64,000 bases of DNA from Yersinia mollaretii ATCC 43969 (GTDB lineage Bacteria > Pseudomonadota > Gammaproteobacteria > Enterobacterales > Enterobacteriaceae), in assembly GCF_013282725.1 (NCBI RefSeq), contig NZ_CP054043.1:3472001-3536000 (forward strand), given 5' to 3'. Of the stretch, positions 1 through 64,000 are shown piece after piece. Every line of letters starts with the position of its first letter. The stretch's first letter is position 1. The notes beneath the pieces were generated by a model. It searched no databases. It was given only the letters and a program-made list of their open reading frames with translations, and had not been told where the DNA came from. Made by a program: the position numbers and the translations under genes.

Positions 1-5
1 AATTT

Positions 6-2132
6 ATGGAAAACCATGTTCACTCCTCATTAGTCTGCGCAACCCGATTACTCCGTTTAGCGGGGTTAAATTCGCAAACTGTTGAGGATTTTGGTCAAAA
101 TGCTGCAATAGATCGTTCGACAATGGTGACATTAGCTTCATTGCAGCGGTATTTATCGCAATTTTCAAGTGTCACGGCGGCACGTTTTAAAGTCAGAAAA
201 CAACAATTAAATAAAATTAAGCCAGAACAGTTACCCCTCGCATTTCGTGATATGCAAGGCAACTTTATTTTATTAGCGCGATTTAATGAGCAGCAAGTAT
301 TGCTACAACACGCCCACAGCAATAAACCTGAAATCATTACTTATCAGGAGCTTGTTGAGTTGTGGAGTGGGGTGGTTATTCATTGCAGCCATTCACGTTT
401 TAATATTCGCTGGTTTATTCCTGTTTTGCTCCAGCATCGAAAATCGCTGATCCAAGTGCTGGTGCTATCCATGTTGTTACAGTTTTTGGCACTGATTTCG
501 CCGCTTTTCTTTCAGGTCATCATGGATAAGGTATTAGTACATAATGCGCTGACAACACTGGACGTATTAATTATTACGCTGCTGGTGGTTGGGGTATATG
601 AGGTCGTTTTGAAATTCCTACGAGAATATATTTTTTCCCATACCACGACCCGCGTTGATATCTTATTAGGAGGTAAGCTATTTAAGCATTTAATCAAATT
701 GCCACTCAGCTATTTTAAGCAGCGGCATGTCGGGAATATTGTCGCCAGAGTGCGGGAGTTAGATAATATTCGCGAATTCATTACCGGATCAGCCCTGACA
801 TTATGCGTGGATGTTGTTTTTACCCTCGTGCTATTTATTGTTATGTGGTGTATTTCTCCCTTGCTGAGTTCACTCATATTGGGCGTACTGCCGTTTTACT
901 TGTTATTAGCGACGCTGACCACTCGGCCATTGCAAAAGAGAGTCGAAGTTTTGTGCGGTTGCGCGGCCCAAAATGGGGCATTTTTAACCGAAACGGTGTC
1001 TGGTGTTGAAACGGTAAAAAGTTTGGCGCTAGAGCCACAAATGCAGCAGCGCTGGGAGACGCAAACCCGTGATTATGCTGAAGCCAATTTTCGGGTTCAA
1101 AATCTGCAAAATTTCAGCAGCCAGACAGCACAGCTATTGCAAAAACTGGCGGGTGCGGGGGTCATTGTCGTTGGCGCGTATCAAGTTATGTCTGTTCAAC
1201 TCAGTATCGGGCAACTGATCGCCTTCAACATGTTGGCGGTACAGGCATTAATGCCGATGAGCAAATTGGTCGATTTATGGCAACAGAGTATTCGGGCGCA
1301 AGTCGGGCTAAGGCTGATATCAGATATTTTAAGCTTACCGGTTGAGCAGGCCGTGGGTGCCGCACCGACTGATCGCCACATTCGTGGTGATATCTCTCTG
1401 CAAAATGTCCTATTCCGCTATCGCCCAGATTTAGATCCCGTACTGCGCAATTTTTCACTCTCTTTGCGGGCGGGTGAACATATTGGGTTGGTGGGGCCAT
1501 CAGGTTCAGGTAAGAGCACCGTGGCCCGGCTATTACAGCGCCTCTATGTCGCGGAGCAAGGGGTCATCAGTTTTGATGGATACCCAATAGGCAATTTCTC
1601 TCCCGAATATTTAAGGCGGCAAGTGGGTGTCGTCATGCAAGAGAGCTACCTGTTCAATCGTACTGTGCGTGAAAATATTGCGCATTCACGGCCGACCGCG
1701 TCGCTCAGTGAGGTGGTGGAAGCGGCCTCTCTGGCGGGAGCGCACAACTTTATTTTGGCGCTGCCACTGGGTTACGACACCCTGCTGTCGGAGGGCGGCG
1801 CATCCCTTTCTGGCGGGCAACGTCAGCGGATTGCCATTGCCCGCACACTGCTCGCCAATCCCCGCATTCTCATTTTCGATGAGGCGACCAGCGCATTGGA
1901 TGATGAGTCACAAGCCGAAGTTCAGAAAAACATGGCCCGGATTATTGCTAACCGCACGGTTATCACCATTGCTCACCGACTCTCGACCGTCAGGTATTGC
2001 CATCGTATCGGCGTCATAACCCAAGGCCAAGTCACTGAGCTGGCGAACCATGACGCACTGCTGGCGCACAACGGCGTCTATGCCCGGCTTTGGCAGCAAC
2101 AGGCTGATTTTAGTCATGAGGAATCAAAATGA
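6..2132 (+). CDS. rtxB: Type I secretion ABC transporter, RtxB/HlyB-like
   Basis: Inner-membrane ABC exporter of the HlyB family, which drives RTX-type substrates through a TolC channel. At 708 aa it has the full family layout. An N-terminal C39-like domain (about 1-130) lacks the catalytic cysteine context, as in HlyB. A membrane domain (about 140-430) follows, then an ATPase domain with Walker A GPSGSGKST (about 497), signature LSGGQRQR (about 601), Walker B ILIFDEATS and the H-loop AHRLST. The ATG lies at the window edge, so its ribosome site is not visible. The stop overlaps the rtxD start (ATGA). A HlyB-type ATPase, a HlyD protein and a second HlyB-type ATPase in a row match the V. cholerae rtxBDE pattern. 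Export function is confident; a MARTX substrate is inferred. Confidence 0.85.
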   Translation: MENHVHSSLVCATRLLRLAGLNSQTVEDFGQNAAIDRSTMVTLASLQRYLSQFSSVTAARFKVRKQQLNKIKPEQLPLAFRDMQGNFILLARFNEQQVLLQHAHSNKPEIITYQELVELWSGVVIHCSHSRFNIRWFIPVLLQHRKSLIQVLVLSMLLQFLALISPLFFQVIMDKVLVHNALTTLDVLIITLLVVGVYEVVLKFLREYIFSHTTTRVDILLGGKLFKHLIKLPLSYFKQRHVGNIVARVRELDNIREFITGSALTLCVDVVFTLVLFIVMWCISPLLSSLILGVLPFYLLLATLTTRPLQKRVEVLCGCAAQNGAFLTETVSGVETVKSLALEPQMQQRWETQTRDYAEANFRVQNLQNFSSQTAQLLQKLAGAGVIVVGAYQVMSVQLSIGQLIAFNMLAVQALMPMSKLVDLWQQSIRAQVGLRLISDILSLPVEQAVGAAPTDRHIRGDISLQNVLFRYRPDLDPVLRNFSLSLRAGEHIGLVGPSGSGKSTVARLLQRLYVAEQGVISFDGYPIGNFSPEYLRRQVGVVMQESYLFNRTVRENIAHSRPTASLSEVVEAASLAGAHNFILALPLGYDTLLSEGGASLSGGQRQRIAIARTLLANPRILIFDEATSALDDESQAEVQKNMARIIANRTVITIAHRLSTVRYCHRIGVITQGQVTELANHDALLAHNGVYARLWQQQADFSHEESK

Positions 2133-3523
2133 AGGTAATGCAAATTTTGGCTAAATCGTCGCTGATTAAGGCCATAAAACGCCGTTGGCAGCACTATTTC
2201 CCGGCTGATCGCCCCCGTGATGAATATGATTTTCTACCTGCTTATTTGGATATCGTCGAGCGGCCAATTGCACCGCTAGCACGGCGCACGGCATGGTTTC
2301 TGGTGATCACTTTGCTGCTGGTATTGATCTGGTCGATTGTTGGCAAGCTTGATATTCATGCCTCAGCCAATGGCAAAGTGATTGTTTCTGAACACTCGAA
2401 AGTTATTCAGCCATTAGAGTCAGGCGTGGTGGCGGCCATCAATGTCCGTGATGGCGACCGGGTTGACGTGGGGCAGGTGTTGATTGAGTTAAACCCGATA
2501 GGTATTGATGCGGAGCTGGAGAATATCAATAAGCAATTGATACATCGCCGATTAGAGGCAGCACGAATGGTTGCCATGCTGACTGATGATCCACAAACGC
2601 ATTTTGCCGCGCCGCTTGATGCTCCTGATGATTTGCTCATGATGACTCAGGCGCTTTTACTGAAAGAGTATGACGAGGTGAATGCCGAGCTATCCCGTAT
2701 GGAGAGCGAACAGGCGGTGAATCAAGCCCATATACAGGCAGGCATAGCTAACATCGCTAACCAAAAAGTATTGATGAAAAACATCCATCAACGGCTACAG
2801 GCACTGCGGACCTTAGCGAAATCCAAGTCGATCGCAGAAATTGAGCTACTGGTCCAAGAACGTGAATGGCTAAATGCGACCGCAGAAGCCAGCCGTTTTC
2901 ACAGCGAGCAAGCTATTTTAGAGGCAAAAACGCTCAACTTGACGCAAACCCGCTTGCACTATTTGGCTGAAAAAAAACGGAGCTATCAAGAGCGCTTAAA
3001 TAAAGCCCATGAAGTGATCAATCAATTGCAGCAGGAACAGATTAAGTTGATGGAAAAACAGCGCCAACAAAGTTTACGCGCCCCAGTAGCAGGTGTGATC
3101 CAGCAATTGGCAGTTCACACCTTGGGCGGCGTGGTGACAGCGGCTCAGCCGTTGATGGTCTTAGTGCCCGAAAACCACCAGCTAGAACTGGATGTGATGG
3201 TCCTCAATAAAGATGTGGGTTTTGTCCTGCCGGGCCAAGCAGTGGAAGTGAAGGTTGACAGTTTCCCCTATACCCGATTTGGCACACTCGCGGGTGAAGT
3301 CAAACATGTTTCGCGTGATGCAATGGAAGATCAACAGTTAGGGTTGGTCTTTCCCGCCCGCATCCGGTTGCATAGCGATACCTTAATGGTGGCGGGGAAA
3401 CCCGTGCGGTTATCGGCAGGGATGGCGGTGAGCGTAGAGATTAAAACGGGTCAGCGGCGGGTTATCGACTATTTACTGAGTCCACTGCAAGAGTACCAAT
3501 CAGAAGCAATGAGGGAGCGTTGA
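2129..3523 (+). CDS. rtxD: Membrane fusion protein, RtxD/HlyD-like
   Basis: Periplasmic adaptor linking the inner-membrane ABC pump to TolC. The protein has 464 aa, typical for HlyD. It has a short cytoplasmic N-terminus, one membrane segment (about 55-75, FLVITLLLVLIW), a split lipoyl/barrel-sandwich region and a long alpha-helical hairpin (about 150-320) rich in Gln/Glu/Lys/Leu. A C-terminal beta-barrel follows, with the HlyD-type stretch around GLVFPARIRL. Its ATG overlaps the rtxB stop by 4 bp and its stop lies 1 bp before rtxE, so the three genes are almost certainly one translationally coupled operon. Confidence 0.87.
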   Translation: MKVMQILAKSSLIKAIKRRWQHYFPADRPRDEYDFLPAYLDIVERPIAPLARRTAWFLVITLLLVLIWSIVGKLDIHASANGKVIVSEHSKVIQPLESGVVAAINVRDGDRVDVGQVLIELNPIGIDAELENINKQLIHRRLEAARMVAMLTDDPQTHFAAPLDAPDDLLMMTQALLLKEYDEVNAELSRMESEQAVNQAHIQAGIANIANQKVLMKNIHQRLQALRTLAKSKSIAEIELLVQEREWLNATAEASRFHSEQAILEAKTLNLTQTRLHYLAEKKRSYQERLNKAHEVINQLQQEQIKLMEKQRQQSLRAPVAGVIQQLAVHTLGGVVTAAQPLMVLVPENHQLELDVMVLNKDVGFVLPGQAVEVKVDSFPYTRFGTLAGEVKHVSRDAMEDQQLGLVFPARIRLHSDTLMVAGKPVRLSAGMAVSVEIKTGQRRVIDYLLSPLQEYQSEAMRER

Positions 3524-3524
3524 T

Positions 3525-5645
3525 ATGACGAATTCGACGTCAACTCAGGTTATTCAGCCACTTGCGGCATTAGCGCGTGCTGCGGCGTGTTTTGATCTGG
3601 CGGTTGAGCCATCCCAATTAGCCCATCAGCTGGGATTATCCCCCGAGAAGATAGATAGCATCGCGCTGTGCCGCTGCGCGGGTTGGATTGGTTTACGGGC
3701 TAGAAAGGTCTATCAACAGTTGGAGCGCTTGGGCAATCTGGCGCTGCCCATCCTGTTCAGTGATGGTGCGCAGTGGTATGTGTTGCTGGCGCTGAGTGAT
3801 CACGGGGCGGTAATTTATTGTGCGACCAATGGTCAACAGCAGTCAATCAGTCAGCCGGAACTTGCCCGCTTGTGGTCTGGTGAAGCCATCTTACTGGCGA
3901 AAGCCGAGCGGCAGGAGCAGAAGAAAACCACGTTTGGTTTTGGCTGGTTTATCCCCGTGATTGCTAAGTATCGACACCAACTGCGCAACATTGTTTTGGT
4001 GTCATTGTTGCTACAGAGCATTTTGCTGGTGACACCGATGCTGTTTGAAACGGTGATCGACAAAGTCTTGGTGAGTCGGGGTGTCGGCAGCTTAATAGTG
4101 TTAGGCAGTGCGATGATTGCACTGGCGATCGCCGAACCCTGCTACACCTTTTTGCGTGGCTGGCTGTTCTCCCATCTCTCCAGTCGGGTGGGGGCAGAAC
4201 TCAACACCCGCCTGTATCGCCACTTATTGGGGTTGCCGCTGGGTTACTTTGGTGCGCAACAAACCGGGCAAACGATCGCTAAAGTTCGTGAAATGGAGCA
4301 AATTCGCAGCTTTCTGACGGGATCAGCATTAACGATGCTGCTGGATCTGATTTTTGTCGGCACCTTTATCGCGGTGATGTTTTGCTACAGCAGCCAACTG
4401 ACATGGATAGTGCTGTTTTCGCTAGTGTGTTATCTGCTGTTTTGGTGGGCGGTGGGCGGCGTATTACGTAAGCGGGTTGAGCGCCAATATGAAACCAGTG
4501 CACAAAACACCGCTTTTCTGACGGAAGCCATTAGCGGGCTGGAGACCATCAAAACCTCGGCAACGGAACGCCAGTTCAATCGAGGCTGGCGGCAATCATT
4601 AGCGGGCTATGTACGGGCTTCATTTGCCTGTGCACGGATGGCAAATATTGCTGAGCAAGGTATCACGCTTATCAATAAAATCACCTCGGCGATCCTGTTG
4701 TGGCATGGGGTGAAGTTGGTTTTAGCGGGGGAACTCACCCCAGGGCAATTTATCGCGTTTACCCTCTTTTCAGGCTATGTCACTCAACCTATCTTGCGTC
4801 TGGCGCAAATATGGCAAGATTTCCAGCACACGCAAGTGGCGCTGAAACGGATTGGCACTATTCTAGATTGCCCGACAGAGCCGGGGAGTGCCGGGTTGTC
4901 GTCTGGGAGTGAACGAACAGGGAGTTTGGCTTTTAAACAGGTGCGCTTTCGCTATCGACCTGACACTGCCGAAGTGTTGCAAAATCTCAATCTGGAGGTT
5001 GCGGGTGGCGAGTTTATTGGCATTACCGGGCCATCGGGTTGTGGCAAATCCACCTTAACCAAACTCCTACAGCGGCTCTATATCCCTCAGCATGGGCAGA
5101 TTTTGGTTGATGGGCAGGATCTCGCCATTACGGATGCCACCTCATTACGCTGTCAAATGAGTGTGGTTTTACAAGATAGTGTGTTGTTCTCCGGCACCAT
5201 CAGGGACAACATCTGTCAGTGCCGACCGACGGCAGATGAGGCTCAGGTAGAGCATATTGCCCGTCAGGCGGGCGCGCATGATTTTATTATGTCACTGCCG
5301 CAGGGGTATCAAACGCAGGTTGGGGAGCGAGGTTGTATGCTCTCTGGCGGGCAGCGGCAGCGGGTGGCACTGGCAAGGGCGTTGATGGCGGACCCTAAAA
5401 TTCTGATTCTTGATGAGGCCACCAGTGCGCTGGATTATGAGTCAGAGGCGGCCATTATGCGCCAGTTGCCGGAGATCATCCGCAATCGTACTGTCATCTG
5501 TATAGCCCATCGGTTGAACACCCTGCGTCAATGTCACCGCATTGTGGTGATAAAAGAGGGGCAAGTTTTGGAGCAGGGCAGCCATCAGGCACTGCTGGAT
5601 CAGGCGGGTGCTTATGCGCGATTGTGGCAATTGCAAACGGGGTGA
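3525..5645 (+). CDS. rtxE: Second type I secretion ABC transporter, RtxE-like
   Basis: Second HlyB-family exporter ATPase (706 aa) of the same operon, preceded by a GAGGGAG ribosome site. It has a degenerate C39-like domain (about 1-125), a transmembrane domain (about 145-430) and an ATPase domain. The latter carries Walker A GPSGCGKST (about 502), LSGGQRQRVALARAL, Walker B ILILDEATSALD and AHRLNT. Both nucleotide-binding domains of the pair look complete. It is clearly diverged from rtxB over its whole length, so it is not a recent duplicate. In V. cholerae the two ATPases RtxB and RtxE act together with RtxD and TolC. The same heteromeric pump is inferred here. The gene ends just before a hairpin and faces araA. 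Confidence 0.83.
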   Translation: MTNSTSTQVIQPLAALARAAACFDLAVEPSQLAHQLGLSPEKIDSIALCRCAGWIGLRARKVYQQLERLGNLALPILFSDGAQWYVLLALSDHGAVIYCATNGQQQSISQPELARLWSGEAILLAKAERQEQKKTTFGFGWFIPVIAKYRHQLRNIVLVSLLLQSILLVTPMLFETVIDKVLVSRGVGSLIVLGSAMIALAIAEPCYTFLRGWLFSHLSSRVGAELNTRLYRHLLGLPLGYFGAQQTGQTIAKVREMEQIRSFLTGSALTMLLDLIFVGTFIAVMFCYSSQLTWIVLFSLVCYLLFWWAVGGVLRKRVERQYETSAQNTAFLTEAISGLETIKTSATERQFNRGWRQSLAGYVRASFACARMANIAEQGITLINKITSAILLWHGVKLVLAGELTPGQFIAFTLFSGYVTQPILRLAQIWQDFQHTQVALKRIGTILDCPTEPGSAGLSSGSERTGSLAFKQVRFRYRPDTAEVLQNLNLEVAGGEFIGITGPSGCGKSTLTKLLQRLYIPQHGQILVDGQDLAITDATSLRCQMSVVLQDSVLFSGTIRDNICQCRPTADEAQVEHIARQAGAHDFIMSLPQGYQTQVGERGCMLSGGQRQRVALARALMADPKILILDEATSALDYESEAAIMRQLPEIIRNRTVICIAHRLNTLRQCHRIVVIKEGQVLEQGSHQALLDQAGAYARLWQLQTG

Positions 5646-5673
5646 TCAACGGGGATGTTGATGGAGTCAAGTG

Positions 5674-5695
5674 TCCGCGCCAGAGATGGCGCGGA
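5674..5695. terminator. 8-bp stem hairpin between rtxE and araA
   Basis: Inverted repeat TCCGCGCC/GGCGCGGA with a 6-nt loop, 29 bp after the rtxE stop. No T-run follows on either strand, so it may assist the neighbouring terminator rather than act alone. Confidence 0.45.
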
Positions 5696-5700
5696 TCTCG

Positions 5701-5729
5701 GCCCCAAGCTAAGCAAAGGGGCGTTTTGT
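5701..5729 (+). terminator. Probable terminator of the rtxBDE-like operon
   Basis: GCCCC and GGGGC pair across a 12-nt loop and are followed on the plus strand by GTTTTGTT. It sits between the convergent rtxE and araA 3' ends and could serve both. Confidence 0.55.
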
Positions 5730-5733
5730 TCAC

Positions 5734-7236
5734 TCAGCGATTCAGGTGGTAATAGACTTCGTTCCAGCGAATCTCATTTTTAAATGCTGGAAGAGTGGTG
5801 TCGTTATCAATCAGCAAGAACTCAATGCCATGCATTTCAGCATACAGGCGCAGTTCATCGACACCGATGGCTTGCGAGAACACAGTATGATGCGCGCCAC
5901 CCGCGATGATCCAAGCTTCGGCAGCGGTGGCCAGTGAGGGCTGTGCTTGCCAGATGGCGCGGGCCACCGGGAGTTTTGGCAAGGGGTGCGGTTGCTCAAC
6001 GGTATCAACCACATTGACTAATAGGCGGAAACGATTCCCCATATCAATCAAACTGGCATTCAGCGCGGGGCCAGCTGGCGTCGAGAAGATCAGTCGCGCA
6101 GGGTCTGCTTTACCGCCGATACCCAGATGTTGCACGTCCAACAGCGGTTTCTCTTCTTTGGCAATAGAAGGGCAAACTTCCAGCATATGGGAGCCGACCA
6201 CCAGATCATTACCCGGCTGGAAATTATAGGTGTAATCCTCCATAAATGAGGTGCCGCCTTTCAGGCCACTCCCCATCACTTTCAAAATACGTAGCAATGC
6301 CGCCGTTTTCCAGTCGCCTTCGCCACCAAAGCCGTAACCTTGTTGCATCAGGCGCTGCACTGCCAACCCCGGTAACTGCTTCAACCCATACAGATTTTCA
6401 AAGTTGGTGGTAAAGGCTTTAAAGCCGCCTTGCTCCAGAAAACGCTTCATGCCTAACTCAATTCGCGCCGCATCCAGCAAATTCTCGCGCTTATTGCCAT
6501 TCAACTTCACCGCATCCGTCAAACGATAGGTGGCTTCATACTCCTCCACCAAGGTATCAATGTCGCCTTTGCTAATGGCATCGACCACCGCGACCAGATC
6601 ACCAATACCGTAGGCATTAACGGAGTAGCCAAACTGGATTTGGGCTGCAACTTTATCGCCCTCTGTCACTGCCACTTCGCGCATATTGTCGCCAAAACGG
6701 GCCACTTTCAGCTGTTGGCTCTCCTGTTTGGCTGCCGCCACCCGCATCCATTGACCGATGCGCTGGTGGGCTTCTTTATCCTGCCAGTGGCCAGTAATTA
6801 CACTGTGTTGCTGGCGCATACGGGCGCCGATAAAACCAAACTCACGGCCACCGTGGGCGGTTTGGTTGAGGTTCATAAAGTCCATGTCCATGGTTTCCCA
6901 CGGAATTTGCGCATTAAATTGAGTGTGGAATTGCAGCAATGGCTTATTCAGAATCGTCAGACCACCAATCCACATTTTGGCTGGGGAGAAGGTATGCAGC
7001 CAAGTCATTATGCCGATACAGGCAGTATCGTAGTTTGCCTCACGACACAGGGCGGTAATTTCATCTGGCGTAGTGACCAAGGGTTTCAGCACCAACTTGA
7101 TGGGCAGACCCGCTTCGCTGTTTAGGCTGTTGACCACCTGATGGGCATTATCCATCACTTGTTGTAGGGTTTTAGGGCCATACAGATTTTGGCTGCCGAT
7201 GACGAACCACACTTCGGATTGTTTGAATACGTCCAT
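5734..7236 (-). CDS. araA: L-arabinose isomerase
   Basis: Cytoplasmic enzyme converting L-arabinose to L-ribulose, the first step of arabinose catabolism. The protein is 500 aa, the same as E. coli AraA, and is near-colinear with it. Conserved blocks include [25 protein letters not shown]-independent [15 protein letters not shown] and [10 protein letters not shown]. The ATG at 7236 has a GGAG site 6 nt upstream and matches the family start; an in-frame TTG at 7248 would swallow that site. It lies 66 bp downstream of araB in the same operon. No araD follows, because the next gene is the convergent rtxE. Confidence 0.96.
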
Positions 7237-7302
7237 CTGATACTCCAATTAATATATAGGGCATAAATAATATGCAGTTATAAATCAGGCCAACTATTAA
7301 AA

Positions 7303-9024
7303 TCAGTGCGTCGCCTCAGTCACGGGGGCATAGTGCGGCTCGGCTGACAAACACCACTGCTGATAGCGCTGATAAAGCTGCTGATAGCGCACCACTTGCT
7401 CAGCATTTGGCGTCAAAGTGCGCTCAATCTGACAGGCCATATGGCGCTGCGCGGTGGGGACATCATCAAAAACGCCCGCCGCGACGGCGGCAAAAATCGC
7501 CGCACCCAGCGCACAACACTGATCCGATGCCACTATCTGTAGAGGGCGATTCATTACATCGGCACAAACCTGCATGATAACCGGTGATTTGCGGGCGATA
7601 CCCCCCAATGCCAGCACGTTCTCCACCGGAATATCCTGCTGTTCAAAACACTCCATAATGGCACGGGCACCAAACGCCGTCGCAGCGATAAAGCCACCAA
7701 ATAGCGTGGGGGCATCGGTGCCCAAATTCAGATCGGTAATCACCCCTTTTAAGCGCTGATTGGCATTGGGGGTGCGACGGCCATTGAACCAATCCAGCAC
7801 CACGGGCAGATGGTCAAGAGAGGGATTTTTCGCCCACTCCGCCGTTAATGAGGCGAGCAGGGTGGACTCAATCTGTTTTAGCTGCGGTTGCAGTTCAGGC
7901 TGCGCCAACGCGGCTTGGCGTAGTGGCCAACTCAGCAAGCGGCTGAACCAAGCATACATGTCACCAAAAGCGGATTGACCCGCTTCCATCCCAATCCAGC
8001 CGGGGACCACGCTGCCCTCGACTTGACCACAAATACCCGCAATGGCGCGATCGCCCACCAACTTCTCATCAGCAATCAAAATATCGCAGGTGGAGGTGCC
8101 AATGACTTTGACCAAGGTATAAGGTTGAGCACCCGCGCCTACGGCCCCCATATGGCAGTCGAATGCACCACCGGAGAGGATCACGGTAGCCGGTAGCCCC
8201 AGACGTTCCGCCCATGCTGCCGTAATCAAGCCCACTGGCCGCTCGGCAGTATAGGTATCGGTAAACATGGGATAATCGAGGTCGTTAACCAGGCTGGAAT
8301 CCAGCGCCGCCAAAAATTCGCGTGGCGGTAAGCCGCCCCAAGAGGGGTGCCATAAACTTTTGTGACCAGCGCTGCAACGGCCCCGCTGAATATCTTGTGG
8401 TGCTGTAGTGCCTGATAACAGAGCGGGCACCCAGTCGCACAGCTCAATCCAAGAGACAGCTGCCTCACGCACGGCTGCATCGGCGCGGGTGACATGCAAG
8501 ATTTTTGCCCAGAACCACTCGGAAGAGTACACACCGCCGATATAGCGCGAATAGTCTGCGAACTCGCCGCTACGGCATAAGCGGTTGATCTCTTCGGCTT
8601 CTTCAATTGCCGTATGGTCTTTCCACAGCACAAACATGGCATTGGGATTGTTGGCAAATTCAGGGCGCAACGCCAAGACCTGACCTTGTGCATCAATGGG
8701 TGCAGGTGTTGAGCCGGTCGAGTCTACCCCGATCCCCACAATCTGCTGGCGTTGCTCGGCGGAGAGGCGACTCACCACCTGACGGATGGCTTGCTCCATT
8801 GCTTCTATATAGTCGAGAGGGTGATGGCGAAACTGGTTTTGGGCTGGCTGACAATAGAGACCTTGCTGCCAACGTGGGTAGTAGACCACTTCGGTATCGA
8901 TCTCGGTGCCATGCTGACAATCAACCGCCAATACCCGGACGGAATCGCTGCCAAAATCCAGCCCGAGGGCGATGGCCTTATTTGCCGAGATGGCACTGTC
9001 TGCCGATATAACGTCGCCTGTCAT
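7303..9024 (-). CDS. araB: Ribulokinase
   Basis: Phosphorylates L-ribulose to L-ribulose 5-phosphate in the cytoplasm. A FGGY-family kinase of 573 aa (E. coli 566). The N-terminal phosphate-binding motif is [10 protein letters not shown]. Other conserved blocks are [36 protein letters not shown] and LGGIARK. The start has a GAGGAGC ribosome site 6 nt upstream and gives a leader about 10 residues longer than E. coli. First gene of araBA, transcribed away from araFGH out of a shared 433-bp control region. Confidence 0.96.
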
Positions 9025-9190
9025 AGTGGTTGCTCCTCAGATTGCAGAACACAAGGATGGATTGGCAATAGCCCATTAATTGCTAACCAAGATAGGAGCG
9101 AGCGTCCGCAAGCGGTGAGGAGTAGATAGCTGGAAGTATGCACTTTTCTGCTTCCTACAGCGTTTTTGTGATGTCAGTCAAAAGTTAGGG

Positions 9191-9228
9191 AGAGGTTAAA
9201 TTTGCTGAATATATGGATAAATAAACTG
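9191..9228 (-). promoter_or_regulatory. AraC I1-I2-like operator pair for araBA
   Basis: Read on the minus strand, 9228-9212 matches the E. coli araI1 half-site at 13 of 17 positions, including the diagnostic TATCCATA end. A weaker half-site starts at 9207 (CAGC...AACCT). The start-to-start spacing is exactly 21 bp, as in araI1-I2. Matched by eye. Neither a clear -35 nor a -10 element was assigned. Confidence 0.6.
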
Positions 9229-9239
9229 TAATCCCTGGA

Positions 9240-9257
9240 TGTGATAGCGCTCTACAT
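9240..9257. promoter_or_regulatory. Candidate CRP site in the ara control region
   Basis: TGTGATAGCGCTCTACAT has one perfect CRP half-site (TGTGA) and a poor second one. Its distance from the I1-like site is close to that in E. coli pBAD, which is the main support. The remainder of the gap up to araF (9258-9457) shows no further site I can support. Confidence 0.35.
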
Positions 9258-9457
9258 TCTGAAGGTTAATTCACGTTAAAACTGTCATCGTCTTATCGGG
9301 TGTGGTGAGGTTAGGTGGCTTTAAATAGAGCACGTAGCCGCACTGAAGCTGAAAAACAGTATTGATAACGTTTCCACTAAAAATCGTGAGATCTGAGTGG
9401 GTGACGAATAAATAGACAAAAAATATCTCTTCCTACAAAAACAGTCCGGAGAACACT

Positions 9458-10441
9458 ATGCATAAATTAACTAAGGCGCTGGCCGTGGTTGGGTTAGCAG
9501 CCGTTATGTCACATTCAGCTATTGCCGAGAGCATGAAGTTAGGCTTTCTGGTGAAGCAGCCTGAAGAGCCGTGGTTCCAGACCGAATGGAAATTCGCTGA
9601 CAAAGCGGGCAAGGACTTGGGTTTCGAAGTGATAAAAATTGCGGTGCCCGATGGTGAGAAGACGCTGAATGCGATCGACAGTCTGGCGGCCAGTGGCGCG
9701 AAAGGTTTTGTTATCTGTACACCAGACCCGAAATTGGGGCCAGCCATTGAAGCCAAGGCCCGCAGCTATAACCTGAAAGTGATTGCTGTTGACGATCAAT
9801 TTGTGAATGCCAAAGGCAAACCAATGGAGAGCGTGCCGTTAGTGATGATGGCTGCAACCAAAATTGGTGAGCGCCAAGGGCAGGAGCTGTGGAAAGAGAT
9901 GAACAGTCGTGGCTGGCAGCCGGGCGAAACAGCGGTGATGGCGATCACTTCCGATGAGCTGGACACTGCACGCCGCCGTACCAGTGGGTCAATGGATGCA
10001 CTGAAAGCAGCGGGCTTCCCAGAAAAACAGATCTACAAAGTCCCGACTAAATCCAATGATATCCCCGGCGCATTTGATGCGGCCAACTCGATGTTAGTGC
10101 AGCATCCTGAAGTGAAAAACTGGCTGATTGTCGGTATGAATGACAATACGGTGCTGGGTGGCGTGCGCGCAACAGAAGGTCAGGGCTTTAAAGCGCCGAA
10201 TGTCATCGGCATTGGTATCAACGGGGTGGATGCGGTGAGCGAACTCTCCAAAGGTCAGGCGACGGGCTTCTATGGCTCCCTGCTACCTAGCCCAGATATT
10301 CATGGCTATAAGAGCATCCAGATGCTGCATGACTGGGTGACCAAAGATGTTGAACCGGCCAAATTTACCGAAGTGACTGATGTGGTGCTGATCACTCGGG
10401 ATAACTTCAAGGTCGAGTTAGAGAAAAAAGGCTTGATGTAA
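9458..10441 (+). CDS. araF: L-arabinose-binding periplasmic protein
   Basis: High-affinity periplasmic receptor of the AraFGH importer. The protein has 327 aa with a Sec signal peptide of about 23 residues ending AIA before ESMKLGF. The mature part follows AraF closely (KQPEEPWFQTEW, DDQFVNAKGKPM, SDELDTARRRT, VGMNDNTVLGGVRATEGQ). A CCGGAGA ribosome site precedes the ATG. First gene of araFGH, divergent from araBA. A hairpin follows the gene. Confidence 0.96.
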   Translation: MHKLTKALAVVGLAAVMSHSAIAESMKLGFLVKQPEEPWFQTEWKFADKAGKDLGFEVIKIAVPDGEKTLNAIDSLAASGAKGFVICTPDPKLGPAIEAKARSYNLKVIAVDDQFVNAKGKPMESVPLVMMAATKIGERQGQELWKEMNSRGWQPGETAVMAITSDELDTARRRTSGSMDALKAAGFPEKQIYKVPTKSNDIPGAFDAANSMLVQHPEVKNWLIVGMNDNTVLGGVRATEGQGFKAPNVIGIGINGVDAVSELSKGQATGFYGSLLPSPDIHGYKSIQMLHDWVTKDVEPAKFTEVTDVVLITRDNFKVELEKKGLM

Positions 10442-10466
10442 TTCCGTAACGCGCTATGGCGAACTG

Positions 10467-10488
10467 GGGGCAGGCTGCGGCTTGCCCC
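10467..10488 (+). terminator. araF-araG intercistronic hairpin
   Basis: GGGGCAGG pairs with the CTTGCCCC side to give an 8-bp stem (one G-T pair) without a T-run. It sits 26 bp after the araF stop. Such structures commonly protect the binding-protein mRNA and lower expression of the membrane genes; that role is inferred. Confidence 0.5.
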
Positions 10489-10565
10489 AATTCACTCAGC
10501 AAATCTGTCATTAATAACCATGTCATTAGCTGGGCAGTGCAACCCCACTTTATAAGGAAGCCATC

Positions 10566-12137
10566 ATGTCAGCACTCCATTCTGCGTTACAAGCCGAGTT
10601 GGAAGCCGATCAGTCACCTTATCTGGCTTTTTGTGGCATCGGAAAAAGTTTCCCCGGTGTTCAGGCGCTGGATGATATTAGTTTTACCTGTCAAGCGGGC
10701 CAGATCCATGCCTTGATGGGCGAGAATGGTGCGGGAAAATCGACCCTGCTGAAAATTCTCAGTGGCAACTACACGCCGACGCAGGGCGAAATCCATATCC
10801 GAGGCAAAGCGGTTAACTTTACCAATACCACCGAAGCGCTCGACGCCGGTGTTGCCATTATTTATCAGGAGCTGCATCTGGTTCCTGAAATGACCGTGGC
10901 AGAAAATATCTATCTGGGCCAATTGCCGACCAAAATGGGCATGGTGGATCGCAAGTTACTGCGTTATGAATCCGCTATACAGCTCGCCCATCTGGGGCTG
11001 GACATTGATCCTGATACCCCACTGAAATATCTCTCCATCGGCCAATGGCAGATGGTAGAAATCGCCAAAGCGCTGGCCCGCAATGCCAAAATTATCGCTT
11101 TCGATGAGCCAACCAGTTCACTCTCCGCCCGCGAGATCGAACAACTGTTTCGGGTGATCCGCGAATTGCGCGCCGAAGGGCGGGTCATTTTGTATGTCTC
11201 TCACCGCATGGAAGAGATTTTTGCACTCAGCGATGCCATTACCGTGTTCAAAGATGGCCGCTATGTGCGCACCTTTGATGATATGGCCCAAGTCAATAAC
11301 GACTCGTTGGTGCAAGCCATGGTCGGGCGCAATCTGGGGGATATCTACGGTTATCAGCCACGTGAACTTGGGCCTGAACGCCTCACACTGCAAGCGGTAA
11401 AAGCCATTGGCGTAAAAACACCTATCTCCCTTACCGTGCATCAAGGGGAGATTGTGGGTCTGTTTGGCTTGGTCGGTGCGGGCCGAAGTGAATTACTGAA
11501 AGGGGTGTTTGGCGGCACAAAATTGACCAGCGGGCAGGTTTTGCTGGATGGCAAACCGCTCACCATTCGTTCGCCGATTGACGCCATCACCGCCGGTATC
11601 ATGCTCTGCCCAGAGGATCGCAAAGCTGACGGTATCATTCCGGTTCATTCTGTGCAGGACAATATCAACATCAGCGCCCGGCGCAAAACCTTGACGGCGG
11701 GCTGCCTGATCAACAACCGCTGGGAGCGGGAAAATGCGGCCTTACGCATTGAGTCGCTGAATATCAAAACCCCCGGTGCTCAACAGCTAATTATGAATCT
11801 CTCCGGGGGCAACCAGCAGAAAGCCATACTTGGCCGCTGGTTATCCGAAGATATGAAAGTGATCCTGCTGGATGAACCGACCCGAGGGATTGACGTCGGC
11901 GCTAAGCATGAGATCTATAACGTCATTTATCAACTGGCGAAGCAGGGCATTGCCGTGCTGTTTGCCTCCAGTGATTTGCCGGAAGTTCTCGGGTTGGCAG
12001 ACCGGATCGTGGTGATGCGTGAAGGGGCGATCTCCGGTGAGTTAGACCACGGTGATGCCACTGAAGAGCAGGCGTTAAGTCTGGCGATGCTACGTACCCC
12101 CCATATTGCTACTGATGTTTATGCATCACAGAGCTGA
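10566..12137 (+). CDS. araG: L-arabinose import ATP-binding protein
   Basis: Cytoplasmic ATPase with two fused ABC domains, as in the sugar (CUT2) family; 523 aa against 504 in E. coli, with a longer N-terminus. Domain 1 has Walker [10 protein letters not shown] (about 57), signature LSIGQWQ and Walker [14 protein letters not shown]. Domain 2 has a degenerate Walker A (GLVGAGRSE), LSGGNQQK and [15 protein letters not shown]. An AAGGAAG ribosome site precedes the ATG. It forms the pump with AraH and receives arabinose from AraF. Confidence 0.96.
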
Positions 12138-12176
12138 TGCCGCGCCTGCGGTTGCCTGATTGTAAAGGAGTGAACC

Positions 12177-13208
12177 ATGTCCAGCGTTACTTTGAATTCT
12201 GATAAGAAGAGTCCGGCATCATCAAATCAGTCGCAGCCCCCACAGGATGCGCCCGCCAAAGGGGGATTCGGCTTATCCCGCATCTGGGATAGCTACGGCA
12301 TGCTGGTGGTGTTCGCGGTGGTCTTTATTGGCTGCGTGATATTTGTGCCTAATTTTGGTTCTTTCATCAATATGAAAGGGCTGGGATTGGCTATCTCGAT
12401 GTCAGGGATGGTGGCTTGTGGCATGCTGTTTTGTCTGGCCTCCGGCGACTTTGACTTATCCGTCGCCTCGGTGATTGCCTGCGCAGGTGTCACCACCGCG
12501 GTGGTGATCAATATGACCGAAAGCCTGTGGTTGGGGGTCGGTGCGGGTCTGCTGCTGGGGGCATTATGTGGTTTGATTAACGGCTTTGTGATTGCCCGCC
12601 TGAAAATCAACGCCTTGATCACGACTCTGGCGACCATGCAGATTGTCCGTGGCCTGGCCTACATCATCTCTGACGGTAAAGCCGTCGGGATCGAAGATGA
12701 ACGTTTCTTCGCCCTCGGTTACACCAACTGGCTCGGTTTGCCAGCGCCCATCTGGATAACCATTGCCTGTCTGGCCCTGTTTGGTTTCCTGCTGAATAAA
12801 ACCACTTTTGGCCGCAATACACTGGCGATTGGTGGCAATGAAGATGCGGCTCGTCTGGCGGGTGTTCCGGTGGTTCGCACCAAAATCATTATCTTTGTGT
12901 TGTCGGGGTTAGTGTCGGCAGCAGCAGGGATTATTTTGGCGTCGCGCATGACCAGTGGTCAGCCTATGACCTCGATTGGCTATGAGCTGATTGTAATCTC
13001 TGCCTGTGTACTGGGTGGGGTTTCACTGAAAGGCGGGATCGGCAAAATCTCCTACGTTATCGCCGGTATCCTAATTCTGGGGACAGTCGAAAATGCCATG
13101 AACCTGTTGAACATTTCGCCGTTCTCACAATATGTGGTGCGCGGCTTGATCCTGCTGGCAGCGGTGATCTTCGACCGTTACAAACAGCTGGCTAAGCGGA
13201 CGGTATAA
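12177..13208 (+). CDS. araH: L-arabinose import permease
   Basis: Inner-membrane permease of the arabinose importer, 343 aa. A hydrophilic N-terminal tail of about 35 residues is followed by about ten hydrophobic segments. CUT2 permease blocks include CLASGDFDLSVASV, GFVIARLKINALITTLATM and ARLAGVPV. An AAGGAG site lies 6 nt before the ATG. Third gene of araFGH. A perfect 10-bp hairpin (13268-13295) separates it from araC. Confidence 0.95.
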   Translation: MSSVTLNSDKKSPASSNQSQPPQDAPAKGGFGLSRIWDSYGMLVVFAVVFIGCVIFVPNFGSFINMKGLGLAISMSGMVACGMLFCLASGDFDLSVASVIACAGVTTAVVINMTESLWLGVGAGLLLGALCGLINGFVIARLKINALITTLATMQIVRGLAYIISDGKAVGIEDERFFALGYTNWLGLPAPIWITIACLALFGFLLNKTTFGRNTLAIGGNEDAARLAGVPVVRTKIIIFVLSGLVSAAAGIILASRMTSGQPMTSIGYELIVISACVLGGVSLKGGIGKISYVIAGILILGTVENAMNLLNISPFSQYVVRGLILLAAVIFDRYKQLAKRTV

Positions 13209-13267
13209 ACCGTCGGATGGCAGAAAAATCCATAAAAATGCCCTCTGGCTCACAATTCTGTCATCAC

Positions 13268-13295
13268 TATCGGGCGGCGTAAAATCCGCCCGATA
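13268..13295 (+). terminator. Hairpin after araH
   Basis: Perfect 10-bp stem TATCGGGCGG/CCGCCCGATA with an 8-nt loop. There is no T-run, so it may be a Rho-assisted terminator or an mRNA-stabilising structure that separates araFGH from araC. Confidence 0.55.
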
Positions 13296-13355
13296 AACTG
13301 AATAAGTAGGGTGAGTTTGCACACCAAAATCAGATCAAGGCACCAAGGAGGCTAA

Positions 13356-14288
13356 ATGTATCATCGAATGGTTCAGGAACCGCAACCCAATCCATTGCTG
13401 CCGGGCTACACTTTTAACGCCTATCTGGTGGCCGGATTAACCCCGATTCTGGCAGACGGACCACTCGATTTCTTTATCGACAGACCGGGTGGCATGAAGG
13501 GCTATATTCTCAATCTGACCATCAAGGGTCAGGGCAAGATTTTTGACGGCGAAAATACCTTTTACAGCAATCCCGGCGACTTACTGCTCTTTCCCCCAAA
13601 AGCCTCGCACTATTATGGCCGCTCACCGAACAGTGACTGCTGGTATCACCGCTGGGTCTACTTCCGGCCACGGGCTTATTGGGCTGACTGGTTGGAGTGG
13701 CACAGTAAAACCCATGAAGTGGGGCGCTTATCATTACCCAACAATAACTTGCTGCTGGAGTTTGATCGCCTGTTTGCCAATATCGAACAGACGCAAAAGT
13801 CGGGTCGGCGTTTTGGTGAAGAGTTAGGGATGAATTTACTGGAGCGGTTGCTGTTACGGGCGATGGAGGAGGATCCCCTGAGTCCGCAGCGCATTATGGA
13901 CCCGCGTGTCATTGAGGCCTGTCAGTTTATTACCGGTAATCTGGCGGGTGAGTTGCGCATTGACGAAGTAGCACGGCATGTCTGTTTGTCACCGTCGCGA
14001 CTGGCGCACCTGTTCCGCGAGCAAGTGGGGATCAATATTCTGCGCTGGCGTGAAGATCAACGGGTGATTCGGGCGAAGTTGTTACTGCAAACCACGCAAG
14101 AACCCATTGCCACAATTGGCCGGGTGGTAGGGTATGACGATCAGCTCTATTTCTCCCGTGTTTTCCGCAAACGCGTAGGGGTCAGCCCCAGTGATTTCAG
14201 GCGTCGCAGCATTGAAACCAACTACCCGCAACGGAGTCTGCGCCAACCCGAATGGCGAGAAAATGGCGAGGCTATTGTGCGGGTTTAA
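13356..14288 (+). CDS. araC: Arabinose operon regulator
   Basis: Dual activator/repressor of the ara genes, 310 aa (E. coli 292). The N-terminal cupin arm binds arabinose ([27 protein letters not shown]). The C-terminal AraC/XylS domain has two helix-turn-helices ([20 protein letters not shown] and the [21 protein letters not shown] region). An AAGGAGG ribosome site stands 5 nt before the ATG. Unlike E. coli, where araC is divergent from araBAD, it sits behind araFGH on the same strand and so may share its transcript. The extra C-terminal tail is not explained. Confidence 0.95.
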
Positions 14289-14403
14289 GCCCGCGGGTCA
14301 CGTTAAGCAAAAAATTACCTCTTGTCGCGGGAATCATCATGGTGTCAAATCGATTGAACGAGTGATATCAAGTAACAAAATCTCCTGAGATAAGAGGGAA
14401 ACA

Positions 14404-15453
14404 ATGGCTGAAAAAATAAAAGTGGGTCTACTGGGCTACGGCTACGCCAGTAAAACTTTCCATGCGCCGCTGATTATGGGCACACCGGGGCTAGAACTGG
14501 CAGGGGTGTCCAGCAGTGATGCCAGTAAAGTGCATGCTGACTGGCCCACAATGACGGTTGTTTCAGACCCGCAAGCACTATTTGATGATCCTTCCATCGA
14601 CCTCATCGTGATTCCCACCCCCAATGACACCCATTTCCCGCTGGCCCAAAAAGCACTGGCGGCAGGCAAACATGTGGTGGTCGATAAACCTTTCACTGTG
14701 ACACTGTCACAAGCGAATGAACTGAAACGGCAGGCCGAGGAGGCCGATTTACTGCTCTCGGTGTTCCACAATCGGCGCTGGGACAGTGATTTCCTGACAC
14801 TCAAAACTCTACTGGCCGAAGGTGCGCTGGGAAAAGTGGTCTACTTTGAGTCTCATTTTGACCGCTATCGCCCAGAAATTCGCCAGCGCTGGCGTGAGCA
14901 AGCTGGGGCTGGCAGTGGTATTTGGTACGACTTGGGACCACATTTGCTGGATCAGGCACTGCAACTGTTTGGTCTACCAGAGACGCTGAATGTGGATTTG
15001 GGGATGTTGCGGCCCGGCGCGGAGTCCGTGGACTATTTCCATGCAGTTCTCAGCTATCCGGGACAGCGCGTTGTACTGCACGGCACGGTTCTGGCGGCAG
15101 CAGAAACGGCACGTTACATTGTGCACGGGATGCAGGGCAGCTACATCAAGTTTGGTCTGGACCCACAAGAGGATCGGCTGAAAGCGGGTGAGCGTTTACC
15201 GCAGGCGGACTGGGGTTATGATATGCGCGATGGTGTGGTGACACTGTCACATGATGGTGTTCTGGCTGAGAAGCCGCTGCTGACATTACCGGGTAATTAT
15301 CCTGCTTATTATGCTGGTATCCGTGATGCTATTTTGGGCACTGCACCGAATCCTGTTCCGGCCTCAGAAGCAATTAAAGTGATGGAGCTGATTGAGCTGG
15401 GTATGGCTTCCGACCAACAGAAAAAAGCGCTGCCAGTTTCGTCAGCAAACTGA
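14404..15453 (+). CDS. ydgJ: Gfo/Idh/MocA-family oxidoreductase YdgJ
   Basis: Predicted NAD(P)-dependent cytoplasmic dehydrogenase of unknown substrate, 349 aa. The N-terminal Rossmann fold shows VGLLGYGYASKTFHAPLI; the EKP-like catalytic motif is VVDKPFTV; the C-terminal domain has SGIWYDLGPHLLDQAL. The sequence is close to E. coli YdgJ throughout and its position beside add is the E. coli arrangement. A GAGGGAAAC ribosome site precedes the ATG. A yfeH-like gene follows after 40 bp and may be cotranscribed. Confidence 0.92.
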   Translation: MAEKIKVGLLGYGYASKTFHAPLIMGTPGLELAGVSSSDASKVHADWPTMTVVSDPQALFDDPSIDLIVIPTPNDTHFPLAQKALAAGKHVVVDKPFTVTLSQANELKRQAEEADLLLSVFHNRRWDSDFLTLKTLLAEGALGKVVYFESHFDRYRPEIRQRWREQAGAGSGIWYDLGPHLLDQALQLFGLPETLNVDLGMLRPGAESVDYFHAVLSYPGQRVVLHGTVLAAAETARYIVHGMQGSYIKFGLDPQEDRLKAGERLPQADWGYDMRDGVVTLSHDGVLAEKPLLTLPGNYPAYYAGIRDAILGTAPNPVPASEAIKVMELIELGMASDQQKKALPVSSAN

Positions 15454-15493
15454 GTTTCGTCTCACCCTGAGCGCAGTTATGGAAAACTTTGGC

Positions 15494-16513
15494 ATGTCAT
15501 GGCTACAAAAATTAAAGATAGATAAATTCTTATTAGTGCTGATTTTGGTAGTGATTATCGCGTCGATCTTCCCGTGTGAAGGGGAAGTCAAAGTGTGGTT
15601 TGAGCATCTGACGACGGCAGCCATTGCGCTGTTGTTTTTTATGCACGGTGCCAAGTTATCCCGCGCGGCGATCGTCTCCGGCATGGGGCATTGGAAGTTA
15701 CATCTGGTGGTGTTCCTCAGTACCTTTGCCTTATTCCCGCTGCTGGGTTTGGGCATGAATGTACTGGTCCCCGGTGTATTAACCCCGACGCTCTATCTGG
15801 GCTTCCTCTATCTTTGTGCGCTGCCCGCCACAGTGCAATCCGCCATCGCCTATACCTCGGTGGCGGGGGGCAATGTGGCTGCTGCAATATGCAGCGCATC
15901 GGCGTCCAGCATTCTCGGTGTGTTCCTATCACCGATTCTGGTGGGCATGTTGATGCAGACTCAGGGCGGTGACACCGATACCTTGCATGCGATTGGTTCC
16001 ATCGTCATGCAATTGATGGTGCCATTTATTGTCGGCCATCTATCACGTCCGCTGATTGCCAAGTGGGTTGAACGCCATAAGAAGTTGGTTAATATCACTG
16101 ACCGGTCATCGATACTGTTGGTGGTCTATGTGGCGTTCAGCGAAGCGGTGGTGCAGGGGATTTGGCATCAAATTGATGGTTGGTCGCTGTTGGCCATATT
16201 GGTCTGTTCGATGGTTCTGCTGACGGTAGTATTGGTAGTCAATACTTTGGCGGCACGTTGGCTGGGTTTCAATACTGCCGATGAAATCACCATTGTGTTT
16301 TGCGGCTCGAAGAAAAGTCTGGCGAATGGGATTCCGATGGCCAATGTCCTGTTCCCTGCCTCTGTGGTGGGGGTTATGGTATTGCCACTGATGATATTCC
16401 ATCAGGTCCAATTGATGGTTTGTGCGGTGTTAGCACAACGCTATGCCAAGCGGGTTGCCCGAGAGCATGCTGAAAAAGAGCAAATGGCAACGAATCAGGC
16501 TGAAAGTCAGTAG
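15494..16513 (+). CDS. yfeH: Bile acid:sodium symporter family protein, YfeH-like
   Basis: Polytopic inner-membrane protein of the SBF/BASS-like family, about 339 aa with some nine to ten hydrophobic segments. It aligns along its length with E. coli YfeH (TTAAIALLFFMHGAKLS, GFLYLCALPATVQSAIA, VFCGSKKSLANGIPMAN). The substrate is unknown. Start choice: ATG 15494 gives the MSWLQKL start nearest to YfeH. ATG 15479 is equally possible, having GAGCG 5 nt upstream. The gene ends 28 bp before a strong terminator shared with add. In E. coli yfeH lies elsewhere, so its place beside ydgJ is lineage-specific. Confidence 0.85.
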   Translation: MSWLQKLKIDKFLLVLILVVIIASIFPCEGEVKVWFEHLTTAAIALLFFMHGAKLSRAAIVSGMGHWKLHLVVFLSTFALFPLLGLGMNVLVPGVLTPTLYLGFLYLCALPATVQSAIAYTSVAGGNVAAAICSASASSILGVFLSPILVGMLMQTQGGDTDTLHAIGSIVMQLMVPFIVGHLSRPLIAKWVERHKKLVNITDRSSILLVVYVAFSEAVVQGIWHQIDGWSLLAILVCSMVLLTVVLVVNTLAARWLGFNTADEITIVFCGSKKSLANGIPMANVLFPASVVGVMVLPLMIFHQVQLMVCAVLAQRYAKRVAREHAEKEQMATNQAESQ

Positions 16514-16541
16514 TTAAGCCATAATCAAAGTAAAATGAAAC

Positions 16542-16578
16542 AAAACGCCCGTACTTCTATGAAATACGGGCGTTTTTT
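16542..16578. terminator. Bidirectional terminator between yfeH-like gene and add
   Basis: Perfect 12-bp stem AAAACGCCCGTA/TACGGGCGTTTT with an 11-nt loop. It is followed by six T on the plus strand and by TTTT on the minus strand. Confidence 0.9.
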
Positions 16579-16597
16579 ATGGGGTCGTCTTAGTCAT

Positions 16598-17596
16598 TTA
16601 CCCACGAATTTTATCGCGCAGCGCCTGTTTCTCGGTTTCACTGATAAAGGCCAAGGTCAGCCCATTCTCCTGCGCCTGACGAATCTCTTGTGGCGTCAAC
16701 CCCGCAGCGGGTGCCGCGACATGGTACTCATTAGCAATCTCGATACCTTGAACCGCAGGATCATCGGTATTGATTGAGGCAAGGACACCATGACGCAAGA
16801 AGGCTGCCAAAGGGTGTGTTGCCAAATCCGCGACTGTGCTGGTCTGAATATTGGAGGTCAGGCAGGACTCGATACCGATTTTGTGCTCAGCCAAATAATC
16901 CATCAATTTGATATCTTCTACCGCTTTAACTCCGTGACCAATACGTTCTGCGCCTAACTCGCGGATCGCCTGCCAGATACTTTCAGGGCCAGCAGCTTCA
17001 CCTGCATGAACAGTAATGCGCAAACCCGCGTCCCGTGCACGATTGAAGTGGCTACGGAAAAGACCACCGGGGAAACCCAGCTCATCACCGGCCAGATCCA
17101 GCGCGGTAATACTGTCGCGATGCGCCAGTAAACCCTCCAGCTCCTGCAAACACGCCTGTTCACCAAAAGTGCGGCTAAGAATGCCGATCAGGCGAATATC
17201 AATATCAAAATCACGACAACCAGACGTAATACCATCAACCACCGCTTCAACGACACCCGCGACTGGCAATTGATGCTTCATTGCCATATAAAACGGTGAG
17301 AAGCGAAGCTCCGCATAGTGTAAACCCGCATTGGCGGCGTCTTCGACATTCTCATAAGCCACACGGCGGCAGGCATCGAGAGAGCCTAAAACGGCGACGC
17401 CCCAATCCAGTTTTTGCAGAAAGCTCACCAGATCAGGTTCAGTTTTGGTGATTTGTACATGCGGGCGCAGGGCATTGATCTCATCAGCAGGCAGCGACAG
17501 ATTAAACTGGCGGCCTAAATCGAGAATAGTTTGCGCACGGATATTGCCATCAAGATGGCGATGAATGTCGGTCAGAGGGAGGCGGGGATCAATCAT
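16598..17596 (-). CDS. add: Adenosine deaminase
   Basis: Zinc enzyme deaminating (deoxy)adenosine to (deoxy)inosine; 332 aa, E. coli 333. Zinc ligands and catalytic residues are visible: HRHLDGN near the N-terminus, [12 protein letters not shown] (His and Glu), SCLTSNIQT and [11 protein letters not shown] (Asp pair). Start 17596 matches the MID start of E. coli; a GTG at 17608 would only add four residues. A CRP-like site and a TATAAT box lie upstream. In E. coli add directly follows malY; here an AT-rich insertion separates them. Confidence 0.95.
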
Positions 17597-17648
17597 ATGT
17601 GCACTCACTTTTTATCAGAAGTAGATTCTTGTGGGTAAAGTGCAGAAC

Positions 17649-17654
17649 ATTATA
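17649..17654 (-). promoter_or_regulatory. -10 box of the predicted add promoter
   Basis: Perfect TATAAT on the minus strand, 52 bp upstream of the add start. The -35 region 17-18 bp away (GGATAT/TGGATA) is poor, which fits an activator-dependent promoter. Confidence 0.5.
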
Positions 17655-17694
17655 AAAACAAACCAATGAAAATATCCACTAAGTTGCATGAAAA

Positions 17695-17710
17695 AGTGAC
17701 TCGTGTCACA
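17695..17710. promoter_or_regulatory. CRP-like site upstream of add
   Basis: AGTGACTCGTGTCACA: both half-sites are near consensus, with one mismatch to TGTGA-N6-TCACA. Its centre is about 60 bp from the start point expected from the TATAAT box, the class I spacing. Confidence 0.6.
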
Positions 17711-17788
17711 TGTGCTGATGGGGTAAAAGAGAATCAGATTCAGATGTTGCACCACTCATTAGCTGAATGGTGCTTGGAAAAATGAGGG

Positions 17789-17899
17789 TTACTGTGGTGG
17801 GAGAATGACCTTCACTATTTTTAACGTGCCATTTTTTTCGGCAGCGACAAAAGCTGCTTTAGCGCGTTTCATTCCTTCTTTCTTACGCTGCAGTATCAT
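17789..17899 (-). CDS. Possible 36-aa basic peptide overlapping the upstream gene
   Basis: Short reading frame (ATG 17899, TAA 17789) starting inside the last codons of the 192-aa gene, in another frame (ATG 17 bp before that gene's TAA ends). The peptide is Lys-rich, with RKKEGMKRAKAAF near the start and VKVILPPQ at the end. No clear ribosome site is present, so translation would rely on coupling. It could also be the C-terminus of the upstream protein displaced by a frameshift. Confidence 0.3.
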   Translation of the reverse strand: MILQRKKEGMKRAKAAFVAAEKNGTLKIVKVILPPQ

Positions 17900-18461
17900 A
17901 AAATCGAGGTGTTTTGATGGCATATCCTCTTCCTCCTTCACCAATATCTATTTTGATTTCAACGGGAATGTCGAAGTCCTGATTTTCACATAATCGATCA
18001 TAAAACATTTTTAGTCTTGTATTAATTGCCACGGACAAATATGCCCTAGGCTTAAACTTATTATAATGATTGGTAATTATAATATTTAATGCATTTCCTA
18101 ATCGCATTAAACTTTGATAGCCTAGTTTACTGTATTCTGCTGTGGGTAATTCGAAATAGAGATCATTACGAAAATTTTCTGCCCGATCAAATTTTACCTC
18201 GTATGTATTTGCAGGAATTATAAATCCTACATCGTCATTAGAAAAACTAGATGTCCCCCCATTTTCTAACATGACAACTTCGGAGAAAATAATAATAAAA
18301 TCATGATCATCAATTGAAAAATTTAGTCGGTGAAAAATGAAATCGCCATAGTTTGCAGTTATAAAATTCATGTTTTCTATTCTAGGCACAAATCCTTGTT
18401 TCCTATAAATAAATGTAACTCCTCCAAGAGAGAAGTCACATTTTATATTTATTTGATGCAC
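17883..18461 (-). CDS. Unknown 192-aa protein, AT-rich
   Basis: I do not recognise this protein. It has 192 aa, no signal peptide and no transmembrane helix, and alternates hydrophobic and charged residues as a beta-rich fold would (FIIIFSEVVML, VGFIIPANTYEVKFDR). The GTG start at 18461 lies 27 bp after the malY stop and has no good ribosome site. ATG 18371 is an alternative start. Base composition is clearly more AT-rich than the flanking malY and add, which are adjacent in E. coli. This suggests a horizontally acquired insertion, perhaps truncated at its 5' end. Confidence 0.55.
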   Translation of the reverse strand: MHQINIKCDFSLGGVTFIYRKQGFVPRIENMNFITANYGDFIFHRLNFSIDDHDFIIIFSEVVMLENGGTSSFSNDDVGFIIPANTYEVKFDRAENFRNDLYFELPTAEYSKLGYQSLMRLGNALNIIITNHYNKFKPRAYLSVAINTRLKMFYDRLCENQDFDIPVEIKIDIGEGGRGYAIKTPRFYDTAA

Positions 18462-18487
18462 AAACAGTTATAACCGACGAAACTCTG

Positions 18488-19666
18488 CTATTTCCCCTGC
18501 AAAAATCGGATTCCACTAATGAGTTTATCCATGCCTACTTCAACCTTACTGCGGGAGCAACCGACATTCAGCCGCAGAAAGCCTCGACCCTCTTCGCCAT
18601 AGGTGAAACCGGGCATAATGGCGACTTTCTCTCTCTCGATTAGCACCTCTTGCAACTGATGATCGTCAATGTTCAGTGGCCGTAAATCTATCCATGCCAA
18701 ATAGGTGGCTTGCGGTGGCTGCCAGTTTAAGCTTGGAAATGCAGTATTCAACCGCTGCGCTACATAAGCCAAATTCGCTTGCAGGTAACTGCGCAGTTCG
18801 TCTAACCAAGGAGCGGCTTGTTGATAAGCAGCAATATGCGCCACGATAGCCAGCACGGCGGGGGAAGAGAGACCATCACGGCCTTTCAACATTTGGCTGT
18901 AGGTTTCGCGGGTTTCAGTATCACTGATAAAGCCGTATGCGCCGGTTAAGGCGGGGATATTGAATGTCTTAGAGCCGGATGTAAGCAAGGCCCAAGGTGT
19001 CTGGCCCACCTCGCTCCAAGGCGTATGCACCTGATCCTCCCACGTCATATCCATATGAATTTCATCGCTAATCACTTTTACCTGATGGCGGTCACACAGC
19101 TCGGACATGTGCGCCAGCTCTTCAGGTGTCCAGACTTTACCCGTTGGATTGTGTGGGCTGCACAGTAACAATATTTTGGTCTGTGGCCGTGCCAGCAGTG
19201 CCTCCAGATGCGCCATATCACATTGCCACCGATTATCCACTTTATGCAGCGGGCAACTGAGCAACTGGCGCTGATTACCGAGAATGACTTTATAAAAAGC
19301 GTCGTAAGCGGGGGTGTGGGTAACAACATAATCGCCGGGTGCTGACCAGCAGCGAATCAACTGAGCCACCATGTAGATAACCGATGGGCCATAAACCGCC
19401 ATGGAGGTATCGATGTGGCAATGAAAACGTTGCTGATACCAATGACGAATGGCACCCAGAAAATCTTCATGTTGCCAGCGGCTATAACCTAAAACACCAT
19501 GTTCAATACGCTGATTAAGTGCTTGTAGAATCACGGGCGCAGTCGGGAAATCCATATCTGAAATAGTGAATGGCAGCAGATCCGCAGCGCCAAAACGGTC
19601 AGCAATATAGTCCCATTGGGTGCACCAAGTGCCGTGACGATCGACGGGGGTGGAGAAGTCAAACAT
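18488..19666 (-). CDS. malY: Cystathionine beta-lyase / mal regulon modulator
   Basis: PLP enzyme with C-S lyase activity that also inhibits MalT in E. coli; 392 aa. Start MFDFSTPVDRHGTWCTQWDY matches E. coli MalY, with ATG 19666. The PLP lysine lies in SGSKTFNIPALTGAYG; other blocks are TISDMDFPTAP, AYDAFYK, CSPHNPTGKVW and SDEIHMDM. It follows malX in the same direction, with a 62-bp palindromic repeat lying between the two. Confidence 0.94.
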   Translation of the reverse strand: MFDFSTPVDRHGTWCTQWDYIADRFGAADLLPFTISDMDFPTAPVILQALNQRIEHGVLGYSRWQHEDFLGAIRHWYQQRFHCHIDTSMAVYGPSVIYMVAQLIRCWSAPGDYVVTHTPAYDAFYKVILGNQRQLLSCPLHKVDNRWQCDMAHLEALLARPQTKILLLCSPHNPTGKVWTPEELAHMSELCDRHQVKVISDEIHMDMTWEDQVHTPWSEVGQTPWALLTSGSKTFNIPALTGAYGFISDTETRETYSQMLKGRDGLSSPAVLAIVAHIAAYQQAAPWLDELRSYLQANLAYVAQRLNTAFPSLNWQPPQATYLAWIDLRPLNIDDHQLQEVLIEREKVAIMPGFTYGEEGRGFLRLNVGCSRSKVEVGMDKLISGIRFLQGK

Positions 19667-19684
19667 GAGTATCTCGCTTATAAA

Positions 19685-19746
19685 ATATACCCTTCGTACT
19701 TGACGCCGCTGGGGGTTAGCTGCAACGTCAATCACGTCGGGTATAT
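19685..19746. repeat. ERIC-like palindromic element
   Basis: 62-bp imperfect palindrome bounded by ATATACCC and GGGTATAT, with the arms matching over about 20 further positions (CGT..TTGACG..GC). The ends resemble the termini of enterobacterial ERIC/Yersinia intergenic palindromes, in shortened form. It lies in the malX-malY gap and would form a stem-loop in the transcript. Confidence 0.6.
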
Positions 19747-19782
19747 CAGTATTTAAATAACTGCACTTAATGTGTGACAGCA

Positions 19783-21393
19783 CTAGGGTGTGGCAAATTC
19801 ACCATTGCTTATCAGTGAGTCTAATTCATCTTTCACCGATTGCACCTGTGGGCCAATAACAACTTGCAGGTTGTGATCATTCAATTGAATCACCCCGATC
19901 GCGCGATTGGCTTTCAATGCCTCTTTATCCACTAAATTCATGTCCTTGACTGACATCCGCAGGCGGGTAATGCAGTTATCCAGCGAGACAATATTATCCG
20001 CACCACCCAGTGCCGTTAAGATAGCCGGGGAGTTGTAGCCGGATTTGCCAGTCACTGTGCTTCCGGCCGCTTTCTCTGCATTGCTGCTGGCGGCGGTTTC
20101 ATTCTCGCGGCCCGGTGTTTTGATATTGAAGTGCTGAATAGCAAAACGGAAGATCATATAGTAGGCAACAAACCAGATCCCCGCGACGACGGGCACCCAA
20201 TACCACTTGGTGGCCGTACCATGCAGAATACCAAACACCACGAAATCAATGATATTGCCGTCAGTATTACCAATCGTCACTCCCAACAGCGCCATAACAG
20301 TAAAGCCCAGACCGGTCAGGATGGCATGGATTAAGTACAGGAATGGGGCGACGAACAGGAACAGGAACTCAATCGGTTCGGTTGTGCCGCCAACGACACA
20401 GGCAACCACACCAGAGATCAGCAACCCTTTAATCTTATGGCGATTTTCAGGTTTGGCACAGTGGTACATAGCCAGCGCCGCGCCCGGTAGTCCGCCGAGG
20501 AAAGCAGGCATTTTTCCCTGAGACAGGAAGCGAGTGGCACTTTCAGAGAAACCGGTGGTGGTCGGGCAAGATAATTGCGCTTGGAAGATGGTCAGCGCGC
20601 CGCTCACACTGTGACCACACACATCCATGGTGCCGCCTGCTTCAGTGAAACGAATCAGTGCGACCAATATATGGTGCAGACCGAATGGCAGCAGTAAGCG
20701 CTCGCCACTGCCGAATATCATTGGTCCAAACATACCCGCACCGTTAATCAATCGGCCTAACCCATTAATACCAGCGGCAAACCAAGGCCAGATCAGCGGG
20801 ATCAACAGACCGACCAATCCGAGTACTACGGTGGTCACGATAGGAACAAAACGGGTGCCACCAAAGAAAGCCAAGGCATCCGGTAAGCGAATGGTATTGA
20901 AGCGCTCATGCAGTAAGTAAACAATGACCCCGACAATGACCGCGCCCAAAATACCTGTATCGATGGACTGAATACCTAATATATTCTGAATGTTATGGGT
21001 TTTCAGCACCAGTGAGTCGGTGGTGGGTAACACGCCGCTGGTGGTGAGGTAAAAGTTGGTTGCGAGGTTCAGCACAGCAAAACCGACGAAGCCGGAAAAC
21101 GCCGCGACGCCTTTATTCTCGCGCGCCATTCCCAGCGGGATCGCGATGGCGAACATCACGGGTAGGAAGCTAAAGGCAAATGAACCTATCTTACTCATCC
21201 AGGTAAATAATAGCTGGAAGGCGGGGTGCCCAATAAAGGGCAATAGAGTGATGACATCTTTACTGCTAAGTGAACTGCCGATACCCAGCATGATCCCACA
21301 GAAGGAGAGCAATGCGACGGGCAGCATGAAGGTTTTCCCTAAACTTTGGAAAAACTCCCACAGCGTGATTTTTTGTTTTTTTACCGCTGACAT
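19783..21393 (-). CDS. malX: PTS glucose/maltose-type EIICB component
   Basis: Membrane permease and phosphocarrier of the glucose family, 536 aa (E. coli MalX 530). The EIIC domain spans about residues 1-420 with GTGERLLLPFG-like (GSGERLLLPFGLHH) and GGTTEPIEF. The EIIB domain (about 460-536) has the phospho-cysteine motif DNCITRLR. It is near-colinear with MalX. Its promoter region, shared with divergent malI, contains two MalI operators. Confidence 0.95.
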   Translation of the reverse strand: MSAVKKQKITLWEFFQSLGKTFMLPVALLSFCGIMLGIGSSLSSKDVITLLPFIGHPAFQLLFTWMSKIGSFAFSFLPVMFAIAIPLGMARENKGVAAFSGFVGFAVLNLATNFYLTTSGVLPTTDSLVLKTHNIQNILGIQSIDTGILGAVIVGVIVYLLHERFNTIRLPDALAFFGGTRFVPIVTTVVLGLVGLLIPLIWPWFAAGINGLGRLINGAGMFGPMIFGSGERLLLPFGLHHILVALIRFTEAGGTMDVCGHSVSGALTIFQAQLSCPTTTGFSESATRFLSQGKMPAFLGGLPGAALAMYHCAKPENRHKIKGLLISGVVACVVGGTTEPIEFLFLFVAPFLYLIHAILTGLGFTVMALLGVTIGNTDGNIIDFVVFGILHGTATKWYWVPVVAGIWFVAYYMIFRFAIQHFNIKTPGRENETAASSNAEKAAGSTVTGKSGYNSPAILTALGGADNIVSLDNCITRLRMSVKDMNLVDKEALKANRAIGVIQLNDHNLQVVIGPQVQSVKDELDSLISNGEFATP

Positions 21394-21461
21394 AGTGGCT
21401 CCTGTTCTTAAAACACCGGATAGTGGCGATTTTTTCGTCTCCCTGTCTGGAGGTAAAATAA

Positions 21462-21477
21462 GATAAAACGTTTAACC
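21462..21477. promoter_or_regulatory. MalI operator 1
   Basis: GATAAAACGTTTAACC, close to the E. coli MalI operator palindrome (GATAAAACGTTTTATC), upstream of malX. Confidence 0.75.
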
Positions 21478-21486
21478 CAGATAATA

Positions 21487-21502
21487 TGAGCTGTAACTCA
21501 CA
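21487..21502. promoter_or_regulatory. Candidate CRP site between malX and malI
   Basis: TGAGCTGTAACTCACA: one perfect half-site (TCACA) and one weak; 8 of 10 positions match. It lies between the two MalI operators. Confidence 0.4.
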
Positions 21503-21539
21503 ATTATTGATCCTGTTTTTGTATTAGAGTAATTCATGG

Positions 21540-21555
21540 GATTAAACGTTTAACT
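21540..21555. promoter_or_regulatory. MalI operator 2
   Basis: GATTAAACGTTTAACT, a LacI-family operator of the same type as operator 1, ending 15 bp before the malI start. Confidence 0.75.
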
Positions 21556-21570
21556 TGGCTTATTTTGGGT

Positions 21571-22602
21571 ATGACCATTAAAAAAATTACCATTACGGAT
21601 GTGGCTAAATTTGCTGGCGTGTCAGTGGCGACAGTTTCGTTGGCGATCAGTGGCAAAGGACGTATCTCTCCGGCTACCGCCGATCGGGTCAATCAGGCAA
21701 TTGAACAGCTAGGTTATGTGCGTAACCGTCAGGCGGCGCAATTACGCGGTGGGGAATCTGGCGTGATTGGTTTGATTGTGCGCGATATTGGCGATCCTTT
21801 TTATGCCGCCATGACTGCGGGTTTGAGTGAGGCGATTGAGGCGGAGGGAAAGCTCTTATTTCTGACGCAAAGTGGCCGGGAAGGCAAGGGGCTGCTGCGT
21901 TGTTTCGATACGCTGATTGATCAAGGGGTCGATGGGTTGGTCTTAGGCGGGGGGGCCAAACGGGAAATGGGGCTACAGGAAAAGGCCGCCGAGCATGATA
22001 TCCCGCTGATTTGTGCAGCTCGTTCGAATGTGTTGGAAGGCGTAGATGTGGTGCGGCCGGACAATATGCAGGCGGCCAAAATGGCGACCGAGTTTTTGAT
22101 TGGGCGTGGTCATCGGCAGATTGCCTATCTGGGTGGGCATTCACACTCATTGACACGGGCCGAGCGGCTCGGGGGCTTTTGTGCCACTCTGGTGCAGTAC
22201 GGTCTGCCGTTTCGCTCTGAGTGGGTGGTTGAGTGTGATAGTCAGCAGCAAGCCGCTGCCGATGCCGCAGAGACATTATTACGCCATCATCCCAATGTGA
22301 GTGCCATTGTTTGTCATCAGGCGTCAGTTGCTCTCGGGGCCTATTTTGGTATTTTGCGCACGGGCAGAACTATTGGTAGTGCAGGGGTAGACACTTATCT
22401 CGACCAGCAAGTGGCCTTAATCGGATTTGGTGATGTACCGGAAGCGGAACTCACTGAGCCACCATTGACCTTTATCACCAGTTCCGCGCGAGAAATTGGG
22501 TACAGTGCAGGGCAACGATTGCTCCAGCGCATCGCGGGGGTTGATCTACAACTGCAAAATGTCATATTACCGCCGGTGCTGATCCGTCGAGGATCAGCTT
22601 GA
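21571..22602 (+). CDS. malI: LacI-family repressor of malXY
   Basis: 343-aa repressor. The N-terminal helix-turn-helix is ITDVAKFAGVSVATVSLAI with the hinge region NRQAAQLRGG. The periplasmic-binding-protein-like core matches E. coli MalI (GVIGLIVRDI, VRPDNMQAAK, SLTRAERLGGFCATL). ATG 21571 is preferred; a TTG two codons earlier is possible, and neither has a strong ribosome site. It is divergent from malXY and ends 15 bp after operator 2, so autoregulation is likely. Confidence 0.94.
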   Translation: MTIKKITITDVAKFAGVSVATVSLAISGKGRISPATADRVNQAIEQLGYVRNRQAAQLRGGESGVIGLIVRDIGDPFYAAMTAGLSEAIEAEGKLLFLTQSGREGKGLLRCFDTLIDQGVDGLVLGGGAKREMGLQEKAAEHDIPLICAARSNVLEGVDVVRPDNMQAAKMATEFLIGRGHRQIAYLGGHSHSLTRAERLGGFCATLVQYGLPFRSEWVVECDSQQQAAADAAETLLRHHPNVSAIVCHQASVALGAYFGILRTGRTIGSAGVDTYLDQQVALIGFGDVPEAELTEPPLTFITSSAREIGYSAGQRLLQRIAGVDLQLQNVILPPVLIRRGSA

Positions 22603-22858
22603 AGGGCGGTGATCGCTGAGGCGCCTACTTACCTCATTATATATTTGTCGTTAATTTATCGAACCAGCGTTCTTATTCCTTAAATACATCACTTCAGTAT
22701 TCTATTTGTTTGTTGAAATGATAATTTAATCTTTTTTGTTTTCACCTTTATATTAATAATGGTTGTTGGCATTAACTACCTGTGCTGATATAGAGTTTTT
22801 ATAAAGTCTATTTCATTAGAAATAGTATTTCGGCCATCAATATATTTATGGGTGATAT

Positions 22859-23269
22859 ATGAAAAGAATATTATTCGCTATTGTTATCTCTTCGGTAGGA
22901 ACAGTTTATGCTGCGTGTAAGCTACCTGATAATATTGGAAATAAAGATTTTATTATGGAAGTCTCGGACTCTTACGGCCCAAGTAACCCTATGGCAGGCA
23001 ATGTCTATAAAATGCAATATCGCGGTGATGGTAAATATAATTACAAAGTGCTAAATAATGGGAGTAATTATACTGGTAAATATAAGTACGAAAAGGTCGC
23101 AGATAATATTGGGATTATTAGCTCAAAAGAGATGTTTGGTACTGACCTCACCCAATACACACTGACATTGATGTGTGACAACGCCAATTCAGGTGTCTAT
23201 TTTTATCAGCAAAGTGATGGGGTTGCAGGGAGCCGCTCCAACACCTCACGCTACTTTTTATTAAATTGA
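22859..23269 (+). CDS. Unknown small secreted protein
   Basis: 136 aa with a Sec signal peptide (KRILFAIVISSVGTVYA, cleavage before ACKLPD). The mature part of about 117 residues has two cysteines and many Tyr/Asn/Gly. Repeating YNYKVLNNGSNYTGKYKYE-type strands suggest a small beta-barrel such as a lipocalin-like fold. A GGGTGATAT ribosome site precedes the ATG. It lies alone in an AT-rich stretch between malI and ydgA; the 256 bp upstream hold only AT-rich promoter-like sequence. No function assigned. Confidence 0.7.
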   Translation: MKRILFAIVISSVGTVYAACKLPDNIGNKDFIMEVSDSYGPSNPMAGNVYKMQYRGDGKYNYKVLNNGSNYTGKYKYEKVADNIGIISSKEMFGTDLTQYTLTLMCDNANSGVYFYQQSDGVAGSRSNTSRYFLLN

Positions 23270-23352
23270 CGTGTAGCTCATTAAATTGATGTGCTATCAG
23301 CGATAGTCGCCGTTCGGTAAATTTCGGCAGGTATTGATCGGTGCAACAGGAT

Positions 23353-23380
23353 AAAAAAACGGAGCCATCAGGCTCCGTTT
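23353..23380 (-). terminator. Terminator of ydgA
   Basis: 10-bp perfect stem AAACGGAGCC/GGCTCCGTTT with a 4-nt loop. The minus strand continues with a run of seven T. Confidence 0.9.
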
Positions 23381-23399
23381 AGTTGATAACTTAAAATGC

Positions 23400-24926
23400 T
23401 TACTGTGCCGGAACCGCTGGCGCAGGTGCATCTTGTGGCTCGTCGCCAGTATCTTCTTCAGCAGGTGCACCGCCGAACATACCGAACAGGCCAACAAACT
23501 CTTGTAGTGACATTTTCTGGCCATTCAAATCAACTTGGTTATCAGCAAAGTGAATGCTGCTGCTGATAACATCGTCTTTAGTGGTGGTCAGCTTAAACAT
23601 CTGGCCCATGGCGGCAACACCTTGAACCTGCTGTTGTGCCAGTTTTTGTGCTTCTTCTGGGCTGTAGCCCTGCAACTTCGCGGCCTGAGTGGTCAATTCG
23701 GTCGCCATCGCCATCGGGATGGTCAGTGTTGCATCGACTTTTTTCACTGACTGAGCCAACAGGGGTTCGCTGCCAGCTTTAGCTTGTGATGGATCCATCA
23801 GATCAACATTCAGGGTGAAGGTACTTTCCCCTTTGGCATTTTTCCAGCTCAGTGGCGCAATGCTAAATGTTGGGCTGCCTTTCAGCAGAGCAGGGAGTTT
23901 AGCAATCAACATCTCAGTCATCTCTTGCTGATAAGCTTCAGCATCAAGATTCTCACCAGCTTGAACGGCTTTCAGCGCCTGCTGATTATAGGCGGCAGTA
24001 AATTGCTTCAGGCTTTGGCCATCCAAACGGTCAAAGGTAAAGGCCAATTTGCCAGAACCAAAATCACTGCCCTGAACTTTCAGCGCGTCTAAGGTATAGG
24101 TCAGCTTGCCGTTCAAGTCTTTATCGGTTTCACCTAATTGGGTGTTCAGGTTAAAGCCAACCAGTGTCGCGGTCTCTTTACCATCAAGACTGAAACTGAT
24201 TTGTTTGATGCCCAGTTGCTGATCGCCAATGCTGAGATCAAACTTACCCATGCGGCTATCACTTTTCAGGACCAGACCTTGGACGCTGAACTGCTCAACT
24301 TGATCCCACTGATTTTTACTGGAGAAAACGATATTGTCGCTGTTACCGCTCATTTTCACATTGCGCAGATCACGGGAGACATCAGCATCAATCTTGGCAC
24401 CAGAGAATTTCACGCTGGTGGTATTTTGCTGATAATCGATTGGAACAAAGGTAATGGCAGAAGAGGTATCACCGCCATAAGAGATGCGTGAGTCTGCAGT
24501 AAACGGTGATTGACCCTTGGTGACTTCAAACAGCTTTTTCAGCGCCGGGGTATTGGCAAGCTCGGTATGTACCGATGCCATGCTCGGAATCAGGTTGAAT
24601 TTCTTCAATTGTGCTAACGGGAATGGGCCGTGATCGATAGTTTCGATGAAAGCGATTTCATCACCGTCTTTTAAGGCTTTTTCACCCTCGACGCTGCTAT
24701 CTGCTTGCAACACATAACGAACCTGACTGGTGAACAGACCGCGCTGGTAATCTTTATACGCGAGTTTCACTCCGGCTTTCGGTAGCAAGGTACGGATCTG
24801 CCCGTTGGCATTGTTAACCAGTTCGCCCATACGCTGCTCAATCAGTTTGCCGGTATACCATGAGGCTCCAGTCCATGCTGCGCCAAGTACGACAATGACG
24901 CTGACAGCCACTAACGATTTTTTCAT
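23400..24926 (-). CDS. ydgA: DUF945 protein YdgA
   Basis: Envelope protein of the YdgA/DUF945 family, about 508 aa. The N-terminal signal anchor is KKSLVAVSVIVVLGAAW. A long beta-rich periplasmic domain follows, with blocks shared with E. coli YdgA (DHGPFPLAQLKKFNLIPSMAS, SPTFSIAPLSWKNAKGES, LNGQKMSLQEFVG). The C-terminal tail is acidic and Pro/Ala-rich. Start 24926 matches E. coli; ATG 24938 is possible. Molecular function is not known. It lies next to manA as in E. coli. Confidence 0.9.
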   Translation of the reverse strand: MKKSLVAVSVIVVLGAAWTGASWYTGKLIEQRMGELVNNANGQIRTLLPKAGVKLAYKDYQRGLFTSQVRYVLQADSSVEGEKALKDGDEIAFIETIDHGPFPLAQLKKFNLIPSMASVHTELANTPALKKLFEVTKGQSPFTADSRISYGGDTSSAITFVPIDYQQNTTSVKFSGAKIDADVSRDLRNVKMSGNSDNIVFSSKNQWDQVEQFSVQGLVLKSDSRMGKFDLSIGDQQLGIKQISFSLDGKETATLVGFNLNTQLGETDKDLNGKLTYTLDALKVQGSDFGSGKLAFTFDRLDGQSLKQFTAAYNQQALKAVQAGENLDAEAYQQEMTEMLIAKLPALLKGSPTFSIAPLSWKNAKGESTFTLNVDLMDPSQAKAGSEPLLAQSVKKVDATLTIPMAMATELTTQAAKLQGYSPEEAQKLAQQQVQGVAAMGQMFKLTTTKDDVISSSIHFADNQVDLNGQKMSLQEFVGLFGMFGGAPAEEDTGDEPQDAPAPAVPAQ

Positions 24927-25131
24927 TGTTCTGTTCATCCTTTTCTAATACACCAAATTCACTGTGTTGATCACGGAAATGAGTTACTGGTTAAATATCA
25001 CCAAAGATTAATATAGATCAAACTCACCGAGTACAAAGACTATTGATTCGATAACTCTCTAATGCGAGTTCGAAATCTAACTATCGAAACGGCAAAAAGC
25101 CAGTAATTGACAACAAAATGAGTAACTTTGT

Positions 25132-26307
25132 TCATTCTGCGTTGTAAACCCGCGCAATAGTGCCTGTTCCTTGCACAGTGACCGGTGATTCATTAGCCGG
25201 TATAAAACAGGATTCACCCGGTTGCAGAGTGATCTCCTGTTGTTGTTTTTGCAGCACGGCCTGCCCTTGAACACAGAATATAATAGCAGCACTGTTTTGC
25301 GCTAACGCCTGAGGAGCAGGGGTTAATGTGTGTAGAGAAAAGGCAAAATCGTCAACGGGAATGGGGAAGACTAACTCATTATCCTGCTGCTGGGGTGCTG
25401 TTAACAGGGTATCAGCTGGTTTTGGGATAAATTGCAGATTGGCCATTAACTCGGGAATATCGATAAATTTCGGTGTTAGTCCCGCACGTAACACGTTATC
25501 TGAGTTAGCCATGACCTCTAATGCCACACCGTCCAGATAAGCATGTGGGGTTTCTGCATACAGGAACATCGCTTCGCCAGGTTGCAACGTGACGACGTTC
25601 AGCAGCAGAGGGGAGAACAAGCCGCTGTCTTCAGGGTAAAAACGCGAAATACTGCGAATGGTATCCCATGGCTCACCCAATTGGTTATTTAATGCCGCTT
25701 TCAGGATGGCAAGTGCGCGCGTTTTCGGTTCTCCCGCCATACTCAGTAAGCTGGCAAAGAGTGTGGCAAGATGCTCAGTATCCGGTTCGCGCAAAAATGC
25801 GGCGATATCGGGATGTGCTGCGGCCAGCGGCGGGAGTAATTCCTGAATATCTTCCAGTGTACGGAAACCATTCATAGCCTGAAAAGGGGTTAGAGCATAG
25901 ACCAGCTCAGGTTTATGGTTTGCATCTTTATAATTTCGTTCGGCTGCATCCAGCGGAATTCCAGCCTGATTCTCTTTTGCAAAACCAATTTCGGCGGCGG
26001 TTTTACTTGGGTGAACCTGAATTGACAACGGCTGAGCGGCACAGAGCACTTTAAACAGGAAGGGGAGTTCGCCAAAGTGCTTGAACACGTCATGACCCAA
26101 ATTGGCTTCAGGATCTTGCTCGATCACCTCACGCAATGAATGCCATTGGCCACTTGCATCAGCCACCTCAGAGCTGCTCTTGGGATGAGCACCCATCCAC
26201 AGTTCAGCCATCGGTTTACCTTGCGGATTGGCCATGCCATAAAGCTTTGTCAGCGCATCCGTACTGCCCCAAGCATAGTTTTGTACTGCATTCTTCATTT
26301 TTTGCAT
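25132..26307 (-). CDS. manA: Mannose-6-phosphate isomerase
   Basis: Zinc-dependent cytoplasmic enzyme interconverting mannose 6-phosphate and fructose 6-phosphate; 391 aa, exactly the E. coli length. Conserved blocks are VQNYAWGS, AELWMGAHPKSSS, FLFKVLCAAQPLSIQVHP (zinc ligands), ERNYKDANHKPEL and YAETPHAYLDGVALEVMANSDNVLRAGLTPK. ATG 26307 is set by the MQK start of the family; the ribosome site is weak. Confidence 0.95.
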   Translation of the reverse strand: MQKMKNAVQNYAWGSTDALTKLYGMANPQGKPMAELWMGAHPKSSSEVADASGQWHSLREVIEQDPEANLGHDVFKHFGELPFLFKVLCAAQPLSIQVHPSKTAAEIGFAKENQAGIPLDAAERNYKDANHKPELVYALTPFQAMNGFRTLEDIQELLPPLAAAHPDIAAFLREPDTEHLATLFASLLSMAGEPKTRALAILKAALNNQLGEPWDTIRSISRFYPEDSGLFSPLLLNVVTLQPGEAMFLYAETPHAYLDGVALEVMANSDNVLRAGLTPKFIDIPELMANLQFIPKPADTLLTAPQQQDNELVFPIPVDDFAFSLHTLTPAPQALAQNSAAIIFCVQGQAVLQKQQQEITLQPGESCFIPANESPVTVQGTGTIARVYNAE

Positions 26308-26600
26308 GTTTAAGATCTGCCACTCGTTAAGGGCCACAATTAGGGAGAAACCCATCAGCCATCTTGTATGACAATTTGGCAAATCCCCGTGCCCGAGAAA
26401 AATAGTCCCTTAGTAAACAATGGGGGTCAAGGGGTTGCAAGTAGTAATGCTATCCGTCTCGCAGGTTGGCATCACAAATGGTAGAAATGCGAATCAATCG
26501 CATAAAGGTGGCGATAAATATGTCATGATAAGGTTCATGTTGCCTAGGAGGCGACATAACAGACTTCAACCTTTCAGTGACAAATGCTAAGGAGGTAGTG

Positions 26601-27995
26601 ATGGTGACGACTCGCAGTGAAAAAGACTCCATGGGGCCTATCGATGTACCGGCAAACCAGTTATGGGGCGCACAAACCCAACGCTCGTTAGAACATTTTC
26701 GCATCTCACAAGAGAAAATGCCGACGGCGTTGATCCATGCTTTGGCGTTGACCAAACGGGCTGCGGCGAAGGTCAATAGGGATCTGGGATTGTTACCTGC
26801 CGACCGAGCGGAGGCCATTATGCGTGCTGCCGATGAAGTGTTGGCTGATCGCCATTCTGGCGAATTCCCGCTATCTATCTGGCAGACTGGGTCTGGCACT
26901 CAGACCAACATGAACATGAATGAAGTGTTGGCTAACCGCGCCAGTGAGTTATTGGGGGGCGAACGGGGAAATAACCGCTTGGTGCATCCCAATGATGATG
27001 TTAACAAGAGCCAAAGTTCAAATGATGTATTTCCAACGGCAATGCATGTCGCGGCTGTTATTGGATTAAAAAAAGATCTGCTACCTGAGCTAAAGATATT
27101 GCAGGGCACGTTGGCGGAAAAAGCACTGGCCTATCGCGATATTGTGAAAATTGGCCGGACACATTTACAAGATGCGACACCATTAACATTGGGGCAGGAG
27201 ATCTCAGGCTGGGTGGCGATGTTAGCCCACAGCACACAACATATTGAATCTGCGATCCCCCATCTCTGTGAGTTGGCGCTTGGGGGGACTGCCGTCGGCA
27301 CTGGCCTGAATACGCATCCAGAGTATGCCGTGCGTGTGGCAAATGAGATTGCGGCGCTGACACATCAACCATTTATTACTGCACCGAATAAATTCGAGTC
27401 ATTAGCCACTTGTGACGCATTGGTTCATGGTCATGGTGCATTAAAAGGCTTGGCGGCGTCGCTGATGAAAATTGCCAATGATGTGCGCTGGCTATCTTCT
27501 GGTCCTCGTTGCGGCATTGGTGAAATCGCTATTCCTGAGAATGAACCGGGCAGCTCCATCATGCCGGGTAAAGTGAACCCGACACAATGTGAAGCCATGA
27601 CCATGCTGTGTGCTCAGGTGATGGGTAATGACGTGGCGGTCAATATAGGTGGGGCATCCGGTAACTTTGAGCTGAATGTGTTCCGCCCACTGGTTATCCA
27701 TAACTTCCTGCAATCAATTCGCTTACTGGCCGATGGTATGCGGGGCTTTAATGAGCATTGTGCGGTAGGTATTGAGCCAAATCGAGATCGCATTACGCAG
27801 CTACTGAATGAGTCACTGATGCTAGTTACCGCCCTGAATACTCATATTGGTTATGACAAAGCGGCTGAGATTGCTAAAAAGGCCCATAAACAAGGATTAA
27901 CACTTAAAGCCGCCGCCCTGGAGTTAGGTTATCTGACAAGTGAGCAGTTCGATGAATGGGTCAGGCCGGAAGATATGGTCGGAAGCATGAAGTAA
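26601..27995 (+). CDS. fumC: Class II fumarate hydratase
   Basis: Iron-independent, oxidant-stable fumarase of the TCA cycle; 464 aa (E. coli 467). Signature [13 protein letters not shown], catalytic-loop region [16 protein letters not shown], and [12 protein letters not shown] are all present. ATG 26601 has an AAGGAGG site 6 nt upstream and the family start, so the upstream GTG at 26577 is rejected. In E. coli fumA precedes fumC; no fumA is present between manA and fumC here. Confidence 0.96.
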
Positions 27996-28015
27996 TGATC
28001 ACTTTGGGAGCTTAT

Positions 28016-28042
28016 AAGCGCCGGATTGGACCCGGCGTTTTT
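28016..28042. terminator. Terminator between fumC and tus
   Basis: CGCCGG/CCGGCG stem, extended by A-T and G-T pairs, followed by five T on the plus strand. It separates the convergent fumC and tus. Confidence 0.8.
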
Positions 28043-28977
28043 CATTTCGCTTCTTCAATATACAAATATAATCTTGGCACCAACAGCCGCAACGGCTTGG
28101 CATCTGGCTTGTATTTATGCTTAATTTGGCGGACATCGTAGTTGGTTAACTCACCTAATTTGGGCAATTCAACCATTGATTGAGACTGACAAAAAGCAAT
28201 CAGTGGCATAGGGCAGGGGTGTTGTACCTGCTTTTGTTGCTCTTGATACCAAACTCGCGCGATAGGCTGCACTTTAACTGGCCGCTTTATCTTCAACTTT
28301 GTTTTTTCCGGCAAGCGATGAATATCGTTGATTTCGACGCTAATTGACTCTACCCATTGTTCTCGGGTGAAAGGTGGCACGGCCCGACCTGCATTCAGGC
28401 TTTTGTCTAACTGCACCAATATCTCTTCGCGGGTCACATTCTTTATAATATGTTTGTTAGCCCAACCAAAACGCACTGAACTGGGGTTTAATAGCGGCGT
28501 GATCGTGCGATAAGTATTCAGAGTGATCAGCCCATGCAAATGAGTATGCACAAATTCGAAACGCTGTTCACTGGGTAGCCCTGACTCGACCGTGATGATC
28601 TGTTCTAATTCGGTCTTTAACTGATTAATTTCACGAATGGTATTTTGGCATTCACTCAATTGATTATCTGTCACAGAGAAACAGAGTACACCGGGGAGGC
28701 GTAGGGCGGCTTTGCTACTGGTATTTTGCCCTTGGTGGTGAAGGAATAGCCGCTGATAATGTTGTAACCCCAGATCTCTGGCTTGATGGCCCACAGTCGC
28801 TGTTACAGCAATTTGCTCGATGGGGTTATGCTCGGTACCTTTCTCAATTTCAGGTAGCGAAAATACCCGGGCAGCAAGCAAAGGAAGATCAATGAGTTGC
28901 TGGTGGAGGAGCTGCAATTCAATCTCCAGTGAAGCAAATCGAGTATTTAAGCGTTCTATCAAATCATACTTGTTCAT
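28042..28977 (-). CDS. tus: Replication terminus site-binding protein
   Basis: Monomeric DNA-binding protein that forms polar replication fork barriers at Ter sites; 311 aa (E. coli 309). Basic throughout, with Tus blocks RFGWANKHIIKNVTREEIL, HTHLHGLITLNTYRTI, IKRPVKVQPIARVWY and a basic end KHKYKPDAKPLRLLVPRLYLYI. A Ter site lies 24 bp upstream of the start codon, as in the autoregulated E. coli tus-TerB arrangement. Also next to fumC as in E. coli. Confidence 0.95.
   Translation of the reverse strand: MNKYDLIERLNTRFASLEIELQLLHQQLIDLPLLAARVFSLPEIEKGTEHNPIEQIAVTATVGHQARDLGLQHYQRLFLHHQGQNTSSKAALRLPGVLCFSVTDNQLSECQNTIREINQLKTELEQIITVESGLPSEQRFEFVHTHLHGLITLNTYRTITPLLNPSSVRFGWANKHIIKNVTREEILVQLDKSLNAGRAVPPFTREQWVESISVEINDIHRLPEKTKLKIKRPVKVQPIARVWYQEQQKQVQHPCPMPLIAFCQSQSMVELPKLGELTNYDVRQIKHKYKPDAKPLRLLVPRLYLYIEEAK
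28211..28218 (+). other. KOPS octamer
   Basis: GGGCAGGG on the plus strand, matching GGGNAGGG, left of dif and pointing towards it. Inside tus on the antisense strand. Confidence 0.5.
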
Positions 28978-29000
28978 TGTCTTTTCTAATTAAAGTTATT

Positions 29001-29017
29001 TTAGTTACAACATACAT
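29001..29017 (-). other. Ter site (Tus-binding replication fork barrier)
   Basis: On the minus strand the sequence reads GTATGTTGTAACTAA, the complete Ter core including the critical G before TATG. It lies in the tus promoter region. With this orientation the blocking face is on the high-coordinate side, so forks moving from high to low coordinates would be arrested. That fits a trap placed beyond dif for the fork arriving from the right. Confidence 0.92.
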
Positions 29018-29112
29018 TATGTGACGCCAATAAAAAAGCGACCTTTGAAAGCAAAGTGTTGCCATTAATGAATCGGACATATGCAGGATTGAAGGGTCTT
29101 AACAGGAACGTG

Positions 29113-29120
29113 GGGCAGGG
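29113..29120 (+). other. KOPS octamer
   Basis: GGGCAGGG on the plus strand in the tus upstream gap, pointing to dif. Confidence 0.5.
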
Positions 29121-29176
29121 ATTGAACACAAAAAGGGCTTTGATTGACGTGAATTTTTCCAAGGAGAGTAGCGAAA

Positions 29177-29220
29177 CACTCAAGACTAAATACCCAACAA
29201 ATGACATTTAGCCTTGAGTG
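29177..29220 (-). terminator. Inverted repeat after the SHOCT gene
   Basis: CACTCAAG-CTAAAT pairs with ATTTAG-CTTGAGTG, with one mismatch and a 14-nt loop. It begins 13 bp past the stop of the SHOCT gene. Only a short T-rich stretch follows. Confidence 0.5.
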
Positions 29221-29232
29221 ATGAATCAAATA

Positions 29233-29622
29233 TTAGGCCAATGCTTTGGCTTTGAGTTGCATGTATTCACTTTCAGTGATCGTGCCTTCATCCCACAATT
29301 TTTTGGCGTCAGCAATCTGTTCTGCCGGTGATTTACCCGCAACATGACGAATATAATCATTGGTTTCAGCGACTGATTTTTGCACCGTCGCACGATAACG
29401 CTGTGCCATACCTTTGCCACGAGTGACCAGATAAATAAGCGAGGTCAGTAGTGGGATAAACAGCAAGAAGATAATCCAAATTGCTTTATAAAAACCATTT
29501 AGCTCATGGTCCCTGAAGAGGTCAGAAATGACCTGAAACAGGATCAGTAAGTAAGCAATGAAAAAGAAAATCGAAAAGGTGGTCGCCAGAATATCCCAAA
29601 GCGTAAGAAAGTGACTGGTCAT
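29233..29622 (-). CDS. SHOCT-domain membrane protein
   Basis: 129 aa. Two hydrophobic segments (about 8-35 and 45-65, the PLDc_N-like arrangement) are followed by a soluble tail. A C-terminal SHOCT motif (ADAKKLWDEGTITESEYMQLKAKAL, shortened here in description only) closes the protein. ATG 29622 has an AGGAGAG site 5 nt upstream. SHOCT tails are thought to mediate oligomerisation; no specific function is known. Stands alone between tus and ynfM. Confidence 0.8.
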   Translation of the reverse strand: MTSHFLTLWDILATTFSIFFFIAYLLILFQVISDLFRDHELNGFYKAIWIIFLLFIPLLTSLIYLVTRGKGMAQRYRATVQKSVAETNDYIRHVAGKSPAEQIADAKKLWDEGTITESEYMQLKAKALA

Positions 29623-29725
29623 AATGCTCTCCTGAAATGACATAAATTAAGGAAATGTTCACCGTGAAAAAATTCCTAGTTACATTATATACTTAATTTA
29701 CATTTCGACATTTTTATTTAGAACA

Positions 29726-30880
29726 TTAAATTCTCGCGGCTTCTGGCAATTTACGTAGCCGCTGCCCCACATATAACGCGAGTAATAACATCGTTGCGAT
29801 AAAGGCGACAACCCCCGCCCAGCCTAAATTAAGCCAGAAAATACCGCCTAAAGTTCCCGCGACACTCGATCCGGCATAATAGCAAAACAGATAAAGTGAC
29901 GACGCCTGTGCTTTCGCTCGGCGAGCGCGACGACCAATCCAGCTACTGGCAACCGAGTGAGCGGCAAAGAAGCCGGCCGTAAATATCATCATGCCAATAA
30001 AAATAGTGATGACGGGCGGGAAAGCGGTAATAGTAACGCCAATGAGCATCATCCCAATCGAGGCCAATAAAATCGGCCCACGACCATAACGGCTGGTGAG
30101 GGAGCCAGCTTTAGGCGAGCTATAAGATCCCGTCAGATAAACTATCGATAATAAGCCCACGACGGCTTGGCTAAGGTAATAAGAGGTGGGGCGGAAATGT
30201 TTCGACGCGGGAAGAATACGCCAAAACAGGCAAGCAGCAGCTAAAGCAAATAAGCCAATCACCGCCAGCGCGATACGCCATGAAAAGAAATCACTGAGTA
30301 CCCCGGTGATCAGGCGACCACTCATCCCACCAATGGAGTTGCCGCTGATATATAAACCCATAGACAGTGCAACGAAACTCGGGTGAATCTCCTCACTGAG
30401 GTAGGTCATTGCTACGGCAGCCACCCCGCTGAGGGACAAACCAATCAATGCCCGCATCAGCAAAATACCGTGCCAACTGGTCATAAATGAGCAAATAAGG
30501 GTACAGATTGCCGCCAACATCAGCGCGATCACCATCACTGACTTGCGCCCGACCGCATCCGAAAGAGGACCGGTAAACATCAGCCCAAAAGCCAACATCC
30601 CCGTTGCCGCTGAAAGCGATAAACTGCTGGCAGCCGGTGAGATATTGAAATCCTGCGAGAGCAGCGGCAGGATTGGCTGCACGCAATAGAGCAGGGCAAA
30701 GGTGGCTAATCCGGCTGAAAAGAAAGCCAGTGTCACGCGAATAAACTGGGGCGTACCCCGTTGAATATAAGGGCGTTTCGATAAACGGGTCACATCGGGT
30801 GCCGATACTGAAGAGGTGGCATCATCATTTGCTGCGGGCGCTGGCGCTACGGTCGCCGTGGTGCGCGAAGAGGTGGTCAC
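29726..30880 (-). pseudogene. ynfM: MFS transporter ynfM with an internal deletion
   Basis: Reads as one uninterrupted 384-aa frame and matches E. coli YnfM closely on both sides of residue 233. Compared with E. coli as I recall it, about 50 residues after HFRPTS are absent, and the frame resumes at YYLSQAVVGLLS (junction near 30181/30182). The missing part covers the central loop and a transmembrane helix (TM7 region). The remaining count would be odd and the second half misoriented. Likely non-functional, although the frame is kept. Divergent from ynfL as in E. coli. Confidence 0.75.
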
Positions 30881-31070
30881 GGTATTTCCTTATCATTTAC
30901 ACAATCAAAGACACTTTTTCGCCAAACCATTTTGCAAAAAACAATTTTGCCAAAAAAACACGGGCGCTAACCACTAAACAGCTTAATAACGGGATCATAG
31001 AAATAGCTGAGTTTTTTGTCTAATATATTAATTATTACAAATAAGACGTTAAACATATCAATGGAACTCA

Positions 31071-31970
31071 ATGAGCATTGAACTCAGGCACTTACGCTAC
31101 TTCATTGCCGTGGCTGAAGAGCTGCACTTTGGTCGTGCGGCAGAACGGTTACGTATCTCTCAGCCGCCGCTGAGCCAGCAAATTCAAATTTTGGAGGAGC
31201 AAATTGGTGCGCGATTATTCGACCGCAACAACCGCAATGTCAGCTTAACTCAAGCCGGTACTCTGTTTTTAAAAGAGTCCTATCAAATTCTGGCGCAGGT
31301 AAACTCGGCATCAGAAAAGGCAGCACGGCTGCATCGTGGAGAGTCCGGCGAGCTGACCATCGGTTTTACCTCATCAGCCCCCTTTATTAGCGTGGTCTCT
31401 AAAAACTTACGCGCATTCCGCCAATTACACCCGCAAGTCCATATCAAGATGCAGGAGGTCAATACCAAGCAACAAATTGAACCGCTGCTGGATGGGCGAC
31501 TGGATCTGGGTGTGATGCGAAATACACGGTTGCCAGATGCACTGCAATATCGATTGCTGCTGCGTGAGCCCTTGGTTGCGGTGGTCCACGAAGATCACCC
31601 ATTAGCTTCACTGCCTCAGGGGAGTGTCAAATTTAGCTCACTGGCGGAACAGCCTTTTGTCTTCTTTTCGCGTGAGGTGGGGACTGCGCTGTATGACGAG
31701 ATCCTCACGCTGTTAGCGCGGGCGGGCATCACACCTTATATTACGCAGGAAGTCGGGGAGGCGATGACCATCGTGGGATTGGTCTCTTCCGGTTTAGGGG
31801 TTTCAATCTTGCCCGCCTCATTTACTCGGGTAAAAGTGGATGGAGTGAAATACTTGCCCTTGGCAGAAGCCAGTGCGACGACCGAAGTCTGGTTAGTTAA
31901 CCACAAACACCGACCTGTTACCGCCCCAGCAGAAGCACTGATTCGCCTGATGGTGGCTGACATCATTTAA
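31071..31970 (+). CDS. ynfL: LysR-family regulator YnfL
   Basis: 299 aa. N-terminal winged helix-turn-helix (ELRHLRYFIAVAEELHFGRAAERL, then SQPPLSQQIQILEEQIG) and a C-terminal effector domain with GFTSSAPFI and QEVGEAMTIVGLVSSGLGVSILP. It aligns with E. coli YnfL and is divergent from ynfM, its presumed target. The ATG has only a weak upstream ribosome site (GGAACTCA). Confidence 0.9.
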   Translation: MSIELRHLRYFIAVAEELHFGRAAERLRISQPPLSQQIQILEEQIGARLFDRNNRNVSLTQAGTLFLKESYQILAQVNSASEKAARLHRGESGELTIGFTSSAPFISVVSKNLRAFRQLHPQVHIKMQEVNTKQQIEPLLDGRLDLGVMRNTRLPDALQYRLLLREPLVAVVHEDHPLASLPQGSVKFSSLAEQPFVFFSREVGTALYDEILTLLARAGITPYITQEVGEAMTIVGLVSSGLGVSILPASFTRVKVDGVKYLPLAEASATTEVWLVNHKHRPVTAPAEALIRLMVADII

Positions 31971-32150
31971 TGCACGGGCCATATACCGTCTAAATAACCC
32001 GCATTTCGTCACCGGAAATCGGTGATTATGTGCAGTAAATCACATAACTAATCAAATAGTTGACGTCATATGCCAAAAGCCCCAACATAGCCGATAATCT
32101 TTATTTAGAAGCGCGAAAAATACTCGGTTGGCAGAGAAGGAGCCGGTTTA

Positions 32151-33368
32151 GTGATTACGGATGGACAGCCTGGGCATATTGATCAAATCAAGCAGACCAA
32201 TGCAGGGGCCGTTTATCGGCTAATTGATTTGTTCGGCCCAATATCACGCATTGAACTGTCTAAGCGGGCGCAATTGGCCCCCGCCAGTATCACTAAAATC
32301 GTGCGAGAGCTGGTTGAAGCGCATCTGGTTAAAGAGACTGAATATCAAGATGTGGGTAGCCGTGGGCGGCCTGCCATTGGTTTAGTTCTAGATACCGAAG
32401 CTTGGCATTACGTCTCTGGGCGTATCAGCCGTGACTTTATCACCCTCGCATTGCGCGACCTCAGTAGCAAACTGGTGGTTGAAGATCAGATTCCATTACC
32501 TAATAGCCACCCGGAACCGCTGCTAAATCGTATTCTCAACGAAGTGGATCGCTTCTTTATCCGGCATCAAGAAAAGCTTGAAAGGCTAACGGCTATCGCG
32601 ATTACCATGCCGGGCATCATTGATGCGCCAGCCGGTATTGTGCATAAAATGCCGTTTTATGATGTGAATGAAATGCTCCTTGGCCCCGCGCTAGAGCAGC
32701 GAACGGGACTGCCGGTCTATCTGCAACACGATATTTGCGCCTGGACCATGGCAGAAGCGCTATATGGTGCTTCGCGAGGATGCCAGAATGTGATTCAGGT
32801 AGTGATTGACCATAATGTGGGTGCTGGGGTGATTACCGCTGGCAGGGTATTACATGCCGGCAGTCGCAGTGTGGTCGAGATTGGTCATACCCAAGTTGAT
32901 CCCTATGGCAAACTTTGTTATTGCGGTAATCATGGGTGCCTTGAGACGGTCGCCAGTATTGAAAATATGCTGGAAATTGCGCAACAGCGATTAAACGGCT
33001 CCATGAGTTCTTTATTACATAGCACACCATTGAGTGTTGAATCTTTATGTGATGCTGCCTTGGCGGGCGATCAACTCGCTAAAGATATTATATTGGGCGT
33101 AGGCCACAGCGTTGGGCGAATTGTTGCCATTATGGTCAATTTATTTAATCCAGAAAAAATTCTAGTGGGTTCGCCACTCAATAAAGCGGCCTCTATTTTA
33201 CATCCGGCAATTGCATCTTGTATTCGCCAACAAGCACTGCCTGCATACAGCGATAATATCCTTGTTGAACCAACCGCATTCTTTAATCAGGGCACTATGC
33301 CCGGTGCCGCATTAGTCAAAGAAGCACTGTATAACGGTTCATTATTAGTGAAACTGCTACAAGGCTAA
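32151..33368 (+). CDS. mlc: Mlc, glucose-responsive ROK-family repressor
   Basis: Represses PTS and sugar genes in E. coli until sequestered by dephosphorylated EIICB-Glc. The protein has 405 aa with a GTG start behind AAGGAGCC. N-terminal helix-turn-helix (SRIELSKRAQLAPASITKIVREL), ROK signature region (VVEIGHTQVDPYGK) and zinc motif CYCGNHGCLE are present. Closely colinear with E. coli Mlc. malX just upstream in the window belongs to the glucose PTS family, a typical kind of target. Confidence 0.95.
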   Translation: MITDGQPGHIDQIKQTNAGAVYRLIDLFGPISRIELSKRAQLAPASITKIVRELVEAHLVKETEYQDVGSRGRPAIGLVLDTEAWHYVSGRISRDFITLALRDLSSKLVVEDQIPLPNSHPEPLLNRILNEVDRFFIRHQEKLERLTAIAITMPGIIDAPAGIVHKMPFYDVNEMLLGPALEQRTGLPVYLQHDICAWTMAEALYGASRGCQNVIQVVIDHNVGAGVITAGRVLHAGSRSVVEIGHTQVDPYGKLCYCGNHGCLETVASIENMLEIAQQRLNGSMSSLLHSTPLSVESLCDAALAGDQLAKDIILGVGHSVGRIVAIMVNLFNPEKILVGSPLNKAASILHPAIASCIRQQALPAYSDNILVEPTAFFNQGTMPGAALVKEALYNGSLLVKLLQG

Positions 33369-33376
33369 CCTATTAA

Positions 33377-33405
33377 CACTAATAATTAAGAGTTAATTAT
33401 TAGTG
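33377..33405 (+). terminator. Perfect AT-rich hairpin after mlc
   Basis: 13-bp perfect stem CACTAATAATTAA/TTAATTATTAGTG with a 3-nt loop, 8 bp after the mlc stop. No T-run follows, so its role as a terminator is uncertain. Confidence 0.5.
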
Positions 33406-33593
33406 GGTATGTCTAATGTACCTCGCCTATTAATAGCTATTATTCGTTAAAAACCTCTCTCAGTTCGGCAAAACCTTGCGCTAACGCAAGCTGTCCGATG
33501 TCGGCATCGCCTAGACTTTTATCCATGTTGCCTATTTCGCTAATGTTAAGCGAAAAGATGTAAGTCTGCGTGGCCAGATTTCGGAGTATTGTT

Positions 33594-34262
33594 ATGTTAA
33601 CGCGAGTATTTGTGACGGGCACTGACACCGCTGTGGGTAAAACTGTGGTGTCACGGGCTTTACTTCAGGCCCTAAGCCAAAATGGCAGAACAGCGGCGGG
33701 CTATAAACCCGTCGCGACAGAGAGCAAAGAAACACCCGATGGATTGCGTAATCAGGATGCGCTGATTTTACAGGCGTCGTCATCCATTGAGCTTAATTAT
33801 CAGGAAGTTAACCCATTCCCGTTGCAAGCGGATGTTATCCATGCTTGTTCGGATACGCTGATTAATTACGGCGATATGACGGAAGGGTTACAGCGCTTAT
33901 CTGCTAAAGCGGATACTGTGGTAGTCGAAGGCTGTGGTGGCTGGAAAGTCATGATGAATGACCAACGTTTCTATTCTGACTGGGTAATACAGGAACAATT
34001 ACCGGTTATTTTAGTTGTCGGCATTAAGTTGGGCTGCATCAACCATGCTTTATTAACGGCACAAGCTATTATCAATGATGGATTACCATTATTAGGCTGG
34101 GTCGCGAATCGTATTAATCCTGGATTAGCGCATTATGCTGAAACAATCGCCATGCTACGTGAGCGTTTACCAGCACCACAGTTAGGGCAATTACCTTATT
34201 TGCCACATCCGGAAGAAAAGCCATTGGCAAAATATTTAGATTTGTCCGTAATCAGTCAATAA
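33594..34262 (+). CDS. ynfK: Dethiobiotin synthetase-like protein (BioD2/YnfK)
   Basis: 222-aa P-loop protein resembling dethiobiotin synthetase, which makes the ureido ring of biotin. N-terminal FVTGTDTAVGKTVVSRALL contains the ATP/substrate loop. GYKPVATESKETPDG and VVEGCGGWKVMMND follow. It is close to E. coli YnfK, the second BioD paralogue, next to mlc as in E. coli. ATG 33594 (with CGGAG upstream) fits the family start better than GTG 33570. Confidence 0.88.
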   Translation: MLTRVFVTGTDTAVGKTVVSRALLQALSQNGRTAAGYKPVATESKETPDGLRNQDALILQASSSIELNYQEVNPFPLQADVIHACSDTLINYGDMTEGLQRLSAKADTVVVEGCGGWKVMMNDQRFYSDWVIQEQLPVILVVGIKLGCINHALLTAQAIINDGLPLLGWVANRINPGLAHYAETIAMLRERLPAPQLGQLPYLPHPEEKPLAKYLDLSVISQ

Positions 34263-34323
34263 TTTAATTACCCCGTCGATTGGGGGGATTAAGTGAATAA
34301 TAGTCTGACGTCAATGGCCTATT

Positions 34324-35604
34324 TTAACGTGAATGATATACCGATATTGGGCGTAGCCAGCGCGCAATGGTTGTCGAAATAACGCAAGATAATAGCAAAC
34401 CGGGGAGTAGGGTATATTCACCGGTCATTTCGCAAACCATTAATGCGGCCATAATCGGGGCATGAGTGGTAGCCGCCAACAGAGTTGCCATTCCGGTCAA
34501 TGCCATTAACAACGCAATGTTGTCGCCGAGAGCGGGCCACCAAGCAAACATCTGCCCACATAACATGCCTAAAGCGGCACCAACAAACAGTGTCGGGGTA
34601 AATACGCCGCCCGGCGCGCCCGAACCGCTGCTCGCAAGCACGGCCAATAACTTGCATATCAGTATTCCGCCAATCAATAAAACCCCCGGTGGTGCAGTCA
34701 AGAATGACTGGACGACACTGTAGCCATTGCCCCAGACCTGCGGAAAAATCAGCGATAATAGCCCGACGATGATTCCCCCTAGCGCCAGTTGCAACGGGGG
34801 GGACAGGTTAAGTGAGCGAAAAGCATGCCCACTGGCAGTCATGGCTTTGAGAAATAATGGCCCACAAAAACCGGCTAAGAGTCCCAAGAGTGCCATCAGG
34901 AAATATTGTATCGGCCAAGGCGATGGCAGGGCTTCCATTTGATAAAGCGTTTCCTGACCACCATGCAACAAATTGGTGGTGAGCAAAGCACTGACGGCCG
35001 CAATCACCACGGGTCCGAGGGAGGCCAGCATTAAGGTGCCAAATAAGATTTCGGCAATAAACAGACTGCCCGCTAATGGTGCATGATAGGCGCTCGCCAT
35101 CCCCGCCGCCGCACCACAAGCAACCCAAAGTTTCCACTCACTCGGTTTGGCATAGCGCTGCGCAAAAACCGAGGCAAATAGGGCCGCTAATAGCACCATC
35201 GCGCCTTCGCGACCAATGGCACTGCCGCTAGAAACCACTAATAAGGAGGCGAAAGATTTGACCAAACTGGCAGAGACATCTAATCGCCCATCACCAATTT
35301 CAATGGCTTCCATATAATCCGTCGGCGCACTGGGCTTTTGCTGCTGATAGCGTTGATATGCCCACAGTAATGTCCCGGCGGCCAAACCACCCAATGCGGG
35401 GGTTAATGCCCGCCGCCAGCCAGAAATCGACGACGCTGCGGCCACCAAACTGCCATCGGTTCGAGCGAAGAGTAGCCACTCTAGCCCCAACATGGCCTGA
35501 TGAAATAACCAGACGATCAATGCGGCAATCATGCCCAGCATGATTGAAATCAGCAGTCGGCGCAGCATGGCGCGATAGTAATAGAGATGAGCAGGCCGTT
35601 TCAT
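34324..35604 (-). CDS. clcB: Voltage-gated ClC-type chloride channel/transporter
   Basis: Polytopic inner-membrane ClC protein, 426 aa (E. coli ClcB about 418). Anion-pathway motifs: GSAIGREGA (gating Glu), GSGAPGGVF and the central [10 protein letters not shown]. In E. coli ClC proteins support extreme acid resistance. It is convergent with ynfK, the same arrangement as in E. coli. Confidence 0.93.
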
Positions 35605-35787
35605 GCGGCGTTGTTGACTGCCATAAAGTCACTGGCTGACATAACGAGACAAACCTCTTTTTTAGCGCGATGGACAAAGTGAGATAGACAGATTGTTACT
35701 GGCTATCAATTGAATGACCAGTGAATCTTTATCAATGTGGCGAATAATATCGACAAAACAGCGCTATCAATAAAACATGATTATCAA

Positions 35788-35820
35788 TAAAACAAAAGGG
35801 CGCACCAAAAGGCACGCCCT
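35788..35820 (-). terminator. Terminator of the ynfD-like gene
   Basis: Stem AGGGCGTGCC/GGTGCGCCCT (two G-T pairs) with a TTTT loop on the minus strand, followed by a T-rich tail TTTGTTTTATT. Confidence 0.8.
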
Positions 35821-35840
35821 GACGGGGGTACGACACGAGA

Positions 35841-36089
35841 TTACTCGCCGTTATTTATACGGGTATAAATAATTTTCTGGGTATCATTCTCGCAATGCCC
35901 AACCACTTGACCACCCGCTTGCTCCACCTGATCATTCGGCACGATATCCAGTTTAAAACCAGATTCAGGGACGCCATTACTGATAATCTTCTGTGCGATC
36001 TCCGCCTTGACGCTTTCGCAAGATGCCAGCGCAGCCAGCGGCGCGAGAGAGAATAACAAGGTGCTAATAATAAGCGTTTTTTTCATCAT
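35841..36089 (-). CDS. ynfD: DUF1161 periplasmic protein, YnfD-like
   Basis: 82-aa secreted protein. The signal peptide ends ALAS, leaving a mature part of about 60 residues. CESVKAEIAQKII and VVGHCENDTQKIIYTR carry the two conserved cysteines of DUF1161. Shorter at the C-terminus than E. coli YnfD. ATG 36089 has an AAGGA ribosome site. Function unknown. Confidence 0.85.
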   Translation of the reverse strand: MMKKTLIISTLLFSLAPLAALASCESVKAEIAQKIISNGVPESGFKLDIVPNDQVEQAGGQVVGHCENDTQKIIYTRINNGE

Positions 36090-36145
36090 AAAATCCTTAT
36101 GTGGATGAACAGTTTGCCTAGCGAATTGATCCCTAAACTCACCTT

Positions 36146-36201
36146 AAATGATAACTCAGATCCCTATAACCTCAAGTAAATCTGAGTTATAGCTATCATT
36201 T
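36146..36201 (-). repeat. Long inverted repeat at the ynfB 3' end
   Basis: AAATGAT-AACTCAGAT pairs with ATCTGAGTT and, after a short bulge, ATCATTT. The structure starts at the ynfB stop codon and could act as a terminator or 3' stabiliser. AT-rich, without a T-run. Confidence 0.5.
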
Positions 36202-36571
36202 ACGGATTAATCTGACGACCGGATAAGCGGTCAAGGCAGCGCTCAGTATTCGGCTCCCAATAGGCGTTTAAATTCTCACTGCGATTGCAGCTATCTTTCG
36301 CATCTTCAGCACGATCAAATTTATCGAAATTCTTTTCTACCCGATTATTCACTTTGCCGCGCAGACGATGATTATCATCCCACTGCTGTTGGCTTTGGCG
36401 CGCTTGCTCTTTGGACATCGGATCATTGTTTCCACCCACAGAAACGCAAGTGCTGCCCTGAGTACAGTTTGCCGATTGTGCCAATGCAGGAGTTTGCCAT
36501 GTCAGCGGCAATGCCAACAGGGCGACCGGTAGAAAAACGCGGATCAGGCGTGGCAGGCTATTTATTTTCAT
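36200..36571 (-). CDS. ynfB: DUF1283 periplasmic protein, YnfB-like
   Basis: 123 aa with a signal peptide of about 31 residues ending ALA. The C-terminal DUF1283 block resembles E. coli YnfB ([36 protein letters not shown]). An extra cysteine pair (CTQGSTC) after the signal sequence is not in E. coli YnfB as I recall it. Function unknown. Between ynfD and ynfA, with speG and ynfC of E. coli absent. Confidence 0.85.
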
Positions 36572-36776
36572 CGTCTTAAGTCCCTTATCAGTCGGTGATG
36601 TTAAATCATCATGTAATTTACTGGCACGCTATCAGCGAATAAAAATTATATCACTGCTTGTGGCAGATAAACTAGTCGGCGACAACCTGACTGCGGGTAG
36701 GTAAAGTAACCTAATGCTAATTGAGAATGTTTGTTTAAATAACAATACGTTGATTACGATATAAAGAGATCTGAGC

Positions 36777-37103
36777 ATGTTAAAAACGTCGCTACTATTT
36801 TTTTTCACCGCTTTAGCTGAAATTATTGGCTGTTTTTTACCTTATTTATGGTTACGCAAAGGGGGCGCAATTTGGTTATTGTTGCCTGCAGCAGCGAGCT
36901 TGGCGATGTTTGTTTGGTTACTCACCCTGCATCCTGCCGCGAGTGGGCGAGTCTATGCCGCATACGGTGGGGTCTATGTGGCAACAGCATTAATTTGGTT
37001 ACGCGTAGTCGATGGCGTGAAACTTTCGGTCTTCGATTGGATAGGTGCAGGTGTTGCGCTGGCAGGGATGTTGATTATTGTGGCAGGTTGGCGAGTCAAT
37101 TAG
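36777..37103 (+). CDS. ynfA: UPF0060 membrane protein YnfA
   Basis: 108-aa protein with four hydrophobic helices, resembling small multidrug-resistance-type proteins. Family blocks [19 protein letters not shown] and [19 protein letters not shown] are present. The function of the family remains poorly defined. Convergent with the small secreted peptide gene. Confidence 0.92.
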
Positions 37104-37122
37104 GCCTAGTGGAAGCGAAGCT
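37098..37122 (-). repeat. Copy A of a 25-bp inverted repeat pair
   Basis: On the minus strand it reads AGCTTCGCTTCCACTAGGCC plus TAATT, matching 38566-38589 (plus strand) at about 22 of 25 positions. It covers the ynfA stop codon. Confidence 0.45.
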
Positions 37123-37232
37123 ATAAAAACCGACATTTTACTCTTATCGAAAGTACTAATGAATACTGATTCAGTGATATCAGTCGTGTGAGAGAAACTA
37201 TTAATAAATGGAGTTAACATTACAACAAATAT

Positions 37233-37265
37233 TAAGGCGAACGATACTGAACACCGTTCGCCTTA
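37233..37265 (-). terminator. Hairpin between ynfA and the peptide gene
   Basis: Perfect 11-bp stem TAAGGCGAACG/CGTTCGCCTTA with an 11-nt loop, 54 bp beyond the peptide gene's stop. It could serve both convergent genes. Confidence 0.65.
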
Positions 37266-37318
37266 GCCTACCTAAATATGGCGAATCGCTCCTCCGGTAA
37301 GGCAGGAACAACTCTATT

Positions 37319-37444
37319 TTATGGGTGAATCCCGATGTCTCCAATATCAACACATGTACCGTCTGTGAAACAAATTATCTCTGCGTTTGCGATGGTTGAG
37401 AAAGCACCTGCAGCTAAAATTAAAGCAAATAAAAAGTTCTTCAT
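37319..37444 (-). CDS. 41-aa secreted two-cysteine peptide
   Basis: Small gene with a clear GGA ribosome site before ATG 37444. The signal peptide is about 21 residues long (MKNFLFALILAAGAFSTIANA). The mature peptide is only about 20 residues, EIICFTDGTC followed by VDIGDIGIHP. The two cysteines, five residues apart, could form a disulphide in the periplasm. I do not recognise a family. An upstream in-frame extension to 37510 lacks a ribosome site. Confidence 0.55.
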   Translation of the reverse strand: MKNFLFALILAAGAFSTIANAEIICFTDGTCVDIGDIGIHP

Positions 37445-37510
37445 AAAAAATCCATTTAAGTAAGTTGCTATCCCAGCGACTAAGCTGAGGGTGGAAAAAA
37501 ATAGTAGCAC

Positions 37511-38049
37511 GTAAAAGTAACTCGAAGTGCTTTATTAATATTTATTTACACTATAACATTGGTTGGTAATATTTATTTGGAATTTGGTGTGATGGTTAAA
37601 AATTAAAGTTCTTTATGCCAGGAATTACTGATACGACCAGGTGTGAAATGCGACACATATAGAAAACTCTATTAAATCACAAAGTTAAAATTCATTAAAC
37701 TCAGTAAGTTATTGCTGTCACACATATCTCAGTTGGGCTGAAAATATATTAATCTTACGGGTGCTATATCTGATTTTTTACCCGTCCATAACTGGGGGGA
37801 TCAGGATTTTGGGGAGTAACGTTATAAATACAGTCAAAATCTCCAGTTATTCGATGCATTAAAATATTAACTTTTAGCGATCGACTTTTATTTGATAGTT
37901 GAAATATCATCCCCATCCAAGATGAGAAGATTCTTTTAATGCATTTACCACAGCACCTGATTGATTCGCAATCACTAAGATTTTGTATGACGGATACAAT
38001 AAAAATCACTTAAAGACAGAACCAAATGATTTTATTTTGATGAAATGTC
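37511..38049. other. AT-rich gene-poor stretch
   Basis: About 540 bp between the peptide gene and the flxA-like promoter. I see no gene I can support. An 81-codon minus-strand frame (37764-38009) has no ribosome site, no recognisable motif and unusual composition. Confidence 0.5.
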
Positions 38050-38076
38050 TCATCTTTTTTTATCTTCCGCCGATTA
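38050..38076 (+). promoter_or_regulatory. Sigma-28 (FliA) promoter of the flxA-like gene
   Basis: The -10 element GCCGATTA matches the sigma-28 consensus GCCGATAA at 7 of 8 positions. The -35 element TCATCTTT lies exactly 11 bp upstream and matches TAAAGTTT at 5 of 8. It is 34 bp before the start codon. Confidence 0.6.
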
Positions 38077-38110
38077 ATTAAAGTGAGTCACCCATAAACA
38101 GAGAATAAAA

Positions 38111-38440
38111 ATGGTTATAAGTACAGGTCTGCACAGTAGCTCGTTAAATACAGAAAATCGATCTGGTAAGTATCATTCCAGTAATGATATATCTTCGCAG
38201 ATTCAGGACATACAAGACAAGATTTCAAAAATCATGGAGCGTATGAGCAAAGGAGAATCCCTGTCAAAAGAAGAGCAAAGAGAATTGCAAGATCAACTGA
38301 CGATGCTCTATGAGCAACTTGTTCAGTTAATGCGAAAGCAGGCTGAAGAAGGCGAAGACAAAAAAAATCACGGAGCAGATAAAACTGATATCAAAATATC
38401 CGTTACGCCAAAACTAACAAATATTGATGTTTTTGCCTGA
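38111..38440 (+). CDS. FlxA-like coiled-coil protein
   Basis: 109 aa, soluble and highly charged. A Ser/Asn-rich N-terminus is followed by a heptad-like helical core (about 28-80, ISSQIQDIQDKISKIMERM and LQDQLTMLYEQLVQLMRKQ). A Lys/Asp-rich tail follows. The layout and the Q-L-x-x-L-x-x-Q pattern match E. coli FlxA, a sigma-28-dependent gene of unknown function, and a sigma-28-type promoter precedes this gene too. Confidence 0.65.
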   Translation: MVISTGLHSSSLNTENRSGKYHSSNDISSQIQDIQDKISKIMERMSKGESLSKEEQRELQDQLTMLYEQLVQLMRKQAEEGEDKKNHGADKTDIKISVTPKLTNIDVFA

Positions 38441-38565
38441 CATTTCCCAAAACGTAGTCACTCAGTCGTCCTCCAGTATATTATATAAGTGGAAATACGG
38501 CACACAAGGCGAGGCTGAAATGCGTCACGGAAGGTGAGGGGAAGCGGTCGAGACAAAAATTTTGC

Positions 38566-38589
38566 AGCTTCGCTCCCATTAGGCCAATT
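38566..38589 (+). repeat. Copy B of the 25-bp inverted repeat pair
   Basis: AGCTTCGCTCCCATTAGGCC plus AATT; inverted relative to copy A at 37098-37122. The pair encloses the peptide and flxA-like genes. Confidence 0.45.
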
Positions 38590-38591
38590 AA

Positions 38592-38616
38592 GGGCGGGGT
38601 GGTGAACACCCCAGCC
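38592..38616 (-). terminator. Terminator-like hairpin after ydfG
   Basis: GGGGTG/CACCCC stem extended by GC pairs with a bulge, 5-nt loop, 17 bp beyond the ydfG stop. The following T content is low. Confidence 0.55.
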
Positions 38617-38632
38617 TGAATATCATCTCTAT

Positions 38633-39382
38633 TTAACTTTCGCGGTGAATACTCAGCCCAGCAAAAGATTGGCTGACCGGCATCATTTCCAGCGAGTTAA
38701 TATTGACGCGTGCGGGCAGCGTGGCAACCCAATATACCGCTTCAGCGATATCTTCGGGGATCAATGGATTAGCGCCATCGTAGGTTTTATTCACTTTGTC
38801 ACCATCGCCTTTAAAGCGCACCGCTGAAAACTCCGTGCCACCTACCATACCTGGCTCAATATCCGTCACACGAATACGGGTGCCGTGCAGATCGGCGCGC
38901 AGGCCCAGACTGAATTGCTTAACGAAAGCTTTGGTCGCGCCGTAAACATTCCCCCCGGCATACGGCCAGTTAGCGGCGGTAGAGCCAATGTTAATCACGT
39001 GGCCCACATTACGCTCGACCATCGCGGGCAACAAGGCACGAGTCATATTCACCAAACCTTTGGTGTTGGTGTCAATCATGGTATCCCAATCGTCAACATT
39101 GGCTTTGTGGGCCGGTTCCAGCCCTAATGCCAGCCCCGCATTGTTCACCAGCAGATCAATATTTTTCAGCTCAGCAGGCAGTTCATCAATAACCTGTTGA
39201 ATCGCCGCACGATTTCGTACATCTAACCGAACAATATGCAACTTATCGCCCAGCTCATCTTTTAGCTCATCCAGCCGCTCCTGACGACGACCCGAGGCGA
39301 TAACCTGATGACCGTGGCTAATAAATTTGCGGGCGATAGCCTCACCAAATCCGGAGGTCGCACCTGTAACGAAAACGATCAT
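38633..39382 (-). CDS. ydfG: NADP-dependent 3-hydroxy acid dehydrogenase YdfG
   Basis: Short-chain dehydrogenase acting on L-allo-threonine, serine and malonic semialdehyde in E. coli; 249 aa. N-terminal TGATSGFG cofactor loop, NNAGLALG, catalytic Ser (INIGSTAANWPYAGG) and YGATK (Tyr/Lys). Near-colinear with E. coli YdfG. ATG 39382 has AAGGA 6 nt upstream; the ATG six bases earlier sits too close to that site. Confidence 0.94.
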   Translation of the reverse strand: MIVFVTGATSGFGEAIARKFISHGHQVIASGRRQERLDELKDELGDKLHIVRLDVRNRAAIQQVIDELPAELKNIDLLVNNAGLALGLEPAHKANVDDWDTMIDTNTKGLVNMTRALLPAMVERNVGHVINIGSTAANWPYAGGNVYGATKAFVKQFSLGLRADLHGTRIRVTDIEPGMVGGTEFSAVRFKGDGDKVNKTYDGANPLIPEDIAEAVYWVATLPARVNINSLEMMPVSQSFAGLSIHRES

Positions 39383-39466
39383 ATGCATTCCTTATTTTTC
39401 ATTGCCAAAAATATCATTGATATGATTAACATACGCTTAATTTAAGATGGAAGCGCTTGCGGGTTT

Positions 39467-40039
39467 TCAACGTCTGGACGGCCGCTGACGTACCTCATCA
39501 CCCGTATTAGGGTTAAGTGTTAATGTATCGATTATCGATAGTAATGCGACCACGCCAATCACCACAAACGCTATCTGGAAATTTTCCAGTGGGATGGTGC
39601 CCTCACGATAGGGGTGAAACCACTCGGCAACCCGTAGAGCCAGCGCCCCAATGGCGATTCCCAAGCCCATTGAGAGCTGCTGCGCCATGTTGGAGAAGGT
39701 GTTGGCGCCGGACATTTTCGGCGCTGGCACCTCGGAATAGGCCAAGGTATTGAGTGCAGTAAACTGCATAGATCGCGTTAATCCACTGATAAAAAGGAGC
39801 AGGACTATCAGCGCATGGGGTGTCTCAGGTGTCATCAATGCATAAGCAAAGATGGTGACGGCATTCAGTAAACCATTGACCAGCAGTGTAGGGCGGAAAC
39901 CAAAGCGGTACAGGATTGCGGAGGTAAAAGGCTTCATCGCCAAGTTGCCCGCAAAAACCGCCAAGACCAGATTTTCCATAAAGAAAGCACCTGCCACCAA
40001 CAGCGGCAGAGCCGAACCACGCATTGCTGACTGGCTCAT
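39467..40039 (-). pseudogene. C-terminal remnant of an MFS transporter
   Basis: 190-aa frame corresponding to the C-terminal part of a DHA2-type MFS exporter (FAGNLAMKPFTSAILYRFGFRPTLLVNG, LNTLAYSEVPAPKMSGANTFSNMAQQLSMGLGIAIGA; quoted in pieces). The first transmembrane helices and the N-terminal motif A are absent. The sequence upstream of 40040 shows no continuation in any frame. No credible ribosome site. Most likely a 5'-truncated pseudogene near dif. Confidence 0.75.
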
Positions 40040-40294
40040 AATTTACGCCTTGGGGAAGGCCGGTAATATATTGATTTAGATGGGAATGGCTGGAAAATAT
40101 TGAGCAGTGGAATCACGTTTCAAATCCGGAAAATTCTCTCACATATTTTGAGCATACCGGATCGGGGCGGGATTAAAAAGAAGTTATTAGCCAGAGGGGA
40201 TATCAATAGTGCTGAATAATGCCGGTGTGATATGGAAAGAAAAGGGCTGTAGAAATAACAGCCCATATTGATATCAACGTGCTCAATTTCATGA

Positions 40295-40573
40295 TTATTT
40301 TTTCTTGTAGACATCGGCTGTAGCATGAATTTTTGTATTGGTATTGGCGGATGTTACAACAAAATAATCACCACCCAATTCATCGGCCTTTTTAGATAGC
40401 TCTTCTTTGGCATCACTTGGTGCCAGTTCACCAGCCGTGACAATAGTGCCAATTTTTTCATATTGGCCGGGACTTTTGCTCAGTTCATCTTTAGTTAACA
40501 ATTCGGCGGCGATAGCGCCGGAAGAGAATGCACCCAACAGAACTAACATCGTCATTGCTTTAAATAGTTTCAT
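40295..40573 (-). CDS. DUF1471 periplasmic stress protein (YdgH/BhsA family)
   Basis: 92 aa with a signal peptide ending IAA (about 22 residues). One DUF1471 domain follows (YEKIGTIVTAGELAPSDAKEELSKKADELGGDYFVVTSA, in pieces, ending in KIHATADVYKK). Members of this family respond to envelope and biofilm stress in E. coli. ATG 40573 has a GAGGA ribosome site. Confidence 0.85.
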   Translation of the reverse strand: MKLFKAMTMLVLLGAFSSGAIAAELLTKDELSKSPGQYEKIGTIVTAGELAPSDAKEELSKKADELGGDYFVVTSANTNTKIHATADVYKKK

Positions 40574-40779
40574 AGTAATCCTCGGTTCAAAGATATTGAT
40601 AACCATGTGGAGCCTATTTGTATAGAAGTATAAGTATTGTTGTCATCACTGGTTTTATCCAGTTTGTGGCGTATCTTTCGGATTGTTGAACATTGAGGGT
40701 TGAGATCGGGCGTTATCAAGATAAACCTGAACCAGTAATGACAGCGCCCAAAACCCCAGATTATGCCTATCGCCATGAT

Positions 40780-40807
40780 GGTGCGCATAATGTATATTAT
40801 GTTAAAT
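40780..40807 (+). other. dif: dif site for XerCD chromosome dimer resolution
   Basis: Identical over all 28 bp to E. coli dif as I know it. The XerC arm is GGTGCGCATAA, the centre TGTATA, the XerD arm TTATGTTAAAT. It lies in a 441-bp gap between the DUF1471 gene and an MFS gene (40574-41014) that otherwise holds nothing I can support. The site is single and intact, with no filamentous-phage or XerCD-mobilised insert beside it. Confidence 0.97.
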
Positions 40808-41014
40808 TGAATATGGCGATACGCACCCCGCGTTTGGCCTGTGGTTCTGATGCTGCTCACCTCTTCTTTCTTCTTGTTTTGTTAGCAGTTTAAAACTAAA
40901 TGATAAAATCGGCCGATCGCGCTACATGAATTCTGTGCTAATGGCAGCACCATAAGGCGCAGAATCCACCCAGCTTAACCGATACAAACACCCCATCTAA
41001 CACTCGCACACCAA

Positions 41015-42259
41015 CTAACTCTGCGATTTCACTCGCGGTGCATTATCAAGTTGCCTAATCGATGGTGTAAAACTGGTGGCAATAGTCGCTATCACCACAG
41101 CCATGGCTGAGGCCAGTAAAACTGTCGAGCTACCAAAACGCATAGCAAGTGGCCCCGCAGCCAGTTCGCCGACGGGAATGGCAATAAATGAGCCTAAAGC
41201 ATCATAAGCATAAACACGCGCAAGTTTTTCGGGCGGAATATGCGTTTGTAGCGAATTCGCCCACACCACGCCAAATTGCCCAAAACCGACCCCAGCAATA
41301 AAAAATCCGCCCATGAGAATGGCTGTCGAAGAGATCATACTGAGGAGAATAATCGGGACAGCACTCAGTGAAACCAATACCACACCCACCAACAGATCCC
41401 GCCGTGGACGCCATCGCAGCGCAATAAATGATCCGAAAATCAGACCGATACTTTGCGCGGCCACAATCATTCCCCACCCTACTCGCCCAAATGAGGCGTC
41501 CGCCACGATGGGGCCAAGGATCATCACTACGCCGCTGAAAGCCGCATTAACAATGGTGAACTGGACAACGATTGACCAGACCCATGAGCGAGCAATGAAC
41601 TCTTTCCAGCCATCACGCAGATCCTGCAAGATATTGGTGGTTGATTCGAGAGACAATGCCGGGTTGGTTCGAACAAAGAAATAGAGCGGCGCGGCGGCGG
41701 CAAATCCCAAAGCATCAACAGCCAAGCCCCATCCCGGCCCAATTGTGCTGGTCAAAACACCCCCTAGCGAAGCACCAATGATCGTGCCTGCATAGATTCC
41801 CACTTGGATAAAGGCATTCGCTGCTCGGAGGTGAAATGCGGGGACGGTCTGTGGAACCATTGCCGAAGAGGCTGGCAGTGCAATGCCAGCGGCGGCACCA
41901 TTAATGGTGCCAAGGAGAGCCAATCCCATGATGGTGGCTGTTCCGTCGAGCACTAACCAAGCAACCACCCCTTGGGATAAGGCGGCAATGGTCGATGATG
42001 ACAGCAGAACAAGACTTCGGGAATACCGATCCGCAAGTACGCCACCAATCAATAAGAAGGCGACATTGAAAATAGAACGGGCGGCGACAACCAGACCTAA
42101 ATCCGCAGCGGAACCGCCGATATCCAGCACGGCAAAAGCCAAGGCAATCGGCGCGATGCCATTGCCCAACACGGTGAGAAGACGGGCAAAAAATAGGTTT
42201 CTAAAGGGCGCATAATGAAACAAATGTCGGGAGTATGGCGCTGTTGCAGGTGTATTCAC
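41015..42259 (-). CDS. MFS exporter (EntS/DHA3-like)
   Basis: 414-aa protein with about twelve hydrophobic segments. MFS motif-A-like loop GVLADRYSRSLVLL, and HYAPFRNLFFARLLTVLGNGI at the N-terminus as in EntS/macrolide-efflux-type proteins. The substrate is unknown. GTG start at 42259, with GGAG 8 nt upstream. Its upstream region contains three tandem 16-bp repeats (42325-42372). No regulator gene is adjacent. Confidence 0.85.
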   Translation of the reverse strand: MNTPATAPYSRHLFHYAPFRNLFFARLLTVLGNGIAPIALAFAVLDIGGSAADLGLVVAARSIFNVAFLLIGGVLADRYSRSLVLLSSSTIAALSQGVVAWLVLDGTATIMGLALLGTINGAAAGIALPASSAMVPQTVPAFHLRAANAFIQVGIYAGTIIGASLGGVLTSTIGPGWGLAVDALGFAAAAPLYFFVRTNPALSLESTTNILQDLRDGWKEFIARSWVWSIVVQFTIVNAAFSGVVMILGPIVADASFGRVGWGMIVAAQSIGLIFGSFIALRWRPRRDLLVGVVLVSLSAVPIILLSMISSTAILMGGFFIAGVGFGQFGVVWANSLQTHIPPEKLARVYAYDALGSFIAIPVGELAAGPLAMRFGSSTVLLASAMAVVIATIATSFTPSIRQLDNAPRVKSQS

Positions 42260-42324
42260 TCACTTTTCTCCGAAAATAACTCAATTTTTGCTCGGCTATG
42301 AGTGCTACCTTTTAATGCCGCTCA

Positions 42325-42372
42325 TTTATAAGCACTATTGTTTATAAAGACTATTATTTATAAATGCTATGT
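42325..42372. repeat. Three tandem 16-bp repeats
   Basis: Three units begin with TTTATAA and continue as GCACTATTG, AGACTATTA and ATGCTATGT. The period is exactly 16 bp. They lie between the divergent MFS and J-domain genes; candidate protein-binding array. Confidence 0.6.
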
Positions 42373-42476
42373 TACCTCGTATTTCTATGAATACACTCAT
42401 TATTCATCTGGAACAAATTGAAACCGTTGTTTAGTATGTATGTATCCCGTCTTCGCCATTAGCCAATCCTAACTCT

Positions 42477-43667
42477 ATGAAAAAAATAATTAAGCGGCTG
42501 GAGATCATTAAAAGCGCCATTGAGCTTGAAGATGATGACATTGTCCGCCAGCAACTTCCCTACCTTAAAAGTGAAGCTGAAGATGCCGCGCTGGTGTTTA
42601 TTGTCATGGCGATTGAGCAGGGAAAATTCAGTGACGCGCTGAAAGCCATTTCGGCGTGGCTGAACAACAAACATGGCGTGACACAGTGGCAGGATCTCGA
42701 ATTGGCTGCCTGCAAACTGGAGCTGAAAGCGCTGGAGGAGCAGTTACGCGAGTTAATCGATAAACGAAATGAGCGGATTCAGTTGCTCGATGACTTTAAC
42801 GATCTCTACCATGTCCGCCTTGGCCCGATCACCAAACAGATCCTGAATTTACGCAAGCAGTTGGCGGAGAGCACCCTGCGCAAAGCCGAGGCAGAAGCCC
42901 GCCGCAAAGAGCGCGACTATCGCAACTGCCAGCAATATATTGCTCAGGCCATCGATGAGTTGGCGGCGTTAAAGCAGCGCTGGCTATCGCTCTCCCCTAT
43001 TTCCAGCGAAACCATAGCGATACGTCAACAGATCCAACAACAAACCGAATTGGTGACCTCACTGCTGGCCGAAATCCAAGAGCTGGAAAACAGCTTTTAT
43101 TCGCGCAATACCGAATCAACCCGCAAAGCCCGTGAAGAGGCAAAAGAGAAATACGAAAGCTATCAGGAGCAGCAATATGATGCTGAGCAGCGGCATGACA
43201 GTGATCGAAAACTCTCTTCTGATCAGCGCCTTGAGCTAAAACGCTTGTGGCGGCAAGCCAGTCGGCTATGCCACCCCGACTTAGTGGCGGATGAGTTTAA
43301 AGAGAGAGCGCATCAGTTGATGGTCCAGCTCAATCAAGCTCGCCAACGAGGTGATTTCGCGGCGATCCATACTTTGCTGGAGAGTTTGAAGCAGGGGCTT
43401 GAGCCGCTGATGGCGAGCGACTGTATTGATGATCTTGAGCGACTTCGCCGGAAAATCAATGAAGTGAGAGACCAAATTGATGCCATGCTGCGCGAACTGG
43501 CTGAGTTGGAAGGCCAAGAGTCTTGGCGACTCGTCACCTCCCATGCCAATAAAGATGAGTGGTTCAAATCACAAGAGAAAGTGTTATCCAAGATCCTCAA
43601 CAGTCTGGAGCAACAACTCGAAGAGGCCGCCTCAGAGGTATTTCAATTCTGCGGGAGTATGAGATAG
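42477..43667 (+). CDS. Coiled-coil protein with a C-terminal J-like domain
   Basis: 396-aa soluble protein, rich in Glu/Gln/Arg/Leu. Helical N-terminal segment (1-75), long coiled coils (about 80-250, broken by short links), then a J-domain-like segment around residue 266 with the HPD tripeptide (RLCHPDLV). Helical stretches LKRLWRQAS before and AHQLMVQLNQARQRGDF after the HPD support this. A further coiled coil closes the protein. It may be a co-chaperone for DnaK-type proteins; the client is unknown. No clear ribosome site precedes the ATG. Confidence 0.75.
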   Translation: MKKIIKRLEIIKSAIELEDDDIVRQQLPYLKSEAEDAALVFIVMAIEQGKFSDALKAISAWLNNKHGVTQWQDLELAACKLELKALEEQLRELIDKRNERIQLLDDFNDLYHVRLGPITKQILNLRKQLAESTLRKAEAEARRKERDYRNCQQYIAQAIDELAALKQRWLSLSPISSETIAIRQQIQQQTELVTSLLAEIQELENSFYSRNTESTRKAREEAKEKYESYQEQQYDAEQRHDSDRKLSSDQRLELKRLWRQASRLCHPDLVADEFKERAHQLMVQLNQARQRGDFAAIHTLLESLKQGLEPLMASDCIDDLERLRRKINEVRDQIDAMLRELAELEGQESWRLVTSHANKDEWFKSQEKVLSKILNSLEQQLEEAASEVFQFCGSMR

Positions 43668-43739
43668 TAGAAATTGCCTAAACTCTGCGGCAATGATGCG
43701 CATGATTAAGTTCGTCTTCATTCTCAAATAAGGTCATCA

Positions 43740-44591
43740 ATGATGAAAGATAACGAATACCAGCCCCCGAAGGTCTGGAGTGAAAACAGTGAAAGCGGTG
43801 GTGTGTGGTCTAAGATCAATCGGCCCACTGCTGGCGCTCGATATGAGGCCACCCTGCCCGTCGGCAAACATCCCCTCCAGCTCTACTCTATGGCAACCCC
43901 CAATGGGCAGAAAGTCACCATTCTGCTCGAGGAGCTACTGGCACTCGGCGAGAAAGGGGCAGAATACGATGCACACTTAATCCGCATCAGTGAAGGCGAC
44001 CAGTTCTCAAGTGGCTTTGTTGCCGTCAACCCCAACTCAAAAATCCCTGCGCTGATGGACCATTCAACGCCCACGCCAGTTAGGGTGTTTGAGTCAGGTG
44101 CGATTCTGCTCTATCTGGCCGACAAATTTGGTCATTTCCTGCCGAAATCCCACGCGGGCAGAACGGAAGCCCTGAATTGGCTGTTTTGGCTACAGGGTGC
44201 AGCCCCCTATTTGGGCGGCGGTTTTGGTCATTTTTATCACTACGCGCCGGTGAAAATTGAGTACGCGATTGACCGCTTCACCATGGAAGCCAAGCGCCAA
44301 CTCGACTTGCTCAACACCCTGCTGAAAGACCGCGAGTACATCGCCGGTGATGAGTATTCGATTGCCGATATCGCCATCTGGCCTTGGTACGGCAACTTGG
44401 TGCTGGGCCTGCAATATGAAGCGGGTGAGTTTTTGGATGTAAAATCCTACACCCATCTGCTGCGCTGGACCGAAAATATCGGCAAGCGCCCCGCGGTACA
44501 GCGCGGCCGCATTGTTAACCGCACGTGGGGTGCTCCCGAAGAGCAGTTGCCAGAACGGCACGACGCCTCAGACTTCGATCGTTTGAAGTAA
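43740..44591 (+). CDS. yghU: Disulphide-bond reductase / glutathione transferase YghU
   Basis: 283 aa, GST-like fold. Thioredoxin-like N-terminal domain (SMATPNGQKVTILLEELLALG, NPNSKIPAL, FESGAILLYLADKFG) and helical C-terminal domain (WLFWLQGAAPYLGGGFGHFYHYAP). Nearly identical block structure to E. coli YghU, which binds two glutathione molecules. AAGG ribosome site 6 nt before the first of two adjacent ATGs. Confidence 0.93.
   Translation: MMKDNEYQPPKVWSENSESGGVWSKINRPTAGARYEATLPVGKHPLQLYSMATPNGQKVTILLEELLALGEKGAEYDAHLIRISEGDQFSSGFVAVNPNSKIPALMDHSTPTPVRVFESGAILLYLADKFGHFLPKSHAGRTEALNWLFWLQGAAPYLGGGFGHFYHYAPVKIEYAIDRFTMEAKRQLDLLNTLLKDREYIAGDEYSIADIAIWPWYGNLVLGLQYEAGEFLDVKSYTHLLRWTENIGKRPAVQRGRIVNRTWGAPEEQLPERHDASDFDRLK
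43852..43859 (-). other. KOPS octamer
   Basis: CCCTGCCC on the plus strand, i.e. GGGCAGGG on the minus strand, right of dif and pointing back to it. Confidence 0.5.
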
Positions 44592-44600
44592 TCTCAGAAA

Positions 44601-44629
44601 AGTACGCTGGGGAAACTCACCAGCGTACT
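44601..44629. terminator. Hairpin between yghU and the glycosidase-like gene
   Basis: Perfect 10-bp stem AGTACGCTGG/CCAGCGTACT with a 9-nt loop between convergent 3' ends. Only a short TTT follows on the minus strand. Confidence 0.65.
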
Positions 44630-44670
44630 GACTCTCCGCTAATTCCTTCACTGACAATCTCTCGCGATGG

Positions 44671-45630
44671 CTATTGATTAGCTAGCCAGGGCGATGTTGT
44701 GCTCCAGAAAATGATATCAGCGCCGAGATAATCTTCTGCGAATTGAACAAACTCCTCCTTGCTGAATGGCTTACCTGTCTCTGGATTTTTGTAGGTCAAG
44801 GTTGGCTCCTGCACTGCCATGGCAACCAGAGCCAGCTTACTTTTATATTGGTTGAAGAACGGATATGAGTTCTTCATTTGTGCCTTGCGCTTGGGAACAA
44901 TATCCGGGCCGCCAAGCCCAATGTTGTTGGCACTGGCGAACTCAAACAATCGCCCCATGTAGTTGTGGTCGTTGTTCCATTCACACGGCCAGAAATTAAC
45001 ATATTGCACCACATGTGATTTGGTGAAGACCTTACGTGCAAAGGCGAGATTTTCCATTTCACTGGCGAAATAGTTATCACAGGAAAATCCCTTAGGTAGC
45101 CTTTTTTCATCCAGATCAATAGCTGTTTCCGGTAGGTTGACACCATAGACTCGGCCATCGAAGCGCTCTGCAATCGCGGCCAATAGAGCCTGATAACGGT
45201 GGCGCACAGCGGGGTCCCACTGTTGTGCCACCCAACCGGAACCCATGGGTTTCCCTTCACCCGGATTGTCGAATTGAGGCGAAATTCCACCACCGTACTG
45301 GGCATCATTCATCAAATAATCAGGTACATATCTGGCATTTTGCTCGAAAAATCGATCCTGTATCTGGATGAAAAGTTTTTTGTTGGCTGTCTTGAGACGT
45401 GCCAGATCCTGCTCAATCTGTGAGAAGTCATATTGGTCCTTCTCCGGCTCGAGTGACCGCCAATTATAAACGATCTGTGCGCCGCCAATGTCGCTACGCG
45501 CTATAATGATTGAGGCCGACTCGAGGTCACCAGAACTGGTATAGACAAAATTTTCGGGCGTTTTAGCCAATACGGAGAGTGTCGTAGCAAGCAGTGTGAC
45601 TGCAACAATGGACCTAATGTTTATGGTCAC
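44671..45630 (-). CDS. Secreted TIM-barrel, glycoside hydrolase-like protein
   Basis: 319 aa with a signal peptide of about 22 residues. [24 protein letters not shown] is the usual N-terminal barrel strand of GH42/clan-A-like enzymes (quoted as family signature). Glu168 in NLPETA and Glu275 in VQEPTL are placed like an acid/base and nucleophile pair. Cys184 and Cys216 could pair. The GTG start overlaps the norR stop (GTGA), so it is translationally coupled to norR. The substrate and any link to nitric oxide are unknown. Confidence 0.65.
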
Positions 45631-47186
45631 GAGATTTTTCCTTTTTGAAATTTGATCCCTAGCCGTTTAGCCAGACGATGGAGGTTGCCGGTATCCAGAT
45701 TGAGCGCCCGCGCACAGGCCGACCAATTTTGGCCATTCGCTTCCAGTGTTTTGCTGATCAATTGCCGCTGAAAATCGCGGGTGGCTGAGGAGAGATCGAT
45801 GGCCGTCAAATCCTGTTCATCACTTAACGTCATCAGGGTAACAGGCCGCGTCACGGTAGCGGAAATGTTAAATAAGTCAGCCCGGAGGGAATAAGATTCA
45901 GCCCCCTGCTGTGAGGCGCGGGCCAATACGGCGGCGCGATAAATGGCATGTTCCAGTTCTCGGACATTGCCCGGCCAACTGTAACTCTCCAGCATACCCA
46001 GTGTTTCGGCGGGTATTCCCAGTTGATTCAGCCCCAGTTTTTTTCGGATGCGCTCGACAAAAAAGCCCGCCAGCAGGACGACATCCCCTTTTCTCTCCCG
46101 CAATGGCGGAACATGGAGCGGAAACACGCTGAGCCGATGAAAGAGGTCAACACGAAACTGCCCTGCTATCACTGCCTGTTTCAGATCGCAATTGGTCGCC
46201 GCAATGATCCGCACATTAACTCGCTTGGAGCTGTCATCACCCACGCGTTGCAGATCACCATATTGGATCACCCGCAGTAATTTGGCCTGAAGCACCAGTG
46301 ACAGCTCACCAATCTCATCCAGAAACAGTGTGCCGTGATCCGCAATTTCAAATTTACCGGTGCGGTCATGGATGGCCCCAGTAAAAGCGCCCTTCACATG
46401 ACCAAACAGTTCACTCTCAGCCACATTTTCAGGTAAAGCGGCACAGTTTAAATAGATCAGTGGTTTGGCCGACCTTGGCGATAAGTGGTGAATGGCTTTG
46501 GCGACCAACTCCTTACCCACACCCGTCTCACCCGTAATCAGCACATTCAGCTCTGAACCCGCCACCACACCGATCTCATGCTTCAGTTGCGCTATCAATG
46601 GCGAGAGGCCAATCATTTCGTCTTCCGCGTGTGGCATCGGCGGTTTTGGGCTGTTGAGTGCAGACTCCGTCGGTAAAGCCTGCTTCTCTAATGCATCCAC
46701 CAACAGCGCATTATTGAGTGCCGAGGAGGCCAATGCACCAATCAATTTCAGTTCTTCATCGCTAAAGCCATCAAATTGCTGCGGATTCATGCTGTCGAAA
46801 GTCAGTGCGCCAATCAGCTCCTGATCCGCAAACAGCGGCAGCCCAATGCAAGCATGGACTTTCAACTCATCGTGACCGGGGATCAGACCATCATAGGGAT
46901 CAGGTAGATGGCTGTCGGTGGGAAAGCGCACCACATTTCCCGCGCGGGCAATGGCTTCAAGTCGGGGGTGAGATGAGAGCGAAAAACGCCGACCCAGCAC
47001 ATCCGGCGATAAACCATCAATCGCCAAGGGGCGAAATAACTGCTGTTCATAGCGCAGCAGCGCTGAGGCGTCACACTGCAATAATTGCCGCAGACTGCTA
47101 ATCAGCGTCTGAAAACGATCCTGCCCGGATAGGCCGCTCTGAAGCTCAATGGCGATTTGTGCCAGAGACTGGATGGATAAGCTCAT
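45627..47186 (-). CDS. norR: Nitric oxide-responsive sigma-54 activator
   Basis: 519 aa. The N-terminal GAF domain (about 20-170) holds the iron NO sensor in E. coli. The central AAA+ domain has Walker A GETGVGKE, the sigma-54 contact loop GAFTGA, and Walker [12 protein letters not shown]. The C-terminal Fis-type helix-turn-helix is [24 protein letters not shown] (in E. coli TGNL-like form). Divergent from norVW with three NorR boxes between them. Confidence 0.95.
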
Positions 47187-47191
47187 GGTGT

Positions 47192-47202
47192 GTCATTCCG
47201 AC
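47192..47202. promoter_or_regulatory. NorR box 1
   Basis: GTCATTCCGAC, fits GT-N7-AC; adjacent to the norR start. Confidence 0.8.
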
Positions 47203-47211
47203 AGAGTGTTA

Positions 47212-47222
47212 GTCGATATGAC
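47212..47222. promoter_or_regulatory. NorR box 2
   Basis: GTCGATATGAC, fits GT-N7-AC; exactly 20 bp from box 1. Confidence 0.8.
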
Positions 47223-47236
47223 AATACAGAGCTTGT

Positions 47237-47247
47237 GTCATAATGAC
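47237..47247. promoter_or_regulatory. NorR box 3
   Basis: GTCATAATGAC, a perfect inverted GTCAT/ATGAC site; 25 bp from box 2. Confidence 0.85.
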
Positions 47248-47289
47248 TAATGTTAATTTTTTACTCAGTAAAATCAGTGTGATATGAGT

Positions 47290-47305
47290 TGGCATAGCCT
47301 TTGCA
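47290..47305 (+). promoter_or_regulatory. Sigma-54 promoter of norVW
   Basis: TGGCATAGCCTTTGCA, matching the -24/-12 consensus TGGCAC-N5-TTGCA. It lies 43 bp downstream of the last NorR box and 45 bp before norV. Confidence 0.85.
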
Positions 47306-47349
47306 TTCTAAGGTGAGGGAAATCATTCACTTTGAGTAAGGTACAGTTC

Positions 47350-48807
47350 ATGGCAATTCAGGTTAAAAATAATATCAAATGGGTTGGGCAACGTGATTGG
47401 GAAGTTCGCGATTTTCATGGCACTGAATACAAAACTCTAAAGGGTACCAGCTACAACAGCTATTTGATCCGCGAAGGAAAAAACGTGCTGATTGATACTG
47501 TCGATCAGAAATTCGGGCGAGATTTTGTCGCCAATTTAGAGCGGGAAATCGACCTGAATGCGCTCGATTACATCATTATTAATCATGCGGAAGAGGACCA
47601 TGCCGGTGCATTAACCGAGTTGATGGCCCGCATCCCCCAGACGCCCATCTACTGCACCACCAATGCAATCGACTCGATTAATGGCCATCACCACCACCCT
47701 GAGTGGAATTTCATTACCGTCAAAACCGGCGACACCTTGGATATCGGCAATGGCAAGCAACTGATTTTTGTTGAGACGCCGATGTTGCACTGGCCAGACA
47801 GCATGATGACCTACATCACAGGTGATGCAGTACTGTTCAGTAATGATGCTTTTGGTCAGCACTATTGCGATGAGCATTTGTTCAATGATGAAGTTGACCA
47901 GACCGAGCTTTATGAGCAGTGCGCCCGCTACTATGCCAATATTTTGACACCGTTTAGCCGACTGGTGACGCCCAAAATCAATGAAATTCTGGGGTTCAAT
48001 CTGCCCGTGTCAATGATTGCCACCTCTCATGGCGTGGTTTGGCGTGATAATCCGACCCAAATCGTGGCGAAGTATCTCGAATGGGCGGCCGATTATCAGG
48101 AAGATCGCATCACGATTTTCTATGACACCATGTCAAACAATACCCGAATGATGGCCGATGCCATTGCTCAGGGCATCCACGAAACCGACCCCGGCGTGGC
48201 GGTTAAAATCTACAATATTGCTCGCCACGATAAGAATGAAATTCTGACGCAAGTGTTTCGGGCAAAAGGCGTGTTGGTCGGCTCCTCCACCATGAATAAT
48301 GTGATGATGCCAAAAATTGCAGGCATGTTGGAAGAGCTGGCAGGGCTGCGTTTTCGCAATAAAAAAGCGGCGGCATTTGGCAGTTTTGGTTGGACTGGCG
48401 GCGCAGTTGACCGCATTCAAACCCGACTGATGGATGCCGGATTTGATATCTCCCTCTCACTAAAAATGAAGTGGCGGCCCGATATCGATGGGTTAGAAGA
48501 GTGCCGCGAGCATGGGCGTAAGATTGCCCGCGAATGGGCACTTCACCCGCTGGTTCCTCTCTCATCCCCTGAGTCCGAAGCCACAGTGATCACGCTACCC
48601 AAAAGTAACGCCGAGAGTAATGGTGCACAAACCGAGGTGGCGGTCTCTATGCAGTCAATGCAGTGCAGCGTTTGTCAGTGGATCTATGATCCCGCACTGG
48701 GCGAGCCGCTGCAAGATGTCGCGCCCGGTACAGGCTGGGAAAATGTCCCTGAATACTTCCTCTGCCCTGAGTGTGGGCTGGGAAAATCTGTGTTCGACCC
48801 ACTGTGA
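47350..48807 (+). CDS. norV: Anaerobic nitric oxide reductase flavorubredoxin
   Basis: Cytoplasmic flavodiiron enzyme reducing NO to N2O; 485 aa. The metallo-beta-lactamase-like domain has the diiron motif HAEEDHAG. The flavodoxin domain includes [19 protein letters not shown]. The C-terminal rubredoxin domain has two cysteine pairs ([10 protein letters not shown] and CPECGLG). ATG 47350 has AAGG 8 nt upstream and matches the family start. norW follows after 11 bp. Confidence 0.95.
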
Positions 48808-48818
48808 GCGAGGCGGTT

Positions 48819-49952
48819 ATGAGTGAAAGTATCACTATTATTGGATCAGGATTTGCCGCCCGTCAGGTGGTTAAAAACCTGCGTAAACTCGCGCCTCAAG
48901 TGCCTATCCAGATGATCGCCGCCGACAGTGGCGTGGATTATAACAAACCGGATTTGAGTCACGTGTTCAGTCACCAGCAGAGTGCGGACGATCTGACCCG
49001 TCTGTCAGCCGAACAGTTTGCGGCTGACAATAACCTCACTCTGCTCATTGACACCCCCGTGACCGCCATCGATCGGCAGGCAAAGCAGATTGTGTGCGGC
49101 GATCACACCTTTGGCTATCACCAACTGGTGCTGGCGATGGGGGCGGCCGCCATTGTCCCCACGATACCGGGTCATGAGTTGATATTCACTTTCAACAGCC
49201 AACATGAGTATCGGCAACATCAGGAGAGCTTGCAGCAAGCGCGGCGTATTTTGGTGTTAGGTGGCGGATTGATTGGCGCAGAGTTGGCGATGGACTTACA
49301 ACGCGGCGGCAAGCAGGTAGTTCTGGTGGATAAAGCCCATCACCTGCTCGCCTCCGCCATGCCAGTGGAGATCAGCAGCCGATTGCAGCATCGCCTCAGC
49401 CAAATGGGTATGACTCTGGCGTTTAATCAGGAGTTACTCCGCGTGGAGCAATGCGCCGATGGGCTACGAGTGGTGTTGAGTGGCGGGCAAGTTTACCTCG
49501 TTGATGCGGTGATTGCGGCGATCGGCTTAGCCCCTGAAACCGCCCTCGCTGCTGCTGCGGGCCTTGAGACGCAGCGCGGTATTCGGGTTAATAATCAATT
49601 GCGCACCTCTGATCCCGCGATCTTTGCTCTGGGTGATTGTGCGGAGATTGAGGGGCGGGTTCTGCCCTTCTTGCAGCCCATCTTGGTGGGCGCGATGACA
49701 CTGGCAAAAAATCTGTTGGGCGGCGCGGAGTGCCTGACTCTGCCGCCGATGTTAGTCAAAGTCAAAACACCGGATCTGCCACTCTATTTCGCCGGGGAAG
49801 CTAGCCGTGGTGATCTCCACTGGGCGATCACCCTAACACCACAGGGCATGGTGGCCCGTGGTGTCGATGACGCGCAGCAGTTACGGGCTTTCGTGGTGAC
49901 TGAGGCACAAACGCAGCTCGCGTTTTCGCTGCTACGTGAACTGAGCGCTTAA
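48819..49952 (+). CDS. norW: NADH:flavorubredoxin reductase
   Basis: FAD enzyme passing electrons from NADH to NorV; 377 aa, equal to E. coli. N-terminal FAD loop TIIGSGFAARQ, NADH loop VLGGGLIGAELAMDL, and the second FAD motif IFALGDCAEIEG. ATG 48819 has a GAGGCG site 4-5 nt upstream. Second gene of norVW. Confidence 0.95.
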   Translation: MSESITIIGSGFAARQVVKNLRKLAPQVPIQMIAADSGVDYNKPDLSHVFSHQQSADDLTRLSAEQFAADNNLTLLIDTPVTAIDRQAKQIVCGDHTFGYHQLVLAMGAAAIVPTIPGHELIFTFNSQHEYRQHQESLQQARRILVLGGGLIGAELAMDLQRGGKQVVLVDKAHHLLASAMPVEISSRLQHRLSQMGMTLAFNQELLRVEQCADGLRVVLSGGQVYLVDAVIAAIGLAPETALAAAAGLETQRGIRVNNQLRTSDPAIFALGDCAEIEGRVLPFLQPILVGAMTLAKNLLGGAECLTLPPMLVKVKTPDLPLYFAGEASRGDLHWAITLTPQGMVARGVDDAQQLRAFVVTEAQTQLAFSLLRELSA

Positions 49953-49981
49953 TATCCAACTCATTTACACCGCAGTGAAAC

Positions 49982-51118
49982 TCACAATGCTATCCCTCCG
50001 CCCCCGTCATAGGGGGTTTTTCCTGCAATTTTCATCACTTCTGCACCAAGAGTCACAAAGGGCGCGCGTCGGCTGGCGTAGATAATCCCGCCCGCTTGGG
50101 CGCGTACCGCTTTGACGGTATCGGTGATCGGGTCAATGATTTCGGCCACCACTTCATTCTTGCCTACCCACTCACCCGGTTGACGTAACAGCAGCAGAAT
50201 GCCACTGGCGGGCGCACTGACAATTTCACCCGCCGTAAACGGCAACATCACAATCTCCCGCTGCGGCATGGCAGGCGCTGGCCCCGTAATTGCGCCTCGG
50301 TGCTGCAAATAGTGATAAATGCGTTCGGCATCCGCACTGGCCAGTGCATGGCTCACATCCTGTTGCCCGCGCAATTCGACCGTCACCGCCATGCAGGCGG
50401 GGGCCAGTTGAGTGAGACTCGGGTGCTGCGCCGCCAGCCGATGCCACGGCAAACCGCAAGCTTCATCGAAAGAGCCGCCCCCACTGTCTTGTGACAACAG
50501 CACGGTGTCGATAGCCAAAAACTGTGCCAGTGTCTCCACCTGATCACGCCAAGCGGGATCGGCATACAGATGTAAGATGGCGTGATCGTCACAATGGAGA
50601 TCCAGCACCAGATCAGCATCACAGGCCAACTGCAACAGATGTTGGCGGATGGCGACCACCTCACTCGGGGCTGGCAACTCATGCAGTGCCGCCACCATCG
50701 CGGCGCGGATTTGTTGCCGCAGCCATTTTTCGTCGCCCGGACGCTTTGCCTTATCTGACAGGATGGATGCCAGCCGAGGCTCTGCCAAGCGGGCCAGATC
50801 AGGAAAATCGCGGTTGAAGTTACGGCCACTGACCAGATCGAAACGGCCAATTCCACTGTTCAGCAGCACCTGCGCGATACCTGCCGGGTTTGCCAGCGGC
50901 ACGATAATGATTTCACTCTGAATTTCGCCGCGCCGTTCCGCCTGACTCAGTAATCTTTTAAGATAATGTAAAACCAGCATGCCGGGCAGTTCATCGGCAT
51001 GGAGACCGGCTTGCAGGTAAATTTTTCCGCCAAGACCCGGCTGGCCGAAATGAAAATGGGTTAATTGACGCTGCCCACTGAGGGCATGTTCAGGTAACTT
51101 ATGATGATTGATTTTCAT
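49982..51118 (-). CDS. M14-family succinylglutamate desuccinylase/aspartoacylase-like hydrolase
   Basis: 378-aa zinc amidohydrolase. Zinc ligands HADE (in AGLHADELPG) and LDLHCD, and GRNFNRDFPDL substrate-side residues. The C-terminal beta domain of about 90 residues is typical of aspartoacylase relatives. Probably removes an acyl group from an amino acid derivative. It heads a set with an Lrp/AsnC regulator, an amino-acid importer and DDAH, which suggests an N-acyl (methyl)arginine-type substrate; that is inference. AGGACG ribosome site 5 nt before the ATG. Confidence 0.75.
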   Translation of the reverse strand: MKINHHKLPEHALSGQRQLTHFHFGQPGLGGKIYLQAGLHADELPGMLVLHYLKRLLSQAERRGEIQSEIIIVPLANPAGIAQVLLNSGIGRFDLVSGRNFNRDFPDLARLAEPRLASILSDKAKRPGDEKWLRQQIRAAMVAALHELPAPSEVVAIRQHLLQLACDADLVLDLHCDDHAILHLYADPAWRDQVETLAQFLAIDTVLLSQDSGGGSFDEACGLPWHRLAAQHPSLTQLAPACMAVTVELRGQQDVSHALASADAERIYHYLQHRGAITGPAPAMPQREIVMLPFTAGEIVSAPASGILLLLRQPGEWVGKNEVVAEIIDPITDTVKAVRAQAGGIIYASRRAPFVTLGAEVMKIAGKTPYDGGGGIAL

Positions 51119-51132
51119 TGGACGTCCTATCT

Positions 51133-51588
51133 GTGGAAAAGAAAGCCCGGCTTGACCGAATTGACAAAAAAATCCTTGAAATACTGAGCCAGGATGGCCG
51201 CATCTCTTATCAGAAGCTGTCTGAACAGGTCAATCTGACCGCGCGCCCCTGTCTGGAGCGAGTGAGGCTACTGGAGCGCGCCGGTATTATTCGTGGCTAC
51301 AGCGCTCTTATTGAGCTGCCGGAGCCGGAGCACGCCTTTGTGATTCAGGCACAAATTGCCCTTGCTGATCACGGTCAGTCTCAAGCCGCTTTCGAGCAAG
51401 AGGTGCGCAAAACACCCGAGGTGCTGGATTGCTGGCTGGTCGGCGGCAGCTTTGATTTTCTGCTGCGCATTGGCTGCCGCAACATGGAGCACTACCGCTT
51501 GCTGGCCGATAACTGGCTGACCAGCAAAAAATTTCGGGTCGATAAAATCGTCACCCTGACCGAGTTACAGGTGATCAAGCGATCTTGA
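51133..51588 (+). CDS. Lrp/AsnC-family regulator
   Basis: 151 aa. N-terminal helix-turn-helix (LDRIDKKILEILSQDGRISYQKLSEQVNLTARPCLERV, in pieces) and C-terminal RAM effector domain (VLDCWLVGGSFDFLLRI). The start is unclear: GTG 51133 with a weak GGA site, or TTG 51118, which would overlap the divergent hydrolase start by 1 bp. Likely senses an amino acid and controls the cluster on both sides. Confidence 0.8.
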   Translation: MEKKARLDRIDKKILEILSQDGRISYQKLSEQVNLTARPCLERVRLLERAGIIRGYSALIELPEPEHAFVIQAQIALADHGQSQAAFEQEVRKTPEVLDCWLVGGSFDFLLRIGCRNMEHYRLLADNWLTSKKFRVDKIVTLTELQVIKRS

Positions 51589-51598
51589 CTCTGGCTGT

Positions 51599-52321
51599 TC
51601 AATCGTGGCGGGCAAAGGCGAGCCAGCGCCGTTCTGCCCGCGAAAACAGAAAAATCAACATAAAAGTACAGAGCAGATAGAGCGCGGCGGCCATCAGAAA
51701 TGGGATAAACGGCGAATAGGTCGAGGCATAGAAAGCCCGCGCCACACCGGTGATATCCAGCAAGGTGACGGTGCTGGCTAATGAGGTGGCATGGAGCAGA
51801 AAGACCATCTCGTTATTCAGCGCCGGAATACCACGCCGCAGTGTGGCGGGCAGCACCAGCCGACGAATAATCTGCCCCTGACTCATGCCAAACGCCTCGC
51901 CCGCGACCCACTCCTGACGTGGAAACGTCACCATCATGCCCGCCAGCAGTTCCGCGACATAGGCGCTGGTATTGAGCACCAGAGCTAGCGTGGCGCAGAA
52001 GGTGGCATCGCGGAACAGTAGCCAAAACGGTTGATCGTCCTGCCAGCCTAGCTGCACGATGTCAAATTGCGACAGGCCATAGTAGATCAGCATCAGTTGC
52101 AGATAGAGCGGCGTACTGCGGAAGAAGTAGGTGATGCTGCGGATCAGCCAAGAGAGTGGCCGTGGACCAAATGCCTGCCCGACTGCCATCAACAGCGCCA
52201 GCAACATGCCCGGCACCACTGAGAGTAAAAACAGTTTGGCGGTCATCGCCAAGCCAGTGGTATCAGAGCCGTCGCTGTATAAAAAGGTTGGCGCGGCTTC
52301 CAGCATAGTTTGCAAGTTCAT
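51599..52321 (-). CDS. Polar amino acid ABC permease, HisM-like
   Basis: 240-aa inner-membrane permease with about five hydrophobic segments. The EAA loop is GEAFGMSQGQIIRRLVLPATLRRGIP (in pieces). Its ATG overlaps the stop of the partner permease by one base (TGATG). Last gene of the importer operon. No ATPase gene lies next to it. Confidence 0.88.
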   Translation of the reverse strand: MNLQTMLEAAPTFLYSDGSDTTGLAMTAKLFLLSVVPGMLLALLMAVGQAFGPRPLSWLIRSITYFFRSTPLYLQLMLIYYGLSQFDIVQLGWQDDQPFWLLFRDATFCATLALVLNTSAYVAELLAGMMVTFPRQEWVAGEAFGMSQGQIIRRLVLPATLRRGIPALNNEMVFLLHATSLASTVTLLDITGVARAFYASTYSPFIPFLMAAALYLLCTFMLIFLFSRAERRWLAFARHD

Positions 52322-53013
52322 CAGCGCGCCCTCGCCGCAGTGGAGGTCGATAGCGCATAGCGCCGCGCCAACAGGCTAAAGCCCCAGCTAGAGAGTGCAG
52401 TAATGACCATGTAGATCATCGCCACCAAGAAGTAGAACAAGAACGGTTTTTGTGTCGCGCGCCCTGCCTGCTCTGCCAGCCACACCATATCTTCCAATCC
52501 CAGAATGGAGATCAGTGCTGACGCCTTCATCAATCCCAGCCAGTTATTATTGATGCCCGGAATGGCAAAACTGAGCATCTGCGGCAGCATAATACGGCGG
52601 AACACCTGCGCTGGGCGCATTCCGTAGGCCACCGCCGCCTCTAGCTGGCCGCGATCCACCGTTTGAAATGCCCCCCGGAAGGTTTCGGTGTAATAAGCGC
52701 CGAACACAATACCAATCGCCAACACACCAGAGATAAAGGTGTTGAAGCGCACTGGCCCCAAGCCGAGTAAGCCGAGGAAACCATTCACCAGCATTTCGCC
52801 GCCAAAGAACAGCAGCAGCATAATCACCAGCTCAGGGATACCCCGCACCAGTGTGGTGTAGCCAGTCGATATCCAGCGCAGCCAGCGCGGGCCAAACAGT
52901 TTGATCACCGCATTCATCAGCCCGAGGGTGAGTGCCACCGCTAATGAAAGCAGCATCACACACAGTGATAACCCTGCGCCCTGAGCCAGTAATGGCAAAT
53001 AGTCTATGACCAT
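52321..53013 (-). CDS. Polar amino acid ABC permease, HisQ-like
   Basis: 230 aa, about five hydrophobic segments. The EAA loop is VAYGMRPAQVFRRIMLPQM; YTTLVRGIPELV and GAYYTETFRGAF are typical of the HisQ/ArtQ type. Forms a heterodimer with the HisM-like gene product. Confidence 0.88.
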   Translation of the reverse strand: MVIDYLPLLAQGAGLSLCVMLLSLAVALTLGLMNAVIKLFGPRWLRWISTGYTTLVRGIPELVIMLLLFFGGEMLVNGFLGLLGLGPVRFNTFISGVLAIGIVFGAYYTETFRGAFQTVDRGQLEAAVAYGMRPAQVFRRIMLPQMLSFAIPGINNNWLGLMKASALISILGLEDMVWLAEQAGRATQKPFLFYFLVAMIYMVITALSSWGFSLLARRYALSTSTAARAR

Positions 53014-53044
53014 TATCGGCCTCCCGTCGGGTTTGGCTTGATCA

Positions 53045-53076
53045 GGCGACTCAGGTGACCATCACGCTGAGTCGCC
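53045..53076 (-). terminator. Intercistronic hairpin after the binding protein gene
   Basis: Perfect 10-bp stem GGCGACTCAG/CTGAGTCGCC with a 12-nt loop. It lies between the binding-protein stop and the permease start, without a T-run. Probably sets a higher level for the binding protein. Confidence 0.6.
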
Positions 53077-53103
53077 ATCAACATCTTGGTGGCGGTAAAA
53101 ATC

Positions 53104-53892
53104 CTAGTCGCCGTAAATATCAAAGCTGAAATATTTCTTCTGGATAGCGTCATAGGTACCATCAGCGCGGATAGCTTTAATTGCGCCATTCAGGGCATCG
53201 CGCAGTGCCGGGTTCTCTTTGCCGACGGCAATACCCACGTCAGAGGAGATGGTTTCATCTTGGATAACCGGGCCAGCGAAAGCAAATTTCTGCCCGCGTG
53301 GCGTGTCGATAAAGCTACTGGCGGCCTGAATGTTATCTTGCAGCGACGCATTAATACGACCGGACAGCAGATCCAGATAGACATTATCCTGATTGGCGTA
53401 AGAGACGATTTTCACCCCCTGTCCACTCCAATGTTTTTTCGCGTAGGTTTCATGAATCGATCCGGTCTGCACGCCGACGGTTTTGCCTTTCAGGCTCGCC
53501 ACCTCCGGTAACAGCGGGCTGCCTTTACGCGCAACTAACTGCGCCGCACTGCGATAGTAGCGGTCAGTAAAATCGACCTCTTTTTTGCGCTCATCCGTGA
53601 TGCTGAGTGACGCAATAATGGCATCGAATTTGCGGGCGTTGAGAGCAGCAATCATACTTTCAAAGGGCTGCTTCACGAAGACACATTTGGCGTGCAGATT
53701 GTCACACAGCGCATTGGCGATATCGATATCAAATCCGGTGATCTCACCACTGGGGGAGAGCACGTCAAAAGGAGGATACCCCCCGTCGACACCAAAGCTG
53801 ATGGTCTCAATCGTCTGAGCCGCCACCGGAGCAGAGAGCATCGGTGCAGAAAGTATCAGGCCAGTAAGCAGTGCCGCTAATGTCTTTTTCAT
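53104..53892 (-). CDS. Periplasmic arginine/lysine-type binding protein
   Basis: 262 aa with a signal peptide ending VAA or AQT (about 25 residues). HisJ/ArgT-like ligand fold: FGVDGGYPPFDVLSPSGEITGFDIDIANALC (in pieces), FDAIIASLSITDERKKEVDFTDRYY. The preference is probably for cationic amino acids such as arginine derivatives. First gene of the importer, 61 bp after DDAH. Confidence 0.87.
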   Translation of the reverse strand: MKKTLAALLTGLILSAPMLSAPVAAQTIETISFGVDGGYPPFDVLSPSGEITGFDIDIANALCDNLHAKCVFVKQPFESMIAALNARKFDAIIASLSITDERKKEVDFTDRYYRSAAQLVARKGSPLLPEVASLKGKTVGVQTGSIHETYAKKHWSGQGVKIVSYANQDNVYLDLLSGRINASLQDNIQAASSFIDTPRGQKFAFAGPVIQDETISSDVGIAVGKENPALRDALNGAIKAIRADGTYDAIQKKYFSFDIYGD

Positions 53893-53953
53893 GGTTAAGA
53901 TCCCGGTGTTGGCAAGTGGTGATAAACGGAAAATCCTTAGAAACCGTCACTCA

Positions 53954-54712
53954 TTAGAATCGAAGCGAGAGGCAGGTCAAGCCGCCATCCATTTTTTTAA
54001 ATTCACTGGTATTGAGTTGGATGATGGGCATCCCCAGTTTTTCAATTTGCGCCAAGGTGTCAGGATAACCCTGCGGGGTAATCAGCGTATCATTGATCCA
54101 TAAGGTATTACCGGCGTAGGACTCCGCTTCAGGAATCACAATGGTATCAAACGCGGCAAAGGCCGGATGGTGCTGGTAATCTTCCGTCAGCAGCAAAGTG
54201 TTGCGGCCTACATAGTTAACAATGGATTTCAGGTGCAGTCCGGCACTCACTTCAATGGCGGTCACCTGATAGCCATAGCGCGCTACCGCGCCAGTAAACT
54301 CATCAATGCCCGCCTGATCCGTGCGGGACGTTAGCCCAATGAAGAATTGCTTATCCACCAACAGCACATCGCCACCATCAAGGTGACCGCGCTGGCTCAT
54401 ACGAAACACCGGGCGATCCGTGAAGAGCGGCTCGATGGTGTCCACCTCCCCCTGACGACTCGGCGCACCGGGGTGAGTGATCACCGCCAGTTCTGGCATC
54501 ACCACGGCGGTATCTTCAACAAAGTGCGCATCGGGGTAAGCGGGAGCCGCAGGTAAAATCGTCACTTTCAGCCCCAGTCGCAGCAAGGTATCCACATAAG
54601 CCAAAAACTGCTGACCGGTGGCCGCGATATCCGGTGCGCCCAGTTGGGAAGTGGTCTGGCCGCTACCACAGGTTTCTGCGGGGAGTCTGGCGATGGCTTG
54701 AGTAAAGTGCAT
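53954..54712 (-). CDS. Dimethylarginine dimethylaminohydrolase
   Basis: Hydrolyses Nomega-methylated arginines to citrulline and methylamines; 252 aa (Pseudomonas enzyme 254). FVED at 64-67, catalytic Asp112 in LDGGD, His160 in GLHLKS, and nucleophile Cys247 in GGLTCLS. The acid residue is Asp as in human DDAH rather than Glu as in the Pseudomonas enzyme. Upstream of and cotranscribed in direction with the binding protein and permeases, giving an uptake-plus-hydrolysis unit. Confidence 0.88.
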   Translation of the reverse strand: MHFTQAIARLPAETCGSGQTTSQLGAPDIAATGQQFLAYVDTLLRLGLKVTILPAAPAYPDAHFVEDTAVVMPELAVITHPGAPSRQGEVDTIEPLFTDRPVFRMSQRGHLDGGDVLLVDKQFFIGLTSRTDQAGIDEFTGAVARYGYQVTAIEVSAGLHLKSIVNYVGRNTLLLTEDYQHHPAFAAFDTIVIPEAESYAGNTLWINDTLITPQGYPDTLAQIEKLGMPIIQLNTSEFKKMDGGLTCLSLRF

Positions 54713-54899
54713 AGGCGATTCTCTTGATTGGATGGGAGCAAAGGTGTTGATCTGATTATTAAACAGATAGTGTCACCAATCAGGTTGAATCAGCCCATTG
54801 CCGCTATACATTTACGCTGTATATGACTTTGAGGGCGACCTATTCCGCTGTTGCACATATAATGAGTTAATGAATGATTTAAATCGCGAAGGACGCTAA

Positions 54900-55028
54900 A
54901 TGAAGAGATTACTGGTAGTAATGATTGCGCTGATCCTGTTTGGCTGCGCCAATAGCGGCCATGTCGGGGTCAGCGGCGGGTCGAGCGGGATCTCCAGTAT
55001 CAGCATTGGCACGGGCGTGCGGCGCTAA
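54900..55028 (+). CDS. 42-aa Gly/Ser-rich lipoprotein
   Basis: ATG 54900 preceded by AAGGA at 7 nt, TAA at 55028. Signal peptide with lipobox LFGC (about residues 13-16), so the mature lipoprotein has only 27 residues, mostly Gly, Ser, Ile and Val (SGGSSGISSISIGTG). Too small for most gene callers. No recognised family; the surface or structural role is unknown. Confidence 0.65.
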   Translation: MKRLLVVMIALILFGCANSGHVGVSGGSSGISSISIGTGVRR

Positions 55029-55080
55029 AGAGGAGAACTCCGCCGCCTGTGCTTTGAGTACACGCTATCTGCCTGCGAAC

Positions 55081-55524
55081 CTATTGATGTCCATCACCTT
55101 TCATCACCCGCCTCCCTTGCTGATCAATGACGATGTCCCCATCCTCTTTGCTAAATGGCCCCTGTTGCGGGTCAGGTAAAATGTCCAGCACCGCCTCCGA
55201 AGGTCGGCACAGTTTCGTGCCAACCGATGTCACGACAATCGGCCGATTGATCAACATGGGGTGCGCCAGCATGGCATCAATTAATTCATCATCAGTGAAT
55301 GTCTCATCGGACAGACCCAGCGCCTCATAAGGCTCTACATTTTTACGCAACAGCGCACGGGCAGTGATCCCCATATTCAAAATCAAAGTCACCAGCTCAT
55401 CCCGTGAAGGGGGTGTTTCAAGGTACAAAATCACGGTCGGTTCATTGCCGCTGTTACGGATAAGTTCCAGCGTATTACGCGATGTTCCACAGGCCGGATT
55501 GTGATAAATAGTGATAGCTGACAT
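55081..55524 (-). CDS. arsC: Arsenate reductase (glutaredoxin type)
   Basis: 147 aa. Catalytic Cys in HNPACGTSRNTLE; arginines of the arsenate site in RPSEAVLDILPD and NRPIVVT. Reduces arsenate to arsenite for export by ArsB. Last gene of arsRBC, 26 bp after arsB; close to E. coli ArsC with a slightly longer tail. Confidence 0.95.
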   Translation of the reverse strand: MSAITIYHNPACGTSRNTLELIRNSGNEPTVILYLETPPSRDELVTLILNMGITARALLRKNVEPYEALGLSDETFTDDELIDAMLAHPMLINRPIVVTSVGTKLCRPSEAVLDILPDPQQGPFSKEDGDIVIDQQGRRVMKGDGHQ

Positions 55525-55550
55525 AACTCACTCTCTTATTTCAGGTGGCA

Positions 55551-56843
55551 TTACACCACGCCAAAGGATAAACGGATCGCCAAAGCGGCCAGTGTGACAA
55601 AGAGCACTGGCAGCGTCATGATGATGCCGACACGGAAATAGTAGCCCCAAGTGATGGTGATATTTTTTTGTGCCAAAACATGCAGCCACAGCAAGGTTGC
55701 CAAACTGCCGATGGGGGTAATTTTCGGCCCAAGATCGCTGCCAATAATATTAGCGTAGATCATCGCCTCCTTGACGACGCCCGTGGCAGTGCTGGCATCA
55801 ATCGACAGTGCGCCGATCAGTACTGTTGGCATGTTATTCATCACCGATGACAGTATCGCCGTCAGGAATCCCGTCCCCATCGTCGCTCCCCACACACCAT
55901 AATGGGCAAAGGTATTGAGCACGTCGGATAAGATAACCGTAAGCCCGGCGTTGCGCAGGCCATACACCACCAAATACATCCCCAGCGAGAAAATCACGAT
56001 TTGCCACGGCGCTTCTTTCAGCACTTTTCCGGTATCAATCACCTGACCCCGACGAGCAACCCACCAGAGAATCAGGGCGGCAACCGCAGCCACCGCACTG
56101 ACGGGCACGCCAAGTGGCTCGAGAACAAAAAAGCCCACCAGTAACAGAGCCAAAACCACCCAACCCGTTTTGAAGGTGCGCATATCGCGGATAGCTTCAC
56201 GGGGGCGTTTTAGCTTCGACACATCATAAGTTGCGGGAATATCTTTGCGAAAGAACAAATGGAGCATCGCCAGAGTGGCAATGATGGCGGCAATATCGAC
56301 CGGCACCATAATAGAGGCATACGCGTTAAAGCCGAGCTGGAAAAAGTCGGCGGAGACGATATTCACCAGATTGGAGACAATCAGTGGCAAACTGGCGGTA
56401 TCGGCAATAAACCCCGCCGCCATGACGAAGGCCAGCGTGGATCCTCGGCTGAAACCCAGTGCTAAAAGCATCGCAATAACAATGGGGGTCAGGATCAATG
56501 CGGCACCATCATTGGCGAACAGGGCTGCAACACAGGCACCCAGCAGGATGATGTAGGTGAAAAGCCAACGGCCTCGCCCCTTTCCCCAATGGGCAACATG
56601 CAAAGCCGCCCATTCAAAAAATCCTGATTTATCGAGTAACAGGCTAATGATGATCACCGCGATAAAGGTCGCGGTGGCATTCCAGACTATCTGCCAGACC
56701 ACGGGAATGTCACCAACATGGACAACTCCGGTGAGCAAGGCCATTGCTGCCCCCATGGCTGCACTCCAACCGATGCCCAGCCCCTTGGGCTGCCAGATCA
56801 CCAAGATTAAGGTCAAAATAAAAATTGCACCGGCCAGCCACAT
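55551..56843 (-). CDS. arsB: Arsenite efflux membrane protein
   Basis: 430 aa (E. coli 429), about twelve hydrophobic segments. Conserved blocks are [41 protein letters not shown] (in pieces), [11 protein letters not shown] and [19 protein letters not shown]. No ArsA ATPase gene, so it acts as a membrane-potential-driven exporter. ATG 56843 with GGAG 6 nt upstream; the TTG at 56855 would precede that site. Confidence 0.95.
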
Positions 56844-56902
56844 AACACGCTCCAAAAAAACATATCTGTAAAATCGAATATATTAAGGTAAATTTTTAAC
56901 GT

Positions 56903-57238
56903 CTACTGACAGACACCGTGACTCTGTTGCAAGCGTTTCACGAGCTGGGCAACTTCGACAAACTGGCACTCTGACGCCTGCGCAAGGATATTGGCCGCCC
57001 AAACCGCCAGATGGGGGGATAGCCGATAGTAAATCCATTTCCCCTCACGGCGATCCAGCAAAACGCCGGACTCGCGGAGCATTGCTAGGTGGCGTGAGAT
57101 CTTCGGTTGTGCTTCCTGAATCGCCGTGGTGATATCACACACACACAACTCGCCAGTTTCCCGCAGTAATAGCAGGATGCTCAGACGTGTCTCATCGGAG
57201 AGTAGTTTGAAAAATTGAAGCGGTGTTAGCTGAGGCAT
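56903..57238 (-). CDS. arsR: Arsenite-responsive repressor
   Basis: 111-aa ArsR/SmtB winged helix protein. The arsenite site is ELCVCD (Cys pair at the start of the recognition helix region); DNA helix around PKISRHLAMLRESGVL. First gene of arsRBC, with a consensus-like promoter directly upstream. Confidence 0.95.
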   Translation of the reverse strand: MPQLTPLQFFKLLSDETRLSILLLLRETGELCVCDITTAIQEAQPKISRHLAMLRESGVLLDRREGKWIYYRLSPHLAVWAANILAQASECQFVEVAQLVKRLQQSHGVCQ

Positions 57239-57262
57239 ATAAGCTCCCTTTGTCAGGAAAAA

Positions 57263-57290
57263 ATCATACTCTGTAAGGTGAGCATGTCAA
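57263..57290 (-). promoter_or_regulatory. arsRBC promoter
   Basis: TTGACA (-35) and TATGAT (-10) separated by 16 bp on the minus strand, 25 bp upstream of arsR. ArsR is expected to bind here. Confidence 0.75.
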
Positions 57291-57422
57291 TAACACATTT
57301 GATTAAACGAATGTGTTCGCATCCCAAGGCGCGGTCGCCCCTTCACACAATGAGCTATCAATCGCTTGGTCATGATCCTCACAGGTGCCCAAGACACCTG
57401 TTTTACTTAATTCTGATGCACC

Positions 57423-58412
57423 CTACTCTTTACCTCCCCCAGTCTCCTCCATTGAGAACCTTGCTGAAATCGCATCTCGCTCGTAGCCTTGTCGCTGAGT
57501 CAAAATAGTGTACAGCTCTGGGCGACGGCCATAGATCCAGCGCCGCCCGGTGCTGAGTGGGATCAAACTGAGATCTAACTGCGCGGTGACCATCATGTCA
57601 GCCGCCGCCCATGTCTCCTCAATAATGCGGCCATAAGGGTCGAGAATCATGGCATTACCGGTGCGCACCTCATCATCATCCGCGCCAATACAATTGCTGA
57701 ATAGGATAAATAGGCCATTATCATGGGCGCGCGCCGGTAACCAACGCATCAGCCATTCCCGACCATTGACGCCACGAATCGCAGCGGCCATCTCCTCTTC
57801 TCTTTCCGCACGTTGCTCCCACAGCAATACCGGAATGGGCTTCATCCCATACGGGCTACGCGAATTTGTCCCGCCAGTCTGATGTGGCGCTAATAGGATA
57901 TCAGCCCCCAATAACGTGGTCGCACGAACATTCTCGACCAGATTATTATCCCAGCAAATGAGAATCCCCACTTTAACGCCCCACGGGGTGTCAAAAACCG
58001 TGTAAGCATCCCCGCTGCTGATCGCCGGATGCTCAAATGCATGTAATTTCCGATGCGTATGGAGAGAACCATCGGGCATACAGGCCACATAGGCATTATA
58101 GAGCCGCCCGTCGTCTGCCAACTCAATCAGCCCCACGCCAATCAACATCTGATGTTTCACCGCCAAAGCGCGGACCAAGGCAATCGAGGGGCTGCTGTCA
58201 ATCGGTTCAGCTAAGGCGGTGACTTGATCCGCCGTCAGCTTAGGGACATGCCAATAGCCGGTAATGCACATCTCGGGAAAAGCCAATATTTGAATATGTT
58301 GCAAGGCCGCTTGCTCAATGTATTTTTCAATCACTAACAGATTATATTGCTTATTATTGGCTTGATGCTGGAACTGCACGGTTGCTGCTGCTATTAATTG
58401 TGACGTTGTCAC
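57423..58412 (-). CDS. Carbon-nitrogen hydrolase (nitrilase superfamily)
   Basis: 329 aa. Catalytic triad visible as Glu in FPEMCITGY, Lys in HRKLHAFEH and Cys in ILICWDNN. Hydrolyses an amide or nitrile; the substrate is unknown. Start: GTG 58412 with GGAGG 5 nt upstream; TTG 58424 would lie upstream of that site. Divergent from a LysR gene, its likely regulator. Confidence 0.85.
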   Translation of the reverse strand: MTTSQLIAAATVQFQHQANNKQYNLLVIEKYIEQAALQHIQILAFPEMCITGYWHVPKLTADQVTALAEPIDSSPSIALVRALAVKHQMLIGVGLIELADDGRLYNAYVACMPDGSLHTHRKLHAFEHPAISSGDAYTVFDTPWGVKVGILICWDNNLVENVRATTLLGADILLAPHQTGGTNSRSPYGMKPIPVLLWEQRAEREEEMAAAIRGVNGREWLMRWLPARAHDNGLFILFSNCIGADDDEVRTGNAMILDPYGRIIEETWAAADMMVTAQLDLSLIPLSTGRRWIYGRRPELYTILTQRQGYERDAISARFSMEETGGGKE

Positions 58413-58528
58413 GATAACCTCCAAAGAATATCACCCGCTGATTTTTATCATTGGTATTACAGCAGCCCTATTGATAACTTTATAATGAATGATTTTCCTT
58501 TATTGATTACCAATTGGAATGGAATGGG

Positions 58529-59416
58529 ATGAACATCAAGCTGCTAAAAGCCTTTGTGATGCTGGCGAAAACGGGGAGCTATCGTGAGTCAGCGCAAGCG
58601 CTTTACATGACACAACCCGCACTGACCAAGCAGATTAATTTGCTGGAGTCGCGACTCAATATTCGCCTCTTTTCTCGTGGTCGCCATGGCGCGATGCTCA
58701 CCCCCAGTGGTCAGCAATTGCTGGCGCAGGCGGAGAAAATGGTCAATCAATCTGAGTTGTTCTTGCAACAGGCGGCACGGGTGGCGAAGGGGATTGAGGG
58801 CTTTCTTGCCATCGGTTTTGGATTATCGACGTTCTATCTTGCCCCCCACTTTATCGCAAAATTTAGGCCGCAATTTCCCGACGTGGCGATCACGCTGGAG
58901 GATATTCCCTCTGCGCAGCAAATGGCGCTGTTAACCCAAGGTGAGTTGCAGATAGGTTTTGTTCGTCGCCCTCCTAGAACGCCCTTGCACTTTCATCCCC
59001 TATTCGAAGATCGTTTGGTGCTGGTGACACCGGAAAAAAACGCGCTAACGCCTGATGAGTGGTTAACCCGTCTGCCATTATTACGCCTCTATACTGAGCG
59101 AGGGCGTGGACTCAATACACAAATTGATCTCTACTTGCAGTCCAACCTGCTCGATATCGCGGTGATACAAGAAGTGGAAGATATCCAAACCATACTGGCG
59201 CTGGTGATTGCTGGCCTAGGGGTAGCCCTTTTGCCACAAAGTGTGGTGCATATCGCCCCGCCGACCATCAACCTCATGCCGCTCAAGGGGGATGCACTCA
59301 GTTGGCAAGTTGGTATTGCTTGGAATGACGCCATTTTGGATTTGGTACGCGATAATTTTATCAAAATGGCGATCAGTGAACGGTGCCCGCCCGTTAGCGG
59401 AACGGCGGCTCATTAA
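58529..59416 (+). CDS. LysR-family regulator
   Basis: 295 aa. Helix-turn-helix LLKAFVMLAKTGSYRESAQALYMTQPALTKQINLLE (in pieces). Effector domain with GFGLSTFYLAPHFIAKF and IAGLGVALLPQ. ATG 58529 has a GGAATGGG site. Divergent from the nitrilase-family gene over a 116-bp gap. Its 3' end overlaps that of amn by 23 bp, so the two transcripts are complementary there. Confidence 0.88.
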   Translation: MNIKLLKAFVMLAKTGSYRESAQALYMTQPALTKQINLLESRLNIRLFSRGRHGAMLTPSGQQLLAQAEKMVNQSELFLQQAARVAKGIEGFLAIGFGLSTFYLAPHFIAKFRPQFPDVAITLEDIPSAQQMALLTQGELQIGFVRRPPRTPLHFHPLFEDRLVLVTPEKNALTPDEWLTRLPLLRLYTERGRGLNTQIDLYLQSNLLDIAVIQEVEDIQTILALVIAGLGVALLPQSVVHIAPPTINLMPLKGDALSWQVGIAWNDAILDLVRDNFIKMAISERCPPVSGTAAH

Positions 59417-60854
59417 AGGTGCGTAATTTGCGCGAGTGCAGTTGATCCCCCTCTGCCCGCAGCAAATCTATAGCCCGAATACCAATCTGTAAGTGCTCAG
59501 AAATCGCCCCTTCATAGAAATGGTTGGCCTGCCCCGGCAACTTGATTTCACCATGCAGCGGTTTATCCGACACGCAGAGCAAGGTGCCATAGGGCACGCG
59601 GAAGCGATAGCCTTGTGCCGCAATGGTGGCACTCTCCATATCTACTGCCACGGCACGACTTAAACTGAAGCGTAGCGCGGAAGCAGAAAAACGCAGCTCC
59701 CAGTTACGATCGTCTGATGTCACCACGGTGCCCGTGCGCAGCCGCTGTTTGACCTCGACGCCCGGCATTCCGCTAACCGCTTTGGTGGCGTCATAGAGTG
59801 CCCGTTGCACCTCGGCGATACTGGGGATCGGAATGTCCGGCGGCAGCACCGCATCCAGCACATGGTCGTCACGCAGATAAGCATGGGCCAGCACATAATC
59901 ACCAATGGCCTGACTTTCACGCAGCCCACCGCAGTGGCCGATCATCAACCACGCATGGGGCCGCAACACCGCCAGATGATCACAGATGGTTTTGGCATTC
60001 GATGGGCCAACACCAATATTCACCAGCGTGATGCCATGCCCACTCTCGGCGATTAAGTGATATGCCGGCATCTGATGTTTTTTCCACGCCAGATCAGAGG
60101 TGGTTCTTTCTGGATCGGCATTTTCCGCCGTGATGTAGCTGCCCCCGGCGCAGGATAACGCTTTGTAGGGGCTGGTCGGGTCTAGAATTTGCTCACAGGC
60201 CCAACTGACAAACTCATCAACGTAGCGGCTGTAATTGGTAAACAGAATATAGGGCTGAATATGTTCTGCTGGCGTGCCGGTATAGTGTTTCAGTCGCGCC
60301 AGTGAGAAATCGGTGCGCAGCGCATCAAAATGCGACAACGGAAAATCAGCAGAGTCGGTATCAATACCGTCGGTGATGGCATCGCCGATTTTCGCTAGAT
60401 CGGTGATCGGGAAGTGCTGCGCCAGCCCTGCCGTCATTGAGCGGTCAAGAATCAGGTCGGAACCATCGATCACAAAGGGATACGGCATCTCTTGTTGTGA
60501 CGGTGTCACTTCAAACACTGCACCATACTCACTCTCCAACAGAGTCAGTTGCTCGGTCAGGTACTCCCGAAACAGAGTTGGCCGCGTCACCGTGGTGCTG
60601 TATTGGCCGGTGCGCGAGAAACGACCATAGGCGCGAGTGCGTTGATGGTCGCGGAATCGCCCATCCCAACTGACACTCAGTTGCGGATAGGAAAACAGCC
60701 CCTTGGCTCGCTCGCCCACATCTGGCAGCGCGCCGTCACGGATAAAGGCGCTGATAGCATCACGTAATGCCGCCAGCGCCGACTCATATAACGTCTCCAG
60801 TCGATCAATCGCCTCGGTGGCCGAGAGATGAGTTGTCACTTGTGATTGATTCAA
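59394..60854 (-). CDS. amn: AMP nucleosidase
   Basis: Cleaves AMP to adenine and ribose 5-phosphate, balancing purine pools; 486 aa (E. coli 484). The C-terminal two thirds are almost identical to E. coli Amn (VNIGVGPSNAKTICDHLAVLRP, MIGHCGGLRESQAIGDYVLAHAYLRDDHVLD, in pieces). Start is TTG 60854 with AAGGAG 6 nt upstream, the only start that gives the family length; no ATG lies near it. Confidence 0.93.
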   Translation of the reverse strand: MNQSQVTTHLSATEAIDRLETLYESALAALRDAISAFIRDGALPDVGERAKGLFSYPQLSVSWDGRFRDHQRTRAYGRFSRTGQYSTTVTRPTLFREYLTEQLTLLESEYGAVFEVTPSQQEMPYPFVIDGSDLILDRSMTAGLAQHFPITDLAKIGDAITDGIDTDSADFPLSHFDALRTDFSLARLKHYTGTPAEHIQPYILFTNYSRYVDEFVSWACEQILDPTSPYKALSCAGGSYITAENADPERTTSDLAWKKHQMPAYHLIAESGHGITLVNIGVGPSNAKTICDHLAVLRPHAWLMIGHCGGLRESQAIGDYVLAHAYLRDDHVLDAVLPPDIPIPSIAEVQRALYDATKAVSGMPGVEVKQRLRTGTVVTSDDRNWELRFSASALRFSLSRAVAVDMESATIAAQGYRFRVPYGTLLCVSDKPLHGEIKLPGQANHFYEGAISEHLQIGIRAIDLLRAEGDQLHSRKLRTFNEPPFR

Positions 60855-61138
60855 GATAACTCCTTTCAATTCAATACGCGTAATGGCGGTGATGAGTTTA
60901 CCCAATAACCCTATACAGAAATACATCAAAATGCGCTATTTAGCCGCAAATTTATCAATCGCACCCCGCCGACTTTTATCACCCAAGGCGTTTTTTTGTC
61001 CATTTTGTCGCTATAAACAACGGGCGATTTTGCCACTTGTTCCGGCGTTTGATTTACCCGCATTAGCCCTAAAATAGAGGCTGTCGCAGATAACACATTA
61101 TTTTCTGCCTTGAGCTTCATTACAAAGGTCTCTTTTGC

Positions 61139-62515
61139 GTGGCGAAATCATTTTTACGCAGTGGTAGTTTGGACGATATTCTGGCGTTGGGCGAAAACGG
61201 GCAACCGGTTTATGCTTCAGCGCTTCAGATCAGAGAGGCATTGCGCCTTAAAAAACAGCAGCATATTGCTGATTGCCTCGCCATTCCTCAGCTCAATGAG
61301 CAAGGCGACCGCATTGACTGGTATGCCCCCATTGAAGGTAAAGTGACCTCATGGATCGCGGCCAGTCATGCAGAACGTAAAGCCGCGATTAAGCAGCTCT
61401 CTGCCTGTCTCTCCAGCGCCAATGACTTGTGCCAACGCGCGCAAAAATCAGATAAAGCGGCTCAACGGCTCTTCGGTGTCCTGCTCGCCAAAACCCTGCA
61501 ATTCCCTGATCAGAGTTATGTCTATTTAGTGGCGGGGAAGCCGGTGCTCACCTTCTGGGGCTTTGTCAGTCAGGATAAAAAGACGCGCACCGATCCACTC
61601 GATTGCTTACGTCAAACCGCCGACATTATCGAGCCGCCGATCACCACCCTGAGTGCCGCGCCGCTGGCGCCGGTTGCCCCGCCGGTAGCTGCTGTCGTCG
61701 AGTTGCCCCCTGAACCAGAGCTCCCTCCTGCGCCGCTGCCTACCCCTGTTGCAGAACCGACACCTCCGGTGGAACCAGTGAAAAAAACCGTTCGCTGGCT
61801 GCGATTCAGTTGGGTTCTGCCAGTATTGGCACTCATTATCGCATTGATAGTGCAATTCAGTGGCGGAATGACGGAAAAGGCCACGGCGGCCCCGGAGGTC
61901 AAAGCGGCGGTGGTTGAGTCGCCAGCGGCTGAAGAGCCAAAAACGGAAGAAAAAACCGCGCCCGCGGAGCCACCAATGCCTGCTAAGCCACCCATAAAAG
62001 TGGCCGCGCCCGCCGTCAAAATTATCCCACCGCTGCTGGAACCCCAGCTCCCGCTGGATAAAGCCACTGTGGCTCCTGCCCCCATCGCAGCTGAAGAGGC
62101 CGTCGCCCCTGAGCTAAGTGCTGCGGAGAGTAAAGGTGCGCTGATCTTACCTTCCGATGCGGTCAAAGTGGGTTCAACGGCCTTCCTGAATGGCAACTGG
62201 CGTGTCAGCCCAGACATTAAAGCCGCCCGGACAGGCAAAGCGCCGAGTCTGAGATATCAGATTAAAAACGGCAAAGGCACGGTAAAAATCACCCATGGCG
62301 ATAATGTCACTTGCCGCGCAAACATTACTGCCGGACTGATGAAGTCAGGCAATTTGGTGATCAATAGCCGTTATAAGGCGCAGTGTAGTGATGGCTCTAA
62401 ATATCAAATACCGGAGATCGTCTGTAAGCAAGGTTTGACCGGCGTTGCCGAGTGCAAAGGCCGTTACGACGCCAATACAACCCTTCCCATGACGATGAAG
62501 CGTGAGACTAAATAA
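61139..62515 (+). CDS. srfA: SrfA-like protein
   Basis: 458 aa, resembling Salmonella SrfA (MAKSFLRSGSLDD start). Globular N-terminal domain (1-165), Pro/Glu-rich linker (about 176-215), one transmembrane segment (about 225-243, WVLPVLALIIALIVQF), Ala/Pro/Lys-rich spacer and a C-terminal domain with four cysteines (CRANI, CSDGSKY, CKQG, CKGRY). Topology suggests a type II inner-membrane protein. GTG start; ribosome site AAAGG is somewhat distant. First gene of srfABC. The molecular role is unknown. Confidence 0.85.
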   Translation: MAKSFLRSGSLDDILALGENGQPVYASALQIREALRLKKQQHIADCLAIPQLNEQGDRIDWYAPIEGKVTSWIAASHAERKAAIKQLSACLSSANDLCQRAQKSDKAAQRLFGVLLAKTLQFPDQSYVYLVAGKPVLTFWGFVSQDKKTRTDPLDCLRQTADIIEPPITTLSAAPLAPVAPPVAAVVELPPEPELPPAPLPTPVAEPTPPVEPVKKTVRWLRFSWVLPVLALIIALIVQFSGGMTEKATAAPEVKAAVVESPAAEEPKTEEKTAPAEPPMPAKPPIKVAAPAVKIIPPLLEPQLPLDKATVAPAPIAAEEAVAPELSAAESKGALILPSDAVKVGSTAFLNGNWRVSPDIKAARTGKAPSLRYQIKNGKGTVKITHGDNVTCRANITAGLMKSGNLVINSRYKAQCSDGSKYQIPEIVCKQGLTGVAECKGRYDANTTLPMTMKRETK

Positions 62516-62519
62516 TATT

Positions 62520-64000
62520 ATGCTGGCAACGATCACTGATTTTAAACAGAAAATCACGCTTATTCAGGACAGTGGCATCCAGTTTCTGGACTTCGCGTTA
62601 AAGCCCGAATTCGATACTGAGCTGCCGAATAAATTTGTGCGCAAAAGTGCCAACGGCCCACTGCTGCGCTTGAATTACCATGCCCATAATGGCAAATACT
62701 CACTGATGATGCCGGGTGCTGCGCCTGAGATTGTTAAACCTGAATTTAGCTTTCCTCTGGAACAGTCGCTCAAGCTGCTGAACAAAATTTGGCTCCCCCT
62801 GCCATTTTTGCGCTTTAATCCCCCGCGCACCTTTGTTAATGGGCCAGACAACTGGGCCAGAGTGCAAATTTTAGTGTTGGACACGCCGGATCAAGATGGC
62901 AATACCCTGCGCGTCACCATGGCTTTTGATACCAAAGCCTATCCTGAAGGTCACGCCAATGAGTCCTTGGCCCCCAATGAAAATGACATCAAAACAGGTT
63001 TAGGTTTTGCGCTGGCCTACCACAATGAAGAGCTGGCAGAGTTCCTCGATTTGACGTGGGTTGACGGCTGGCTACGTGAAGTCTTTACTCAACAAGCGAG
63101 CGAACAAGAGGCGCGAACCGCACGGCATATCACCGCGTCGTTGCGTGAGTTTGAGTATCAAGCGCACTATCTTAATTTGTTGGAACTGCTGGGCAGCCAG
63201 ATTGGCGTACCCGAGATCAAAATCAATACCAGCACCTTGCAAGAGCCGGTCGTCAATGTTGATCTGATTCTGGATGTGGGTAACTCCCATACTTGCGGAA
63301 TTTTGGTGGAAGATCATGCCGATGAGAGTAACGGGCTAAAACAGACTTATGAGCTACAAATTCGTGATTTGAGCGAGCCTCACTCTCTGTATAACGAATT
63401 GTTTGAAAGTCGGGTTGAGTTTGCGCAGGCGAAGTTTGGTAAGCAGAATTTCTCCGTCGAGAGTGGTCGTGATGATGCCTTTATCTGGCCCTCAATAACT
63501 CGTGTTGGCCGCGAAGCTAGCCGTATGGCGCTGCAACGATTAGGCACCGAAGGATCTACTGGCATCTCCAGCCCACGTCGCTATTTGTGGGATGAGGAGA
63601 GCTATGCTCCGGGCTGGCGTTTCAATGAAACACAACACGGAACGCAGACACAGGAATCTCCGGCGACGGCATTGCCGTTGACCTATCTGGTGAATGATGA
63701 GGGTCAACCGCTGTATGGCCTGCCCGTGGATGAACGGCTACCGGTATTTGCCCCCCACTACAGCCGCAGCTCATTGATGACATTTATGCTGTCAGAGCTG
63801 CTGGCGCAAGCGCTGATGCAGATCAACAGCGTGGCGCAACGTCTGAAAATGACCCATGCCAATGCCCCACGCCAATTGCGAGCGATCATTCTGACCCTGC
63901 CCTCTGCCATGCCAAAACCGGAGCGCGAGATTTTCCGTCGTCGAATGCATGAAGCTATCGCCTTAGTCTGGAAATCGATGGGCTGGCATCCGGCAGATGA
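62520..64000 (+). CDS. srfB: SrfB-like protein, cut by window end
   Basis: Open frame from ATG 62520 to the end of the window (at least 493 codons; Salmonella SrfB is about 990). It starts 4 bp after the srfA stop, without a clear ribosome site. At about residue 250 ILDVGNSHTCGILVED resembles the phosphate-1 loop of actin/Hsp70-type ATPases. Further conserved-looking blocks are FIWPSITRVGREA and RAIILTLPSAMPKPERE. srfC is expected next. Confidence 0.85.
   Translation, partial: MLATITDFKQKITLIQDSGIQFLDFALKPEFDTELPNKFVRKSANGPLLRLNYHAHNGKYSLMMPGAAPEIVKPEFSFPLEQSLKLLNKIWLPLPFLRFNPPRTFVNGPDNWARVQILVLDTPDQDGNTLRVTMAFDTKAYPEGHANESLAPNENDIKTGLGFALAYHNEELAEFLDLTWVDGWLREVFTQQASEQEARTARHITASLREFEYQAHYLNLLELLGSQIGVPEIKINTSTLQEPVVNVDLILDVGNSHTCGILVEDHADESNGLKQTYELQIRDLSEPHSLYNELFESRVEFAQAKFGKQNFSVESGRDDAFIWPSITRVGREASRMALQRLGTEGSTGISSPRRYLWDEESYAPGWRFNETQHGTQTQESPATALPLTYLVNDEGQPLYGLPVDERLPVFAPHYSRSSLMTFMLSELLAQALMQINSVAQRLKMTHANAPRQLRAIILTLPSAMPKPEREIFRRRMHEAIALVWKSMGWHPAD
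63895..63902 (-). other. KOPS octamer
   Basis: CCCTGCCC on the plus strand (GGGCAGGG on minus), right of dif and pointing to it; inside srfB. Confidence 0.45.

What the first reader, a model, noticed from the sequence alone, without database searches (positions are those of the whole stretch)
40780..40807. Perfect dif site: the window spans the chromosome dimer resolution locus
All 28 bp match E. coli dif, in a short non-coding gap flanked by decayed and accessory genes. Many mobile elements (for example the Y. pestis filamentous phage) insert here through XerCD, yet this copy is single and unoccupied.
Basis: partly seen in the sequence, partly recalled or inferred. Interest (0 to 1): 0.75.

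Follow-up and report, generated by a model that had tools for sequence, protein, structure and literature searches.

The report
Ordinary dif site at chromosome terminus
This is the standard 28-letter dif site, where accidental double-length chromosomes of a Yersinia bacterium are cut back to single ones; it is real, well placed and ordinary, but the search for relatives met look-alike sites in a group of bacteria-infecting viruses that may be worth testing.

Summary
In detail: window 40780-40807 (+) is a 28/28 dif, the only match at up to 3 mismatches in the 4,603,534-bp one-contig genome. With gidA as oriC marker, dif divides the circle 49.4:50.6. GC skew is positive in 10 of 10 20-kb stretches left of dif and negative in 10 of 10 right; all 32 KOPS within 200 kb point at dif. 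Eighteen exact matS sites lie around it; XerC, XerD, FtsK-gamma and MatP are encoded. In the genus 24 of 25 genomes have one dif; the other is a contig that ends at its terminus. The same 28-mer is published for Y. pestis CO92 and E. coli K12 (PMC2731167). Ordinary and already known. By-product: Vequintavirinae phages carry one site with dif-like XerC/XerD arms and another centre; among 12 records chosen by capsid, 6 of 6 in or close to the subfamily have it, 0 of 6 outside. My searches of open-licence papers found no report.

The parts
40780..40790 (+). XerC-binding arm of dif (11 bp)
   Evidence: exact match; arm boundaries as in PMC2731167 (passages)
40791..40796 (+). dif central region TGTATA (6 bp)
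   Evidence: identical in 24 of 24 genus sites
40797..40807 (+). XerD-binding arm of dif (11 bp)
   Evidence: identical in 24 of 24 genus sites
40764..40825 (.). 13-nt inverted repeat around dif (arms 40764-40776 and 40813-40825, 92% complementary)
   Evidence: exact run of 9 bp here, 4-7 bp in the 23 other genus sites; probably incidental
40295..40606 (-). YdgH/BhsA/McbA-like small protein gene left of dif
   Evidence: PF07338
39467..40039 (-). apparent remnant of an MFS transporter gene
41015..42259 (-). MFS transporter gene right of dif
   Evidence: PF07690; relatives
28211..28218 (+). KOPS pointing to dif
   Evidence: offset -12569
29113..29120 (+). KOPS pointing to dif, nearest on the left
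   Evidence: offset -11667
43852..43859 (-). KOPS pointing to dif, nearest on the right
   Evidence: offset +3072
62481..62488 (-). KOPS pointing to dif
   Evidence: offset +21701
63895..63902 (-). KOPS pointing to dif
   Evidence: offset +23115
14698..14710 (.). matS site
   Evidence: exact match
15238..15250 (.). matS site
   Evidence: exact match
58400..58412 (.). matS site
   Evidence: exact match
60497..60509 (.). matS site
   Evidence: exact match

Best explanation
It is the chromosomal dif site of a Yersinia species, where the two replication arms meet. When homologous recombination joins sister chromosomes into a dimer, FtsK at the septum is steered by converging KOPS to the two dif copies, its gamma domain activates XerD, and XerC and XerD exchange strands at the 6-bp centre to give two monomers. 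Shown here: the site, its position, the KOPS, matS and skew layout, and the genes for the proteins. Inferred from E. coli (recalled): the recombination itself.
For: 28/28 match, single copy; 2,274,070 and 2,329,464 bp to gidA by the two ways round; skew positive in 10/10 and negative in 10/10 20-kb stretches on the two sides, cumulative-skew maximum within the +/-200 kb at 6.3 kb left of dif (median distance 7.3 kb for 161 chromosomal sequences in PMC2731167, passages); KOPS 16/16 and 16/16 convergent, the switch lying between -11.7 and +3.1 kb; 18 exact matS sites, all between 2.86 and 3.86 Mb; XerD 395.6 bits and XerC 358.3 bits, each over its curated cut-off; FtsK_gamma; MatP; 25 of 28 positions invariant in 24 genus sites while the flanks mostly diverge.
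Against: Nothing that speaks for another reading. Limits: oriC was placed by gidA only; beyond +/-200 kb the genome was sampled in 20 stretches of 20 kb, in which a few KOPS point the other way; the matS search at up to one mismatch gives no more than its reversed control (70 against 74), and no control count was given for exact sites alone; one genus genome of 25 shows no dif.
Confidence: 0.98

Rival explanations
1. The 28-mer is a junction or relic of an element that integrated through XerCD, not the working dif.
For: YpfPhi does integrate at dif in Yersinia (PMC4266046, passages).
Against: No second dif-like site at up to 3 mismatches; no Zot match in this genome; both flanking genes occur near dif in 6 of 20 relatives; the site is at the skew and KOPS switch.
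Confidence: 0.01
2. Chance match.
For: None.
Against: 0 of 100 shuffles; single in 24 of 25 genus genomes; position.
Confidence: 0.001
3. The inverted repeat around this dif is a functional add-on, for example a cruciform that presents the site.
For: An exact run of at least 9 bp came up in 21 of 20,000 composition shuffles of these flanks; single-strand DNA fold z = -1.99, 4 of 200 shuffles fold as well.
Against: Runs of only 4-7 bp in the 23 other genus sites; with 24 sites looked at the repeat is a weak signal, and it was noticed after the fact.
Confidence: 0.04

Closest known systems
dif of Escherichia coli K12 and of Yersinia pestis CO92 (table in PMC2731167; passages)
   Same: All 28 bp; the paper's criteria were single copy and closeness to the cumulative GC-skew maximum, both met here.
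   Different: Nothing in the 28 bp.
Filamentous phages that integrate at dif, such as YpfPhi (PMC4266046; passages)
   Same: They use this chromosomal site.
   Different: No sign of one here: no second dif-like site at up to 3 mismatches and no Zot match.
Sites in Vequintavirinae phages (by-product)
   Same: XerD arm identical in 14 of 14 aligned sites; XerC arm with 0-3 changes.
   Different: On phage genomes, one per record; centre never TGTATA in the 19 sites seen.

Membership tests
chromosomal dif (XerCD dimer-resolution site) | 28 bp: 11-bp XerC arm, 6-bp centre, 11-bp XerD arm | tested here: met
chromosomal dif (XerCD dimer-resolution site) | single copy in the chromosome | tested here: met
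   up to 3 mismatches
chromosomal dif (XerCD dimer-resolution site) | non-coding | tested here: met
   mechanical ORFs across the site were not tested as genes
chromosomal dif (XerCD dimer-resolution site) | at the terminus: opposite oriC and at the skew switch | tested here: met
   (oriC by gidA)
chromosomal dif (XerCD dimer-resolution site) | convergent KOPS around it | tested here: met
   16 of 16 on each side within 200 kb
chromosomal dif (XerCD dimer-resolution site) | XerC, XerD and FtsK gamma encoded | tested here: met
Ter macrodomain (MatP/matS) | exact matS sites grouped around dif and a matP gene | tested here: met
chromosomal dif (XerCD dimer-resolution site) | recombination by XerCD | not testable with these tools
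   needs an assay
XerCD site on Vequintavirinae phages | XerC-type and XerD-type arms around a 6-bp centre | tested here: met
XerCD site on Vequintavirinae phages | KOPS converging on the site, as for FtsK-driven dif | tested here: not met
   (rV5): 4-kb bins from 66 to 104 kb hold 3 KOPS, all towards the site; bins from 108 to 136 kb hold 1 towards and 2 away; the bin with the site holds 3, both strands
XerCD site on Vequintavirinae phages | recombination by host XerCD | not testable with these tools
   needs an assay

The most novel reading that the evidence does not exclude
The dif itself has no novel reading left. The boldest reading from following it concerns its relatives: the phage subfamily Vequintavirinae (rV5, PVP-SE1, phiTE and kin) carries one XerCD-type site per genome, placed somewhat like a chromosome terminus. 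In rV5 it lies in a 2.6-kb stretch without annotated genes between about 37 kb of rightward and 38 kb of leftward genes, at a GC-skew switch. The arms are kept while the centre differs from the chromosomal one, so the site would recombine phage with phage but not phage with chromosome: these phages would borrow the host's dimer-resolution enzymes for their own genome multimers.
Probability: 0.55. Interest if true: 0.65.

Novelty: already known. Interest (0 to 1): 0.22.

Why it matters
The dif site fixes the terminus of this chromosome and confirms textbook layout in one more Yersinia genome, no more. The side result could matter more: tailed phages regarded as strictly lytic that keep a host-type dimer-resolution site would be a use of XerCD that my searches did not find described, and it can be tested on E. 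coli K-12 deletion strains.

Tried and rejected
Occupied or tandem dif: not supported. The genus genome without dif (G002): 10 of 10 sampled stretches in its first half have negative and 10 of 10 in its second half positive skew, so its single contig ends at the terminus, and with 94% completeness a missing piece is likely; a true loss is not excluded. Using KOPS polarity to orient dif in G019: dropped, because convergent KOPS look the same from either strand. The inverted repeat as a conserved feature: rejected. Plasmid hits (506 records at E up to 1; 1 in near mode): not followed. Species of the window: not settled; the genus Yersinia is inferred because contigs of G004, G010, G014 and G018 have the same lengths as named Yersinia records. 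A Xer recombinase of rV5's own: tblastn with the host XerC and XerD gave chance hits only, best E 2.1; a distant recombinase would be missed.

Full report
Check of the observation. The 28-mer at 40780-40807 (+) is an exact dif, alone in the window at up to 3 mismatches and absent from 100 shuffles. The window is G000:C1:3472001-3536000 of a one-contig genome of 4,603,534 bases, and this is the only match at up to 3 mismatches in it. The genus is Yersinia by inference: contigs of the same-genus genomes G004, G010, G014 and G018 have the lengths of named Y. artesiana, Y. frederiksenii, Y. massiliensis and Y. proxima records. The species was not settled.

Placement. gidA, which lies beside oriC in E. 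coli (recalled), starts at 1,238,710, so dif at 3,512,780 divides the circle into 2,274,070 and 2,329,464 bp. Of 40 stretches of 20 kb, the 20 contiguous ones around dif have positive skew in 10 of 10 on the left and negative in 10 of 10 on the right; of the other 20, the 10 between 1.25 and 3.22 Mb are positive and the other 10 negative. The second switch lies between 1.04 and 1.25 Mb, where gidA is. Within 200 kb of dif there are 16 KOPS on each side and all 32 point to dif, the switch lying between -11,667 and +3,072 bp; in the more distant samples a few point the other way. The cumulative-skew maximum within this 400 kb is 6,308 bp left of dif; a median of 7,277 bp is reported for 161 proteobacterial chromosomal sequences (PMC2731167, passages). 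Exact matS sites number 18, all between 2.86 and 3.86 Mb, seven left and eleven right of dif; at one mismatch the pattern does no better than its reversed control, 70 against 74. About one exact site would be expected by chance from base counts (my estimate, no call). XerD, XerC, FtsK-gamma and MatP genes are present.

Comparison within the genus. Of 25 genomes, 24 have exactly one site at up to 3 mismatches. Over those 24, 25 of 28 positions are invariant and the other three at least 88% identical; the flanks mostly vary, apart from some bases near the core. G002 has none, but its single contig begins in negative and ends in positive skew, so the terminus is at the contig ends and dif may be in a missing piece. 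I fetched longer flanks for 20 of the 23 other genomes with a dif (about 7.8 kb or more on each side in 18 of 20, two cut by contig ends). Genes of the window found there by tblastn: ydfG in 19, the 396-aa gene (42477-43667) in 15, the MFS remnant in 13, the YdgH-like gene in 11 and the second MFS gene in 10 of 20, at variable distances from dif; in 5 of 20 none of the tested right-hand genes was found, and what lies there instead was not examined. In one, G019, the neighbours are reversed relative to dif: against several relatives the stretch from about -31 to +217 keeps the orientation of dif, while sequence from -36 outward on the left and, where it matched, from +316 or about +3.0 kb outward on the right is reversed. 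Zot, a marker of filamentous phages, matched in 1 of 25 genomes, 20.7 bits against a cut-off of 20.3, on another contig than dif. As far as that one marker tells, an empty dif is usual here.

What is known. The identical 28-mer is tabulated for E. coli K12 and Y. pestis CO92 in PMC2731167 (passages). YpfPhi insertion at dif is reviewed in PMC4266046 (passages); PMC2483231 treats the balance of the two replication arms in Yersinia (passages). The finding is correct and already known in kind.

By-product: phage sites. A loose search of the phage collection (E up to 10) with 1 kb around dif hit 180 records, among them Vequintavirinae; the matched piece is a 28-mer with dif arms and another centre. 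In 13 records chosen because they hit, the site is single in 13 of 13 (two of the records are partial). As a test not chosen by the site I took 12 of the 60 rows listed from a capsid search that matched 1,177 records, down the ladder of similarity. The site is present once in 6 of 6 that are Vequintavirinae by label (five) or close by capsid (PQ569687.1, labelled only 'Viruses', with one mismatch), and not found at up to 3 mismatches in 6 of 6 more distant ones: two Stephanstirmvirinae, one ICP1, one Pakpunavirus, one Felixounavirus and one Vibrio phage. Three of those six infect Vibrio relatives or Pseudomonas, whose dif differs (recalled), so a site fitted to them could be missed. That these phages are virulent is recalled, except that the rV5 abstract says lytic (listing).

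I aligned 14 of the 19 sites; left out were three Vequintavirus sites (FV3, typing phage 14, magaca), one Certrevirus (POP17) and one Seunavirus (PP856722.1). All 11 XerD-arm positions are identical in 14 of 14; the XerC arm varies at three positions; the centre is TGGGTA, TAGGTA, CGTGTA, GGTGTA, CGTGTT or GTTGTA, always with G at its fourth place where the chromosomal centre has A. The five left-out sites have TGGGTA, GGTGTA or CGTGTG. So none of 19 has the chromosomal TGTATA. The flanks mostly vary. In public viral contigs the exact arms with any centre were found in 33 stretches, 22 with TGTATA and 11 with ten kinds or fewer of other centres.

Placement of the phage site. In rV5 it is at 105142-105169 (-), in a stretch without annotated genes, 104014-106617. 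Annotated genes from 66,779 up to it are all on +, those from it to the record end and on to 6,602 all on -. The skew changes sign there, as it does at the other strand switches. In the 14 aligned sites, turned with the XerC arm on the left, mechanical ORFs on the left are mostly rightward in 14 of 14 and on the right mostly leftward in 13 of 14, though in six of those only narrowly; skew over 8 kb is positive on the left and negative on the right in 11 of 14, the exceptions being phiTE, KaOmega and ABPH49. The gap is not gene-free in all annotations: in PP856722.1 the site lies inside a short annotated hypothetical gene among others, in OP480062.1 the next genes to the right are rightward, and some other records list a hypothetical protein under the match.

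Reading of the phage site, inferred: a host XerCD site for phage multimers, kept from recombining with the chromosome by its different centre. Against it: KOPS in rV5 do not converge on the site as on a chromosome; these phages have circularly permuted genomes and are thought likely to package by headful (PMC7344957 for CB7 and phiTE, passages; permutation of rV5, PMC3606486, passages), which uses concatemers, so resolving them is not plainly useful. A decoy for XerCD or a site for another protein is possible. The rV5 paper marks a box as 'non-coding' (passages) and has no whole-word 'dif' or 'XerC' in its text. Searches without a report of such sites, seen as listings only: (193 papers with two of three terms, 20 listed, none of those naming Vequintavirus; 173 not seen; 0; 6; 2; 6; 9; 0), in open-licence papers only.

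Noticed in passing
phage records behind L086, L087, L171-L181 and L198-L203; rV5 DQ832317.1 105142-105169: Vequintavirinae phages carry one dif-type site with XerC/XerD arms kept and a non-chromosomal centre, in most of the aligned cases between rightward genes on the left and mostly leftward genes on the right.
   Followed up: partly
L082 (G019), about -31 to +217 around dif: A small segment with dif is in the opposite orientation to its surroundings compared with the other genus genomes (1 of 20 examined).
   Followed up: partly
window 40764-40776 and 40813-40825: 13-nt inverted repeat placed almost symmetrically around dif, without a like in 23 other genus sites.
   Followed up: yes
window 39467-40039 (-): MFS transporter frame that seems to lack the middle of the gene found in relatives.
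   Followed up: partly
L145 / L017 (G017), 344-7009: Tail module (sheath, tape measure, spanin-like) with a weakly repressor-like and a toxin-like small gene begins about 260 bp from dif, which lies near a contig end.
   Followed up: partly
L119, L124, L150 (viral contigs): Other viral contigs hold dif-arm sites with centres GACATA or TGTGTA; hosts unknown.
   Followed up: no
L182, 299-326 (microvirus PQ006980.1): A 28-mer with 5 arm mismatches and the centre TGGGTA, as in several Vequintavirus sites.
   Followed up: no
L209 (phiTE) and L218 (KaOmega), left flank of the site: The flank holds a palindromic stretch that recalls a Fur box (recalled, not tested).
   Followed up: no
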